Shown here one piece after another: positions 1-64,000 of a stretch of 64,000 bases of DNA. Location of the stretch: assembly GCA_025174535.1 (NCBI GenBank), contig JALBUN010000023.1:1860001-1924000 (forward strand), in the 5' to 3' direction. A model generated the notes under the pieces. That model made no database searches and was not told the DNA's origin. It saw only the letters and a list, made by a program, of their open reading frames with translations. Positions within the stretch are counted from its first letter, which is position 1; each line of letters opens with the position of its first letter. The stretch comes from Cantharellus purpuraceus. Its lineage: Eukaryota > Basidiomycota > Agaricomycetes > Cantharellales > Hydnaceae. The position numbers and the translations under genes are program-made.

Positions 1-2
1 AT

Positions 3-719
3 CTACTTCCGATCACAGAGTTTGCCTACAACAACGCTCCAAACGCAACTACCGGCATCTCTCCGTTCTTTGCTAATAAAGGCTACCATCCAAACATCTC
101 TGTCCACCCCGAGAAAGAACTTGCCTCCACCAAAGCCCACCAATTCGTAACTGACCTCAATCAACTACACCAACATCTCCGAGAGACCATCTCCAATGCT
201 CAGAAACAATATCAAGTCTCCACAGACCGACGCCGCATTCTGGCTCCAGACCTGCAAATTGGAGACAAAGTATTTGTTAAGGCCAAACACTTCCAGACCA
301 CCCGTCCATTGAAGAAACTCTCCAAGAAATACTTAGGTCCTTATGAGGTCATTGCTTGTGCAGGCAGCAGGTCTTTCACCCTCCGCCTCCTGGACCACTT
401 CCAAGCAGTTCATCCGGTCTTCCATATATCAATGCTCGAACCTGCTACCACGAACGAGATCTCCAGTCGCATGCAACCCCCACCTCCCCCAATCATCATC
501 AAAGGAGACAATGAATATGAGATATCTGAGATCCTGGACTCGAAGATCGACCGTTGATACAAGTGTGAGCTCCAGTACTTAGTCAAATGGACTGGGTACG
601 AAGGCACCAATGAAGAGTCCTCATGGATCTCCGCATCTGAACTCGATCATGCATCCAAATCCGTCTCCGACTTCCACTCCGCTTATCCAGACAAACCTGG
701 CCCTCTTATGAATCTTTAA
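3..719 (+). pseudogene. Family-1 chromovirus pol 3' end (integrase C-terminus and chromodomain)
   Basis: The frame opens inside the integrase core (EFAYNNAP, then GISPFFANKGYHP) and runs through the GPY/F-type motif (KYLGPYEVIA, HPVFHISML) to a C-terminal chromodomain (EYEISEILDSK, then LQYLVKWTGYEG and ESSWISASEL), ending in TAA at 717-719. The 5' part lies outside the window. An in-frame TGA at 555-557 splits the chromodomain. The minus-strand copy at 55390-56598 reads CGA (Arg) at the same place, so this is a nonsense change, not the normal end. The chromodomain places family 1 among the chromoviruses; such domains direct integration toward marked chromatin in known members. The copy is non-functional as read. 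Confidence 0.9.
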
Positions 720-866
720 GTTCAATTACTAATGCTAATTCTATTATTTTGCATCATCATTTTATTACAAGTCAAAGGAAATTACATGCCTGCCCAAAAG
801 CTCCGAAGGAATCACTCTGCCTCATTCTTCTCCGTTCCGAAATTTATAATCATTTTCATTTTTATT

Positions 867-2353
867 TTATACATCGCGTTTCCTTTTCCCCTTTCCCTTA
901 TCTACCTCAGGCTCCGTCTCCGACTCCTCATCACTCTCTACATCCGACACCCAATCCTTCTCATCTCCCATGTCCGAATCCTCGTCCAACGGGGCCATGA
1001 ACTTCCGCAACCGATGTCTGACGACCCTCCAGAACCTCCTTCCGTTTCATCGTCCTCACCAAGTCTACTAACAACCCCTCTGTCCGCCAAAGGTGCTCCG
1101 ACTGCAGGTTAACCAGCTGGATAAGCCGGCCCATGGTGCTATTGGGCGCCGAGACGCACCCCGTACCTGCACCGGTCGTTGCCCCTTCCGATCTGACGCT
1201 GCTACCCCTGGCTGCCACAGCACCCGTCTCCATCCGCCTCTTTTTGGTCGGATGACCCTCCGATTCCTTCTCTACCCCTCCTTGTACCACTAGTTGGGGC
1301 TTGACGCTCTGACTCTGGGGATTGAACTTGCCATTGATCCTACACCCTCCTTTCCGACCCTGACAATGATCACAGGACCAAAGTCGGCGAGTTGGGCTGG
1401 TAGGCCACACACACTCCACACCTGCATCATGACATAAGTCACAAGTTATGCTGGGTCCGCCAAATGGCTCCATTGGAGCCAGAGCCTTGGGTGGTCCGCC
1501 CCTTCTCACTGTGGCCTCCAAGTGTTCCCTCTCCTCCTCCTTGTCCTGCTGTTCTGCCGCCACCTTCTCCATCTCACACTTGCAAAGCTGGATCGCCGAC
1601 CTCGCGACATGCAGCTCCTTCTTACAGGTCGCCAACACGCGACTCTCTGCCTTGCACCATATGACCCTCCGGTCCGCCTCTCGCTTCTCCGTATCAGCAC
1701 TCAGGTAGGCCTTCAATGAAAAGACTGTGACATCGAGATTCTTCTTGGTGGTAGCGGCATAGAGCTCCACTCTTTTGCGAGCCTTGACCGCAGCTACCCA
1801 AGCCATCTCCTCATAGGAATTCGAAGTGGGATCCGGCTCTGCATCCGTCCCAACATCCACGCCCACCTTGGGCTCCGCATTTGCATTGAGCTCCACATTG
1901 GCATTGGGATCCACTTCCACCTCCACCCTCTCTGTCTCTGCCGCATCATCTTCCTCAGCTGCCCCCAACTCAAATAAGGGCCATGCCTGCGGACGTAATG
2001 GCGAGTCCTCCGCAGTGACAGTCCTCGAACGAGTCAACTCCGTCCGTGTAATGGAGATGATGGCAACTTCCAGGGTCCCTGGCCGTATTGGCACACTCGG
2101 ACTTCCTGGGTGGCTGGTTCCCCCTGCCCCAGTCACCTCCTCCTCTACCTCCATGGCGGCCTCTAGCTCGTGCACCTGCTCCTCCACTTCCTTCAGTCTC
2201 GCGGCCTCCATCACTGCCGCAAGTTCTTTCACCCTGCGAGCTCTCTCGGCTTTTGCCTCCTCCTCCTTCCGTCTCCGTTCCATCTCCACTGCCTCTTTCC
2301 GCCTCTGCTCCTCCTCCTTCCATCTCCGTTCCACCTCCTCCTCCTCCTTCCGT
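867..2353 (-). pseudogene. Antisense accessory gene of family 1, copy A (coiled coil plus double Cys cluster), truncated
   Basis: This frame is convergent with the pol remnant just upstream. It encodes a charged KEEE/ERRRKEEE coiled coil, an acidic middle, and a cysteine module with CDLCHDAGVEC and, about 20 residues later, CDHCQGRKGGC, i.e. two C-x2-C-x6-C clusters resembling halves of a zinc cluster. A basic segment (PTKKRR) and a conserved LVNLQSEHL / LLVDLVRTMKRKEVLEGR stretch follow. The main frame stops at 961, but the KGKGKRKR tail seen in copy B is present in another frame ending at 867-869, so a frameshift lies near 1030. The 5' end is cut at 2353 by a family-2 LTR fragment, removing the start. 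No known function. Zinc binding and nucleic-acid binding are inferences from the cysteine pattern and basic tail. Confidence 0.75.
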
Positions 2354-3148
2354 TGACAAGCCAGGATGCATCAAGGACGCATATCGAACCACTCTGACAG
2401 TCCAACTCCGCCAGCGTCTTTTCGTATCAACTTTTAAATAGTGCCGCAACTCCCTATCCACCTCAGTCTCTAATTCAAGCCATCGATTGTCACTCGTGTT
2501 TCATCGTCATCAATCATTATCAGCCTTCTATTCACACCAATCCTTTCATCATCATTCACATGGCTTCCCATTCTATTCCCCTCTCCAACATCACTTCTAA
2601 TAATACGTCACACTGGTCTCTGGACACAGAGGACTATCAAAAATATGCCGAGCTCCACGGGCATGTTAAGCCACCTCCATGTGTCAAAATACTTCCAAAA
2701 CTCTTTCAACGTCCAAGATCCCCACCATGTCTCTCTTATGCCATTGGCGATCCCATATTCTTTCACAATTCCGTTGAACCATATACATTCCTCAACATTT
2801 CACCTCTATATTGTAACACGGATAGAAGAGTCGAACGTGAGGTAGAATTTCAGTTGCCATCGCTGACCTATCCTCCCACTTCAATCCGACTCAGGTTACA
2901 TTGTGTCAGGCAAAGGGACCGAATACTCTTGGAACGGGATACCATATGGAGACGGATCACTAAGACAATAAGGAGTATTTGTTGTGGATGCTGACTGAAG
3001 TCCTCATGTGACTCAGGGTCAATTTACCTTTGGAGCCATATGGAAGATGGTATTGGTGGACGTTTCTATTGTTCTTTTATATGACTCACCCCTGTTTCAT
3101 CTTTTAATTCATTCATACACAACTTACTCATCCTTGTTCTATTTTTGG
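2354..3148 (+). repeat. Family-2 LTR fragment (5' part only)
   Basis: The segment starts with TGACAAGCCAGGATGC, matching the start of the complete family-2 LTRs at 6525 and 20641, and follows them to CTATTTTTGG at 3148, where similarity stops abruptly. The R/U5 part is missing. It contains a full copy of the 144-aa accessory frame. It interrupts the antisense gene of copy A. Several differences from the intact LTRs are C to T or G to A at CpG sites (for example GACGAGCC to GACAAGCC). Confidence 0.85.
2560..2994 (+). CDS. LTR-borne 144-aa accessory protein, copy 1
   Basis: An uninterrupted frame from ATG to TGA inside the U3 part of a family-2 LTR fragment. It differs from the copies at 6731 and 20847 by a few residues (for example FLNIS instead of FLDIS, final GC instead of GS). 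Recognisable points are WSLD at residues 19-22, PPPCVK at 38-43, AIGDPIFF near 61-68, PYTF at 74-77 and a C-terminal WRRITKTIRSICC. No transmembrane segment or known domain is apparent. Its continued openness in a fragment that has otherwise decayed is notable. The product is related to the family-3 protein at 15554. Function unknown. Confidence 0.6.
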   Translation: MASHSIPLSNITSNNTSHWSLDTEDYQKYAELHGHVKPPPCVKILPKLFQRPRSPPCLSYAIGDPIFFHNSVEPYTFLNISPLYCNTDRRVEREVEFQLPSLTYPPTSIRLRLHCVRQRDRILLERDTIWRRITKTIRSICCGC

Positions 3149-3255
3149 ACTCATCTGGGAAAGATGCAGGCTGGATTGCAATGGCAAGCCTGATAGCATG
3201 AATGAACCCATCTGTCTTTGTACAGTCTCCACTAAATTTCTCCAGTTCAGCTGCT
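3149..3255. other. Unassigned spacer between two element fragments
   Basis: About 100 bp between the end of the family-2 LTR fragment and the broken family-3 gag. No frame or repeat could be assigned. Confidence 0.4.
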
Positions 3256-3495
3256 TTATGGGACGAGCAGATGATGATGCAGGAGGAGAGGGGAGATGGT
3301 TTGTGCTGCAGTGACAGCAGCAGCTGTGGCAGCCTCAGCTAGGTTGTTCTGGACATTGGCAAACTGGCCCTGGAGGTGCTGGTTCTGGAGTTGCAGCTGT
3401 TGGAGCTGCTGCACTTGGCTGTTGAGCAAGGCTCGCAAGAAGGCACCACTTTCACCCAGAGTGCCCCAATATGCCTCAGGAAGTTGATTGGCCAT
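3256..3495 (-). pseudogene. Family-3 gag N-terminal fragment
   Basis: The minus strand encodes MANQLPEAYWGTLGES followed by a glutamine/leucine-rich stretch (QQLQQLQLQNQHLQ) and an alanine-rich run. This is nearly the same as the start of the intact family-3 gag at 10409. Similarity ends after QTIS, so only about 70 residues remain. It lies just inside the minus-strand LTR at 3563-3898, in the order expected for the 5' end of a family-3 element (LTR, primer site, gag). Confidence 0.85.
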
Positions 3496-3562
3496 GATTG
3501 GTGTGGAGGGTAATAGGGAAAGTGTTTATAAAGTGTGGGGTCATCTTATGAGCTTGATCTTC

Positions 3563-3898
3563 TGTGAGGGCTATGCTGAATGACGAGGCCACAACAACAA
3601 GATACTTAATAAGTGAGAGCTGATAAGAGATAATGCTGGTACAGCAGATATCCTCAGTCTATACACTTGTCACTGATAAATACATGGGACTCACCTGGTA
3701 CAGCAGATATCCTCAGAGATCAAGCTGAGGAAACCGTGCTGCACCAGGCAAGGTCTTTATACTAGATGACACAAGGAATAGGAACCAAGATATGGGAACA
3801 ATAGGGGAGAGATAGGAGAGTGCACCCTAACAGGCTGTGCTGATAGGGGCAATAAGAAAGGTACTAAAAATAGAAACTGAGTCATATGAACCCTGACA
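3563..3898 (-). repeat. Family-3 LTR, minus strand
   Basis: Read on the minus strand it begins TGTCAGGGTTCATATG and ends GCCCTCACA, matching the family-3 LTRs at 9920 and 16045. It holds the TATAAAGACC region, the AGCTTGATCT self-primer sequence and one full 59-bp internal unit. The bases just inside the LTR (3551-3562) again read GAAGATCAAGCT on the minus strand, so the primer-binding arrangement is kept in this third copy. Confidence 0.88.
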
Positions 3899-4058
3899 AT
3901 CTCCTTCATCTCCATCCCCATCAACTCCACTTCCATCAACTCCACCTCTGTCAACCCCAAACTCCATTACTGTTCTCTCTATAAGTAGTTTCTTCTTATG
4001 GGTTACAACAAACCTCCTTCTTTATTATTGTTTAGTTTCAGTTCAGACTTGGGTCCAA

Positions 4059-4830
4059 ACTCCTTTCCATGTTGTACTCCACATCCATCTTATTGTCTTA
4101 TCATTTTAGTCTCAGCATTCAATTCTCCACATACTTATATGGGCTACTCTCTGTCTATTACAGTAGCTCATATATCAACTAAGATTTGCCCCATCAACTT
4201 CTTGGTTGCTAGCTTCTTGACAAGTACCTTCTTGACAAGTTGAACTCCAGATCCCTGATCCAACTCCATATTCTGAACTCCAAAATATTGGACTGACAAT
4301 CTGAGGGGGCGCAACACACAAGTTGAAGCCAAGTCCACTTGATCCAACTCAATAGTATTGCTCCCACTCTGTCTCCGGTTGAACTGGAACAGTAAAGTCC
4401 CATCTCTCTCTTTACTAGCAGCCAAACTCTGGCCTTTTTCCATTGAACCCTGAGTTGTCCCAGACACTTAACAGAACTCCTTTTCATGTTGTACTCCATA
4501 TCTGTCTTATCGTTTTAGTTTCAGCATTCAATTCTCCACATACTTATATGGGCTACTCTCTGTCTATTACAGTAGTTTGTATATCAACTAAGATTTGCCC
4601 CATCAACTTCTTGGTTGCTAGCTTCTTGACAAGTACCCTCTTGACAGGTTGAACTCCAGATCCTTGATCCAGCTCTGTACTCCAAAATATTGGACTGACA
4701 ATCCGAGGGTACACAACACACAAGTTGAAGCCAAGTCCACTCAATCTGACTCAATAGTTATTGTCCCCACTCTGTCTCTGATTGAACTGGAACAGTAAAG
4801 TCCCCTCCCTTTCACCACTAGCAGCTGAAC
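4059..4830. repeat. Pair of direct repeats (about 370 and 355 bp)
   Basis: 4059-4432 and 4476-4830 are close direct copies; both run from a block with CATGTTGTACTCCA to GGAACAGTAAAGTCCC and then CTAGCAGC. Each contains CACACAAGTTGAAGCCAAGT, which resembles the CATAAGCTGAAGCCAAGTCC block near the end of family-1 LTRs, so they may be a diverged LTR family or a tandem duplication. No coding content is supported. The second copy ends 3 bp before the foldback element. Confidence 0.65.
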
Positions 4831-6123
4831 TCCTGTTTTGGAACCCGCAAAATTATGGTGTTAGGGAAAACTCTAAATCACCACAATTCCATGAATGAAC
4901 AGCTGAGAAGAATATCAAATCCTACTCCAGCACAACTCCAGAAACAATTTAACATTTGTACTTTGGTTACAATCCTTTGTATTGGTCAATGCAGACTATA
5001 CGCAGAAAGGTAATACGTTTCTTAGCAGCAAGAAATGAATAAGACTTCCAGAGTCTAGAGTTCACGGACACTTAGGGGTCCAGATATTCCAAAAAGAGGG
5101 GAATGCACTTAGAGGCTAAAGGAAGTAGGTGGATGAATCCAACTGTCCAACCAGTGGCACTCTGAAGCAGGTAACAGCAATGTGTGAAGTAGTCTAGCAA
5201 CTGCTTCACATGAGTTCAAGCTTCTAATGCTCTGCAAAGGCAGTACACACTAGTAACTTAAACAAGAGCACTAATGGCAGGACTATTGACAGACAATCTC
5301 ACCCTGTAGATTCATAGTCACGTGAGGCAGATACTACACTCACACCCAAAGCAGGACAATCACTACTTTGAGTGCAATCAAGTACAGTTACACAACTGTA
5401 AAAGATCCTTGAACTGGTAATCAACAGTTACTGAGATAGAGGATGACACTGTATGTCACTCTAGTCACACTGGTGTGCAGAAGATGGGTAGAAGTGGTAG
5501 AATATGTTACTATTTCAAAGGCAGAATGACCTCCTTATATATTGTATTTACAGGAGCTGACTAATGCTTCTGGAATATTCTACCTATTAATAGATGGAAA
5601 CTACTGGAAGGTTGTGGAAGGTAGAAGAAAGGGGTAGAATATTCCAAGCCAATCACAGGTTCTGATCACTGGACTAACACTGATCAGGAGCTGACCTGAG
5701 ATGTGGCTATCCATGGCTGTGCAAACCAGTGCAGAAAACAGGGTGGACACCCTTCTTTTTGCCTGATCAGTGCCTAGTTCAGGGATCAGATCAGCTGATG
5801 GGTGATCAGATCAGGTGATTGCCTTGGAATATTCTACCCCTTTCCATAACATTCTAGCTGTTTCCTTCTATTATTAGATAGAACTTTCCAGAACCATTAT
5901 TCAGCTCCTGATCAGTGTTAATGCAGTGATCAGCACCTGTGATTGGCTTGGAATATTCTACCCCTTTCTTCCACCTTCCAAAACCTTCCAGTAGTTTCCA
6001 TCTATTAATAGGTAGAATATTCCAGAAGCATTAGTCAGCCCCTGTAAATACAATATATAAGAAGGTCATTCTGCCTCTGAAATAGTAACATATCCTACCA
6101 CTTCTACCCATCTTCTGCACACC

Positions 6124-6524
6124 TGTTATGACTATATTCATTAACGTCCAGATCCCCGTCCGATCCACTCAGATCCCCACGTGTATGAAATCTATACTCC
6201 ATTTGGAAACCACCACGTCTCCATCTACCTGTCCGATTGTCACCGCCAATTCCGCCCATCCATCTCCGGTTCCGATTAATGCATCAGCATCATAGGAACC
6301 TGGACATCTGTCCCCATTGCACTTGGACATACTCATGTAAGGCCGTTGGCCTTGGAGACCCATCACTGGAGTAATTATTATTAGATTTCAAAATATGTAT
6401 TTAAGTTGCCCGACTGGGGACTTCATTCCCCAGTTTGAATCATGCCTAGTTCCTAAGTCTGATCCTAACTCTCTAAGTTGTACTCCATCTCCAAAATCTC
6501 AGACACTGGTATTAGTGAGGGCGC
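6124..6524 (+). repeat. Family-1 solo LTR, left part
   Basis: It begins TGTTATGACTATATTC and follows the family-1 LTR up to GTGAGGGCGC, where a family-2 element interrupts. The rest is at 22058-22163. The 5 bases before it (6119-6123) are ACACC, repeated at 22164-22168, so this is an independent insertion into the right arm of the foldback element. With the family-2 element removed the LTR is about 507 bp and has no internal element sequence, i.e. a solo LTR left by recombination. Confidence 0.9.
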
Positions 6525-6602
6525 TGACGAGCCAGGACGCATCGAGGACGCATATCGAACCACTCTGACAGTTCAACTCCGCCAGCGTCTTTTCGTATCA
6601 AC

Positions 6603-6611
6603 TTTTAAATA
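6603..6611 (+). promoter_or_regulatory. TATA-like box upstream of the LTR-borne frame
   Basis: TTTTAAATA lies about 120 bp before the ATG at 6731, followed by a CT-rich stretch. It is separate from the LTR's main TATA box at 7503. The same sequence occurs before the other two copies. Promoter activity is inferred. Confidence 0.45.
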
Positions 6612-6730
6612 GCGCCGCAACTCCCTATCCACCTCAGTCTCTAATTCGAGCCATCGATTGTCACTCGTGTTTCATCGCCATCGATCATTATCAGCCTTCT
6701 ATTCACACCAATCCTTTCATCATCATTCAC

Positions 6731-7165
6731 ATGGCTTCCCATTCTATTCCCCTCTCCAACATCACTTCTAATAATACGTCACACTGGTCTCTGGACACAG
6801 AGGACTATCAAAAATACGCCGAGCTCCATGGGCATGTTAAGCCACCTCCATGTGTCAAAATACTTCCAAAACTCTTTCAACGTCCAAGATCCCCACCATG
6901 TCTCTCTTATGCCATTGGCGATCCCATATTCTTTCACAATTCCGTTGAACCATATACATTCCTCGACATTTCACCTCTATATTGTAACACGGATAGAAGA
7001 GTCGAACGTGAGGTAGAATTTCAGTTGCCATCGCTGACCTATCCTCCCACTTCAATCCGACTCAGGTTACATTGTGTCAGGCAAAGGGACCAAATACTCT
7101 TGGAGCGGGATACCATATGGAGACGGATCACTAAGACAATAAGGAGTATTTGTTGTGGAAGCTGA
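6731..7165 (+). CDS. LTR-borne 144-aa accessory protein, copy 2 (family-2 5' LTR)
   Basis: An intact frame lying wholly in U3. Because U3 is transcribed only at the 3' end of a retroelement mRNA, the 3' LTR copy would sit downstream of pol in the genomic transcript, while this 5' copy would depend on its own TATA-like box. Landmarks: WSLD 19-22, PPPCVK 38-43, IGDP 62-65, PYTF 74-77, W130 and a cysteine pair near the C-terminus. These align in order and nearly without gaps with the family-3 protein at 15554. No database family is recognised. A C-terminal amphipathic helix with cysteines could attach to membranes, but that is a guess. Confidence 0.7.
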   Translation: MASHSIPLSNITSNNTSHWSLDTEDYQKYAELHGHVKPPPCVKILPKLFQRPRSPPCLSYAIGDPIFFHNSVEPYTFLDISPLYCNTDRRVEREVEFQLPSLTYPPTSIRLRLHCVRQRDQILLERDTIWRRITKTIRSICCGS

Positions 7166-7502
7166 CTGAAGTCCTCATGTGACTCAGGGTCAATTAACCT
7201 TTGGAGCCGTAGGGAAGATGGTATTGGTGGACGTTTCTATTGTTCTTTTATATGACTCACCCCTGTTTCATCTTTTAATTCATTCATACACAACTTACTC
7301 ATCCTTGTTCTATTTTTGGTTCTTTTATTACTCATCACCCCCTATTCTTACAAAGATTACCCCTATCTGTCGTTTCATTTCTCCATGATTTCCCCTTTAG
7401 TAGTTCAACTTCACACGCTTCGTCAGCTGGCTTGATCAGCATTTCTTGCATCATATCGCATCATTTGCTCCTCATATTGTGTCGTTGTCCCCCGGGGATT
7501 TG

Positions 7503-7511
7503 TATATAAAA
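7503..7511 (+). promoter_or_regulatory. Main TATA box of the family-2 LTR
   Basis: TATATAAAA followed by GGGCGC. Transcription would start near 7535, giving a leader of about 550 nt to the gag ATG at 8093. The identical box is in the 3' LTR near 21618. Confidence 0.7.
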
Positions 7512-7938
7512 GGGCGCTAGTCTTCGCCTTTGGAATCAATTAACAAGTTTTCAGCCAACGCTCTAAAGTCAAAGTCCACGCTCTAAGTCTACGCTCTACG
7601 CTCTACATCACAATCCATCATCTCTACACCGAGGTAAACACCTTGGTTCAACGATCAGATTTCCCTCCGCCACCGAGAGGTTGATTCTCCTGAAACCAGC
7701 TTTCGCGTACCTCCCAACCGGGCTCCGCATTGTCATCCAGTCACAGAGCACGATCAGCCATCGGGACCGACCTTTTGCTCCCATCCTCATCCAACCACAG
7801 AGCACTATCCCACTTCCCTGTTACGTACTCCTCGCCCTGATTGATCTTTGGAGTGCTGAACAACTGCGTTACACACCGTCTGCTTGCTAGGACCGTTGCG
7901 CGCAGGCTTATAGGATCTATTCCTTAAGCGAACCGACA

Positions 7939-7960
7939 TAAGTGGCTGCCCCAGAGAGGC
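7939..7960 (+). promoter_or_regulatory. Possible tRNA primer-binding site of family 2
   Basis: Just inside the 5' LTR the sequence reads TAAG then TGGCTGCCCCAGAGAGG. A TGG-initiated site fits priming by a tRNA 3' CCA end. I could not assign the tRNA, and saw no match to the predicted mRNA 5' end, unlike families 1 and 3. Confidence 0.4.
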
Positions 7961-8092
7961 GCGTCAAAGACCATACAGGACGATTTGTCGACTGGCAGCT
8001 GGGAGATATCTAACTATTCCAACCTCTGAGTACGCTCTACACACCTGATCTCCCTTCAACATACGAGCATCACCTCCCCTTAATCTATTGCA

Positions 8093-9919
8093 ATGGCTCA
8101 ACCTAACCCCTCGATACCTTCCTCCACATGTTCCAAACTCGACTTTCCTATCCCTCACTCTCGAAATGCACCAAAATATTTTACCGGGCAATACGACGAA
8201 ATTGATCGATTCCTCAAGGAGTTTGAATCACTCGCACAGGCCTACAACCTCAGTAACGATGATTGGTTTGAACTTATTACTCGTCATGTCAAGAAATCCA
8301 TTCGGGAGACAATTGAAGGACTAGAGGAGTATACGGCAAAGGAATGGAAACCTTTTGCTGACACCCTTCGGAAACTCTTCGATCATGTCAAGACTGAGAA
8401 GCGCTTCAAAGAGAAAGACCTCGTCAAGTTCATTTCCAAAGCTCGTAGCCATCGTATTCGCAGTCTCTCCGATTTCCACAAGTACCAGCGGAAGTTCGCT
8501 CGGATCGGTGGATGGCTGTATCAGAACAAGAAGATTACGATTGAGGAGTACCGGAAGTATTTCTGGAAGGGAATCCCTCGATCTACGCAGAAGAAGCTCG
8601 AAGATCGAATGCTTCAGGAGAACCCCAGACTCACACGTTCCACCCCTTTCCCCATTGATATTATTGTTGCAGCAGCTGAGCATGTCTTCGATATCTCATG
8701 TTTCTATGATGAGGACTCGGATGACTCCTCCGCTTCAGAAGATGATTCTGATGATTCTGACTCAGATAATCACGACGATGACTCCGATGACAGCAGCAAC
8801 AGCACTGATGAAGACGTCAGAAGGACGAAGTATACTTCCAAGGGGAAAGCAAAGGAGAAAGCCCATGGCAAGCGTACCAAGGACGTGCAGAAGAAATCAA
8901 AGACGGTAGCAGAACCCACCCAGAAGGATGCAGATGAAGTCGCCGACCTGATCGACAAACTCCAGAGAATGAATCTAAATGACCCATCGTATGCCTCCCT
9001 ATATTTTCGAATTGTCACGAAAGCACCCAGTACTGCCAGCATTCTTACCATCCCCCCCAAACGTCCAAGTGACAGTATCATTAGAACCAGCACCACTCGC
9101 GCAAGTCCCAACCAGACGTCTAATGGTAGCCCATATGAATGTTATTTTTGCAGAGAACAAGGACACTCAACAAAGCGATGCCTACAAGCTGACACAATGA
9201 TTAAGGCAGGAACCATAATACGCACATCTGAAGGACGCATAGCATGGTCTGATGGAACTAATATCCTTCGAAATGGCACAGAAACAATCTTGAATGCGAT
9301 CAACCGAGAACTGGCTTTCCGGAGCAGAGTTAATGTAGACCGACCTACTTCTGCAACCAATCTCATACTCGGACGTTACAACCACAGCAGCATTTCGTCT
9401 GACGATGAGGATGAACAGGATATCTTAGGGAACGTATATGCGTCGGAGGTTTATCCAGCAGCAAGATCAAGAGATGAGCACCGTACGGAACGTTTGAAGA
9501 AGGTCAAATTTGAGGGAGTATATCCACCGCCATTGGAAAGGTCTCATAGGAATGAAGAATACGAGAAGGAGAACTCAGTTCCAAAGAAACCTACGGTTCC
9601 TAAACTTCCAAGGACCACTACACCGGCACCACCTTCTACACCAGCACCTATGCCACAGTCTTCTGTCGTACCACCATCATTTTCAACCCCAGCACCAGTT
9701 GTGACACCAGCTCCTTACATGTCGCCACCTGTTCGACAATCAGCTCCTATTCCAGATCCAGTACAAGCACCAGCGATTCCGGGACCTACCATTGTCCCCT
9801 ACGATACAGCAGCATTACCTTTCGATCCAAACGATGATGATCAAATCATGGAAGATGTCAATGACTCAGATGTACCACAGTACGTTCCTCCTAGCATACC
9901 AGCTAAACAGTCGAGGGCT
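8093..9919 (+). CDS. Family-2 gag (5' part of gag-protease frame, split by family 3)
   Basis: The frame begins MAQPNPSIPSSTC. The first 210 residues hold a capsid-like region (FTGQYDEIDRFLKEFESLA), then an acidic/serine run (DDSDDSDSDNHDDDSDD), a basic stretch, and a zinc knuckle CYFCREQGHSTKRC (C-x2-C-x4-H-x4-C) near residue 345. A proline-rich linker follows. The frame is open to 9919, where the family-3 LTR begins, and resumes in phase at 16410 (codon GCT then AGG). The apparent stop after 9919 belongs to the family-3 LTR, so this is one gene interrupted by insertion rather than a gag with its own end. Confidence 0.9.
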
Positions 9920-10340
9920 TGTCAGGGTTCAAATAAGTCATATTCTATTTTTAGTATTTTCTCTTGACACCCCTATCAGCGCAGCCTGTCAGGGTGCGTC
10001 TCCCCTATTTCATTGCCCCTATCACTTCCCCTATCTTTCCTCCCCTATTTTGGTTCTCCTATCCGTCTCCATCATTTAGTATAAAGACTTGCCTTGGTGC
10101 AGTGTGATCCCCTCAGCTTGATCTCTGAGGATATCCGCTGTACCAGGTAAGTCCCATGTATTTATCAGAAACAGCTGTATAGACTGAGGATATCCGCTGT
10201 ACCAGGTAAGTCCCATGTATTTATCAGAAACAGCTGTATAGACTGAGGATATCCGCTGTACCAGCTGGCATTATTTCTTATCGGCTCTCACTTATTGAGT
10301 ATCTTGTTGTTGTGGCCTCGTCATCAGCGTCGCCCTCACA
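9920..10340 (+). repeat. Family-3 5' LTR (two 59-bp units)
   Basis: It starts TGTCAGGGTTCAAATAAG and ends GCGTCGCCCTCACA. It contains two complete 59-bp tandem units (10127-10185, 10186-10244) plus a partial third, whereas the 3' LTR has one complete unit plus the partial. This explains most of the 421 versus 360 bp difference. Confidence 0.92.
10080..10124 (+). promoter_or_regulatory. Family-3 TATA box and self-primer sequence
   Basis: TATAAAG starts at 10080. AGCTTGATCT at 10115-10124, about 35 nt downstream where the mRNA should begin, is the exact reverse complement of AGATCAAGCT at 10343-10352, two bases inside the LTR. This is the layout of Tf1/sushi-type self-primed elements. Confidence 0.65.
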
Positions 10341-10342
10341 GA

Positions 10343-10352
10343 AGATCAAGCT
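10343..10352 (+). promoter_or_regulatory. Family-3 primer-binding site (self-priming type)
   Basis: AGATCAAGCT, separated from the LTR end by the dinucleotide GA. It pairs over 10 bases with 10115-10124 in the LTR. It does not begin with TGG, so a tRNA primer is unlikely. Confidence 0.65.
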
Positions 10353-10408
10353 CATAAGACGACCCCACACCTCATAACACTTTCCCTATTAACTACTTCA
10401 CCGATACC

Positions 10409-11551
10409 ATGACCGATCAGCTCCCTGAAGCCTATTGGGACACTCTAGGTGAAAGTGGTGGCTTTCTGCGAGCGTTGTTCAACACCCAGGCGCAGCAGCT
10501 CCAGCAGCTGCAACTCCAGAACCAGCACCTCCAAAGCCAGTTCGCCAATGTCCAGAACAACCTAGCAGATGCTGCCACTGCTGCTGCCATTGCTGCAGCA
10601 CAGACCATCTCTCAGACCACCTCATTTCCCACACCTTCTCCTACATCGTCATCCGTTCGCCCAATAAGGGCAGCTGAACCAGCCAAATTCAATGGAGATC
10701 GTGCAGAGACGGAAGGTTTCATTCACTCTATCAGGCTTGCCATTGCAGTCCAGCCTACATCTTTCCCAGATGAGCGGACCAAGATCCTCTATGCCCTCTC
10801 TTTTATGACAGGAGGTTCTGCTGAAGTATGGGCGCACAATGAGACACAGGCAGTCATTGACAGGACCTCACCGCTCTCCACCTTGGAGGAATTCATTAAG
10901 CAAGTGGAGAACGCTTTTGGGGACCCTGACCGCTCTCGAACAGCACGAACAAAGCTACACGATCTTAGGATGACACCTGGCATGTCAGCGGATGAATACA
11001 CGGCACAGTTTGAGATACTAGCAGGAAGGACTGGGTTTAATGATGCAGCACTGGAAGATGCCTATGCCCGAGGGCTCCCTGCAATGATTCTTGACAAGAT
11101 CCATGCACAGCCATCCCTCCCATCCGATCTCAAGGCATGGAAGGAAGCGGCCTGTCAAATTGACCGCAACCACCGTCGTCTTCTAGAAGTGAGACGTGCT
11201 CAGACTTCCCTCACTCCTGCCCGCTCTACCCCATCCCGCCCTCACAGCACTCCAGTCATCTCTGTACCAACTACCTTGGCAACCTCTAATGGTGCTGCAC
11301 CTATGGATATTGACTCTAACCACCATCGCATTGAGACTCGGACGTGCTATAACTGTGGAAAGCGTGGCCATATATCCCCAGCATGCCCTGAACCACGCAA
11401 GGAACGTATCCGAGCTGATCTCACACAAACAGCAATTGCAGGCATGATATCAGAGTCAGTAGCAGCTGCACTGAAGGCCAAGGAAGAAGCGCAGAAGGCA
11501 GTAATTCCAAAGCAAGAGGAGAAGCAGGATTTTCAGGCCAGTCAGCAGTGA
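10409..11551 (+). CDS. Family-3 gag polyprotein
   Basis: 380 residues. A glutamine-rich coiled-coil N-terminus (about 25-60) is followed by a Ty3-type capsid region (AAEPAKFNGDRAETEGFIHSI near 90, then LYALSFMTGGSAEVWAHNE, and a DLRMTPGMSADEYTAQFE segment near 190-205), then a zinc knuckle CYNCGKRGHISPAC near residue 313. It would form the virus-like particle and package element RNA. It ends in TGA at 11549-11551. Pol is in the -1 frame and its first ATG is 5 nt after that stop. No canonical slippery heptamer was found in the overlap, so pol may be made by reinitiation or an unusual shift. Confidence 0.93.
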   Translation: MTDQLPEAYWDTLGESGGFLRALFNTQAQQLQQLQLQNQHLQSQFANVQNNLADAATAAAIAAAQTISQTTSFPTPSPTSSSVRPIRAAEPAKFNGDRAETEGFIHSIRLAIAVQPTSFPDERTKILYALSFMTGGSAEVWAHNETQAVIDRTSPLSTLEEFIKQVENAFGDPDRSRTARTKLHDLRMTPGMSADEYTAQFEILAGRTGFNDAALEDAYARGLPAMILDKIHAQPSLPSDLKAWKEAACQIDRNHRRLLEVRRAQTSLTPARSTPSRPHSTPVISVPTTLATSNGAAPMDIDSNHHRIETRTCYNCGKRGHISPACPEPRKERIRADLTQTAIAGMISESVAAALKAKEEAQKAVIPKQEEKQDFQASQQ

Positions 11552-11556
11552 AGAGC

Positions 11557-14500
11557 ATGCCCTGCCTGACAAACCAGTTTTCAGTTCTTGAATCATGTAC
11601 TGTAGGGCTCACAAGCGATATGTTACACGCACACTCCCTTGTCCATCAGACTGAAACCAAAACAGCCATGCCTGAAAACCCTTCTCAACTTCCAGCTAAA
11701 CATGATGACCCTCCTCGTCTCTACCTTCGATCTGCAGACATCCGTCGATGTACAAGAATTCCCATGAAAATCCACTCGGTAGACACTGGATACCCTCTAG
11801 CTGTGGATGCACTCCTCGATAGTGGTGCTACAGGAATGTTCATTGATGCAGAATATGTCAAAGCAGAGAAACTTCGAACACGCCCTCTACCACGTGCCAT
11901 ACCTGTTTATAACATTGATGGGACCCCAAATGAAGCAGGTTCAATCAAGGAAGAAGTCGATCTCATCTGCACATATGGGACCCATACTGAACGTGCCACA
12001 TTTTCAGTCACAAGCCTGGGAACCTTTGGGATAATTGTTGGGCACACCTGGCTTGTGAAGCACAACCCAGAGGTAGACTGGCGTACAGGAAAGGTACAGA
12101 TGACTCGCTGCCCTGATTCATGTGGAGAAGTACCAGAACACAAAGAGCATTCGCTTGGTACAACTCCTTCAAATGGCAAGAACTCACACGGGCAACCCCA
12201 ATACGAGGGAGACCGAACATTTGTTATCTTTGTAGAAGAAGACTTGGAGAATATCTATGCTGGTTCAACAGTTTCTCAACAGCTCGCACAGAAGGCTGCA
12301 GAATCCACTCCAGTCAAAACCTTTGAGGAGATTGTCCCAAAGGCGTACTGGGGATTTAAGGATGTTTTTGCAAAGGAGTCCTTTGACCAACTTCCACCTC
12401 GAAAACTGTGGGACCACGCTATTGAACTCACTCCAGGAGCACAACCCTTCAGCACAAAGGTCTATCCAATGTCCCCAAATGAGCAGAAGGAGTTGGACGC
12501 ATTCCTTGAGGAGAACCTACGGAATCATCGTATACGTCCTTCCAAGTCACCCATGGCATCCCCTGTCTTTTTTGTGAAGAAGAAGGACGGTAATCTTCGT
12601 TTTGTGCAAGACTACCGCAAGCTGAATGATATCACAATCAAGAACGCCTACCCACTACCCCTGGTACCAGACATCATGAATAAAATTGCCGCAGCCAATG
12701 CCAAGTACTTTACCAAGCTTGACATCCGATGGGGATATAACAATGTGCGGATTAAAGAGGGCGATGAGTGGAAGGCAGCCTTTCGAACCAATCGTGGTCT
12801 ATTTGAACCCCTGGTCATGTTCTTTGGTCTCACAAACAGCCCAGCAACCTTTCAGACGATGATGAATGGCATTTTCAAGGAGCTCATTGACGATGGCACT
12901 ATGGTAGTGTTCATGGACGACATCCTCATTTTCACTGAATCCCTAGAACAACACCACACGATCGTGCAATCTGTCCTTGAAATTCTTTGGGCCAACCACC
13001 TGTACCTCAAACCAGAGAAATGCATTTTCTCGCAACAGAAGGTAGATTATCTTGGATTGATTCTCTCACAGGGACAGGTAGCTATGGACCCAGTTAAGGT
13101 GGCTGGAGTCAGGGACTGGCCCACACCGCGCAATGTGACAGAAGTCAAATCCTTCCTGGGTTTCATCAATTTCTATCGTCGCTTCATTGAGGACTTCTCA
13201 CATATCGCAAAGCCTCTGAATCGGTTAACAAAGGCAGATACACAGTGGTCCTGGATACCTGATGGCCCAGAACAAGAAGCCTTTGATAAACTCAAGCGGC
13301 TTGTCACGTCAACTCCAATCCTTGTCCTCCCAGATCAAACCAAGCATTTTCGACTAGAGACAGATGCTTCAGCATATGCAACAGGTGCTGTTCTATCTCA
13401 ACTCTGTGACGATGAGAAATGGAGGCCGGTAGGTTTTGTATCCAAGAGCCTTTCAGATGCAGAGCGCAACTATGCCATCCATGATAAGGAATTGCTCTCA
13501 GTCATCCGTGGACTAGAAGAATGGCGCCACATCTTGGAAGGGACCAAATACAAGATTGAAATCCTTAACGACCATCAAAACCTCACATATTTCCGTACAG
13601 CTCAAAATCTCAATCGTCGACAAGCTCGCTGGTCACTATACCTTTCTCGTTTTGACTTTGAACTGATCCACCGTCCTGGACGACATTCAGCCAAACCTGA
13701 TGCCCTCTCACGACGTGTAGATCATAAGCAGGGGGAGGAAGATAACCAGAACCAGATTCTTCTTGGCCCTGAGCTGTTCCACATTGATGCGACATCCACC
13801 TATCCAGGGCCAGAAGCTCAAATGATCACAGGAGAAGGAGACATATTCCTGGAACGTGTGCGGAATTGCACCAACAGAGATGAAAAGGTTGTAAAGGCTC
13901 TTAAGGAACTTGGCCCCTCTCGGAATTTACGAGGACAGGAATGGACCGAGGAGAATGGACTCGTCCTCTATCGTGGCAAGGTATATGTCCCTCTTGACCC
14001 AAAATTGCGCCATGACATTGTAAGGGCACACCACGATACTCACATTACAGGTCACCCTGGTCGCTGGAGAACAACAGAACTTGTATCCCGCAGCTACTGG
14101 TGGCCTGGATTTGGACGATACATTGCCAAATACGTCAAGGGATGTGACCTCTGCAATCGGACAAAAACTTTCCCTGCTCCTCCTATGGGTAAACTCCTGC
14201 CTAATCGTGTCCCAGATCGGAGGTGGCAAGTGATATCTGTTGACCTTATTGTAGAACTACCCATCAGCCATGGCTATGATGCACTCCTTGTCGTTGTGGA
14301 CCGTCTTTCCAAACGAGCACATGTTATCCCTACCACCTCTGACATCAACTCCATAGGAGTTGCACGACTTTTCCGAGACCATGTGTGGAAACACCACGGC
14401 CTTCCTGAGGAGATCATCAGTGACCGTGGCACCCAGTTTGTCTCTCAATTTATGCGTGAGCTCAATAAGCTTTTGGGGATCAAGGTTGCAGCATCCACAG

Positions 14501-15447
14501 CATATCATCCACAAACCGATGGTCAGACGGAAAGGGTCAATCAAGAAATTGAACAATACTTGAGGCTTTTCGTCAATCAGCGCCAGGATGACTGGATTGA
14601 GTGGGTTCCTCTTGCCGAATTCACATACAACAACCGCATCCACTCCTCCACGCAATCAAACCCCTTCATGCTTGATACAGGCCAACACCCAAGGCTTGGG
14701 TTAGAGCCAATCCGAGAGACACGACTTGAAGCACTGGAAGAATTCACTGAGCGTATGGAGACAGCCACCACTGAGGCTCGCTCCGCCCTGGAAAAGGCAG
14801 CAGATGATATGGCACGATTCTATGATGCCCATCGGCAAGCAGCCCCAGTATACAAACTTGGTGACAAGGTCTGGCTCAATGCACAAAATATCACCACCAC
14901 CCGTCCAACCAAGAAACTTGATCACAAATGGTTAGGACCGTATGTGATTAATAAAGTGGTCTCACGAAATGCCTATGGCCTACGACTTCCCCAAATCTTT
15001 GGCCGCACTCATCCAGTGTTCTCTGTTGTCTTACTCCGTCCTTATGAAAAGGATCCCATCCCTGAACGCCAGTCATCTCCTCCACCACCTCCAGTCATTC
15101 GAGATGGAGTACAGGAATACGAAGTTGAGAAGATCCTTGACAGCAGAGTTTTCCGAGGAAGACTGGAATACCTGGTGCGTTGGAAGGGCTATGGAGCTGC
15201 TGTCGACCTCTGGATCCCAGCTAAGGATGCCAGTGGGGCTAGAAGGCGCATTGCAGACTTCCATCAGGAAAATCCTGAAGCCCCAAGGCGTATTTCGGCA
15301 GCCACCTATGCGGCTCTTCCCTTCAGACGCTTTGAGAACTTCACAGAACCTCCCAAACAGGTCCTCTTTGATTGGACAGCTGGCAGGAACCCAACACGTG
15401 GTATTGGACACATTTCAGAGCCGCAGAATAGGCACAGTGAAGCTTAG
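11557..15447 (+). CDS. Family-3 pol polyprotein (protease, RT, RNase H, integrase, chromodomain)
   Basis: About 1296 residues from the first ATG. Order: aspartic protease (ALLDSGATGMFID near 90), reverse transcriptase (FVKKKDGNLRFVQDYRKLN, KLDIRWGYNN, then VVFMDDILIF with the catalytic aspartates), RNase H (LETDASAYATGAVLSQ, later HDKELLSVI), integrase zinc domain (H..H..C..C with CDLCNRTKTF), D,D,E core (ISVDLIVELP, ISDRGTQFVSQF, TDGQTERVNQEIEQY), GPY/F-type end, and chromodomain (EYEVEKILDSRVF, LEYLVRWKGYG). No stops or frameshifts, so it is likely functional. The chromodomain and self-priming layout fit the Tf1/sushi branch. Confidence 0.95.
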   Translation: MPCLTNQFSVLESCTVGLTSDMLHAHSLVHQTETKTAMPENPSQLPAKHDDPPRLYLRSADIRRCTRIPMKIHSVDTGYPLAVDALLDSGATGMFIDAEYVKAEKLRTRPLPRAIPVYNIDGTPNEAGSIKEEVDLICTYGTHTERATFSVTSLGTFGIIVGHTWLVKHNPEVDWRTGKVQMTRCPDSCGEVPEHKEHSLGTTPSNGKNSHGQPQYEGDRTFVIFVEEDLENIYAGSTVSQQLAQKAAESTPVKTFEEIVPKAYWGFKDVFAKESFDQLPPRKLWDHAIELTPGAQPFSTKVYPMSPNEQKELDAFLEENLRNHRIRPSKSPMASPVFFVKKKDGNLRFVQDYRKLNDITIKNAYPLPLVPDIMNKIAAANAKYFTKLDIRWGYNNVRIKEGDEWKAAFRTNRGLFEPLVMFFGLTNSPATFQTMMNGIFKELIDDGTMVVFMDDILIFTESLEQHHTIVQSVLEILWANHLYLKPEKCIFSQQKVDYLGLILSQGQVAMDPVKVAGVRDWPTPRNVTEVKSFLGFINFYRRFIEDFSHIAKPLNRLTKADTQWSWIPDGPEQEAFDKLKRLVTSTPILVLPDQTKHFRLETDASAYATGAVLSQLCDDEKWRPVGFVSKSLSDAERNYAIHDKELLSVIRGLEEWRHILEGTKYKIEILNDHQNLTYFRTAQNLNRRQARWSLYLSRFDFELIHRPGRHSAKPDALSRRVDHKQGEEDNQNQILLGPELFHIDATSTYPGPEAQMITGEGDIFLERVRNCTNRDEKVVKALKELGPSRNLRGQEWTEENGLVLYRGKVYVPLDPKLRHDIVRAHHDTHITGHPGRWRTTELVSRSYWWPGFGRYIAKYVKGCDLCNRTKTFPAPPMGKLLPNRVPDRRWQVISVDLIVELPISHGYDALLVVVDRLSKRAHVIPTTSDINSIGVARLFRDHVWKHHGLPEEIISDRGTQFVSQFMRELNKLLGIKVAASTAYHPQTDGQTERVNQEIEQYLRLFVNQRQDDWIEWVPLAEFTYNNRIHSSTQSNPFMLDTGQHPRLGLEPIRETRLEALEEFTERMETATTEARSALEKAADDMARFYDAHRQAAPVYKLGDKVWLNAQNITTTRPTKKLDHKWLGPYVINKVVSRNAYGLRLPQIFGRTHPVFSVVLLRPYEKDPIPERQSSPPPPPVIRDGVQEYEVEKILDSRVFRGRLEYLVRWKGYGAAVDLWIPAKDASGARRRIADFHQENPEAPRRISAATYAALPFRRFENFTEPPKQVLFDWTAGRNPTRGIGHISEPQNRHSEA

Positions 15448-15486
15448 CGCTCACCAAATTCATCCATGCCGAAATTCCACTAACTG

Positions 15487-15494
15487 TATATAAG
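15487..15494 (+). promoter_or_regulatory. TATA box upstream of the family-3 accessory gene
   Basis: TATATAAG lies 67 bp before the ATG at 15554 and about 40 bp after the pol stop, followed by a CT-rich stretch (CCACTTCCCCTTCCTCAG) typical of fungal start regions. It suggests that this gene has a transcript separate from gag-pol. Confidence 0.6.
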
Positions 15495-15553
15495 CCAGTG
15501 AATCCACTTCCCCTTCCTCAGTAAAACCATCATCGTTCACTACCCAACCCACC

Positions 15554-15991
15554 ATGCCTTACCAGTCTGAATCCACCACTCTACGCTCACTCCGTTCCTA
15601 CCCCTCAATCACTTGGTCAGTTGACTCAAGGGATACTGCACGTGCTGTAGAGGATTATAACCTCCCATCTCCACCTCCACAAGTTCATTTCCCCTTCTGG
15701 CATCGTAATCCATCCAGACGCCAGACATACTACATCGGGGACCCTCTATTCATCGGCAACTATGACATACCATATGCCTTCCAAGGGCTCGCCGGTAAAG
15801 TCACCTATGAGGGAGGGGAGATGATACTTGGGGCAGTTTTCAGCACGAACAATCCCATATCCCCTGGAGAGTTCACCATCCCACTTTACCCCAAGGCAGA
15901 GAAGAGTCACCATCAACACTCGTCATGGGCTCTACTTTGGCAGAGAGTGAGAAGGGACCTTGCAGAGTGCTTCAGGGTGTGTCTCTCTTGA
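15554..15991 (+). CDS. Family-3 accessory protein, 145 aa
   Basis: An intact frame between pol and the polypurine tract, a place where most Ty3/gypsy elements have no gene. It has WSVD at residues 21-24, PPPQVH at 40-45, IGDPLF at 61-66, PYAF at 73-76, W129 and a C-terminal tail with two cysteines. The family-2 LTR protein has the same landmarks at 19-22, 38-43, 62-67, 74-77 and 130 and nearly the same length, so the two are homologous although their polymerases are not close. No known envelope, nef-like or transporter domain is seen. Function unknown. Confidence 0.75.
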   Translation: MPYQSESTTLRSLRSYPSITWSVDSRDTARAVEDYNLPSPPPQVHFPFWHRNPSRRQTYYIGDPLFIGNYDIPYAFQGLAGKVTYEGGEMILGAVFSTNNPISPGEFTIPLYPKAEKSHHQHSSWALLWQRVRRDLAECFRVCLS

Positions 15992-16031
15992 GATGGATGG
16001 GACGATAGTGCATATCGAGACGACATGCATT

Positions 16032-16044
16032 AAGAGGGAGGTGA
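16032..16044 (+). promoter_or_regulatory. Family-3 polypurine tract
   Basis: AAGAGGGAGGTGA lies directly before the 3' LTR, in the position that primes plus-strand DNA synthesis. Confidence 0.8.
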
Positions 16045-16404
16045 TGTCAGGGTTCAAATAAGTCATATTCTATTTTTAGTATTTTCTCTTGACACCCCTA
16101 TCAGCGCAGCCTGTCAGGGTGCGTCTCCCATATTTCATTGCCCCTATCACTTCCCTATCTTTCCTCCCTATCTTGGTTCTCCTATCCGTCTCCATCATTT
16201 AGTATAAAGACTTGCCTTGGTGCAGTGTGATCCCCTCAGCTTGATCTCTGAGGATATCCGCTGTACCAGGTAAGTCCCATGTATTTATCAGAAACAGCTG
16301 TATAGACTGAGGATATCCGCTGTACCAGCTGGCATTATTTCTTATCGGCTCTCACTTATTGAGTATCTTGTTGTTGTGGCCTCGTCATCAGCGTCGCCCT
16401 CACA
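16045..16404 (+). repeat. Family-3 3' LTR (one 59-bp unit)
   Basis: Same ends as the 5' LTR; one complete 59-bp unit (16250-16308) plus the partial. It differs from the 5' LTR also by short C-run indels. The following GGGCT at 16405-16409 is the target duplication. Confidence 0.92.
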
Positions 16405-16409
16405 GGGCT

Positions 16410-17303
16410 AGGAAATCCGTACCGCCAACTATCCCTACTACATCTGCAAAACCAGTCAAACCGGCAATCAAACCGAAGCTTCCCAAGACACCTAAAACTC
16501 TTCCAAAGATTCTCCCACGACCTCCTTCTGCTACGATTCCAGCATCTGCCAAGCTTCAATCTCAGTGTCACAAGGATTTCGACACCGATCAATTTTTCCA
16601 GAAGATATGCGATACACCCATTACTATCACTATTTCAGAAGCCCTCGGATCATCCCCACTCATGGCCAAACGTATGCGGGAGTATTTGCAGCTAACTAGA
16701 GTCTCTCAGACCAACCAGATTGGAGAAGTCCATTCCATGGGATCGACAGCATCTTATCACCCCCATGACGCACGTCTCATTTCCATCAGGATGACATTAG
16801 AGGACAAGTATACTGTCGACACTATTATTGATTGTGGATCCGAACTTGACATTATCAACAAGAGGACGTGTATCCAATGCAACATTCCAATCGACACTAC
16901 TCCATTCATGTCTATGCGAGATGCTGGTCAACATGAAACTCCGATGGAAGGACGCTGCCATAATGTTACTCTCACGGCAGGCAATCTTGTAACCCTTACA
17001 GACCTTTGGGTTGGTGGAAAGGTTCCGTTCTCACTGTTATTAGGTCGACCTTGGCAGTGACGAAACCGCATTTCTATTGATGAAAGAGAGACAGGGACAT
17101 GGCTCTGCCGACGGGACCCTAATGATAGGAAGATATGGGAAACATGCGTCATTCCAGCTAAGCATGCAGAAGACTTTTTCGGTACCTTTCAGAACCATTT
17201 TTTTGGCCGAGATTACCCCTCTCCAGATTCGCTTCTAGCACAAATGACGATCAGATCAGCCCAGCAACTGGAAGAAGTGGAGACAGACGAGGACATCACC
17301 TAG
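16410..17303 (+). pseudogene. Family-2 gag-protease, 3' part, with a nonsense codon
   Basis: This continues the frame of 8093-9919 after the family-3 insertion. A proline-rich linker leads to a retroviral-type aspartic protease (VDTIIDCGSELDIINK) and a FSLLLGRPWQ segment. TGA at 17058-17060 stops it; the frame then continues open (starting RNRISIDERE) to TAG at 17301. A CGA to TGA change is the simplest explanation, since the sequence after it is still protein-like. The slippery site for pol lies beyond that stop. Confidence 0.8.
17198..17204 (+). other. Probable -1 frameshift site before family-2 pol
   Basis: T_TTT_TTT is in the correct phase of the gag-protease frame (CAT TTT TTT GGC). The -1 frame is open from here to the pol stop at 20611. 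Known -1 sites have this X_XXY_YYZ form; use here is inferred. Confidence 0.55.
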
Positions 17304-20300
17304 ACAAGTCGACCTCTTTTGTCCGGAATGACATTAAACTACCACCCGATACCCAATTTCACCATTCTTTAATTCCAAATTCCCCATCTAACTCTCTTCG
17401 AAAACTTCCTATTCCTATTTCCTCAGCCGTCACAAGAAAACGATACAAACCAGTTGATCAAAGAATTCGCCCCGTTCCAGCTACGTTTCCAGAAGAAGCT
17501 CGTGTAACAAGAAAATTCCCAGAAGATCCCCTTTTATCCCTTATTCCCCTTTCGCCTCATCCTCCAGAATTCACCCCCACTCCCAAACTCACCCAAGAAC
17601 GCCTTAATATTCTAAAAATTAATCCAGAAGGTTTCTTATGGCCAGAAGAAGAGAAGTTGTTTATTATGGCACTCGCTAATAATCAGGAAGTCCTAGCTTT
17701 TATTGAAGAAGAACGCGGAACCCTTCGACAGGATTATTTCTCGGATTATATTATCCCAGTTATCGAGCATGTCCCTTGGACAGATCGACAAATCCCTATA
17801 CCCCCAGCACTGGTTGACGATGTTGTCCAGATCATTCGAACAAAGCTTAACATTGGAGTTTTTGAGCCAAGCCAAGGATCGTATCGATCATCCATGTTTT
17901 GTGTGCCTAAAAGTGATGGCAGACTGCGAAACGTGATTGACCTCAGATCGCTTAACAGTATTACGATCAAAGATGCTGGACTCCCTCCAAACCTGGACGC
18001 TTTCGTGGAACCATTTGCAGCACATTCCATCTACTCCAGTTTCGATCTTCTATCTGGTTATGATGCCAGGATCATTCATCCCAAGAGTCGAGACCTTACA
18101 TCCTTTCAGACGCCACTGGGACTGCTACGTTATCGTGTTCTTCCTATGGGATACACTAATGCTGTTGCGGAATTTCAGAACTGCACTACGTTCATTCTTC
18201 AGGATGAAATTCCTCATAATGTCGGTGTCATGATGGACGATATAGGAATCAAAGGTCCACCCACACGATATGAATTGCCAGATGGATCATACGAAACCAT
18301 ACCAGAAAACCCAGGAATCAGACGTTTCGTATGGGAACATGCCATTGTGGTCAATCGAGTCTTACATCGCATCGCACATGCTGGAGCCACGATTTCTCCA
18401 AAGAAGTCTCAAGTTGCTCGACCCGAAGTGACCCTAGTTGGCCAAAGGCTTACATATGAAGGACGACTCCCAGATCCATCACGTGTCTCCAAGATTCAAA
18501 CATGGCCTTCTCCAACAAATACGACACATGTCAGAGGATTTTTAGGACTTTGTGGCACAATGCGCATATGGATCGAGAAGTACTCTGAGCTTGCACGTCC
18601 ACTGACAGAACTACTCCGAAAAGATGTACCATTCGAGTGGAACGAGTCACACCAAAAAGCCATGGACATTCTCAAGGAAGCGGTTGCAACATCACCAGCT
18701 CTTATTGCAATCGATTACAAGTCTGGACAGCCCGTTATCCTAGCCATTGACACATCCTCCATTGCCATTGGATATATCATTTACCACATTGATTCCCAAA
18801 ATCATCGACGCCCCGTACGATTCGGTTCTATTCCAGTCAACGATCGAGAAGCACGTTACAGTCAATCCAAGCTAGAACTGTTCGGTCTCTATCGTGCCCT
18901 TCGACAAAATCGTTTGCACCTCACGGGTGTCAAGAACCTCTACATCGAAGTTGATGCGAAGTACATAAAGGACATGATTAATAATCCTGACCTTCAGCCA
19001 AATGCGACACTAAATCGTTGGATTGCAGGCATCCTTCTTTTCGACTTCACTCTCGTTCACGTACCAGCTTCACAGCACAAAGGACCAGATGCTCTTTCAC
19101 GTCGGCCTGTTACAGAAGAGGACTCTGAGGTAGAGGAAGATGAAGAAGATGACTGGTTTGAAGAAGCTTATCACATTCATTCACGATCAGGAGAAGATTG
19201 GACAGCACTATACGGATCACCTCAAAGAGGAGGGTGGCATAACGTCTTTCAAGCTTATGGTGTCAGACACTCTGACGAGCTGTTACACCAGATCTACCAG
19301 TTCCTTTCTAATCTCCAGCTTCCTGCATTTGCCAACAGCATGCAAAGGAAAGCATTCCTTGACAAGAAAGCGCGATATTATTTTCTCAAAAATGACAAGA
19401 TGTGGAAGCGTACTGCGACTCGACCTCTCCAAGTTATCCTTGATCCCAAGAGACGTACTCAAATTATTCGACTCTCACATGACAACTTAGGACATCGAGG
19501 AGCTTATTCAACTGCCAAGACCATTTCACTTCGATTTTGGTGGCCATCATACGTCAAAGATGTCAAACACTTTGTTCGCACATGCCATCAGTGTCAAATT
19601 CGCTCCACATTCAAAGTTCATATTCCACCTACTATTTCGACTCCAGCCACTTTATTCACGAAGGTTTATCTGGACATTATGTTGATGCCCAAGGTTCACG
19701 GGTACCGGTACATTGTTGCTGCTCGAGATGACCTTTCAGGAGCTGCAGAAGGACGGAAACTGAAGAAGGCCTCAGCATGTGCTGTCTCTCAATTTATATT
19801 CGAGGAACTCATCTGCCGTTATGGGAGCATTGCAGAGATTGTGACAGACAATGGTTCAGAAGCCAAAGGTGCAACAGAAGAACTGCTTCGACGCTATGGA
19901 ATTCCACAGATTCGGATATCACCCTACAATTCACGAGCCAATGGAGTTGTCGAAAGGGGACATTTCACGATTCGAGAAGCCCTAGTCAAGGCATGCGAAG
20001 GAAACATATCCAAATGGCCAGACCTAGTCCATCATGCATTCTTTGCTGATCGTGTTACAATCAGGAAAGCCACCGGATTTTCGCCATATTATCTTCTCTA
20101 TGGAATCGACCCCGTCCTTCCCCTCGATCTTTTCGAAGCCACTTATCTCGTATCAGGGTTTAAGAAGAATCTTCCCACACATGAACTCCTTGCACTTCGA
20201 ATTCGTCAGCTAGTCAAGCATGATACCGACGTCCACAAAGCGGCAGACACTTTGCACCAGTCACGATTAAAGAGCAAACTCGAATTTGAGCGACGTTACC

Positions 20301-20611
20301 AGCACCGATTATGGAAGGGAGAGCACAAGCCAGGAGATTTGGTATTAGTACGGAACTCTAGAGTTGAGAAGGAATTGGATCGGAAGACGAAACCACGTTA
20401 CCTCGGACCATTCGAAGTCGTGCGACGTACTGCAGGAGGATCATATGTCTTGAAGGAACTAGATGGGACGATTTCGAAAAGAGGAGTTGCATCATTCCGC
20501 CTTCTACCTTACCACTCTCGAGATGGAAAACCTCTCTCTCCTGATAAGCTTCCTTTGGATGAACCTGATGATGCATCTGATGATGATTCTGATGAAGAAT
20601 TAGTTGACTGA
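17204..20611 (+). CDS. Family-2 pol (reverse transcriptase, RNase H, integrase)
   Basis: The frame is open from 17204 in the -1 phase relative to protease, and has no obvious early ATG, so it should be made by frameshifting. Reverse transcriptase: MFCVPKSDGRLRNVIDLRSL, SSFDLLSGYDA and VGVMMDDIGI (MMDD in place of the common YVDD/FMDD). RNase H: ILAIDTSSIAIGYII. Integrase: LGHRGAYSTAKTISLRFWWP with CHQCQ, then YLDIMLMP, VTDNGSEAKGATEEL and NSRANGVVERGHFTIREA. The end is acidic and has no chromodomain. Catalytic residues are present and there are no stops, so pol itself looks intact. Confidence 0.93.
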   Translation, partial: WPRLPLSRFASSTNDDQISPATGRSGDRRGHHLDKSTSFVRNDIKLPPDTQFHHSLIPNSPSNSLRKLPIPISSAVTRKRYKPVDQRIRPVPATFPEEARVTRKFPEDPLLSLIPLSPHPPEFTPTPKLTQERLNILKINPEGFLWPEEEKLFIMALANNQEVLAFIEEERGTLRQDYFSDYIIPVIEHVPWTDRQIPIPPALVDDVVQIIRTKLNIGVFEPSQGSYRSSMFCVPKSDGRLRNVIDLRSLNSITIKDAGLPPNLDAFVEPFAAHSIYSSFDLLSGYDARIIHPKSRDLTSFQTPLGLLRYRVLPMGYTNAVAEFQNCTTFILQDEIPHNVGVMMDDIGIKGPPTRYELPDGSYETIPENPGIRRFVWEHAIVVNRVLHRIAHAGATISPKKSQVARPEVTLVGQRLTYEGRLPDPSRVSKIQTWPSPTNTTHVRGFLGLCGTMRIWIEKYSELARPLTELLRKDVPFEWNESHQKAMDILKEAVATSPALIAIDYKSGQPVILAIDTSSIAIGYIIYHIDSQNHRRPVRFGSIPVNDREARYSQSKLELFGLYRALRQNRLHLTGVKNLYIEVDAKYIKDMINNPDLQPNATLNRWIAGILLFDFTLVHVPASQHKGPDALSRRPVTEEDSEVEEDEEDDWFEEAYHIHSRSGEDWTALYGSPQRGGWHNVFQAYGVRHSDELLHQIYQFLSNLQLPAFANSMQRKAFLDKKARYYFLKNDKMWKRTATRPLQVILDPKRRTQIIRLSHDNLGHRGAYSTAKTISLRFWWPSYVKDVKHFVRTCHQCQIRSTFKVHIPPTISTPATLFTKVYLDIMLMPKVHGYRYIVAARDDLSGAAEGRKLKKASACAVSQFIFEELICRYGSIAEIVTDNGSEAKGATEELLRRYGIPQIRISPYNSRANGVVERGHFTIREALVKACEGNISKWPDLVHHAFFADRVTIRKATGFSPYYLLYGIDPVLPLDLFEATYLVSGFKKNLPTHELLALRIRQLVKHDTDVHKAADTLHQSRLKSKLEFERRYQHRLWKGEHKPGDLVLVRNSRVEKELDRKTKPRYLGPFEVVRRTAGGSYVLKELDGTISKRGVASFRLLPYHSRDGKPLSPDKLPLDEPDDASDDDSDEELVD

Positions 20612-20625
20612 GGACAGTCAAATTT

Positions 20626-20640
20626 TAAGAGAAGGGTGGA
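20626..20640 (+). promoter_or_regulatory. Family-2 polypurine tract
   Basis: TAAGAGAAGGGTGGA directly abuts the 3' LTR start TGACGAGCC. Confidence 0.8.
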
Positions 20641-22053
20641 TGACGAGCCAGGACGCATCGAGGACGCATATCGAACCACTCTGACAGTTCAACTCCGCCA
20701 GCGTCTTTTCGTATCAACTTTTAAATAGCGCCGCAACTCCCTATCCACCTCAGTCTCTAATTCGAGCCATCGATTGTCACTCGTGTTTCATCGCCATCGA
20801 TCATTATCAGCCTTCTATTCACACCAATCCTTTCATCATCATTCACATGGCTTCCCATTCTATTCCCCTCTCCAACATCACTTCTAATAATATGTCACAC
20901 TGGTCTCTGGACACAGAGGACTATCAAAAATACGCCGAGCTCCATGGGCATGTTAAGCCACCTCCATGTGTCAAAATACTTCCAAAACTCTTTCAACGTC
21001 CAAGATCCCCACCATGTCTCTCTTATGCCATTGGCGATCCCATATTCTTTCACAATTCCGTTGAACCATATACATTCCTCGACATTTCACCTCTATATTG
21101 TAACACGGATAGAAGAGTCGAACGTGAGGTAGAATTTCAGTTGCCATCGCTGACCTATCCTCCCACTTCAATCCGACTCAGGTTACATTGTGTCAGGCAA
21201 AGGGACCAAATACTCTTGGAGCGGGATACCATATGGAGACGGATCACTAAGACAATAAGGAGTATTTGTTGTGGAAGCTGACTGAAGTCCTCATGTGACT
21301 CAGGGTCAATTAACCTTTGGAGCCGTAGGGAAGATGGTATTGGTGGACGTTTCTATTGTTCTTTTATATGACTCACCCCTGTTTCATCTTTTAATTCATT
21401 CATACACAACTTACTCATCCTTGTTCTATTTTTGGTTCTTTTATTACTCATCACCCCTATTCTTACAAAGATTACCCCTATCTGTCGTTTCATTTCTCCA
21501 TGATTTCCCCTTTAGTAGTTCAACTTCACACGCTTCGTCAGCTGGCTTGATCAGCATTTCTTGCATCATATCGCATCATTTGCTCCTCATATTGTGTCGT
21601 TGTCCCCCGGGGATTTGTATATAAAAGGGCGCTAGTCTTCGCCTTTGGAATCAATTAACAAGTTTTCAGCCAACGCTCTAAAGTCAAAGTCCACGCTCTA
21701 AGTCTACGCTCTACGCTCTACATCACAATCCATCATCTCTACACCGAGGTAAACACCTTGGTTCAACGATCAGATTTCCCTCCGCCACCGAGAGGTTGAT
21801 TCTCCTGAAACCAGCTTTCGCGTACCTCCCAACCGGGCTCCGCATTGTCATCCAGTCACAGAGCACGATCAGCCATCGGGACCGACCTTTTGCTCCCATC
21901 CTCATCCAACCACAGAGCACTATCCCACTTCCCTGTTACGTACTCCTCGCCCTGATTGATCTTTGGAGTGCTGAACAACTGCGTTACACACCGTCTGCTT
22001 GCTAGGACCGTTGCGCGCAGGCTTATAGGATCTATTCCTTAAGCGAACCGACA
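20641..22053 (+). repeat. Family-2 3' LTR
   Basis: Nearly identical to the 5' LTR. Differences noticed: one C fewer in a C run near 21460, and ATATGTC for ATACGTC near 20890, a C to T change at CpG that alters one residue of the accessory protein. GCGC follows as target duplication. Confidence 0.92.
20847..21281 (+). CDS. LTR-borne 144-aa accessory protein, copy 3 (family-2 3' LTR)
   Basis: Same protein as at 6731 except Thr to Met at residue 16. Its start lies about 240 bp after the pol stop. In the full-length family-2 transcript this is the only copy included downstream of pol, which is the same position as the family-3 homologue. Confidence 0.7.
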   Translation: MASHSIPLSNITSNNMSHWSLDTEDYQKYAELHGHVKPPPCVKILPKLFQRPRSPPCLSYAIGDPIFFHNSVEPYTFLDISPLYCNTDRRVEREVEFQLPSLTYPPTSIRLRLHCVRQRDQILLERDTIWRRITKTIRSICCGS

Positions 22054-22057
22054 GCGC

Positions 22058-22163
22058 AGCACATAAGCTGAAGCCAAGTCCATTCCGACCCCCACAACAT
22101 GCTCCGACTCTGACAAAACCTCCAACCCAATCTCCAACCCCCAATCGGACCTAGTGCGTAACA
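22058..22163 (+). repeat. Family-1 solo LTR, right part
   Basis: Continues the LTR begun at 6124 (AGCACATAAGCTGAAGCC) and ends GACCTAGTGCGTAACA. ACACC follows as target duplication. Confidence 0.88.
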
Positions 22164-22806
22164 ACACCAGTGTGACTAGAGTGACATACAGTGTCATCCT
22201 CTATCTCAGTAACTGTTGATTACCAGTTCAAGGATCTTTTACAGTTGTGTAACTGTACTTGATTGCACTCAAAGTAGTGATTGTCCTGCTTTGGGTGTGA
22301 GTGTAGTATCTGCCTCACGTGACTATGAATCTACAGGGTGAGATTGTCTGTCAATAGTCCTGCCATTAGTGCTCTTGTTTAAGTTACTAGTGTGTACTGC
22401 CTTTGCAGAGCATTAGAAGCTTGAACTCATGTGAAGCAGTTGCTAGACTACTTCACACATTGCTGTTACCTGCTTCAGAGTGCCACTGGTTGGACAGTTG
22501 GATTCATCCACCTACTTCCTTTAGCCTCTAAGTGCATTCCCCTCTTTTTGGAATATCTGGACCCCTAAGTGTCCGTGAACTCTAGACTCTGGAAGTCTTA
22601 TTCATTTCTTGCTGCTAAGAAACGTATTACCTTTCTGCGTATAGTCTGCATTGACCAATACAAAGGATTGTAACCAAAGTACAAATGTTAAATTGTTTCT
22701 GGAGTTGTGCTGGAGTAGGATTTGATATTCTTCTCAGCTGTTCATTCATGGAATTGTGGTGATTTAGAGTTTTCCCTAACACCATAATTTTGTGGGTTCC
22801 AAAACA

Positions 22807-24705
22807 GGTGATGATCTCCATGGAAAATAGTGCCCTGAGAGGCTGTGGTTGTCAGGTTACAGAATATTTATTGATCAGAGACATCTGAGCTTGAATTCAG
22901 GCCAAATGCCTGGTCCAAAGGTGGAGAGCCGGCTGTGTGAAGGTTTGTGGGCGCCTATGGGTCCACAACTGTAGCACAGCAGAAATAAATGATTCTGGGC
23001 CAAGTTCTGCATGGAATATTCCTGAAAAAATATAGAAAAATAGAGAATATTTGAATACATCCATTCCAGGTACAAGCACCAAATATATGCTGATATTTAG
23101 GAATGGAAAAGCAAAGTATAGCACATTGGTGCTGCATAAATAGGATTTGATAGGGAAAAGGTGGTTCCCATACAGATGCACCATTGGCCTCTTACAAGCA
23201 CAAGGATGACCTGAAGGACATTGCAGCTGCCCTTACACTAGATCAGACAGGTACAGTTGCAGAGCTCTTGGCATGGTGTCAAATGCGTCTCACAGGCCAT
23301 CCTGACCTTCAGTACAACCCTCACTTTGCTGAACTCTTTTCTATATGCCACCCTCACTTTCAAGGTGCCCAAGTTGCTGACACTACAAGTAATATGGATC
23401 CTAACTCTTTCCCTACCTGTCTAACCCCCTAGTGTATGTTCCCCCCTCTTTCTCCCCTCTCCCATCCCTCCCACCTCACTCTCCCTCCTCCCACCAATTC
23501 ATGCGTCCCTCCTCTTTCCCTTCTCTCCCCCATGTACTCCCCCTTCCCTAGATTCACACATGTGATTTTTGGAATCAGACTATGTAATTTCACGTATTTT
23601 ACATTTTTGGGAAATAAGTACGCCATGCCATGCGGCCAATCAAGGCTGCATGGTCTGAGTTTTAACACGGCTTGAAGCCGTGATTGTGCCGCAGTGACCA
23701 TATGTGACGAATATGTGACAAAAGCGTGACGAATCCACCAGAAAAACGTGCATCTAGGTGGTTTCCCAGCGCATTCTTAAGTTTCAAAAGTATTTATCAA
23801 TATAACTTGATATTATTGAAGCTGACATGTTCATACAAGGTTTTATCAGAAAAAACAAATCAATTCACACTGTTTTCGTTGTCTCAGGAGTCATTTAGTG
23901 ATTTTGGTTAACTACCTGATGCCTGATAATATATTATACAACTTGGTTACAAAGGGCTCACGCGAAAACCGCAAGGATTTTCATGAGTTTTTATGTGGAC
24001 ATCGTCGACGACGGTGACGACGGTAGCGCATGCACGCACACGACGGGCGCACACGGCGGTGATGGCCGTTGGCGAGACGTGTCAGGGGCGGAGCGCGCTG
24101 GTGACGCAGTAAGAGTGACAAATGGACGGCCGGCTCCATCCGTTGCAAAGGTTTTCACCGTCGGATTTTATTTCTTCAAGTTGAACGCTATCTGCGATAC
24201 TAAGTGTGGTATAGGAGCCTAGCTGTGAAACATACTTAGTTGAAACTGTCAGGCCAGCAGTCGCCTCTAAGTAGATTAGTCAGGGTGGGAACCCCAGGTG
24301 CTGGCCAGAGACAGTAAGTAGATTCTGTTACCAGAGCGTAAATCAAGGCGTAAATGAAGCCATAGTAAGTACACGCACGTCTCGTCTAACAAGGAGTATC
24401 TGATCGTACACTCTAAACCCTCGATAAGGGATAAATGAGGGAAAGGTGGGTATGTTGCTACCAATAATCTCCTTGGGTTGATGCAACTTCACGTCCCCAG
24501 CTTTTGACTTGAATATGTTGGCGACATACCGATATTACGATAATAAGGTGAGATTAATTATGTTTTCTTTAGTCTTGTATCATGTTCGAAGTGTTCTACT
24601 ATGTGGGACGTCTACGATAGGAAGAGCCAGCTTACGATACGCTAATCATAGCCTTTTACTGTAACACTTCCGACTTATGCAGTCTGCCCTTCCCTGTCAT
24701 TCGCC
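22807..24705. other. Gene-poor spacer between the nest and the host gene block
   Basis: Apart from a doubtful small frame at 23184, no gene is supported. It contains a pyrimidine-rich tract (about 23430-23540), a perfect short hairpin (23666-23682) and a GC-richer stretch with ACG/GACG repeats (about 24000-24100). Its character differs from both the retroelements and the housekeeping genes. Confidence 0.5.
23184..23432 (+). CDS. Possible small SAP-like frame, fragment
   Basis: 82 residues; the central part (KDDLKDIAAALTLDQTGTVA, then ELLAWCQMRL and HPDLQYNPHFAELF) resembles a helix-turn-helix of SAP type that recurs in fungal repeat-borne proteins. That resemblance is from memory of the pattern and not certain. 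There is no clear continuation downstream; the next 100 bp are pyrimidine-rich. It may be the start of a broken element gene. Confidence 0.3.
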   Translation: MASYKHKDDLKDIAAALTLDQTGTVAELLAWCQMRLTGHPDLQYNPHFAELFSICHPHFQGAQVADTTSNMDPNSFPTCLTP

Positions 24706-25859
24706 TCATGGTGACTCGTGGTTTTGTCCAGCAGGAACATTGTTTTGAGAATAGACAAGCTCAGGTTCAATCTGCGCGTCCAAGTGGCTATCAGCATGCT
24801 GGCTCTCCTCAGATAGTGAAGGGCTTTGATGATGTCGTCTACGCGGTAAATCTGTCTGATGTTCTGACACCAAAGAACGTTGCGAGCTCTCGTTAATCAC
24901 AGGATATGGCTGGGCATAAGGTGCCGGTTGAATTGGCATGTGCGGGGGAGGCATATGGTGACTCTGCTGAGCATAATGCATAGATCGCTTAAAGAAGTCA
25001 TGAGAAATTGTCACTGTGAGACGAAGATTCATGACGTACGCTGTGATCCCAGTGATCAAATGCGGCAGCGATAAAGGGTTCAAATGCGGCCAAATCCTCC
25101 GTCGTCGAGCGCAACGTTCGTAGTAACTGTTGCTTAATACATGGTGTATAAGACAAACCGACCAAAAGGGTTGACGCAAACATTTGCCCCGGAGTCGCGT
25201 GATCCTGAGGGATTGCAAAGGGTAGTGGCACTTGAGTCTGCTGAAGATTCGGGTCACTGGGATCAGCGAGCACGGCTTCATACTGTCCTATGAAGGGTTT
25301 TGTACTTCAGGCATGCCAGCTGGATGGGAAGGCTTACCTTGCTCGTTGATCGTGTATCCAATGGCTGTTTGTTCAATCCCCCCCCCCTCATTAACTGCTC
25401 CCCATGTTATTGGCAAGAAACCCCAAATACAAGAACGCGCGTACCAATGGCCATGCCCAGTTCCGCCATTCTTTTCGCTTTAACACTGGCACGGTGTTTG
25501 CGTTGTCTCTCACGCGCCGCTTCACGAATCCTTTGTTTTCTCTTGGCCTCTTCCAGTGGCAAGTTATCGAGAGAGATCCTCGTACCACCTCCTTTCCTTT
25601 TAGTGGATAGCAAGGCTGAATATGTGCACTCCTGGTTCTGTGAGTCCAGATTCGCGCCGGAAGTACTACCAGGCATTAGACCTATTGTCGAGCTGTCTTT
25701 GTGCCGCTGCCGTTTGTGAGATGGCCGCTCGCGACCTTGTTCTCGCTTATCCGGTATGGGTGCAATAATTTCGGAAGAATGCATCGAGTTTTCGCGTACT
25801 TGAGCCGATACAAACGTGGTAGAAAGGTCGTCATGACGGTTGGCGTCAGGATAGCTCAT
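24706..25859 (-). CDS. Hypothetical basic coiled-coil protein
   Basis: Three exons are suggested. The first starts MSYPDANRHDDLSTTF and contains ISLDNLPLEEAKRKQRIREA followed by ARERQRKHRASVKAKRM, a strongly basic helix like the DNA-contacting part of a bZIP but without an obvious leucine zipper. A middle exon has LADPSDPNLQQTQVPLPFAI and TLLVGLSYTPCIKQQL. The last exon is rich in His/Pro/Gln (HHMPPPHMPIQPAPYAQPYP) and ends HESP. The pattern suggests a nuclear regulator; function is not known. Its start is about 100 bp from the importin start on the other strand, so the two share a promoter region. The first in-frame ATG at 25913 is also possible. Confidence 0.65.
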
Positions 25860-25959
25860 CGTGACCAGTGTGACGTTTCGTTGGCGGTACAAATTGACGC
25901 CCATGTGCCACACCTAATCCAAACACGACGCGGTACCGCGTCTAAAACCAACGACGACA

Positions 25960-28900
25960 ATGGACGCCGAACTTCACAATTGTCTTGCTGAGACGCTTAA
26001 TCCTGATCCCAATGTGCGTATCAAGGCCGAACTCCGACTTGGCGAACTATTGCCTCACCCCAGTCCGTAGTCTTAAAATCTGCCCCTTTGCCGAGTCTGA
26101 CGCGATTGCTAGGTGCGGGTTCTGCACTGGCCTCCATTTTTTCTTCCCAGGATGTGGACATAGCCATGCGCCAGATGAGCCTTTATCATTTCATGTCTGA
26201 TCGCTACTTGATAGCTTTGGGACTAGTACTCTGCGAGTGTCGTACTTCGAAAGTACGTCAAGGAGCACTGGTCGCCTTATTTTGCCTCATTCAAAGGGTC
26301 CGCTGCTCCACCAGAGGTTCTGAATATCAGAGTTTGTTTCCCTACCTAGCTGATCGCGGCGACAGGTCAAAGATGCCATTCGCAGCGCCATCTTTCATGC
26401 CTTATCCGACACTTCAAGCAAAGTTCGCTCTGCTGCAGCTAACGTCCTGGCTCTCATCGCCAATAGTGACTGGCCAGATCATTACCCAGATCTGTTGAGC
26501 AACCTTCTCGCTTTGCTGTCGTCGCCTTCCTCAGACGTAGTCCATGGGGCAATGCAAGTCTTCACCGAGTTTGTTAAGGACGATCTTACCGAAGACCAGA
26601 TCCTTCCTGTTCTTCGCCAATTACTACCTACGTTGATGACCATCATTGGCAACCCTCAACATCATTCGGCCCCCACACGAGCACGAGCTATCTCTGTCTT
26701 TCGACAGTGTCTTTCCGTGTTGTACATGGTTAAAGAACAACATCCCAAGGCCATCAAGGAGGCCATTGATGCGATTCTCCCACAGTGGATCAATGCTTTC
26801 AAAGTCTTGCTTGATCGTGATCCCGCAGAAGACATGGTGACCGAGAGCAATTGGGATGCACTGCTCGTTCGCATGCAGGTCTTTAAGACCCTTGATACCA
26901 TTCAAACAATTTTCAATGGTTCTCTGAGGAACTATGTGAGTGAGCTGCTTGACGTGGCCCTGCGGCACCTTCAGGCGCTCTTGCCAGCTTTTGAGAGCTA
27001 TTATCTCGACCCATCCGCCTCGCCCCCAGTATCTGCAGACGATGAGGACGTGTCATTATCACGCTTGGCGTGTCCGATCATCGACTTCGTCTCAAACGTC
27101 GCTAGGGGTAGTGCTGCCCGATCGTGGTTTGAACCTACTCACCTAGAGCAGCTCACACACATCATCTTCCGCTGGATTCAAATGTCAGGCGAAGATGTGA
27201 GTCATGTGACTGTATTCATTCTACTCGATTTTAAGACCGCTCCTCAGGAAGATAATTGGGCAAACAATGCGAACGCGTTTGTGGCTCATGAGGATGATGA
27301 AAGCCAGGAGTATAGTCTCCGTGTGGCAGGTCTGGACCTCCTGGCTGTTGAGTGAACCATCGTTTGCCTTTTCATGCTGCCCTAACAATGATTCAGTGTC
27401 TATTGGACCGATATTCTACAACTGCTACTCGTGCATTACAGGGTGCCACACAGCAACTTGTAACCGAGTCCAACCAGGAGCGACAACGCGGCTCTTCAGA
27501 ATGGTGTGCGATTCTCTATCAGGCCATTCTACTGTCTTACACATCACAGGTGGAGATCGCTGGAGGCGGCACTGGCTGCACTGGGTGCAAATGCCATGTC
27601 TGTGCTTGATACAATCGAGGATGAGGAATCCTGCAATAGACCAAAACCTTTCGACGTTGAATCTCTATTGACAAATGTTATTCCATCTCTACTCACATCG
27701 TCTGGTACGCAATCACTCACATCTTCGACTTGCCTTCTCTGATGTGACAATATGTAGAATGCCCTTTCCTACAAGGGCGAAGTTTTGTCTTTGCGAGCCA
27801 ATACGCCAAACGCCTGCCAGTTGGCCTTGCGACCCAGTACATCAACGCAGCGGTGGAGGTCCTCGAGGCAAGTGAGGCCGGTGTACCCGTGAAGTTATCT
27901 GCAGTCAAAGCTATCCGAAAGTTCGTCCCCGATGTACAATTCCCTAACCAAGCCCTCATTCTTTCCGGACAGCTTTTGTGCGCAAGTGGAGGATAGCGTG
28001 ATCATATCTCTCGCGCCTCGAATAATCAAGGACCTGGGCCCCTTTTTGCTAGTCACCTCTGAGGACACTCTGGTGCTTGTCTTAGAAACAATGAATGTGG
28101 TCGTCCAAATTGACGATGGAAAATGGTTGGAACCCGAGCTTGCCCAGCTGCTTTCACAAGCAGTCCTAGAGGTCTGGACCAAAAACATCAAAGGTGCGCG
28201 TATATATCCATGAAGAGGGCTCTCATTGCTGACCCTCGATCAGATCCCATTTTGCTTTCCATACTTGACGAACTCCTTACAGACCTGACACGCTCACCGA
28301 ACGCAGAGGTATATCAGGCTGTGGTATCGCAATGTCTGCCTATCTTGTGTAATGCGCTTGCTCGGGCGAGGCCAGACGAATCGTGGATAGCGAGTTCCGC
28401 CATTGATCTCATGTCTAGCTTGGCGCGTGGCGCGTCATCTGGCGGCTTAGGCGAAGGTTTTTTTGCGACACTTGCGCCTATTCTTTTTAAGTGTATGAGG
28501 ACGACCAATGACCAGGAGACCCTTGAGGTACATATTACATCTTGCCACCTAGAGTCTGTTAAATGATTATCTCTACAGAATGGCGTTGTCCTCTTGACGT
28601 TCATTGTGCGCAAAGACCCGGCACAGTTGCTCTCCTGGTCAGATGGTCAAGGACAAACCGGACTCTCTAATGTCCTAAATCTCATTGCTCGGTTCTTAAG
28701 CCCTACAGAGAACGAGTCAGGTGGCTTAGTCATTGGCGACCTCATAATTCACATTCTCCGAAATACAAATGACGCCGTACTGCCAGTGCTACCAGACCTT
28801 ATGAGAGCTATGGTTAATCGGATGACCTCGGCGAAGACGGTTGGCTTAATTCAGGCATGCAAGCCATCGTGGTCAAGAAGCCGCAACTGATCGTTTCGCT

Positions 28901-29927
28901 GGCAGAGCCTTATAATTCCTTTTGCATTTATGATCCACACCCATCGAGACAATGTCATCGACGTTCTCGAATCATTTAATGTCGATGGCGTGGATCCACC
29001 GCAGACAGGGCTTGCGCTATTAATCGCAACATGGTCGGAGAATGCAGAGGCATTCCTGGGCCTATGGTCCCAACGAATTAGGTACGGTTCCATGTGAATG
29101 TTCCGAGATTTTTATTCAACAAATGAGCACAGTAATCTGGGTTTATGTTCGCTATTTCTTTCGGAACGGTCAATTTTGCAAAACATACAGGTAAAGGGCG
29201 ATATGATCATCAAACCTCAGACTTCTGACAGTACGTTGTAACCCCCTTCAAGTCATCCACTTATTAAAGGTCTAATCGTCGGTAGTGATAATGACTCGCT
29301 CGCGCACGAAACAAAGTGAGCGTTGCTAGTTTAGTGTTTCTTATACCCACTCACATGCCGACATTGTAGCCCCTCATGAGTTCGAAATGATCCCATTTCC
29401 CGTCAAAGTAATCAAGCTTTTGTTACATGACTTGCATGCCGGCGGAGATGCGGCAGCTATCACTGCTCGGAACGGGGAAATAGATTCGGATGATGGGGTG
29501 GGTTTATTTGATGCTTGCGCCAGTCTTTGAACAAACTACCCCTTCGACAGGACTCGGAATGGGCAGACTCCGATGAAGGGGGTGAAAAGCTTATTCAAGG
29601 CCTGAAGCAAGAGGAGTTTGCATATCTTTCAGATATTTTAGGCAGCAAGACCGCTCACTTTGATGAAGACGAGAATGGCCTTGACGGTGGCCTCGACGAC
29701 GAGGACTTAAAGCAGGATCCTGTGTCGACAATGGATATGAATGTATGACAGGTTCCCCTCCTTCACTGGATGATCCAATACTTTGACTTTCTGCTCATGC
29801 ACAGGCTCACCTAATCTCGTTTTTGCAAGATTGTGCTCGGCGAAATGTGAATGGCTTTCATGTCATTGTAGATCGACTGAACGCCGAGGAAATGCTTGTC
29901 GTGCGGAGAGCGGTTGGGGTCAATTAG
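25960..29927 (+). CDS. KAP114: Importin-9 / Kap114-like karyopherin beta
   Basis: A nuclear import receptor gene with many short introns. It starts MDAELHNCLAETLNPDPNVR, the usual importin-beta N-terminal helix, and a later exon gives SSQDVDIAMRQMSL. HEAT-type helices follow: SDTSSKVRSAAANVLALIAN, then LLALLSSPSSDVVHGAMQVF, then LLPTLMTIIGNPQHHSAPTR. Near the end is an acidic exon (DSEWADSDEGGEKLIQGL, then FDEDENGLDGGLDDEDLK) and a final exon ISFLQDCARRNVNGFHVIVD ending VGVN. The acidic insertion and short C-terminal repeat are typical of importin-9/Kap114, which carries histones H2A-H2B and TBP in known cases. Exon edges between 28100 and 29400 are approximate. Confidence 0.88.
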
Positions 29928-30195
29928 CAGCACAAAAGTAGAACACTTTAGATTCAGCAGGATTAATCGGCTTGGTACAAGTTCTCACGGAGGTTTATAA
30001 CAAGGATAATGCCAACTTGGACCTCGTTCTGCTAGGCTGGACATGTAATACAATGACAGGAATACAAGTAGTATAGTGACCGTCCATAGGAACATTTGTC
30101 CTACAGGACGACGGGATTAAGTCGTGCAACAACTAGGAAAAGTCGGGATTTCCTTTGACTCACTTTCCTGACAATATTCGACAACCGTGACAAAA

Positions 30196-30651
30196 TCACT
30201 TCTTGGTAGACTTCTCTGGAGTAGGATCTGGCGGCACACCCCACTCCGGGAGTCCTTCTGGACGTGGTATTCTGATGGATTCCCAATCCTCATTGCCTTT
30301 GGCTCGCAATTTCTAAAGCAGCTGTGATAAGGTCTTTAACCTCGAATAAAACCGATCACCCACGAAGTACTCTTCTCGAAGATCAATCTTCTTACGGTTC
30401 TTCTTCAGCTTCAGCTGCTCCTCTGCTGAAACCTTAAGCAATCATTTTAAAGGGTGTGGAAACAAAAAGACTCTTATTCTATGCCTTACCTCGTGCACTC
30501 TTCTAGCCTGCAGTTCATACCGTGTTTGAGTGAGCTGTTGCAATCCAAAAGACGCGGCAACTATCAAGAGTACAAATGGAATACCCAACCACGAAGGATG
30601 TTTGCGGATCGTGTGAAAAGCTTTATGCGGCTTGTGTGAAAATATTGACAT
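30196..30651 (-). CDS. COX16: Cytochrome c oxidase assembly protein COX16
   Basis: Three exons. The first has MSIFSHKPHKAFHTIRKHPS, then one transmembrane helix (WLGIPFVLLIVAASFGL) and the family signature QQLTQTRYELQ. The second gives EEQLKLKKNRKKIDLREEYF. The third gives GNEDWESIRIPRPEG and ends EKSTKK. Spliced length is about 115-120 residues, as in other fungi. COX16 is a small inner-membrane protein of mitochondria needed for copper loading and assembly of COX1/COX2. It is convergent with the importin gene, with about 270 bp between the stops. Confidence 0.88.
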
Positions 30652-32610
<1,959 letters not shown>

Positions 32611-33722
32611 CACTTCTCATATAAAGCTGGCCGGCTGTCAGCATTCATAGAACCGTTTGATCTTCTAGACAGCAGAGGCGTAGCAATATGTGGCAGTGTG
32701 TATGCATGTTTCCAGTTGACTTGAAATAGCATGTTGACTCATTGCTCTTTCCACTCCCTAATAATTACTCCTACTTCAGGAGAGCACAATCAACTTTGCC
32801 ACCTCTCAACCCCAAACATACAGTTTATTGCACTTCCTGCCTTGACCCACCTTCCCCTGCACCCTGCACCTGAATCCGACTGCTCCTTCCTAGAGAGTCG
32901 GGGCAGCACTGAGGCAGCTGCCGTTGCTGGCATAGCGTTTCATTGCAAGGACCTGATAATATTGGGTCCACAGAGCCAGCGGTCGGGTCCTTTTAATCTT
33001 CACTGAGTCTGTCCAGCTGGCCAGGTCTGTCGATTCCTTGCCCGAACTTACATAGAATTCCTGTAACCAAGTTTGTGCAAGCCACCTAAACACATGCAGG
33101 ATGGGAGAAGGATAACCAAATAACTTGATTAGAAGTTGGTGCTGTGCTTGTGTAACCCACAATTGATTGCGATGCCCCAGCGCCCCATATAGCGCATGAA
33201 GGTGAACTGCATTGCAACATGTGCTCGAAAGCGCCATACCCGGGCTCATCCGGAACACATGCCTGTTCGCCTAGCAAGCAGCCTTGATTGACAACAACAG
33301 CATTGGCTTCATATGTCTGCTGCTACGAGGCAGAGCCCGTCAATGCGGATTCCTTTAGACCTGTCATGATAAATGTTGTAACTGCCAGAAGGCTGAGGAA
33401 AGCGCCAAAGATTGATAATGGCATTGCATGCCAGGCGCGCGTCACTGGCCATCGAGGGCAAGCTCTCTCCAGATCGTGTATTTATGAAATGGTGGAGGGC
33501 TAATTGGAGAGCATCCCCTGCCCTACCTTTCACCTTTTAGACATGGCTCCCCGAAGACAGGTCCAACAGGTGCGCTGGCTCCCGAAAGTTCCCACAACTC
33601 ATCATCGCTGATACTGGTTTCTGACGCTGTGGCCAACCCCCTCTCACCTATTCGCTTCCTCTGTTTATGCATCTGCCTTCCATATCCTATCAATTGTTAT
33701 AAATTCGCAATCTAAATCCTCT
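32611..33722. other. Intergenic region, about 1.1 kb
   Basis: Only short, unconvincing frames on both strands; no homology, repeat or RNA gene seen. It would hold the 3' end of the synthetase mRNA and the promoter of the cytochrome b561-type gene. Confidence 0.5.
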
Positions 33723-34868
33723 ATGATGGTGAATTTCCCTGGGTCCCAGGCTCCTGAAACTGAAGGCCTCCTCAGCGAGAACATAGCACACGCAGGTTCA
33801 TCCCATCGCGAGGAGCCAGAGTTTGAGCAACAAGATACATATATAGCTATGGGACTCACCAGTCAAGACGCCGCAGAGGACGGAGTATTGGAGCTAACCT
33901 CATCGAAAGACCCCAACCACATGCAAATATCGAAGGCAGAGGGGCGTCAGGGGGATACTGTTGGCTTGGGATTGGTCGCTGGAGGTGCCACGGTATGGCC
34001 TGTGGGCAGTCCCCTTGGCAAGAAATTGACTTCGAATGCACCCCTAGCTCCTCGTTGTATTGACATGGGCCGCAGTGCTGGGAAATGATCCAAAAACCCT
34101 CGGCCTTTTTGCGTACCATCCGCCTCTGCAGTCACTTTCTATTGCGCTGTTAGCCTTTGGTGTGTAACATGTCGGTAGTTAGTGTATGATACCTTACGCT
34201 TCCTCAGGTGTTCTTACTCTTCAGCCGACAATGAGTCCCACAACAAAGAAAGCAGGGCTTCTCAAGCATCAGCTCATCATTCTTGGGTTGGCACTCCCAT
34301 TTATTTGCGCCGGGGGACTTATTATCATCTGGAATAAAACTATTCACGAAGCCCCGCATTTCACTACATGGCACGGAACATTTGGAATAATTGCCATAGT
34401 ATGCATGGTGCGTCCGCGAGTCGTGTAATATTACTAGGTTGAGAGTTAATGCGCATACTATCCCAAAGTTCATTCAAACGGCGCTTGGTGCAGGAAGTGT
34501 GTGGTTTGGTGGTGCTGCATTCGGTGGAGGAGCAAAAGCCAAAAGCGTGTGGAAATATCACCGGTCGGCCGCCTGTCTTCCTATGCATTGATCCCTGTTG
34601 ATCTCGGCTGACTGTTGATTTGATCAGACTGTCCGGTTACGTGCTGTTTCCACTCCTCTTGATGACTGCAGTCATTGGTGGCGGATTCTCTCAGTGGATG
34701 ATGGAAAGTACATCGCAAGTGACACGCATCTTCGGGTACGCGGTCGCTCCGATTGTAAGTGTGTCGCATGTACTCGGGTTGATCTGTGGGACGCTGACTC
34801 GTCATTGCGGATAGGCTATACTTATTGGGCTATGGAGCCGTGCGAGACTGTCAAAGATGAAATTCTAG
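33723..34868 (+). CDS. Cytochrome b561-type transmembrane protein
   Basis: A cytosolic N-terminus of about 85 residues (MMVNFPGSQAPETEGLLSEN) leads across an intron into the first membrane helix (TLLVVLTWAAVLGND). A second segment gives FAYHPPLQSLSIALLAFG and, after an intron, VLTLQPT. Later helices are HQLIILGLALPFICAGGLII, WHGTFGIIAIVCM, GYVLFPLLLMTAVIGGG and, in the last exon, APIAILIGLW. The spaced histidines (YHPPLQS, KHQ, WHGTFG, KYHRLSGY) match the haem ligands of the b561 core, which moves electrons across a membrane, usually from ascorbate or similar donors. No DOMON domain is attached. Substrate unknown. Confidence 0.82.
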
Positions 34869-35197
34869 AATGATAGACACAAATAATGTAGTACTGATGA
34901 AATTTGCTGTGCTTGGCAACTTGTTTAGATTTTGATGTGGAATCGCACACGCGCTGGATAAGGGAAACTTTTGGTCCCGCGAGCCTTCGACGCCACATCC
35001 AAGCTATTCCGTCGGGCATTTAGGACGCTGTGTAACCGCAGCTATATATGATGGTCAAATATTCGCAGTAGCGTCTTGGTGGTCGTCCGGAATTTGCCGC
35101 TGTACAGTCAACAAGCGACCGTAATGATAGTATATGTTCCTTGACGCGCAAATTTGCTTTCCTTCCTTTAAATCTGCTTCTGACCACCATCATCCGC
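34869..35197. other. Intergenic region upstream of the OPT gene
   Basis: About 330 bp with no supported frame; probably the 3' end of the b561-type gene and the promoter of the transporter gene. Confidence 0.5.
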
Positions 35198-38100
35198 ATG
35201 GCCGCCTCCCCTGTACTCCCTCACAGTCCGCGTCCTCCCACCTGTCCCAATACACGTGCCAGCTCTTCTATCGGACACGGTACACGTCCTCTTTCCCGCC
35301 AGCCGAGCTCAAATATTCCGACCCAACATCAACGACGTCCAGACAGCAGCGGTTACGGCCAGGGGCCGACGTCTCGATTCTATAGAGATGAGGATGTGTA
35401 CTCTCAGGACTTCTCGGACACCTCGAGCGATGCCGAGGGGGTATTTGCATTCGGCCCTCCGAACACGACCGAGCGGCAACCTGCTCCAGAACACCTTCAG
35501 AACGAGAGCCGACTGCTGACGTCTCTGCACCATTCCTCCCCTTATTCTGAAGATGCGCACACGCTGGTCGAGACTCCTGTACCTCTGGCTGCTGTTCTGG
35601 CTGGTCCAAGTCGTCTTAATTCCCAGGATCCAGTCGATCCTTGCATTGGGCAGTACAAGCATACAGTTCAACATACTGTTATACCATCTCGCCCTTCAAG
35701 CAGAGGTAGTCATCGTAAGACAAACAGCGACGTACGCATCGCCTTTTCAGACTCTGTTATTATAAGTGAGAAGGAAGTTGCAAAGAGCGTTATGACGGAG
35801 GCAAGTGAGAGTGTCATAGGTTTCGAGTTTGACGATTCAGGGAGCAGGGATGGCTCTAAAGAGTGCGTTGCTACATTTTCGGCAAGCTCCTTTTCGTTAA
35901 CGGTGCTGCAGATGTGACATAGACATAGTTTGGACTGATCCAACAGAGAACTGTAAGCTTCTGGATTCACTGTCAACCTTACTTGAACCAACTCAGCTTT
36001 TCCTCAAGCACCATATCCTGAAGTCCGCGCCAGCGTCTCCAACATCGATGAGCCATCGATGCCTGTGTTAACATTCCGGATGTGGACAATCGGGCTCACT
36101 CTCTGCGCAGTATCTGCCGGCTTGAACACCTTTTTCAATTTTCGCTTCCCGGCCCCATATATCGTCCCTCTTGTACTCTTATTGATTTCTTATCCGATTG
36201 GCAAGCTTGCAGCATACATTCTCCCTATTACTAGATACCGTCTTCCGGTCTGGCTAGGCTCCCATGAGGTCAGTTTCAATCCTGGTCCTTGGAACATCAA
36301 AGAAGTGCGTGGTTACGGTGTCAAACAACTTTTCGTTAATTCACTCCAACTACCTGCAGCATGTTTGCGTGTTTTTGATGGCAAACGTCTCCGTGAACCC
36401 AGCGTACGCAATGAACACGATCGTTGTGTCAGAGCTGTTTTACGATGTTAAACTTGGACTTGGGTACGCCACTAGAGTATTTCGGATAACTGTACTGTCA
36501 TCTAGAAACCATGTCTGTCTTTTGTGCAGTTTCAATCTAACACTAGTCCTCGCTACGCAACTTACGGGGTTTGGCATTGCTGGCCTCGCAAGACGGTTCC
36601 TCGTATGGCCGGCGAGTATGGTTTGGCCACAGAATCTCGTCGCATGTACGCTTTTGAACACGCTTCACGCTGAGGAGGATGGTCAGAGCGGTGGGATCAC
36701 TCGCTACAAGTTTTTCATGATTGCAGCTGTGACAGCGTTTTTTTATTATTTTCTGCCGGGTGCGTCTTTCAATCTTTCGGTCAAGTCGAGCCCCACGAAT
36801 GAATGCGTCATCCTCACCTCCAGGCTTCCTGTTCCAGGCGCTCTCCATGTTCAGCTATGTTTGCTGGATGGCGCCGAACAACGTCGTTGTGAACCAGCTC
36901 TTCGGCGTGCGCTCGGGATTAGGATTTGGTGTCTTAACATTTGATTGGAGTCAGATCAGTTTCATTGGCAGTCCACTCATGGTACCTTGGTGGGCCCAGG
37001 TTCATGTAATTATTGGTTTTATCCTTTTCTATTGGGCAAGTGTTTTCCTCAGGGTTTAGCTCTCATATTCAATTTGAACTCTTACACTTTAGATCGTTGC
37101 CCCACTACTTTATTATAAAAACGTTTGTTCATTCATCTCATCATGACTTGCTGTGACAGGCTTATTGGCAGTTTGTTAGGTTTGGAAGCTTGCGCACCTC
37201 CCCATGGCCTCCAACGACCCTTTTGATAACACAGGCAACCCGTACAACATCACACGTGTCATGACTGCCGAACATCATACGTTCAACATCACTGCTTACA
37301 ACGAGTATTCCCCGCTTTACCTTCCAGCAACGTACATCATAACATATCTCCTCGCATTTGCACTCTCGACGTGCGTGATAGTGCATACTGTCTTGTATCA
37401 TGGACGCGCTGTCGTGGATGGTATCATGCGTGTGCGTGTCGAGGAAGATGACATACACGCCAAGCTAATGCGGAACTACCCAGAGGGTAAGTCCGTGCTC
37501 TGAGTGGACCACTCGTGATCCTACGCAAATCCACAGTTCCTGACTGGTGGTATGCCACGTGCTTGGCATTCTTCTTTTCTGTGGCGGTCCTCGCAGTTAA
37601 AGTAAGGTGGATCATCGATTATGGAGGTTTCAACGTACCTATATGAATGTGTAGATCTGGCCAACGGGGACCCCCGTCTGGATGCTGGTTCTGGCAGTCC
37701 TTCTGCCAGTAATCTATGTACTGCCCTCGGGTTTCATCTATGCTGTTACTGGTCAAACGGTGATAGATTTCTTGCGATGTCGATTGTCAGTATTCTAAAT
37801 ATCGATCACAGATTTCCCTGAACCTTCTTGGAGAGATGATTCCAGGTAGTTAACGTGATCGCTATCTGCGCTCTCAACTGACGTGGGTGCCCAGGGACAT
37901 TGCTTCCTGGTAATCCTCTGGCAAAGTAAGATTAACAGACATTGGTTATATGTGCGGAGCCCTAAGTCCATTAATATCGTTTCTCTGATGTAGCATGGTA
38001 AGTATGATATTCGTATTCCAGCAACTTTATTCTTACGTCATGATTCTCACAGATCTTCAAGGCATACTCTGTCCAATCTTTATCCGAGGCATTATCTTTC

Positions 38101-39159
38101 GTGCAGGATCTCAAGCTTGGCCATTATATAAAGACTCCGCCTCGTGCTAGCTTCATTGGTTCGTAGGATGGTGTCCATCCCTTCGCTATCAAAAAGTTTT
38201 AACGTAGCGCTTTGTAGTCCAGTTGGTTGCAACCATATTAGCAGGTTTTGTTCAAGTAGGAGTTAAGGAGTGGTTGTTCGCGAACGTCCACGACCTCTGT
38301 TCCCCAACCCAGAAAGACCTGCTAACCTGTCCACATAACGAGGTGCGATGGATTGCACTGATGGTTAACGTCAAAGTTGACCTATTACACTAGGTTTATT
38401 TCACGGCCAGTGCTGTTTGGTATGCACTCTGCCCTTTGCCCCCCCCCAACACTGAATGTGATGTCCTGCTTCTTTGTTTTCACAGGGGCCTGATCGGTCC
38501 CAGGCGTCAATTCGGAAAGAACTCAATCTATGGCCCTGAACTGTACGCGTTACTCTTCGGCGCTCTCATTCCCGTGCCATTTTGGCTCTGGCGGCGCCGA
38601 TTCTCAGACAGTCGACTGCCGCACATCAACATACCTGTTCTCCTTAATGGTCCCTCATTTATTCCTCCGGGTATATTCATTGTTACCTCATTCATGATAT
38701 GTTGGTGATCAACCGCTATTGCATAGCCACCGGCATCAATTATTCGTCGTGGTTTGCGGTCGGACTTGTGTTCCAGTATGTCATACGAACACGGCATTTT
38801 ACTTGGTGGTCCAAGTTCAATTATGTGAGCTAGCTATTGTTTGCACTACTGTATCTTATGCACGATCACAGGTATTATCAGCTGCCTTAGATTCTGGCAA
38901 GTAGTACATAACCTACATTTTCGCTAATTATATTGACGATTGTGCTTGTTAGGTACTGTTCTGTCCATCTGCGCCGTGTTCCTGTTCCTGCAAGTGAGTC
39001 ACCAAACCATTCCTATTCCCCAGTGCTTGCTAAGTTCCGGGTCAGTTTCCTGCTGGAGGTGTGACCTTGAATTGGATTGGAAACACAATTTTTACACGCA
39101 CCGCCGACTGGAAAGTGCTGCCACTCATAACGCCCAGTGTTCCATCAGAACCGTTCTAA
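35198..39159 (+). CDS. Oligopeptide transporter (OPT family)
   Basis: A proton-coupled importer of small peptides in the plasma or vacuolar membrane. A long polar N-terminus (MAASPVLPHSPRPPTC..., acidic DVYSQDFSDTSSDAEG) precedes the signature PYPEVRASVSNIDEPSMPVL. Membrane segments and motifs follow across many short introns: TIGLTLCAVSAGLNTFFNFR, SFNPGPWNIKEHV (the family NPG motif), NPAYAMNTIV, LTGFGIAGLARRFLVWP, YYFLPGFLFQALSMFSYVCW, NQLFGVRSGLGFGVLTFDWS, YSPLYLPATYIITYLLAF, VPDWWYATCLAFFFSVAVLA, VQLVATILAGFVQVGVKEW, VWGLIGPRRQFGKNSIY, and a C-terminal WKVLPLITPSVPSEPF. All expected blocks are present. Exon borders at the 37.5-38.5 kb stretch are approximate. Confidence 0.92.
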
Positions 39160-39356
39160 TCCTGTCATTATTTGGGTCTTGTCTTTTTTCATGCATTCTT
39201 TTTGCTGCATTATTGTCATCATTGCATAGACATTCGATTTGTTGTGTTCATCATCAAAACAAGCTAGGCGTGGCATAAATTACTTGTAACTCGCTACATC
39301 AATGTACACTACTTATACGTGGAATGGCTGTGCACATAGGCCATCTCAGATTATAT

Positions 39357-42300
39357 CTATGTGGAAGGCGGTTCTGTATGCGAAGGGGAAATAACTTCGC
39401 CCAAGAAACCGGGTATAAATCTATCAATGCGTTCCTGCGTCGCCGCCCACATCGATTTTTGTCTTTCGTCACGAACATCTGGATCGGTTGGTGGTATCAA
39501 TATTTCGGAGGTGTTCATCACCAGCAAGACATTTTTTAGGGATTCTGGAATGGCCTCGTACTGTAGAAACATCTGAGCTTCACCCTGTCATCTAAATAGA
39601 CAATGACTTACTAATTGGTCTCGTCTATCAATGTTCATGAACCTATCGAGAAGGTCTAGGATTTGTATCCAGAGCACCCTGATGTCTGATTTGCTCTGCG
39701 AAAGGCGCATCTCAAAATGTAAAAACACTTTGCAAAGCAACGCCGATGCCCGTAAACGGGTCTCTGGCATGCCTTGGGGATCGCGTTGGAAAATGTCCGG
39801 TTTAAGCAATTCATCCAATAGCGGAAAGACCACCCGATTAAACGTCTCATCTACTTGTGCATGGCCATTATCACTAGCAGTAATATATCGCCCGAGGAGG
39901 ATCCGTTGAAGCTGGGACATGGCACTGTGACGAACGTCACGACTAGCGCTGGAGGACTGATGTCCAAGGGAAACCAGGAGTGGGAGGCTATATGTCCTCC
40001 ATGCTATAAAGGCAAATGAGTTCGAACTTTTGCTGATAACAAAATCTTGGGCCGTACCATGATTAGCAGAAACGGGAGCTATTTCTATAAGTCTGGGAAC
40101 AAATCGTTTTAATTCAGAGATGAGTTCAATGGCTGTCAGGCCTCGTTCAACGATGGGCTCCCTAAGCACGTAATGGTTGATGAGCTTTGTAGGCTACAAT
40201 AGCAGCGCGAAGGACGCACGGTGTGATGGCTGCACTACGTTTATCTTGTCTCTGCCCCTCCATAGTCGCACCAGCCGCAGAAGCAAAATCATCAAGCACA
40301 GCAAGGAGCCCTGTAAAATTGTCGGCGGTTACAGAGCCTTCTGGTGTGTCGGTGGCTAGTTTCTGGACCAAACCAAATGACAATTTGCTGGCCTCTGGAT
40401 GGGATAGGGTTCTTCGGATCAAAGAGAAAACAAGAGCCCACTCGGTCTGCGATCTGGCCACGTGTCTTTAGCTTAATTGTGTAAGAAGTCGTCATCCCGA
40501 TAGTACCGACCTGATGATATCTCGACAACGCTGCACAACTAAGACGAGTCCAGCTATTACTTGCTCTGCAACTGCATTAAGGACTTGGGGGGGCAGTCCG
40601 CCTAACGCATCCAACGCCACGTACAACTGGTCTCGCATCGGAGACTGCCAATTTAGTAAGTGCTTGCAATACACCAAATAATTAATGAAATTGACCTTCT
40701 CTGCAACGATGAGGCATAGACGCAGTAAACCCACGACAGCTCTTTCTATTAGTAACATGCTATGGCGCTCTGCTGGTGCTAACAGGCCAGATATGTGCTC
40801 AAACACCACCGGCCTGGGGTTTCAAGTCAACGATACCCATGCAGGCATGATGCAACTATGACGCACCAAACATCTTCTATATGTTGAGGAGTCTGACATG
40901 CTATACTGACCATCATCTCCAGCAGAAAGACAGATGCAGGGTCATATGGTAAGGGGACATCCAGAACATCGTCTTCGCGTCCCTGAGCGGACAAGACTAC
41001 CAAACGATCCGCCGCTCGGCGATCTGCAACTGTATGCAAAGCACGCAGAGAAGCTATCAAGGCACTCAGTTCCAAATCTCTGCACCATAATGCTTAGCGT
41101 TGCGACGAACAATTGAAAATGCACTCTTACACGATCTGACTGTATAGCTCGTCCAGTCTGCATGCTGTAATGCAATCAATTGTGCAAAGCGTGCTCTCCA
41201 CTTGTCCATCGGTTGCTTCTGGTATGGAAGGCTCTGAGCTTGAGCTATACGGTGTGAGAAGATATGATGATAAAGCAGACAGCAAACCACCATCGCCGCG
41301 AGATGGAGCGTGTGGGGACGGTTGACTTCCTTGGAGAGGAATCATAGAAACACCACCCAAAAAATCTTCCATTTGAAGCATGCGAATGGGTAAAAGGGCA
41401 TGGAGAAATAAGGTCTGAAACATATCAAATATCTGGCGGGGGCGTTTATAAAGGAAGGTTTGGTAGCAATGCTGCTTGGCATACCTGAGTCCAACCTTCT
41501 CGAATTGCATTACCGTTACCGTTGGCGATGGTGAAGAGAACAACAGCTGCGAGTTGGGCTCGAATGTTATTTCCGAATTTCACGGATAGGGATGAAACTG
41601 TGATATCTCGGCCTTCGACCGCTACCACAGGATGGTTCGGAACGGCGGTGTGCGTTGATTCCGAGAGCAAGGTTGTGACATGAGACAACGATTGCACAAT
41701 ATAGTCAAATACGTCGGGTAGTTGGAATGCGCCAGCCAGTGTCGCACATTGGCGGAAACCTGCAATTGCACGTTGAATGACGTAGTCGTCGTCGAACGTA
41801 GTGAAAGCGAAAGCGATAGCGCTTATCAAAGGCTTCCAAATCAAGGCAAACATTGCCTTATCGAAAAGAGACGTGTTACACATGACAAAGGTGCCTGGGA
41901 ATGACGTTAACGTGAGTCCAACTGAAAGACATAAATTCCGACCTGCATTACGGGCTCTTTGCAGGAGCTCTTTCCATGCATGATCGAAACCTACTTGACC
42001 CGTGTGCTCTTCTGGCATAACAATCTCCCGTTTGCCTATTGAATCGTACACAGTTTTCTATAGAAAACTGTCTCAGAATATGCCACATGAAAGAGAAGGC
42101 ATTCAAAAAGGAGCGTACTAAGTAATCTGGGTCGAAGTCTGAACCCGCGTTAACGCCTTTGAGGTTACGTTGATAATCTTCAAATGTCATGCGTTTCTGG
42201 AGGAGTATTAATATGCACCCTTGGTCAAGACATGGGTGACAGAGGGCATACCCGAACTTGCGGATTGTGCAGATCTGTATTGAGCATAATGACAGAATAA

Positions 42301-44856
42301 GCTAACACAAATACTGCGTCCTCGGAGTGGATACCCGCTACAACAAAGGGGGGAGCGGCTTAGATAGGCTTAGCTACATCAGCTGGGGACATGGCTAACC
42401 AGGTTCCGCGGCGAAATAACACTTGGCAAAGGTTTCTGTGATGCGTGCGATTTGTTGAGACTCTCCTGGTAAACGAAAAGCCTCCAGGAGGTCCCGCATT
42501 GCATCAGCGATGGTTTGCTATACATACAGGTAATCAGCGATAATTTAACATATCATGATAAACTCTTCACTTCTCTGAAATTAAATAGTTGAATGAAAGC
42601 GTCAAGGACATCACGGTTGTCAGGGCGAGAAAGGAAGTCTCCAAGAAGCTTCTTATCAAGTCGCGGGCATCTCTTTAAAAAGCGAGCGAGACTCCGAGCT
42701 TTGGAAGCACCATCTTCATCATCTCTAGGAATAAGACCGTTCTCCAGGAAAAACTGGATACCCTCTTTAGGTTTTGTGTTGAATCGGGTGGCCCCTGTTA
42801 AAATAAGTCGCTTCTGGGACTTCTGGCGTAGTAATTCTTCTGGTTGCAATGCATTCTGTGCAGAATATCAGTGATAAAGTACAGATATCTAGAGAATATA
42901 TTCACTTACCGTAGGCCATTCCTCTCTTAGCTGATTACGAATAAGCATGTCACATACTAACTGACAGTGTTAGCTCACCGTGCCTGCGCGAGCCGTCATG
43001 TGGTTGACAAAAGCTAACAGAAGATCAAGACACAGCAGCTGGGCTGATTGCTGCAGACGATCGAACCCAGCGATCGTTTGAGATGCATACACACCCTGTG
43101 TGTAAATGAACAATCAGACGCATGTACATTTGACTTCATATCACTTACTCGTGTCAAAAATGCAATCAACCGTTCAAAAAGATCTTCACAGTTCAGATCA
43201 GAATCATAGTTTGTCCATAGGTCGACCATAAAGCTCGGTGGGCTGGCAAGCGAACTTAGCATTTCTAACATCAGTTCCCTGGTTTCACCCTTAGCCGGTG
43301 TTACTGTCGGTCTTAGAGGAGGAGTCTGAGATTCCAGTTCGGAGTCACCATCCTCCAGCAGGCTAGGGTTAGGGGACACGGGATACGACGGACCCGAACC
43401 ACCTCTGGACGCGATTGCAAGTTGTGACTGAGGCTTTAAAAACACAGAGATATCGGGTGGAGCGAGGCGGTCGATAGTGAATGCAAGAAATAGTTCTTGC
43501 TGTAATTTGAGATGCGGCCGTAACGTATCGAAGAGAGTTGAAATGACACGAAGAGAGAGGTAGAGCACAGTGGGATTCTCGGAGCGTGCCAGTTGAAACA
43601 AGTACTTGCATCCATGATCAAATATGATGCTGGAGAGAGATGGGTAATTGCCGAAATATGTCCCGGATACCTCCAAAGCGACACTAAGGATTCGAAGTGA
43701 TATTATGCGTGTAGAGTCAGTGTGTTGCTGATCCATAGGATTTAACAAGTTGACTAAGACGCGCAGCAGTTCCGTTATGGACGGCAAGCCATACGGTGGT
43801 ACAGCTACGGCTATGAGCGAATGTAAGGCACTGGGAATGAATGAGATCATACGCACATTCTAGGATTGACAAACCCGTCACTTGTGCATCTGGGAAGTGC
43901 CCCTCTAGATTTCCCGGGGAGTCACCCTGTAGGGGTTCACTTGTAAGAACAATCCTATCCACCGAACTTGAAATGCTAGAAGTCTGGCCTGCCTGCAGCA
44001 TCATCTTCGTTTCAGTTTTAGACAACGTTCCTTCCAGAGGTGACACCTTGTCCTCTTCCCGTTTGAGGTTTAAGTTTTCTAACCGACAGAAAACTTGCCG
44101 CACCAAGGTGTGCATGTGCAACTCGGCAGACCGTCGCAAAATTTCTGTCGATGTATAAGGAGTAGGAAACATCTGAATGAGAAGCCACACTACCACTGGC
44201 TCTCATTTGACAGCATATAGTCAGCACCGTCTCTAACATTTCGCAAACTTCGATGTCGCCTAGCATGGTCCCCACACTGCCGCACATACACTCCCTGATA
44301 ACAGACATGATACGAAGGAGCACTACTTCATCTCCTGAAAAGTCACTGGCCTCGAATTTGCAATTCGCTACTGTGTTACTCAAGCTGGCAAGAGCAGGGC
44401 TAATGCCAACTGACGTCGGTTGGATGAGCCCAGAAACGAAGAATGTGTGCAAGGACATCAAAGCAGCTGAAGTGATTGGTCCAGTCGAAAGAGAAGATCG
44501 GATCAGTGCAAGGAAAGGCTTCAAAAGTTCCGTTAAAGGTAGTTGCATGATATCTGGCAAGCCAATGTTTGAATGTAGGCGAGTGTAGTATACAGCCTTG
44601 GCTCACTCTCTGTATCTCTGACTTCTCTCCTCAACTCCTCGAATCCTGCCATGAGGTCAACATCTTCCCGCTCGTGACTTTGACCTGTCGGGTCTGACAC
44701 GTTCGCTTGTCGTAGCCCCATACTACTTGCCAACGCTGTGTCGCGTGCAGAACGTAGGCGCGCAGAGGAGGCCCAACGCGAGTTCTTGCGCATAGATGAG
44801 GTTACCGATAGAATCTCATGTTCTATGAGGTGTTTTGGCGACACCACGATGTTCAT
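39357..44856 (-). CDS. GEA2: Gea/GBF1-type Arf guanine-nucleotide exchange factor (Sec7 domain)
   Basis: It activates Arf GTPases at the early Golgi to start COPI coat assembly. The start gives HLIEHEILSVTSSMRKNSRW, the conserved N-terminus of the DCB domain. The Sec7 domain, on the minus strand from about 42850 to 42080, reads GIQFFLENGLIPRD, RLDKKLLGDFLSRPDNRDVL, then EAFRLPGESQQIARITETFA with the glutamate finger in FRLPGE, then LAYSVIMLNTDLHNPQVR and MTFEDYQRNLKGVN. HDS-type helical regions continue to the stop at 39357. About a dozen or more short introns. Gea rather than Sec7/BIG type is inferred from the N-terminal block and overall length. Confidence 0.88.
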
Positions 44857-44954
44857 CGCAGAGTAAAAGGAAGTGGGTTTGCAGGTGTTACGTAAGACAC
44901 ATCACACGTCTTACATTAAGTAAATTATCTGTAAATGTTTTGCTTATCATTAGA

Positions 44955-46221
44955 TTACTGAACACCAGACCCAGAACCTGGAGCTGCCTCGCCCCCTCCA
45001 GTGGCTTCCTGAGCACCTGTAACCATCGCAGCCTGTCCCGCAGCAGTTGCTGCTAGTCTTGTTCGCTTTCTCTCCGCCTCTGGAAAGACATCAAGTACGT
45101 ATAAAGAGTACAATTATGTATAGGTACTGACCTTGCTCCTTCTCTCGTTCTATTTCCTGCACAATCGCCTCAATTTGAGATAGATCAAGATTCTGTGTAA
45201 AATTAGCAGCGAAATTGAAAGAAACCAATTTGACCCACGGTGACTTTCCCATAACTTTCCATCACACTGATCTCAATATTCTTTGCTCCCGTCTGCACAA
45301 CTTCAAGTAAGCTTTTGATTGTCAGCTTAATTGTGTCGTCTCGAGACATGTCATCTTTGTGATTCTTCTCGAGGAATTCTCGAACGGTCTTTGACGAACG
45401 TCCAATAGCATTTGCCTTTGGAAGAGGGTTAACTGTCGAGGAAAAGCTACATCCAGACGTGACTCTACCTTCCATGCGCTGTAAATTCCACTAGGCTCGG
45501 TCTGATATAATCGAGGACGAGTATCCTGGGGGTCAAATCCTACGATCAGTGTAGATATGCCAAACGGCCGGACGCCACCGGATTGAGTGTATCGCTATAA
45601 GCCGAGGCGTGAGCAAGGCCAATGGCTTATATTGCACAACCCACTTGCTGTATTCCAGCAATATGACGAGTTATATACTCCACAGAAACAGGATCTTCCA
45701 CCGTCAAACGGTGGCTTTGGCACTGTATTCGCGCCTTGTCGATGAGCACACGACCATCTGCCGTTAACCCTGCACGAGTGCTCAGTGTCCAGCTATTGCA
45801 GGTGCATTAATGCTCACCAGCAAAAGCAAGACAAATATGGTCATCTAGCATAACCACCTTGCGAACCGTTCGCGGATCTTGCAATTGAAGTACTGATTTC
45901 TTCTCCACACCCAAGACTACTACGCCCTTCCCGCGAACGCCAACCTGCTATCTGCCTTAATAACGAAGCCCGCGAATAAAATCAGTAGAGACATACTGCA
46001 CAAGTCCCCTTCCGTACAGCCTCTAGTGCATATTCGACCTGCAGAGACAGAACTAGATAAGAGCTACCTTTGACATCACATCGTTCGTCAACTTACCTGA
46101 AAGAGGTGTCCATCTGGAGAGAAAACAGTGAGAGCTACAAGACGCGACCCAAGTATGAGGAACTATTTCTTTCACGTGAACCACTAATGTCCCTTTTACC
46201 TCTATCATAAGACCTGGACAT
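44955..46221 (-). CDS. PRE6: 20S proteasome subunit alpha4 (PSMA7/Pre6 type)
   Basis: A ring subunit of the 20S core that gates substrate entry. The first exon is very short: ATGTCCAGGTCTTATGATAG, then an intron, then [13 protein letters not shown], intron, [15 protein letters not shown]. Together this is the alpha-subunit N-terminal signature [21 protein letters not shown] later exon gives [20 protein letters not shown] and [20 protein letters not shown], typical of alpha4. The C-terminus is an unusual Ala/Gly-rich tail ([11 protein letters not shown], then [14 protein letters not shown]). It shares a 168-bp upstream region with the Rpn8 gene on the other strand. Confidence 0.92.
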
Positions 46222-46389
46222 GGTGGTTGCTGTACAAGAGGACTGACGCGTACTATGCCACGACCAATGTGAACTTCAAACTCAGCGGTACGCGCGTTCT
46301 CTGTCAAGAGTTATCATGGTAGCCAGTTCTGCTGAACAAGTAGGTCCTATTTCGTGGGGTCCAATACTCTATGCAACTGTCTGACTCTT
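46222..46389. promoter_or_regulatory. Bidirectional promoter region of two proteasome genes
   Basis: Only 168 bp separate the start codons of proteasome alpha4 (minus) and Rpn8 (plus). The region has no obvious TATA box, and I did not find the yeast Rpn4 box GGTGGCAAA. Shared control of a core and a lid subunit is a reasonable inference. Confidence 0.6.
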
Positions 46390-47539
46390 ATGACCGAAAC
46401 AGCTTTCTTCGTTGGCTGGAACAACTGTCAGTACGTTGCTGCCAAGTTATCTGTCTTTCGTATACATATTAACTTTCTGTAGTTGTCCATCCTCTTGTCC
46501 TCCTTTCAGTTGCAGACCATCATGCTCGCTCAGCCGCTCGATCGTCCAACAAACGTGTTATTGGCGTATTGTTAGGACAAGACAATGGTAAGACTGTCAA
46601 TGTGGCCAACTCCTTCGGCATACCTTTTGAGGAGGATGAGAAGGATCCAAAGACTTGGTTTTTGGACCATAACTATATTGAAGGCATGTGGGAGATGTTC
46701 AAGAAGGTGAACGGTAGGTAAGACCTTCGAATAAACCAGGGCTACATCTTAACTATCTTAGCTCGCGAACGTATGATTGGTTGGTACCACTCGGGACCAA
46801 AGCTACGTGCCTCGGATCAGGAGATTAACGACCTGTTCAAGCGATATATTGCCCGACCCGTCATGGTCATTGTTGATGTCCGTCAACAAGCAGTCGGAAT
46901 ACCGACAGATGCTTACTTTGCGGTGGAAGAGATCAAAGATGTAAGCTATTTGGCCCATACAGCCAAATTCTGTTTTGACTTTAGTTCCAGGATGGTTCAG
47001 AAACCCGGAAGACATTTTTACATGTCCCATCAGCCATCGAGGCTGAAGAAGCTGAAGAAATTGGCGTCGAGCATTTGTTACGCGATATCAAGGATTCCAC
47101 AACAACCACACTCTCCACCCGTATCAGTAATCAGCTTACTTCGTTGCGAGGTCTTCAGTCGCGGCTTCTGGAGATCCGAGACTATTTGAAGTCCGTCTCC
47201 TCGGGGACATTACCGGTTAATCACCAAATTGTCTACCACCTTCAAGATACACTGAACCTGCTCCCGGACCTTGATGACCCCGCCAAAACCAAAAGCTTCA
47301 CTTCGAATACCAATGATCAATTATTGGTCGTATACCTCAGCAGCCTGGCTCGAGCCGTAATTGCACTTCACGCATTGGTAGACAACAAGGCTGCAAATGG
47401 TCGTGCCGAGCTAGAAGAAAGGAAGGGAGAACTGAAAGCAGAGGATCAGACGAAAAAAGGGGGTAAAGCCGATGCCAAGCCACCGAAAGAGAAAACTAAG
47501 GATGCAGAGACCAAACCTAGTAAGGAGGACAAATCATAG
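46390..47539 (+). CDS. RPN8: 26S proteasome regulatory subunit Rpn8 (PSMD7), MPN domain
   Basis: A lid subunit that pairs with the deubiquitinase Rpn11. The first exon [12 protein letters not shown] joins to [17 protein letters not shown]; then [60 protein letters not shown] and [13 protein letters not shown]. The MPN fold lacks the metal-binding JAMM residues, as is normal for Rpn8. The C-terminal half ([58 protein letters not shown]) and a lysine-rich tail follow. The start ATG was chosen because it joins in frame across a GT..TAG intron; the short N-terminus is less certain. Confidence 0.93.
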
Positions 47540-47964
47540 ACACTATAAATTAACACATGTATCACTTGTTATGAGAGGAGGCGTGTCATTGCTGAAGTGC
47601 TAAAGCCTCACAATGCTTCACATCTAGGAGCCGCCCAATCAAGCCTTCAATCGACAGGTGTTCAGCTTGCTCATCAGGCCAATGCGACATAGTGCCGAGT
47701 GAACAATCTCCTTGCTAGACTGAGTGTTGGAAAGACTGAGAATAGGAGGATTTGTCGAAGATGGAATCAGGTCGGTCAAGTGGGGTAGTATGACGACAGA
47801 CCCCTTCATCTCACAAGCCCGTGTAAGCTATTGAGGCACCTTTTCCACCCCAGAAACATCAGGTCCTTGCAGGGCAGTGGTGAAGGCAAAGTTCTGGAGT
47901 GTAGTATGTTACTCACGCGTGACGTCTGAGTTTGAAACACAGTTACATAACCTTTCCTTGTCCA
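47540..47964. other. Intergenic region between RPN8 and SF3B2 genes
   Basis: About 425 bp; no supported frame or RNA. Holds the RPN8 3' end and the promoter of the splicing-factor gene. Confidence 0.5.
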
Positions 47965-50114
47965 ATGGTCACACAACCGGCTGTGGCTGCCACCACGAAT
48001 GGCGTGGCCTCGAAAGCCAAACTAAACGGCAAGGCCATCAAGTCCAAGAATCAGCTGCGTCGTCTGAAAGCCAAAGAGAAGAAGACAGCGCAAAGCAGTG
48101 GTCGCACGATTGTGAGGAGTTACTCTCCTCGAATGTCATTATTTATCTCATGAGCTTGTAGGAGAAAAATGTTACCTCAGACCCTGATGAAGTGTTGGAT
48201 AGGGAGCTGGAGGAGCAATCTACAGAGTACGTTTCGGAGCAATTGGATTTAAGCGTACCAAGTCTCGCAGCTTTCTCCGACGTCTTTGCTCGCTTTATGG
48301 TGCCTGCTGATGAAACAATCGTATGTCATGCATCCATAAATTCCTCACGAAGATTTTTCTCATTTTATTTTTTTGCAGGAGAAGGACACAGAACCCTCGA
48401 AAGGGGAGATAATATATTCTGATGATGACATGCCTTCAGACGGTGACTCTGATGCACCTCAAGCTAAGCCCATGTCCAAGCGGAAACAACGGAAGCTTGC
48501 TCGGCTCACTGTCGCAGAGTTGAAGCAGTTGGTGAAAAAGCCAGAAGTTGTCGAATGGACAGACGTTACTGCCTCGGATCCGCGGCTGCTACTCCAACTC
48601 AAAAGCTATCGAAATACGATTCCTGTTCCAGCCCATTGGAGTGCTAAACGCGATTACCTGCAAGGAAAGAGAGGTATTGAAAAACCACCATTTCAACTCC
48701 CTGCGTACATCGCGGATACTGGTGTTGCGACAATGAGAGAGGCCATAAAGGAGAAAGAGGCGAATATGTCGCTCAAGGCTAAGACACGAGAGCGTGTACA
48801 GCCGAAGATGGGAAAGATGGACATTGACTATCAGAAGCTACATGACGCGTTTTTCAAGTTTCAGACTAAGCCTCCAGTCACTGGCTTCGGTGAAATGTGA
48901 GCAATTGATTATGATCAGAAACATCTTATATTTCCCCTTCACTCCGTTCAGGTATTACGAAGGAAAGGAATTTGAAACCTCTTTGAAAGAGAAGCGACCT
49001 GGTGATCTTTCTGCAGAGCTTGTGGAGGCACTTTCCATCCCACCTTTGGCCCCCCCTCCATGGCTCATTAGCATGCAACGGTTTGGGCCACCTCCCAGTT
49101 ACCCTACATTACGAATACCGGGTCTGAATGCCCCAATCCCCGAAGGGTACGCACCTTTGTGCTGCTCTTGGTAACAATTGATGTCAACTTTCTAGCGCGC
49201 AATGGGGTTTTCACCCTGGTGGATGGGGGAAGCCTCCTCTTGACGAATACAATCGACCCTTGTATGGTGATGTGTTTGGTGTGCTGCCAAAGGCCAACGA
49301 TCAAAATGTGAGTTACTTGTGCCGACTGAATTGCATACTCTTACTTCATTGCCATGTGCGACAGGTTGGAGAGCCAGTCGATAAGGAACTTTGGGGAGGG
49401 TTGCAACCCGAGGAAGGTGCGTTCACACCTTATGTTGTATTCCCATTTCACTTATCACATTCGTTCCTGCAGAGGAAGAGGAGGAAGAAAGCGAGGAAGA
49501 AGAAGAGGACGAGGAGGTGCCAGAGCCGACGCCTGTGGATGGCCTGCAAACACCCTCAGGAATGGAAACACCATCTGGTCTTGCGAGTATTGTATCTACT
49601 GTTCCTGGTGGCCTCGAAACGCCAGACTTTTTGGAATTGCGCAAGAATGCCGGGAGAGCATCCTCCGAGGCTACTGAGCAGACAGGGCCTCGTTCTCTAT
49701 ATCAAGTCGTACCAGAAAGGCAAACCTCTGTGCGTGGTCTAATGGGTAGCGAGCGAGGCTACGATGTCGGTGCCGTTGCCGGTGCTCCGGTACCAGTGCT
49801 TGGGGAGGAGCGAGGTACCAAGGTAAGAGGGCAGAGAGTTGTTGCTACCGTCTTTGTTAGTCTCACAATCGTGTCAACAGCGCAAGGCCAACGGTGTTGA
49901 TTTGTCAATTGATGCCTCAGAACTGGAGAATATGTCGGAGGATCAGCTTCGGCGCCGGTTCGAAGCGGCCTCAAAGGGTTCTGCTGGAGTTCCTGGTGCA
50001 CACGGTCAAGAAGATTTCTCAGATATGGTGGCAAAAGAGATGGCTGGTCGACAGAAGAAGCAAAAAATGTTGGATAACAAAAAGAGCAGTTCAAGTAAAG
50101 AGTTTAAGTTCTAG
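47965..50114 (+). CDS. CUS1: Splicing factor 3B subunit 2 (SF3B2/Cus1)
   Basis: Part of the U2 snRNP SF3b complex that helps fix the branch site. Starts MVTQPAVAATTNGVASKAKL with a lysine-rich stretch; the acidic linker (YSDDDMPSDGDSD) and KRKQRKLARLTVAELKQLV follow. The DUF382 core reads VEWTDVTASDPRLLLQLKSY, PPFQLPAYIADTGVATMREA and DYQKLHDAFFKFQTKPPVTG. The PSP region reads RPGDLSAELVEALSIPPLAP and PSYPTLRIPGLNAPIPEG, then GFHPGGWGKPPLDEYNRPLY and YGDVFGVL. An acidic run (EEEEEESEEEEEDEE) and a KKSSSSKEFKF tail end it. About six short introns. Confidence 0.93.
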
Positions 50115-50255
50115 GTTTGATAGTATCAATCTGTATGATCATTGTGGTTTCTTGTGTAACTATTTCCTCATACCTCACATTGCAACAAGTACTATACGAG
50201 TGACTGGGCACAAGCAGCTGGCAATTGCTCTATTTTAAAGGTAAAAATAGAAGTG

Positions 50256-50352
50256 GTAGGAGTGGGGTTCGAACCCACGCGCCATAACGGCAGCAGGAAT
50301 TTCCTATTTCAGGGACTTAAATCTGCCAACTTAACCACTCGTTCATCCTACC
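50256..50352 (-). tRNA. tRNA-Leu(UAA) with intron
   Basis: Minus strand: acceptor GGTAGGA pairs with TCCTACC at the 3' end; T arm GTGGG-TTCGAAC-CCCAC; D-arm region with GAGTGGTTAAG; anticodon region GCAGATTTAAG with U33 followed by TAA; a long variable arm (GCC GTTAT GGC) as in class II tRNAs. The 97-nt span requires an intron of roughly 10-20 nt after position 37. One pair at the base of the anticodon loop looks mismatched. A TTTTT run just downstream (plus-strand AAAAA near 50244) fits Pol III termination. No CCA is encoded. Confidence 0.8.
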
Positions 50353-50447
50353 CTAACTAGTGTGGGACTTTCCTACCATCCATATAGATCCTTGGAGTTT
50401 CGGACCAACTACTGAAATACATAATTATTTATCGACCTCAACTTAGA

Positions 50448-51728
50448 CTAATCATCTTGTTTCTTCAGTCCACTCAATGACTTTGGCGTCCTATGACAAG
50501 GAAATTAGCTTGCTCAGGTATCATAATGCATGACGTACTCTACAGGGACACCAAATATATCTATGGCGTCGATGCGGGTTTCTTCTCCTCCTCCTTGATT
50601 CGATGCCACGAAGATCTGTACCACCAATATGAATCAAATATGAGATACGTGAGATCAGAGTGGTACCCACATGCAGACTATTCACGTTTTGAAACCTGAC
50701 ATAGCGTAAAAGGATATGTTTTCCTTCTTTGATGACACTATCCGGGATGTCCAGCACTTGTGCAACAGCAGGCTCCTCTTGTTCTTCGACGTCTTCAAAT
50801 CCTAGCGAAGGTCTGTTAATCAGCAGTTTGATCTTTTTGGGACCTTGCGATAAAACCGAAGTCTGTAATACAATGGATCGCACGCGGACTGTCTGATTGA
50901 ACTACAGAAAAATGAAACAAAGGAATGCAATAACGTCATCAGATACCAGTTAGGTTGTCTCTGCAACTGGTGACTGACAATGATGTTGAGGAGTAACTGC
51001 TCGTCGGCATCACTGAGCAGGTAGGATTGAGATTTGTTGCGCGATTTGGTTTGCAATATTGATTTCATAGAATAATGCGTAGATTCGTTTAAGCAGTTCA
51101 ATTGAGAAAGATCCAAGAACTCGAGCAAGGATATCTGTGGCAACGACCCGTTTCATATGTTAAGCTGTTTCTCTAGACCTAGAAGGAAACGTACATCTCC
51201 AGAGGTGGGCTCAGAACCTGAACTGGAACCTCCGCCGCTGGATTGTGGTGGTGCATGTTTCTCCAACGCGCTTTCGAGGTCCTTTTGAAATGCACCTTTG
51301 ACCTTGACGATAAGTTCGGAGTCAGCCAACAGAATGTTATCCAAAGGATCAACATACCTCGTCGACTACAATCTTATTCTTTATAAACAGGAATGTTGGT
51401 ATTGTAGTCACGTTGTACTTTTGGGCCACGGATTGCACAGCATCAACATCGACTTTGGTGAAAGTTACATGTCGGTTCTTATCCGAAAGCTTTGCATAGA
51501 TGGGGTGAATGGCATGACAAGGGCCTTAGGGAATGTGATATAATTGTGAAAGTATACGAAATGTGTCACTAACCACACCAGGCTGCGTGAAAATCTACCA
51601 CGACAAGACCATTCTTCTTGTCCTCTAAGAGAGCATCATATTCTACGCGACGGATCAAAAAGACACGATTGATAGGGAACTCGTCTCGACGAACCGGACA
51701 GAGAGCTTATGCGCTTGATAAAGGCCAT
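50448..51728 (-). CDS. txl1: Thioredoxin-PITH domain protein (TXNL1/Txl1)
   Basis: A proteasome-associated thioredoxin. The first exon MAFIKRISSLS joins to EYDALLEDKKNGLVVVDFHA, then across an intron to WCGPCHAIHPIYA with the redox pair WCGPC intact, then FTKVDVDAVQSVAQKYNVTT and PTFLFIKNK. A linker rich in Ser/Gly (SSGGGSSSGSEPTSGD) leads to the PITH domain: KIKLLINRPSLGFEDVEE, KEGKHILLRYVRFQNVNSLH, IFVASNQGGEETRIDAIDIF, ending KSLSGLKKQDD. Both domains are present at usual length. The gene is the last host gene before the second repeat cluster. Confidence 0.92.
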
Positions 51729-52301
51729 GTGGTCAGTAGAAACCTTAGGCAAGGGTCGAGCAAAGCGTTCAGCTGCAGGAGACAGCACGTGACCCCGCTG
51801 ATCATGTTCACTCTGCTCCTCCACTCGCCTGTTTTCTTATAGGTATATATCACGTCTCTATACTTCAAACATCTCGTCTTCTTCCTTTTAATACTATGAG
51901 TCACCAGTGTCTGAAATCACCACCATATGAAAAAAATAATCCCTAAGCCACTCATTGTTATCTCTCAAGCATATAAATAGCCATAAATGTTTAATGAGTT
52001 ATTTACAAGTGTTGGTAAATTTTACAAGAAAATGGAGTGAGTTAGCATGGTCTGGCAGGCTTAATTACATGTATGAGGGCATGTCCTGGCAAATATATGC
52101 CCTAATCTTCATGTGCTTTGTTCATTTTTTTGTGCAAATAATTAAAAGATAGTTTAAGTACAAATCTCAACAATTTTCTGAGAGCCTTACAAGCTCTGGA
52201 ACAAATTTAGGGCTTCAGTGGGTGTCCTGCAGCTGTTAAGGTCTGGGAAACTGTGTTCAGAAGGAGTAACTGCAGTTTGGATGCTAGTGAGAAAGGGGAA
52301 G
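51729..52301. other. Spacer before the second repeat cluster
   Basis: About 570 bp, partly AT-rich (51880-52200), with no supported gene. It joins the thioredoxin-gene promoter to the first LTR of the cluster. Confidence 0.5.
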
Positions 52302-52528
52302 TGTTATGACTATATTCATTAATGCCCAGATCCCCGTCTGATCCCCTCAGATCCCCACGTACATGAAATCTATACTCCATTTGGAAACCATCACATCTCC
52401 ATTTAGTCTGTCCAATTGTCACCATTGACCTTGCTCATCCGCCTCCAGTTCCAATTGATGCATCAGCATCACCATAGGAACCCAGACATCCATCCCCATC
52501 AGACTCAGACATATTCATGTAAGGCTGT
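52302..52528 (+). repeat. Family-1 LTR fragment E
   Basis: Starts TGTTATGACTATATTC and follows the LTR to ATGTAAGGCTGT, where a minus-strand family-1 LTR is inserted. Confidence 0.8.
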
Positions 52529-52773
52529 TGTTATGCACTGGGTCCAGTTGGGGATCAAAACTTGTGTTGGTCAGAGTAGGCAGTCAGAGTTGGAGCAGGG
52601 ATTGGGGTGCATCGTGGGGGTTGGAATGGACTTGGCTTCAGCTTATGTGCTGCACCCTCACTAATACCTGTGTCTGAGATTTTGGAGATGGAGTATGACT
52701 TAGGTAGTTTGGATCAGACTTAGGAGCTAGGCGTGATTTGATATTTGAACTGGGGAATGAAGTCTCCAGTCAT
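52529..52773 (-). repeat. Family-1 LTR D, left part
   Basis: Minus-strand LTR beginning (plus strand) TGTTATGCACTGGGTCC, broken at AGTCTCCAGTCAT by element B. It continues at 60726-60915. Confidence 0.8.
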
Positions 52774-53403
52774 TGTTACGCACTAGGTCTGATTGGGGGT
52801 CAGAGATTGGGTTGGAGGTTTGGTTGGAGGTTTGGTTGGAGTCGGAGAAGGAGTTGGTTACATCGTGGGGGTCAGAACAGACTTGGCTTCAGCTTATGTG
52901 CTGCGCCCTCACTAATACCAGTGTCCGAGATTTCGGAGATGGAGTATGACTTAGAGAGTTAGGATCAGACTTAGGAACTAGGTGTGATTCAATATTCAAA
53001 CTGGGGGGGGGGAATGAAGTCCCCAGTCAGGCAACTTAATACATATTTGAAATCTAATAATAATTACTCTGGTGATGGGTCTCTGAGGCCAACGGCCTTA
53101 CATGAGTATGTCCAAGTGCAATGGGGACAGATGTCCGGGTTCCTATGGTGATGCTGATGCATCAATCGGAACTGGAGACAGATGGGTGGAATTGGCGGTG
53201 ACAATCGGACAGGAGGCGTGGTGGTTTCCAAATGGAGTATAGATTTCATGTGCGCAGGGATCTGAGTGGATTGGACAGGGATCTGGGCGTTAATGAATAT
53301 AGTCATAACAGTATCTCTCCATTTAAGGCCAAGCCTCATGTCCATGGATTGGATAGGTGAGACGGTTGGGCGCAGTTGGAGTTATACTGGGGGTCTGGAG
53401 ACA

Positions 53404-53410
53404 TATAAAA
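53404..53410 (+). promoter_or_regulatory. TATA box of the antisense accessory gene
   Basis: ACATATAAAAGGAGG; the TATAAAA is 39 bp before the ATG at 53443 and lies in the element body, outside the LTR. It points toward the accessory gene, opposite to gag-pol. Confidence 0.55.
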
Positions 53411-53442
53411 GGAGGGGCATGATTGAGGTCTTATCCTCAACA

Positions 53443-55244
53443 ATGTCAAACCCTTTGGCAAGCATGAGTGTGGCCGAGCTTGAGCAGTTGCTCCTGGCCT
53501 AACAGAAGGAAGAGGAAGAGGAGTGGAGATGGAAAGAGGAGGAAGCAGAATGGAGACGGAAGGAGGAGGAGGAGGCGGAACAGAGATGGAAGGAGGAGGA
53601 GGAGGCGGAATGGAATGGAAGGAGGAGGAGGTGGTGGAATGGAAACGGAAGGAGGAGGAGGAGGCAGAATGGAGACAGAAGAAGGAGGAGGAGGTGGAAT
53701 GGAGACAGAAGGAGGAGGAGGAGGTGGAACGGAGACAGAAGGAGGAGGAGGAGGTGGAACGGAGACAGAAGGAGGAGGAGGAGGAAGGAGGAGGAGGAGC
53801 GGAGACAGAAAGAGGCGGTGGAGACAGAACGGAGAAGGAAAGAGGAGGAAGCAAAAGCCGAGAGAGCCCGCAGGGTCAAGGAACTTGCAGCCGCGATGGA
53901 GGCTGCAAGACTGAAGGAAGTGGAGGAGCAGGCGCACAAGCTAGAAGCCGCCATGGAGGTAGAGGAGGAGGTGACTGGGGCAGGGGCGACCAGCCATCCA
54001 GGAAGTCCAAGTGTGCCAATACGGACAGGGACCCCCAAGGTCGCCATCATCTCCATTACGTGGATGGAGACAACTTGTCCGACAACTGTCCCTATGGTGG
54101 ACTCACCATTATGTCCGTGGGCACAGCCATTATTTGGGTTGGGTGCGGCTGAGGAAGATGAAGTGGTGGAGGTAGAGAGGGCAGAGGTGGAGGTGGATCC
54201 CGATGCCAATATGGAGCTCGATGTAAATGTGGAGCCCAAGGTGGGTGTGGATGTCAGGATGGATGCAGAGCCAGATCCAACTTCAAATTGTTATGAGGAG
54301 ATGGCTTGGGTAGCTGTGGTTGAGGCTCGCAAAAGAGCAGAGCTCTATGCTGCTACCACCAAGAAGAATATTGATGTCACAGTCTTTTCATTGAAGGCGT
54401 ACCCAAGTGCTGATACAGAGAAGTGGGAGGCAGATCGGAGGGTCATATGGTGCAAGGTGGAGAGTTGCGTGTCCATAAGAAGGAGCTGTGTGTTGCTAGG
54501 TTGGTGATCCAGCTTCGCAAGCATGAGATGGAGAAGGCGGCGGCAGAACAGCAGGACAAGGAGGAGGAGAGGGAACACTTGGAGGCCACATCTAGAAGGG
54601 GCGGACCACCCAAGGCTCTGGCTCCAGCAGAGCCATTCAGCAGGCCTGGCGTAACTTGTGATTTGTGTCGTGATGCAGGCGTGGAGTGTGTGTGGCCTAC
54701 CGGCCCAACTCGCCGCCTTCAGTCCTGTGATCGTTGTCAGGGTCAGAAAGGAGGGTGTAGGATCAATGGAAAGTTCAATCCCTGGAGTTGGAGCGTCAAG
54801 CCCCAACTAGTGGTACAAGGAGGGGCAGAGAAAGAAACAGAAGGTCGTCCGACCAAAAAGTGGCGGACAGAGACAGGTGCTGTGGCAGCTGGGGGTAGTG
54901 GTGTCGGATTGGAAGGGGCAATGACCAGTGCAGGTATGGGGCGCATCTCTGCGCCCAATAGTACTGTGGGCCAGCTTATCCGGCTGGTTAACCTGCAGTC
55001 AGAGCACCTCCGGTGGATGGAGGGGTTACTAGTGGACTTGGTGAAGACGATGAAACGGAAGGAGGTTCTGGAGGGTCGGTGGACAGCCGAGTTACGTTGG
55101 CTGCAGAAGTTCATGGCCCCTTTGGACAAGGATTCAGACATGGGGGGTGAGAAAGATTGGGTGTCGGATGTAGAGAGTGATGATGAGTCGGAGACGGAGC
55201 CTGAGGTGGACAAGGGGAAGGGGAAAAGGAAACGCAATGTATAA
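53443..55244 (+). pseudogene. Antisense accessory gene of family 1, copy B
   Basis: Starts MSNPLASMSVAELEQLLLA, then TAA (probably from CAA), then a purine-rich repeat coding for KEEEEVEWRQ-type units in shifting frames, a coiled-coil RRRKEEEAKAERARRVKELA segment, an acidic middle (VEVDPDANMELDVNVEPKVG), a frameshift near 54450-54500, and the cysteine module CDLCRDAGVEC ... CDRCQGQKGGC. The C-terminus is LLVDLVKTMKRKEVLEGRWT, then an acidic segment and KGKGKRKRNV. Together with copy A it defines a protein of about 600 residues. It is convergent with pol, with 145 bp between the stops. Broken here, but the shared domain plan shows that it was a real gene. Confidence 0.75.
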
Positions 55245-55389
55245 AAAATGAAAATGATTATGAATTCGGAGTGGAGAAAAATGAGGTGGAGTGATTCCTT
55301 TGGAGTTTTTTGGGCAGGCTTGTAATTTCCCTTGTGACTTGTAATAAAATGATGATGCGAAATAATAGAATTAGCATTAGTAATTGAAC

Positions 55390-58300
55390 TTAAAGATTCA
55401 TAAGAGGGCCAGGTTTGTCTGGATAAGTGGAGTGAAAGTTGGAGACGGATTTGGATGCATGATCGAGTTCAGATGCAGAGATCCATGAGGACTCTTCATC
55501 AGTGCCTTCATATCCAGTCCATTTGACTAAGTACTGGAGCTTGCACTTGTATCGATGGTTGATCTTCAAGTCCAGGATCTCAGATATCTCATATTCATTA
55601 TCTCCTTTGATGATGATCAGGGGAGGTGGGGGTTGCGTGTGACCGGAGATCTCATTCGTAGTAGCAGGTTTGAGCATTGATATATGGAAGACCAGATGAA
55701 CTGCTTGGAAGTGGTCATGGAGGTGGAGGGTGAAGGACCTGCTGCCTGCGTGAGCAATGACCTCATAAGGACCTAAGTATTTCTCGGAGGGTTTCTTCGA
55801 TGGACGGGTGGTCCAGAAGTGTTTGGCCTTAATGAATACTTTGTCTCCGATTTGCAGGTCCGGAGCTGGAATGCAGCGTCGGTCTGTGGAGACTTGATAT
55901 TGTTTCTGGGCATCGGAGATGGTTTCTCGGAGATGTTGGTGTAGTTGATTGAGGTCAGTTACAAATTGGTGGGCTTTGGTGGAGGCAAGTTCTTTCTCAG
56001 GGTGGATGGAGATGTTTGGATGATAGCCTTTATTAGCAAAGAACGGAGAGATGCCAGTAGTCATGTTCGGAGCATTGTTGTAGGCAAACTCTGCGATCAG
56101 AAGTAGATCAGCCCAGTTGTCTTGTTGATAGTTACAATAGATTTGGAGATATTGCTCCAGGGACTGATTCATTTGTTCCGTTTGTCCATCTCCTTCAGGA
56201 TGGTATCCGGAGGTGAAATGAAGCTTCATGTTGAGAGCCTTTCCTAATGTGCGGAAGAAGGAGGACATGAACTCTGAGCCCTGATCAGACATGACATGTG
56301 ATGGGACTCCGTGTTTAGAGAATATGTGGAGAATGAACAATTTAGCTAGTGAGGCGGAGGTGATGGTGTCATGTGTCGGAATAAATAGTGATTGTTTAGT
56401 GAACCTGTCGACAATCACGAGTATGGTGTCATATCCAAGTGATGGGGGGAGCTTCTCTATGAAATCCATGGAGATGGAGTTCCATGGTTGCTCTGGGACT
56501 GGAAGTTGCTTAAGCGTTCTGTAGGGTTTGTGCCTTTTCAATTTTGAGCGCATACACATGGTGCAGGAGTTACAGTAGTGTTGAATGTATTCTCGCATTT
56601 TTGGCCATACATAGTCTCATTGGATTAATCCTTGTGTGCGATTTTGCCCGAAATGGCCTGAGATTGGGTGATCATGATAATACTGCAAAACTCGGAGTCG
56701 GAGACCGTTGGCGTTGGGGACGTATATCCGGTTGTTTTGTCGGAGTGTCCTTCAGGGTCAAGTGACCATTTTGGATCAGAAGGGTTGTCCAAGTGTTTAA
56801 CTACAACTGGATTGGATCGGAGTGATGAGCAGATGTCGGAGTGGAGTTGGTCCATGTCCATAATGGTGACAGCTCAGATGGTGGGAGTCATGAGGGTGGA
56901 TGCTCGTAGGGATGATGCCAGCTGCTTGTTAGTAAACACAGGATGAAAGTTGTGTGGGTTTACAGTGGCATAGTCACTATTCCCCTCTTTAGGGTAGATG
57001 TCCCAGCATCTAGTTAATGCGTCGGGCTTTGCTCCAAGTTGACCTGGATGGAAACAGATAATGAGATTGAACTGAGATAGGTATTCAGACCATCGGACCT
57101 CTCCAGGTGAGTAGTTTCATTGTGGAGAAGTATTTTATGACGTCCACCGGATTGGAGGGGCCTTCAAGGTAGTGTCTCCATATCTGGAAGGCTTCATATA
57201 TGGCAAGGAGCTCTTTGTCATGGACATCATAGTTCAGTTCGGGGGGCATAAATGTATGCAAGTGAAAAGCGATCAGATGGACTTGTCTGTCATCTGGAGA
57301 GATGATGGACAGGATCGCAGCAAGTGCATAGTTGGAGGCATCAGTCTCTAATAGGATAGGAACATCTGGAACCCAATGAGTCAGTATCAGAGCAGAAGTA
57401 AAGGCCTTTTTCAAGGTCTCAAAGCTCTGTCTACATTTGTCAGTGAAATTCCATTGGATACCCTTCCTAGTGAGTCAGGTGAGCAGAATGGTGATATCGG
57501 AGTAGCTGTGAATGAAGCGGCGGTAGAAGTTGGTGAACCCCAGGAAGGACTGTACATCTTTGACTTTCTGGGGTTCTAGCCATTCCTGTATGGCTTTGAT
57601 TTTGTCATCAGACATTGTCAATCCTGCCGGGGAGAGGATTTAGCCTAGGTATTCAACTGAGTTGGAGTGGAATTCGCATTTGTCAGTGCAGGCGAAGAGG
57701 CCATGTTTTTGGAGACGTTGGAGTACTTCTTGGACATGTGTCTGATGCTCTTCTTCATTGTCCAAATATACCAAAATGTCATCTAAGTAAATGAGGACAG
57801 TCACATTGAGGAGGTCGGTGAAGGTATCATTCATGAACCTCTGGAAGGCGGCTGGAGCATTGGTTAGTCCGAAGGGCATGACACACCACTCGAAAGATCC
57901 ATATTGTGTGTGGAAAGTCATTTTCCATTCGTCGCCTTCTCAGATGTGGACTAGATGGTAGGCATGTCGGAGATCTATTTTGGAATAGATCTTAGCCTTT
58001 CGAGGACTCTCACGTAGGTCCACAGTGCGGGGTATTGGGTATTGGTCTTTCTTGGTGATCTTGTTGAGTCCATGGAAGTCAATGCATAGACGGAGTGATC
58101 CATCCTTTTTGCGGACAAATAGGACCAGAGCTCCATGGGGCGATAGGGATGGGCGGATGAAGCCCGTAGCCAAGTTCTCATCTATGAATGTTTGGAGAGC
58201 CAGTAGCTCTTTTTGGGATAGCGAGTAGATAGGGCCAAGCGGAGGGGTGGAGTTGTCATCCAGTTCAATCTTGAGATCATATGGTCGGTGTTCTGCTAGG

Positions 58301-58959
58301 GAGTCAGCTTTAGACTTGCTGAATACATTGATGAACCCATGATACTCCTTAGGAACCATAGATAGGTCCGGTGGAGTTGATTGGGCGGAACAAGTGGCGA
58401 GGAATATTGGATTGGAGAGGTGGACCTGGAATGTGTGAGAGCCATCCAGTTTGCTTAGTCTGGTGAAGACCATAGCATCCACCAGTGATATAAACAGCGG
58501 AGGTGGAAGATGGTTTTGCACCTAAAGTTGCTGGTGATGTCGGGGATGACACAGCCTGTACTGGAGAATGGAATTGATATGGCCCAATGCCCAGTCAATC
58601 AATGGATTGTAGCAGGTGAGCCAGTTATGTCTGAGAACCACAGAACAGCTGGAGTCAAGCGGAGTAACATAGAATGTAAGGTTCTGGATTTCTCCGACAG
58701 AAAAACAGATAGACAGATCTATTGCTTGTGAAATAACAGCATTAGTAGTGCCATCAAATAATCAAAGCGATATTGGAGTTATGGTGTAGGTATGAAGTTT
58801 ATGTAAATTGGAAAAAGAGGAATTGAGGAAACAATGAGTAGAACCAGAGTCAATTAATGCTTGGATAGTGATATCGGGAATGGAGTTGGAGTAGATGAGG
58901 AGGGTAAGGGAGTCGGAGTGGGAAAGAGTGGATGTGTTCAGGCGGACCTTGTTTGTCAT
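55390..58959 (-). pseudogene. Family-1 pol, element B (protease, RT, RNase H, integrase, chromodomain)
   Basis: From high to low coordinates: protease IQALIDSGSTHCFL (58.9 kb); reverse transcriptase LFVRKKDGSLRLCIDFHGLN, then [18 protein letters not shown] and [14 protein letters not shown] (58.2-57.7 kb); RNase H ILLETDASNYALAAIL and VHDKELLAIYEAF (57.3 kb); integrase CNSCTMCMRSKLKRHK, WNSISMDFIEKLP, MSDQGSEFMSSF, GDGQTEQMNQSLEQY; chromodomain EYEISEILDLK and LQYLVKWTGYEG. Several in-frame TGA codons interrupt it, many where CGA is expected (for example after YHLVHI). The segment from 55390 to 56598 (integrase and chromodomain) is uninterrupted. Confidence 0.9.
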
Positions 58960-59012
58960 ACAGGGAGTACCAACGCAGCCCTCAGCCTGTACAGAGGCTA
59001 TAGGACTGCTTA

Positions 59013-60154
59013 CTATTTTTTTGGGTCCATCGCTTTTGCATCAGACTTGTCCGTCATGACATTGGTGGCATGGCCCTTTGTCTTTGCTGTGGATGAGGTT
59101 GCCTTGTTGCAATCCTTGGCTTGGTGGCCAGGCTTTCCACAGAACAGACAGAGGTTGTTGTCCATGCGGCGCTGGCATTCCTGCTGGGTAAGTTTTCCAT
59201 CCTTCCCCAGCTTGGTGGAGAGGTCTGGAGTACTCTTGCAAGCTCCGGAGTTATTGCCAGTGCCAGAGTTGTTCTGACTGGAACCAGAAGTGGCAGCATT
59301 ACCAGTATTTGATTTCTGGCCTGAGTTGGTGGTGGTCCTCTTATCGGAGCCCTTGTTGGACTTTGGGGTCTTGTCCAATGATTTGTCCAATTTGTTGTTA
59401 GCCAAATTTTCGTGGGAGACCTCGGATTGATGTTCCCAATAACGGGTGTCAATGGATTGGGCAAGTTTGCGAAGGGTAACCAAAGTATCCAGCTTACCAA
59501 CATGTGATATCTTGTCCTTGATGTGGGATGGGAGTCCAATGTAAATTTGGCCTCAGAGTGTGGCGTTGCCCCATTGGACTTTTGGGGCTAGCTGCTGGAA
59601 ACTCACAATGTATTTTGCGATCTTGTGATTTTCCTTCATCCAAAGTCAATTGAGTTCATTCTCAGCATTAGCCTCGGGGTTGTAAGGACCAAAATTGGTC
59701 AGAAGTTCGGAGATGAAGTCGGAGTAGTCTTCTGACCATATCGGGTCATCGGAGTCATCCATGAGCACTGGCTTGAAGTAGTCCAGTGCGGTGCCCTTGA
59801 GATAAGACATGGCAAAGGTGACCTTCACCCGATCAGATGTGAATGCATTGGGGCAGTCGTGGAAATTCAACTGGCATTGCACCAAGAATGGCTGGAGCTT
59901 TTGCGGATCGGAGCCATTGAAGGGGTCAGGTTCTTGGACCTTGGTCTGGGACTTAGGGGCTTGTGGGTTATGGATGCTGCTGGCGAGCAGGGAGATGGCT
60001 TGTGCCAGATTTGGAGAGGGCGGGTGTCGTCTTCTTCATTGACGGCCTCTATGTGGTCCATTGGTTCTTTGACGACCTCGGGGATGGTGTTGATGCTGGG
60101 AGTGGGCACCTCAATGGTTCGTGTGCATTCGGAATTGGTGGTGGATTATGGCAT
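59013..60154 (-). pseudogene. Family-1 gag, element B
   Basis: The likely start is the ATG at 60154, followed after two codons by a stop. The capsid-like part (VQCQLNFHDCPNAFTSDRVK, then TFAMSYLKGTALDYFKPVL) is interrupted by TGA after NELN, and by a frameshift near 60000. The C-terminal part is rich in Asn/Ser/Gly and holds a zinc knuckle CLFCGKPGHQAKDC. It ends DPKK-TAG directly after an A7 run (59016-59022 on the plus strand as T7). Confidence 0.82.
59016..59022 (-). other. Probable -1 frameshift site, element B
   Basis: Minus strand CCA AAA AAA TAG, i.e. A_AAA_AAA in the gag phase immediately before the gag stop; pol lies in the -1 frame. Confidence 0.6.
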
Positions 60155-60172
60155 TGGTAGGAGTGAGTATGG

Positions 60173-60184
60173 CAGTTTGAATAT
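60173..60184 (-). promoter_or_regulatory. Primer-binding site of element B (self-priming type)
   Basis: Minus strand ATATTCAAACTG, two bases inside the 5' LTR. Its exact reverse complement CAGTTTGAATAT lies in the same LTR (plus-strand 60405-60416), about 30 nt after a TATTTAA box. Confidence 0.65.
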
Positions 60185-60725
60185 ACTGTTTCACACTAGG
60201 TCCGATTGGGGGTCGGAGATTGGGTCGGAGGTTGGGTCGGAGGTTTGGTCAGAGTTGGAGAAGGAGTCGGTTATGTCATGGGGGTTGGAACAGACTTGGC
60301 TTCAGCTTATGTGCTGTGCCCTCACTAATACCGGTGTCTGAGATTTTGGAGACGGAGTACAACTTAGAGAGTTAGGATCGGACTTAGGAACTAGGTGTGA
60401 TTCAATATTCAAACTGGGGGATGAGGTCCCCAGTCAGGCAACTTAAATACATATTTGAAATCTAATAATAATTACTCTGGTGATGGGTCTCTGAGGCTGA
60501 CGGCCTTACATGAGTATGTCCGAGTGCGATGGGGATGGATGTCCAGGTTCCTATGGTGATGCTGATGCATCAACCGGAACCGGAGACGGATGGGTGGAAT
60601 CAGCGGTGACAATTGGACAGGTAGATGGAGGTGTGGCAGTTTCCAAATGGAGTATAGATTTCATGTGCGTGGGGATCTGAGTGGATCAGACGGGGATCTG
60701 GGCATTAATGAATGTAGTCATAACA

Positions 60726-60915
60726 GTCGTACAACTTAAATACATATTTGAAATCTAATAATAGTTACTCTGGTGATGGGTCTCCAAGGCCAATGGCCTT
60801 ACATGAATATGTCTGAGTCTGACAGGGACAGATGTCTGGGTTCCTATGGTGATGCTGATGCATCAGTTGGAACTGGAGGCAGATGAGCAAGATTGATGGT
60901 GACAATCAGACAGAC
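60726..60915 (-). repeat. Family-1 LTR D, right part
   Basis: Continues LTR D after element B (ACAACTTAAATACATATTTG) and stops at CAATCAGACAGAC, where element C is inserted; the promoter-distal end is therefore missing here. Confidence 0.8.
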
Positions 60916-61431
60916 TGTTATGACTATATTCATTAACACCCAGATCCCCATCCAATCCACTCAGATCCCCATGCACATGAAATCTATACTCCATTTGGAA
61001 ACCTTCATGTCTCCATTTATCTGTCCAATTGTCACAATCAATCTCACTCATCTGCCTCCAGTTCCAATTGATGCATCAGCATCACCATAGGAACCTGGAC
61101 ATCCGTCCCTGTCAGACTTGGACATATTCATGTAAGGCTGTTGGCCTTGGAGATCCATCACTGGAGTAATTATTATTAGATTTCAAATATGTATTTAAGT
61201 TGCCCGACTGGGGACTTCATTCCCCAGTTTGAATATTGAATCATGCCTAGCTCCTAAGTCCGATCCTAACTATCTAAATTATACTCCATCTCTGAAATCT
61301 CAGACACAGGTATTAGTGAGGGTGCAGTACATAAGCTGAAGCCAAGTCCATTCCAACCTCCACCATGCATCCCAATTCCTGCTCCAACTCTGACCCAATC
61401 TCCAACCCCCAATCAGACCTAGTGTGTAACA
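60916..61431 (+). repeat. Family-1 LTR of element C
   Basis: TGTTATGAC..GTGTGTAACA, with TGTTA/TAACA inverted ends. TATTTAA at 61192-61198, a 7-bp hairpin ACTGGGG/CCCCAGT at 61207-61228, and the self-primer CAGTTTGAATAT at 61225-61236. Confidence 0.92.
61192..61236 (+). promoter_or_regulatory. Family-1 promoter, leader hairpin and self-primer
   Basis: TATTTAA is 33 nt upstream of CAGTTTGAATAT, which pairs exactly over 12 bases with ATATTCAAACTG at 61434-61445. The hairpin between them overlaps the first four bases of the primer sequence. Confidence 0.6.
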
Positions 61432-61433
61432 GT

Positions 61434-61445
61434 ATATTCAAACTG
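61434..61445 (+). promoter_or_regulatory. Primer-binding site of element C
   Basis: ATATTCAAACTG after the spacer GT that follows the LTR. Same as in element B; no TGG start. Confidence 0.65.
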
Positions 61446-61463
61446 CCATACTCACTCCTACCA

Positions 61464-62582
61464 ATGCCATGATCCACCACCAATTCCAAATGCATATGAA
61501 CCATTGAGGTGCCTGCTCCCAGCATCGACACCATCCCTGAGGTTGTTGAAGAACCAACAGACCACATAGAGGCTGTCAATGAAGAGAACAATACTCCGCC
61601 CTCCCTGAATCTGGTGCAAGCCATCTCCCTGCTCGCCAGCAGCATCCGTACCCCACAAGCTCCTAAGTCCCGGACCTTGGTCCGGGAACCCAACCCATTC
61701 GACAGCTCTGATCTGCACAAGCTCCAACCATTCTTGGTGCAATGCCAGTTGAATTTCTGTGACCGCCCCAATGCGTTCACATCCAATTGGGTGAAGGTGA
61801 CCTTTGCCATGTCCTATCTCAAGGGCACCACACTGGACTACTTCAAGCCAGTGCTCATGGACAATTCCAATGACCTGATATGGTCAGAAGACTGCTCTGA
61901 CTTCATCTCTGAACTTTGGACCAATTTCGGTCCTTACAACCCCAAGGCTGACACTAAGAATGAACTCGATTGACTTTGGATGAAGGAAAATCACAAGATC
62001 GCAAAATACATTGTGAGTTTCCAGCAGCTAGCCCTGAAAGTCCAATGGGGCGATGCCACACTCCAATGCCAATTTTATGTTGGCCTCCCATCCTGCATCA
62101 AGGACAAGATATCACATGTTGGTAAGCTGGATACTTTAGTTAACCTTCGCAAGCTCACCCAATCCATTGATGCCCATTATTGGGAATGTCAATTCAAGGT
62201 CTCCCATGAAAATTCGGCTAACAACAAATTGGACAAATCATTGGACAAGACCCCAAAGTCCAACAAGGGGTCCAATAAGAAGATTACTACCAACTCTGGC
62301 CAGAAGTCAAACACTGGTAATGCTGCCGCTTCTGGTTCCAGTCAGAACAACTCTGGCACCGGCAATAACTCCGGAGCTCACAAGAGCACTTCAGACCTCT
62401 CCACCAAGCTGGGGAAGGATGGAAAACTTACCCAGAAGGAATGCCAGTGCTGCATGGACAACAACCTCGGTCTGTTCTGCAGAAAATGTGACCACCAAGC
62501 CAAGGATTGCAACAAGGCAACCTCATTGGCAGCAAAGGCAAAGGGCCATGCCACCAATGCCATGACGGACCCAAAAAAATAG
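61464..62582 (+). pseudogene. Family-1 gag, element C
   Basis: Starts ATGCCA and is cut by TGA after two codons and again later. The main frame gives IDTIPEVVEEPTDHIEAVNE, a capsid-like part (VQCQLNFCDRPNAFTSNWVK, YLKGTTLDYFKPVLMDN), TGA after NELD, then LALKVQWGDATLQCQF, an Asn/Ser-rich region and a zinc knuckle changed to CRKCDHQAKDC form. The TGA after NELD/NELN is shared with element B. Ends DPKK-TAG. Confidence 0.85.
62573..62579 (+). other. Probable -1 frameshift site, element C
   Basis: CCA AAA AAA TAG; heptamer A_AAA_AAA in the gag phase. The -1 frame continues as KKIASSPLASVQAEGC into protease. Confidence 0.65.
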
Positions 62583-64000
62583 CAAGTAGTCCTCTAGCCT
62601 CTGTACAGGCTGAGGGTTGTGTTGGTATTCTCCGTATGACAAATGAAGTCTGCCTGAACGCATCCACTCTTTCCCACTCTGACTCCCTCACCCTCCTCAT
62701 CTACTCTGACTCCATTCCCGATACCGCTATCCAAGCATTAATTGACTCCGGTTCTACTCACTGTTTCCTTGATTCCTCTTTTTCCAATTTACATAAACTC
62801 CATACATACACCATAACTCCAATATCGCTTTGATTATTTGATGGCACTACTAATGCTGTTATTTCACAAGCAATAGATCTGTCTATCTGTTTTTCTGTCG
62901 GAGAAATCCAGAACCTTACATTCTATGTTACTCCGCTTGACTCCAGCTGTTCTGTGGTTCTTGGACATAACTGGCTCACCTGCTACAATCCATTGATTGA
63001 CTGGGCATTGGGCCATATCACATTCCATTCTCCAGTGCAGGCTGTGTCATCCCCAATGTCACCAGCAACTTTAGGTGCAAAATTATCTTCCACCTCCACT
63101 GACTCCACTCTGATAGATACTCCATCTACCCCTCCATCTATATTGATGGTGGACACTATGGTCTTCACCAGACTAAGCAAACTGGAGGGCCCACAAATGT
63201 TCCAGGTTCACCTCTCCGATCCAATGCTCCTTGCCACCCATTCCACCTGATCAACTCCACTGGACCTATCTATGATTCCTAAGGAGTATCATGAGTTTGC
63301 CAACGTGTTCAGCAAGTCTAAAGCCAACTCCCTAGTGGGACACCGACCATATGATCTCAAGATTGAGTTGGATAATAACTCCACCCCTCCACTTGGCCCT
63401 ATCCACTCGCTATCCCAAAAAGAGCTACTGGCTCTCTGGACATTCATAGACAAGAACTTGGCCATGGGTTTCATCTGCCCATCCTTATCCCCCCCATGGA
63501 GCTCTGGTCCTATTTGTCCACAAAAAGGATGGATCACTCCATTTATGCATCAACTTCTGTGGACTCAACAAGATCACTAAGAAAGACTGATACCCAATAC
63601 CCCACACCACAGACCTACTTGAGAGCCCATGAAAGGCTAAGATCTATTTCAAAATAGATCTCTGACATGCCTATCATCTATTCCGCATCTGAGAAGGCAA
63701 TGAGTGGAAAACAACTTTCCACACTCGATATGGATCTTTTGAATGGTGTGTCATGCCCTTCAGACTAACCAATGCTCTGGCCACCTTCCAGCAGTTCACA
63801 AACAATACCTTTGCCAACCTCCTTGATGTTACTGTCCTTGTTTACTTGGATGACATTTTGGTATATTCAAATAACGAAGAAGAACATTGGACACACGTCC
63901 AAGAAGTACTCCAACGTCTCCAAAAACATGGCCTCTTCGCCTGCACTGACAAATGCGAATTCCACTCCAACTCAGTTGAGTATCTAGGCTATATCCTCTC
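62583..64000 (+). pseudogene. Family-1 pol, element C (protease and part of RT)
   Basis: Protease: DTAIQALIDSGSTHCFLDSS, then a TGA after TPISL (also present in element B), then [20 protein letters not shown]. Reverse transcriptase begins with MIPKEYHEFANVFSKSKA and YDLKIELDNNSTPPLGPIHS; an extra C in a C7 run near 63490 shifts the frame, and TGA codons replace expected CGA near 63660-63690. [13 protein letters not shown] is read near 63840. The element runs past the window end. Confidence 0.85.

Follow-up and report, generated by a model that had tools for sequence, protein, structure and literature searches.

A small accessory protein family common to two unlike Ty3/gypsy families of one fungal genome

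The window analysed here, a stretch of 64,000 nucleotides, contains two Ty3/gypsy retrotransposons, one nested within the other, and each carries a small additional ORF. In the element called family 3 the ORF follows pol, and in the element called family 2 it lies inside the long terminal repeat (LTR). The locus raises the question of whether the two ORFs encode related proteins, whether they serve the elements, and how two unlike elements came to have them. A first-pass annotation had proposed a new protein family whose conservation reflects a useful function for the element or the exchange of a gene module. We examined these proposals in the window and in the genome to which it belongs (40.15 Mb in 50 contigs); its retrotransposons and the genes around them point to a fungal host.

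The family-2 element (6525-22053) is split by the nested family-3 element (9920-16404), and both elements and their features are on the plus strand. The family-2 LTRs (5' LTR, 6525-7938; 3' LTR, 20641-22053) are 1414 bp long, are 99.86% identical to each other and have TG..CA ends, and a 4-bp target duplication, GCGC, is present at 6521-6524 and 22054-22057. Family-2 pol (17657-20611) has reverse transcriptase, RNase H and integrase matches in Pfam, and a polypurine tract (20625-20640) lies immediately 3' of it, between the pol stop and the LTR. The protease matches of this element are weak (E-values of 0.004-0.009, Pfam), and its gag-like ORF, which is broken by the family-3 insertion, has no match above the Pfam cut-off. 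The family-3 element has a 5' LTR (9920-10340), a 3' LTR (16045-16404), a 5-bp duplication, GGGCT, at 9915-9919 and 16405-16409, and Pfam matches for gag (10409-11551) and for a pol gene with a chromodomain (11548-15447). Its polypurine tract (16030-16044) has the small ORF on one side and the LTR on the other. The elements that host the ORFs thus carry TG..CA LTRs, a target duplication, a polypurine tract, gag, and pol with the reverse transcriptase-RNase H-integrase order of Ty3/gypsy elements. The two polymerases are 26% identical over 923 residues, and Pfam detects no chromodomain in family-2 pol at E-values up to 1, in agreement with the earlier description of unlike polymerases that differ in the chromodomain. 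The family-3 LTRs also contain a 59-nt tandem repeat, with one more unit in the 5' LTR (10043-10264) than in the 3' LTR (16166-16328).

The family-3 ORF (15554-15991) is open, encodes 145 amino acids, and has the pol stop on its 5' side and the polypurine tract on its 3' side. Open ORFs of 144 amino acids are present in the family-2 5' LTR (6731-7165), in the 3' LTR (20847-21281), and in a third, truncated family-2 LTR copy at 2354-3148 that has the same ORF aboard (2560-2994), all on the plus strand, so that the four intact frames of 144 or 145 codons listed by the first-pass annotation are all present. Its placement of the family-2 gene inside the LTR also stands, given the 1414-bp repeat pair, the TG..CA ends, the GCGC duplication and the polypurine tract just 3' of the pol stop; the ORF lies entirely within the LTR, at LTR positions 207-641. 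The motifs attributed to the two proteins, WS(L/V)D, PPP, IGDP, PY and a late W, were all found where they had been described. In family 3 and family 2, respectively, the W is at residue 19 and 21, PPP at 38 and 40, IGDP at 62 and 61, PY at 74 and 73, and the late W at 130 and 129.

Alignment supports the relationship that these motifs suggest. BLASTP matches the family-3 protein to the family-2 protein with 34.7 bits and an E-value of 8e-8 (32% identity over 79 residues), and among the 128 open frames that reach 100 codons or more in this stretch, the best match of each protein, its own copies aside, is the protein of the other family. The Smith-Waterman score is 87, compared with a mean of 29.1, a standard deviation of 4.8 and a maximum of 70 for shuffled sequences, none of which reaches 87 in 20,000 trials. 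The annotation had named the lack of a significant profile match as grounds for rejecting the family, and hhalign aligns the small family-2 and family-3 profiles with a probability of 96.5% and an E-value of 7.7e-10 over 76 columns. Members have W-S/T-hydrophobic-D, PP, IGDP-x-F and PY-x-F in this order, in addition to significant matches among themselves. The significant alignment is confined to residues ~5-80 with both BLASTP and hhalign, and two alignments pair the late tryptophans and the cysteine tail differently. The claim that the proteins are related therefore holds for the first ~80 residues, and because the two alignments disagree, the equivalence of the late W and of the cysteine tail across families is not established. 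Proline- and serine-rich sequences could in principle resemble each other by chance, a reading to which the short aligned region and the low-complexity PPP and S runs lend something. However, the shuffles, the hhalign result and a match of the family-2 protein to a metagenomic relative (E-value 2e-10; see below) refute chance likeness unless one bias is common to all three, and we regard it as extremely improbable. The family-2 and family-3 ORFs encode one homologous family of accessory proteins, as judged from these sequence comparisons.

The metagenomic relative, P0001, is a protein of 138 amino acids on a contig of 6,041 bases, and it was found with an E-value of 6.8e-44 by a protein search with six members, which included proteins of family 3b, a subfamily of family 3. 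Compared with a family-3b protein, P0001 shows 63% identity. Because its closest match in the window genome, among the best 150 of 611 candidates scored, is 66% identical, P0001 probably comes from another organism. A search with four sequences that did not include family 3b gave no match at E-values of 1 or less, and one seeded with P0001 gave no further relative at E-values of 10 or less. P0001 is the one relative found outside the window genome; viral contigs and prokaryote genome contigs yielded none.

The view that no described domain fits is borne out by the databases searched. Pfam has no matching family at E-values up to 1, or up to 10 for extended frames, and this covers the dUTPase profile found in some fungal Ty3 elements and the GDSL and DEDDy domains known from ORF3 of bdelloid rotifer elements. 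Matches to NCBIfam and PHROGs (E-values of 0.22 and 0.27) were taken as chance, as were interleukin-33 matches (E-values of 0.6-0.7) obtained with the second of two PDB sequence queries; the first query gave no PDB match. The accessory gene family is likewise not described in the literature searched. Within the genome, a codon-restricted IGDP pattern that avoids the codons of known copies gave no matches that would indicate a third family. A profile scan of 101 extracted loci (L001-L101) and the window returned 138 matches, 26 of them with E-values above 1e-25. Eight of these weaker matches were read: six are decayed family-2 or family-3 fragments, and two (E-values of 0.28 and 0.35) are unrelated; the other 18 were judged by position alone. 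Since the genome searches scored the best 40-150 candidates, rarer accessory-gene families could be hidden.

Both families are abundant. There are at least 150 copies of the family-3 gene (the best 150 of 578 candidates scored) and at least 150 of the family-2 gene (the best 150 of 831), in lists that are ranked by protein score and hence biased. By our own count, stops are present in 15 of the 150 best-scoring family-2 rows, and by hand count in 6 of the 86 full-length family-3 rows with at least 88% identity. Less biased samples give a similar picture of mostly open frames. When the non-coding half of the LTR of family 2 served as the query, 44 matches were listed, of which 40 were fetched, the others being two window copies and two short ones. 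In 34 of these 40 the frame is open over 142-144 codons (twice with in-frame deletions), two have a stop, three a frameshift, and one is strongly diverged. For family 3, we took 40 copies by pol DNA, including the window copy, and compared them by hand with the protein-ranked list: 31 have a full-length match without a stop, seven, L050 among them, have the split match of one common frameshift, one has a stop, and one is interrupted, apparently by a family-2 LTR. On contig C23, at about 790658-792510, an insertion splits a family-3 accessory gene at the site recorded for a family-2 LTR that bears an accessory gene itself. Of eight full-length family-3b copies, L039 and L040 have no interruption of the frame, whereas one or two stops are present in each of the remaining six. 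TGA accounts for most of the stops in the family-2 gene (14 of the 15 stop-bearing rows among the best 150 of 831), and transitions dominate the non-coding family-2 LTR, with 1058 C/T and 536 A/G among 2004 pairwise differences; both are as expected from cytosine deamination.

The pattern of substitutions in family 3 suggests that coding has been maintained. In pairwise codon models, three comparisons of family-3 with family-3b genes give omega values of 0.50, 0.54 and 0.61 (2dlnL of 8.6, 6.5 and 4.0) and a fourth, L096 with L039, gives 0.64 (2dlnL of 3.4), so that omega is below 1 at the 5% level in three of four pairs, which are not mutually independent. Third positions are in excess, accounting for 53 of 117 differences. 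Four pol pieces from the same lineages have omega values of 0.15-0.26. Among more closely related family-3 copies, with 90-95% protein identity, omega is 0.48-0.72 and in none of eight cases significantly below 1. At the DNA level, the family-3/3b ORF (71-72% identity) is no better conserved than LTR pieces, which are mostly 71-82% identical, with an inner piece of 110-170 nt at 91-92%. Codon models are saturated when family 3 is compared with family 2, and that comparison was not used.

In family 2 we took the spectrum of non-coding LTR changes as the neutral expectation, which predicts a nonsynonymous fraction of 0.688 when based on 15 of 31 aligned rows (minus-strand and partial rows left out, one copy counted twice) and 0.691 when repeated with 27 of 29 rows. 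Counted as events, the changes that could be classed (60, from 42 copies) are nonsynonymous in a fraction of 0.633, compared with 0.69 expected, and the pairwise fraction is 0.67, also against 0.69; both counts include L067, a copy with a broken frame, and the event count leaves out L068, which is too diverged. Changes shared between copies have a fraction of 0.686 (n = 35), which corresponds to an omega of 0.99, and two stops are seen where 1.9 are expected. Copies L009-L038 were kept out of the dN/dS analysis because they had been chosen by protein score. Recent family-2 copies are therefore indistinguishable from neutral, and most of their changes may postdate insertion; in the family-3 branch, the data point to longer-term maintenance of coding under weak constraint.

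A further lineage bears on whether the protein is needed. Among the best 150 of 578 family-3 candidates, ten copies share one form of split match, whose two parts have 88-89% and 95-97% identity, and two more diverged copies look like members of this lineage. In the two copies that were read, L049 and L050, a common frameshift disrupts the accessory gene and the pol frame breaks near codon 729-739, with additional pol breaks in L049, and gag is open. The LTRs of L050 are identical (363/363). Recent movement of this lineage seems to have taken place with neither an intact pol nor an intact accessory gene of its own, and so both can be supplied in trans; it does not follow that elements can do without the accessory protein.

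These observations can be weighed against the reading that the ORF is a passenger without use for the element, open simply because its copies are young. The neutral pattern among recent family-2 copies, the loss of the frame in a recently mobile lineage and the lack of significance in all eight comparisons of closely related family-3 copies would fit such a reading. On the other hand, residue-level likeness extends across both families and to P0001 in open frames of 138-145 codons, and omega is below 1 between family-3 subfamilies. Also, at a neutral stop share of 0.031, about 3.6 stops would be expected in the 117 differences, yet two of eight full-length family-3b copies are open. We consider a passenger quite improbable. 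The proposal of a useful function, with dN/dS below 1 as its predicted sign, is then weakly supported: it draws on the family-3 comparisons with family 3b (omega of 0.50-0.64, three of four pairs significant), and the near-neutral family-2 copies and the recently mobile lineage without the frame count against it.

Two histories could account for the presence of related genes in unlike elements. In one, both genes descend from an ancestor with the order pol-ORF-polypurine tract-LTR, after which the start of the family-2 LTR shifted upstream over the ORF and the polymerases diverged. Both genes are directly downstream of pol, and the two polypurine tracts are similar (TTAAGAG followed by purine-rich DNA), as this history would predict. 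However, the gene changes more quickly than pol inside family 3 (omega of 0.50-0.61 versus 0.15-0.26): its protein identity between family 3 and 3b is 57-60%, compared with 78-85% in the four pol pieces used for omega and 64-87% in other pol pieces, some of them short or decayed. Under co-descent the gene should then be far less alike than pol between families, yet it is 32% identical over 79 residues, where pol is 26% identical over 923 residues, in a comparison that relies on short, saturated alignments. Because the gene outpaces pol within family 3 and is still not less alike between families, transfer of the module after the polymerases split is the favoured reading, and the suggestion of an exchanged gene module would hold; we judge co-descent unlikely.

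Candidate promoter elements lie upstream of each ORF. A TATA-like box, TATATAAG, is located at 15487-15494, 67 nt 5' of the start of the family-3 ORF, and 8 of the 9 family-3/3b copies that were examined retain its TATATAA. An initiator-like TCAGT (15518-15522), recognized post hoc, is 31 nt past the first T of this box. The family-2 ORF is preceded by the TATA-like box TTTAAATA (6604-6611), with TCAGT (6634-6638) 30 nt past its first T, and this pair is repeated at 2433/2463 and 20720/20750; all of these elements are on the plus strand. The TTTAAATA motif is present in 27 of the 28 family-2 copies whose ORF start could be placed, out of 30 loci chosen by protein score. The combination of TATA-like box and TCAGT occurs four times in the 64 kb, counting both strands, each time upstream of one of the four ORFs, whereas 30 Markov resamples contain a mean of 0.53 and a maximum of 3 occurrences. 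Because we saw the pattern first and counted it afterwards, and because a single LTR, in three copies, supplies three of the four occurrences, it is suggestive and not proof. The family-2 LTR has a second, canonical TATA box, TATATAAAAG, at 7503-7512 on the plus strand (LTR position 979), which is likely to set the start of the family-2 genomic RNA. Since this presumed genomic promoter is downstream of the ORF, the ORF would lie in U3, a location that applies to family 2 only.

A model that is consistent with these features, and that we consider somewhat more probable than its competitors taken together, is that of an accessory gene that evolves fast, acts in trans, has a promoter of its own and has been exchanged between retrotransposon families. 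Each gene would form its own transcription unit, with a TATA box and an initiator-like TCAGT ~30 nt downstream, and would be expressed apart from the gag-pol RNA; its product would be small and soluble and would serve the element in trans. Promoter and gene would have moved together between element families, and in family 2 the module would have come to sit inside U3. With the module in U3, a complete family-2 element has two copies of it, and each solo LTR is a stand-alone copy. The most likely role, to judge from circumstance, is that of a factor directed at the host, for instance an anti-silencing protein. The gene is small, evolves fast, apparently has a separate promoter and can be shared, and it has disappeared along with pol from a lineage that must be mobilized in trans, all of which would suit such a role. 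Less probable is a wider version in which the promoter-plus-gene cassette has spread among unlike fungal retrotransposons and the LTR copies (at least 150, the best of 831 candidates), solo LTRs included, may be independently transcribed genes for a protein that protects or mobilizes elements in trans, including relatives that lack the gene or pol.

The main rival to an anti-silencing role is a function in membrane or particle traffic. The protein might be an env-like or membrane-targeting ORF3 product whose C-terminal amphipathic cysteine stretch, possibly lipidated, binds membranes and aids particle traffic or cell-to-cell spread. The position of the family-3 gene between pol and the LTR is compatible with this idea. 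In each protein the strongest amphipathic window of 18 residues is C-terminal, with a hydrophobic moment of 0.51-0.64, and in families 3, 3b and 2 it holds W and cysteines; 0.9-4.0% of shuffles of the same window reach this moment, a figure uncorrected for the choice of the best window. However, there is no transmembrane stretch in these proteins (the highest 19-residue Kyte-Doolittle means are 0.41-0.87), and the charge of the last 30 residues is not conserved (+2 in family 3, +4 in family 2, and -2 in family 3b). Neither a transmembrane segment nor a fusion glycoprotein, either of which would mark an env-like ORF3, was detected, and Pfam gave no match. Structure modelling does not help this case: AlphaFold models are poor (pLDDT of 31.7 and 52.9), and Foldseek with the second model returned 75 matches at E-values of 10 or less, none of them at 0.001 or less, so no fold is claimed. 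A membrane-targeting protein thus appears rather doubtful, and a host-directed factor is the reading we prefer.

Parts of this arrangement have precedents. The sag gene of mouse mammary tumor virus (MMTV) is located in U3 of the LTR, and hence is present at both ends of the element and in solo LTRs; its product is a superantigen of an animal virus and is larger and membrane-bound. The family-2 gene resembles sag in its U3 location, and no sequence similarity is claimed. VANC proteins are encoded by DNA transposons of plants. In Arabidopsis, the VANC proteins of VANDAL elements are described as anti-silencing factors (PMC10398659, PMC5735166), and they offer a model for a transposon-encoded, host-directed factor of this type; the comparison is one of analogy and not of sequence. 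LTR retrotransposons of bdelloid rotifers have an extra ORF3 next to gag and pol, and the same type of ORF3 occurs in highly diverse retroelements, from which the authors infer gene sharing; the types named there are env-like, GDSL, DEDDy, and CC or TM (PMC5408684). That an additional ORF can be common to diverse retroelements is therefore already known, and the family described here is similar in this respect. It differs from bdelloid ORF3, as far as the latter is described there, in having no known domain, a fungal host, and in family 2 a gene inside the LTR with its own TATA-like element.

The literature that we found says little about accessory ORFs in fungal Ty3/gypsy elements. A survey of fungal Gypsy elements marks an "add. 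ORF" of unknown function in some full-length elements and dUTPase domains, and distinguishes chromovirus clades, such as MarY1, from clades without a chromodomain, such as Ylt1 (PMC2864245). Those ORFs may or may not belong to the accessory family. What is new is the protein family itself, the fact that two unlike families of the same genome share it, the TATA-like element, and the LTR location in one of the two. If the model is correct, a gene with its own promoter that is common to unlike families and stored in LTRs would reveal how functions directed at the host pass from one retrotransposon to another. Expression from solo LTRs could then be followed with the gene as a marker, and the question of whether anti-silencing or trafficking factors are encoded by fungal retrotransposons could be put to a clean test.

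Several other features of the window are recorded here. Directly after the truncated family-2 LTR copy, at 3150-3911, is a minus-strand LTR that is related to that of family 3 (78-83% identity). A repeated ORF of ~457 amino acids, with a cysteine-rich C-terminal half (CDLC..C..P..C..C), is present at 964-2334 on the minus strand, at about 53818-55244 on the plus strand, and at the end of locus L005, and it adjoins family-2 LTR ends at two places (window position 2354 and L005). One copy of this ORF was checked and has no significant Pfam match. A further element, with an integrase, a Tf2-like SH3 domain and a chromodomain, occupies 55390-59539 on the minus strand, and the accessory-gene profile found no family member near it. 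Neighbouring genes include splicing-factor and Sec7/Mon2-like genes.
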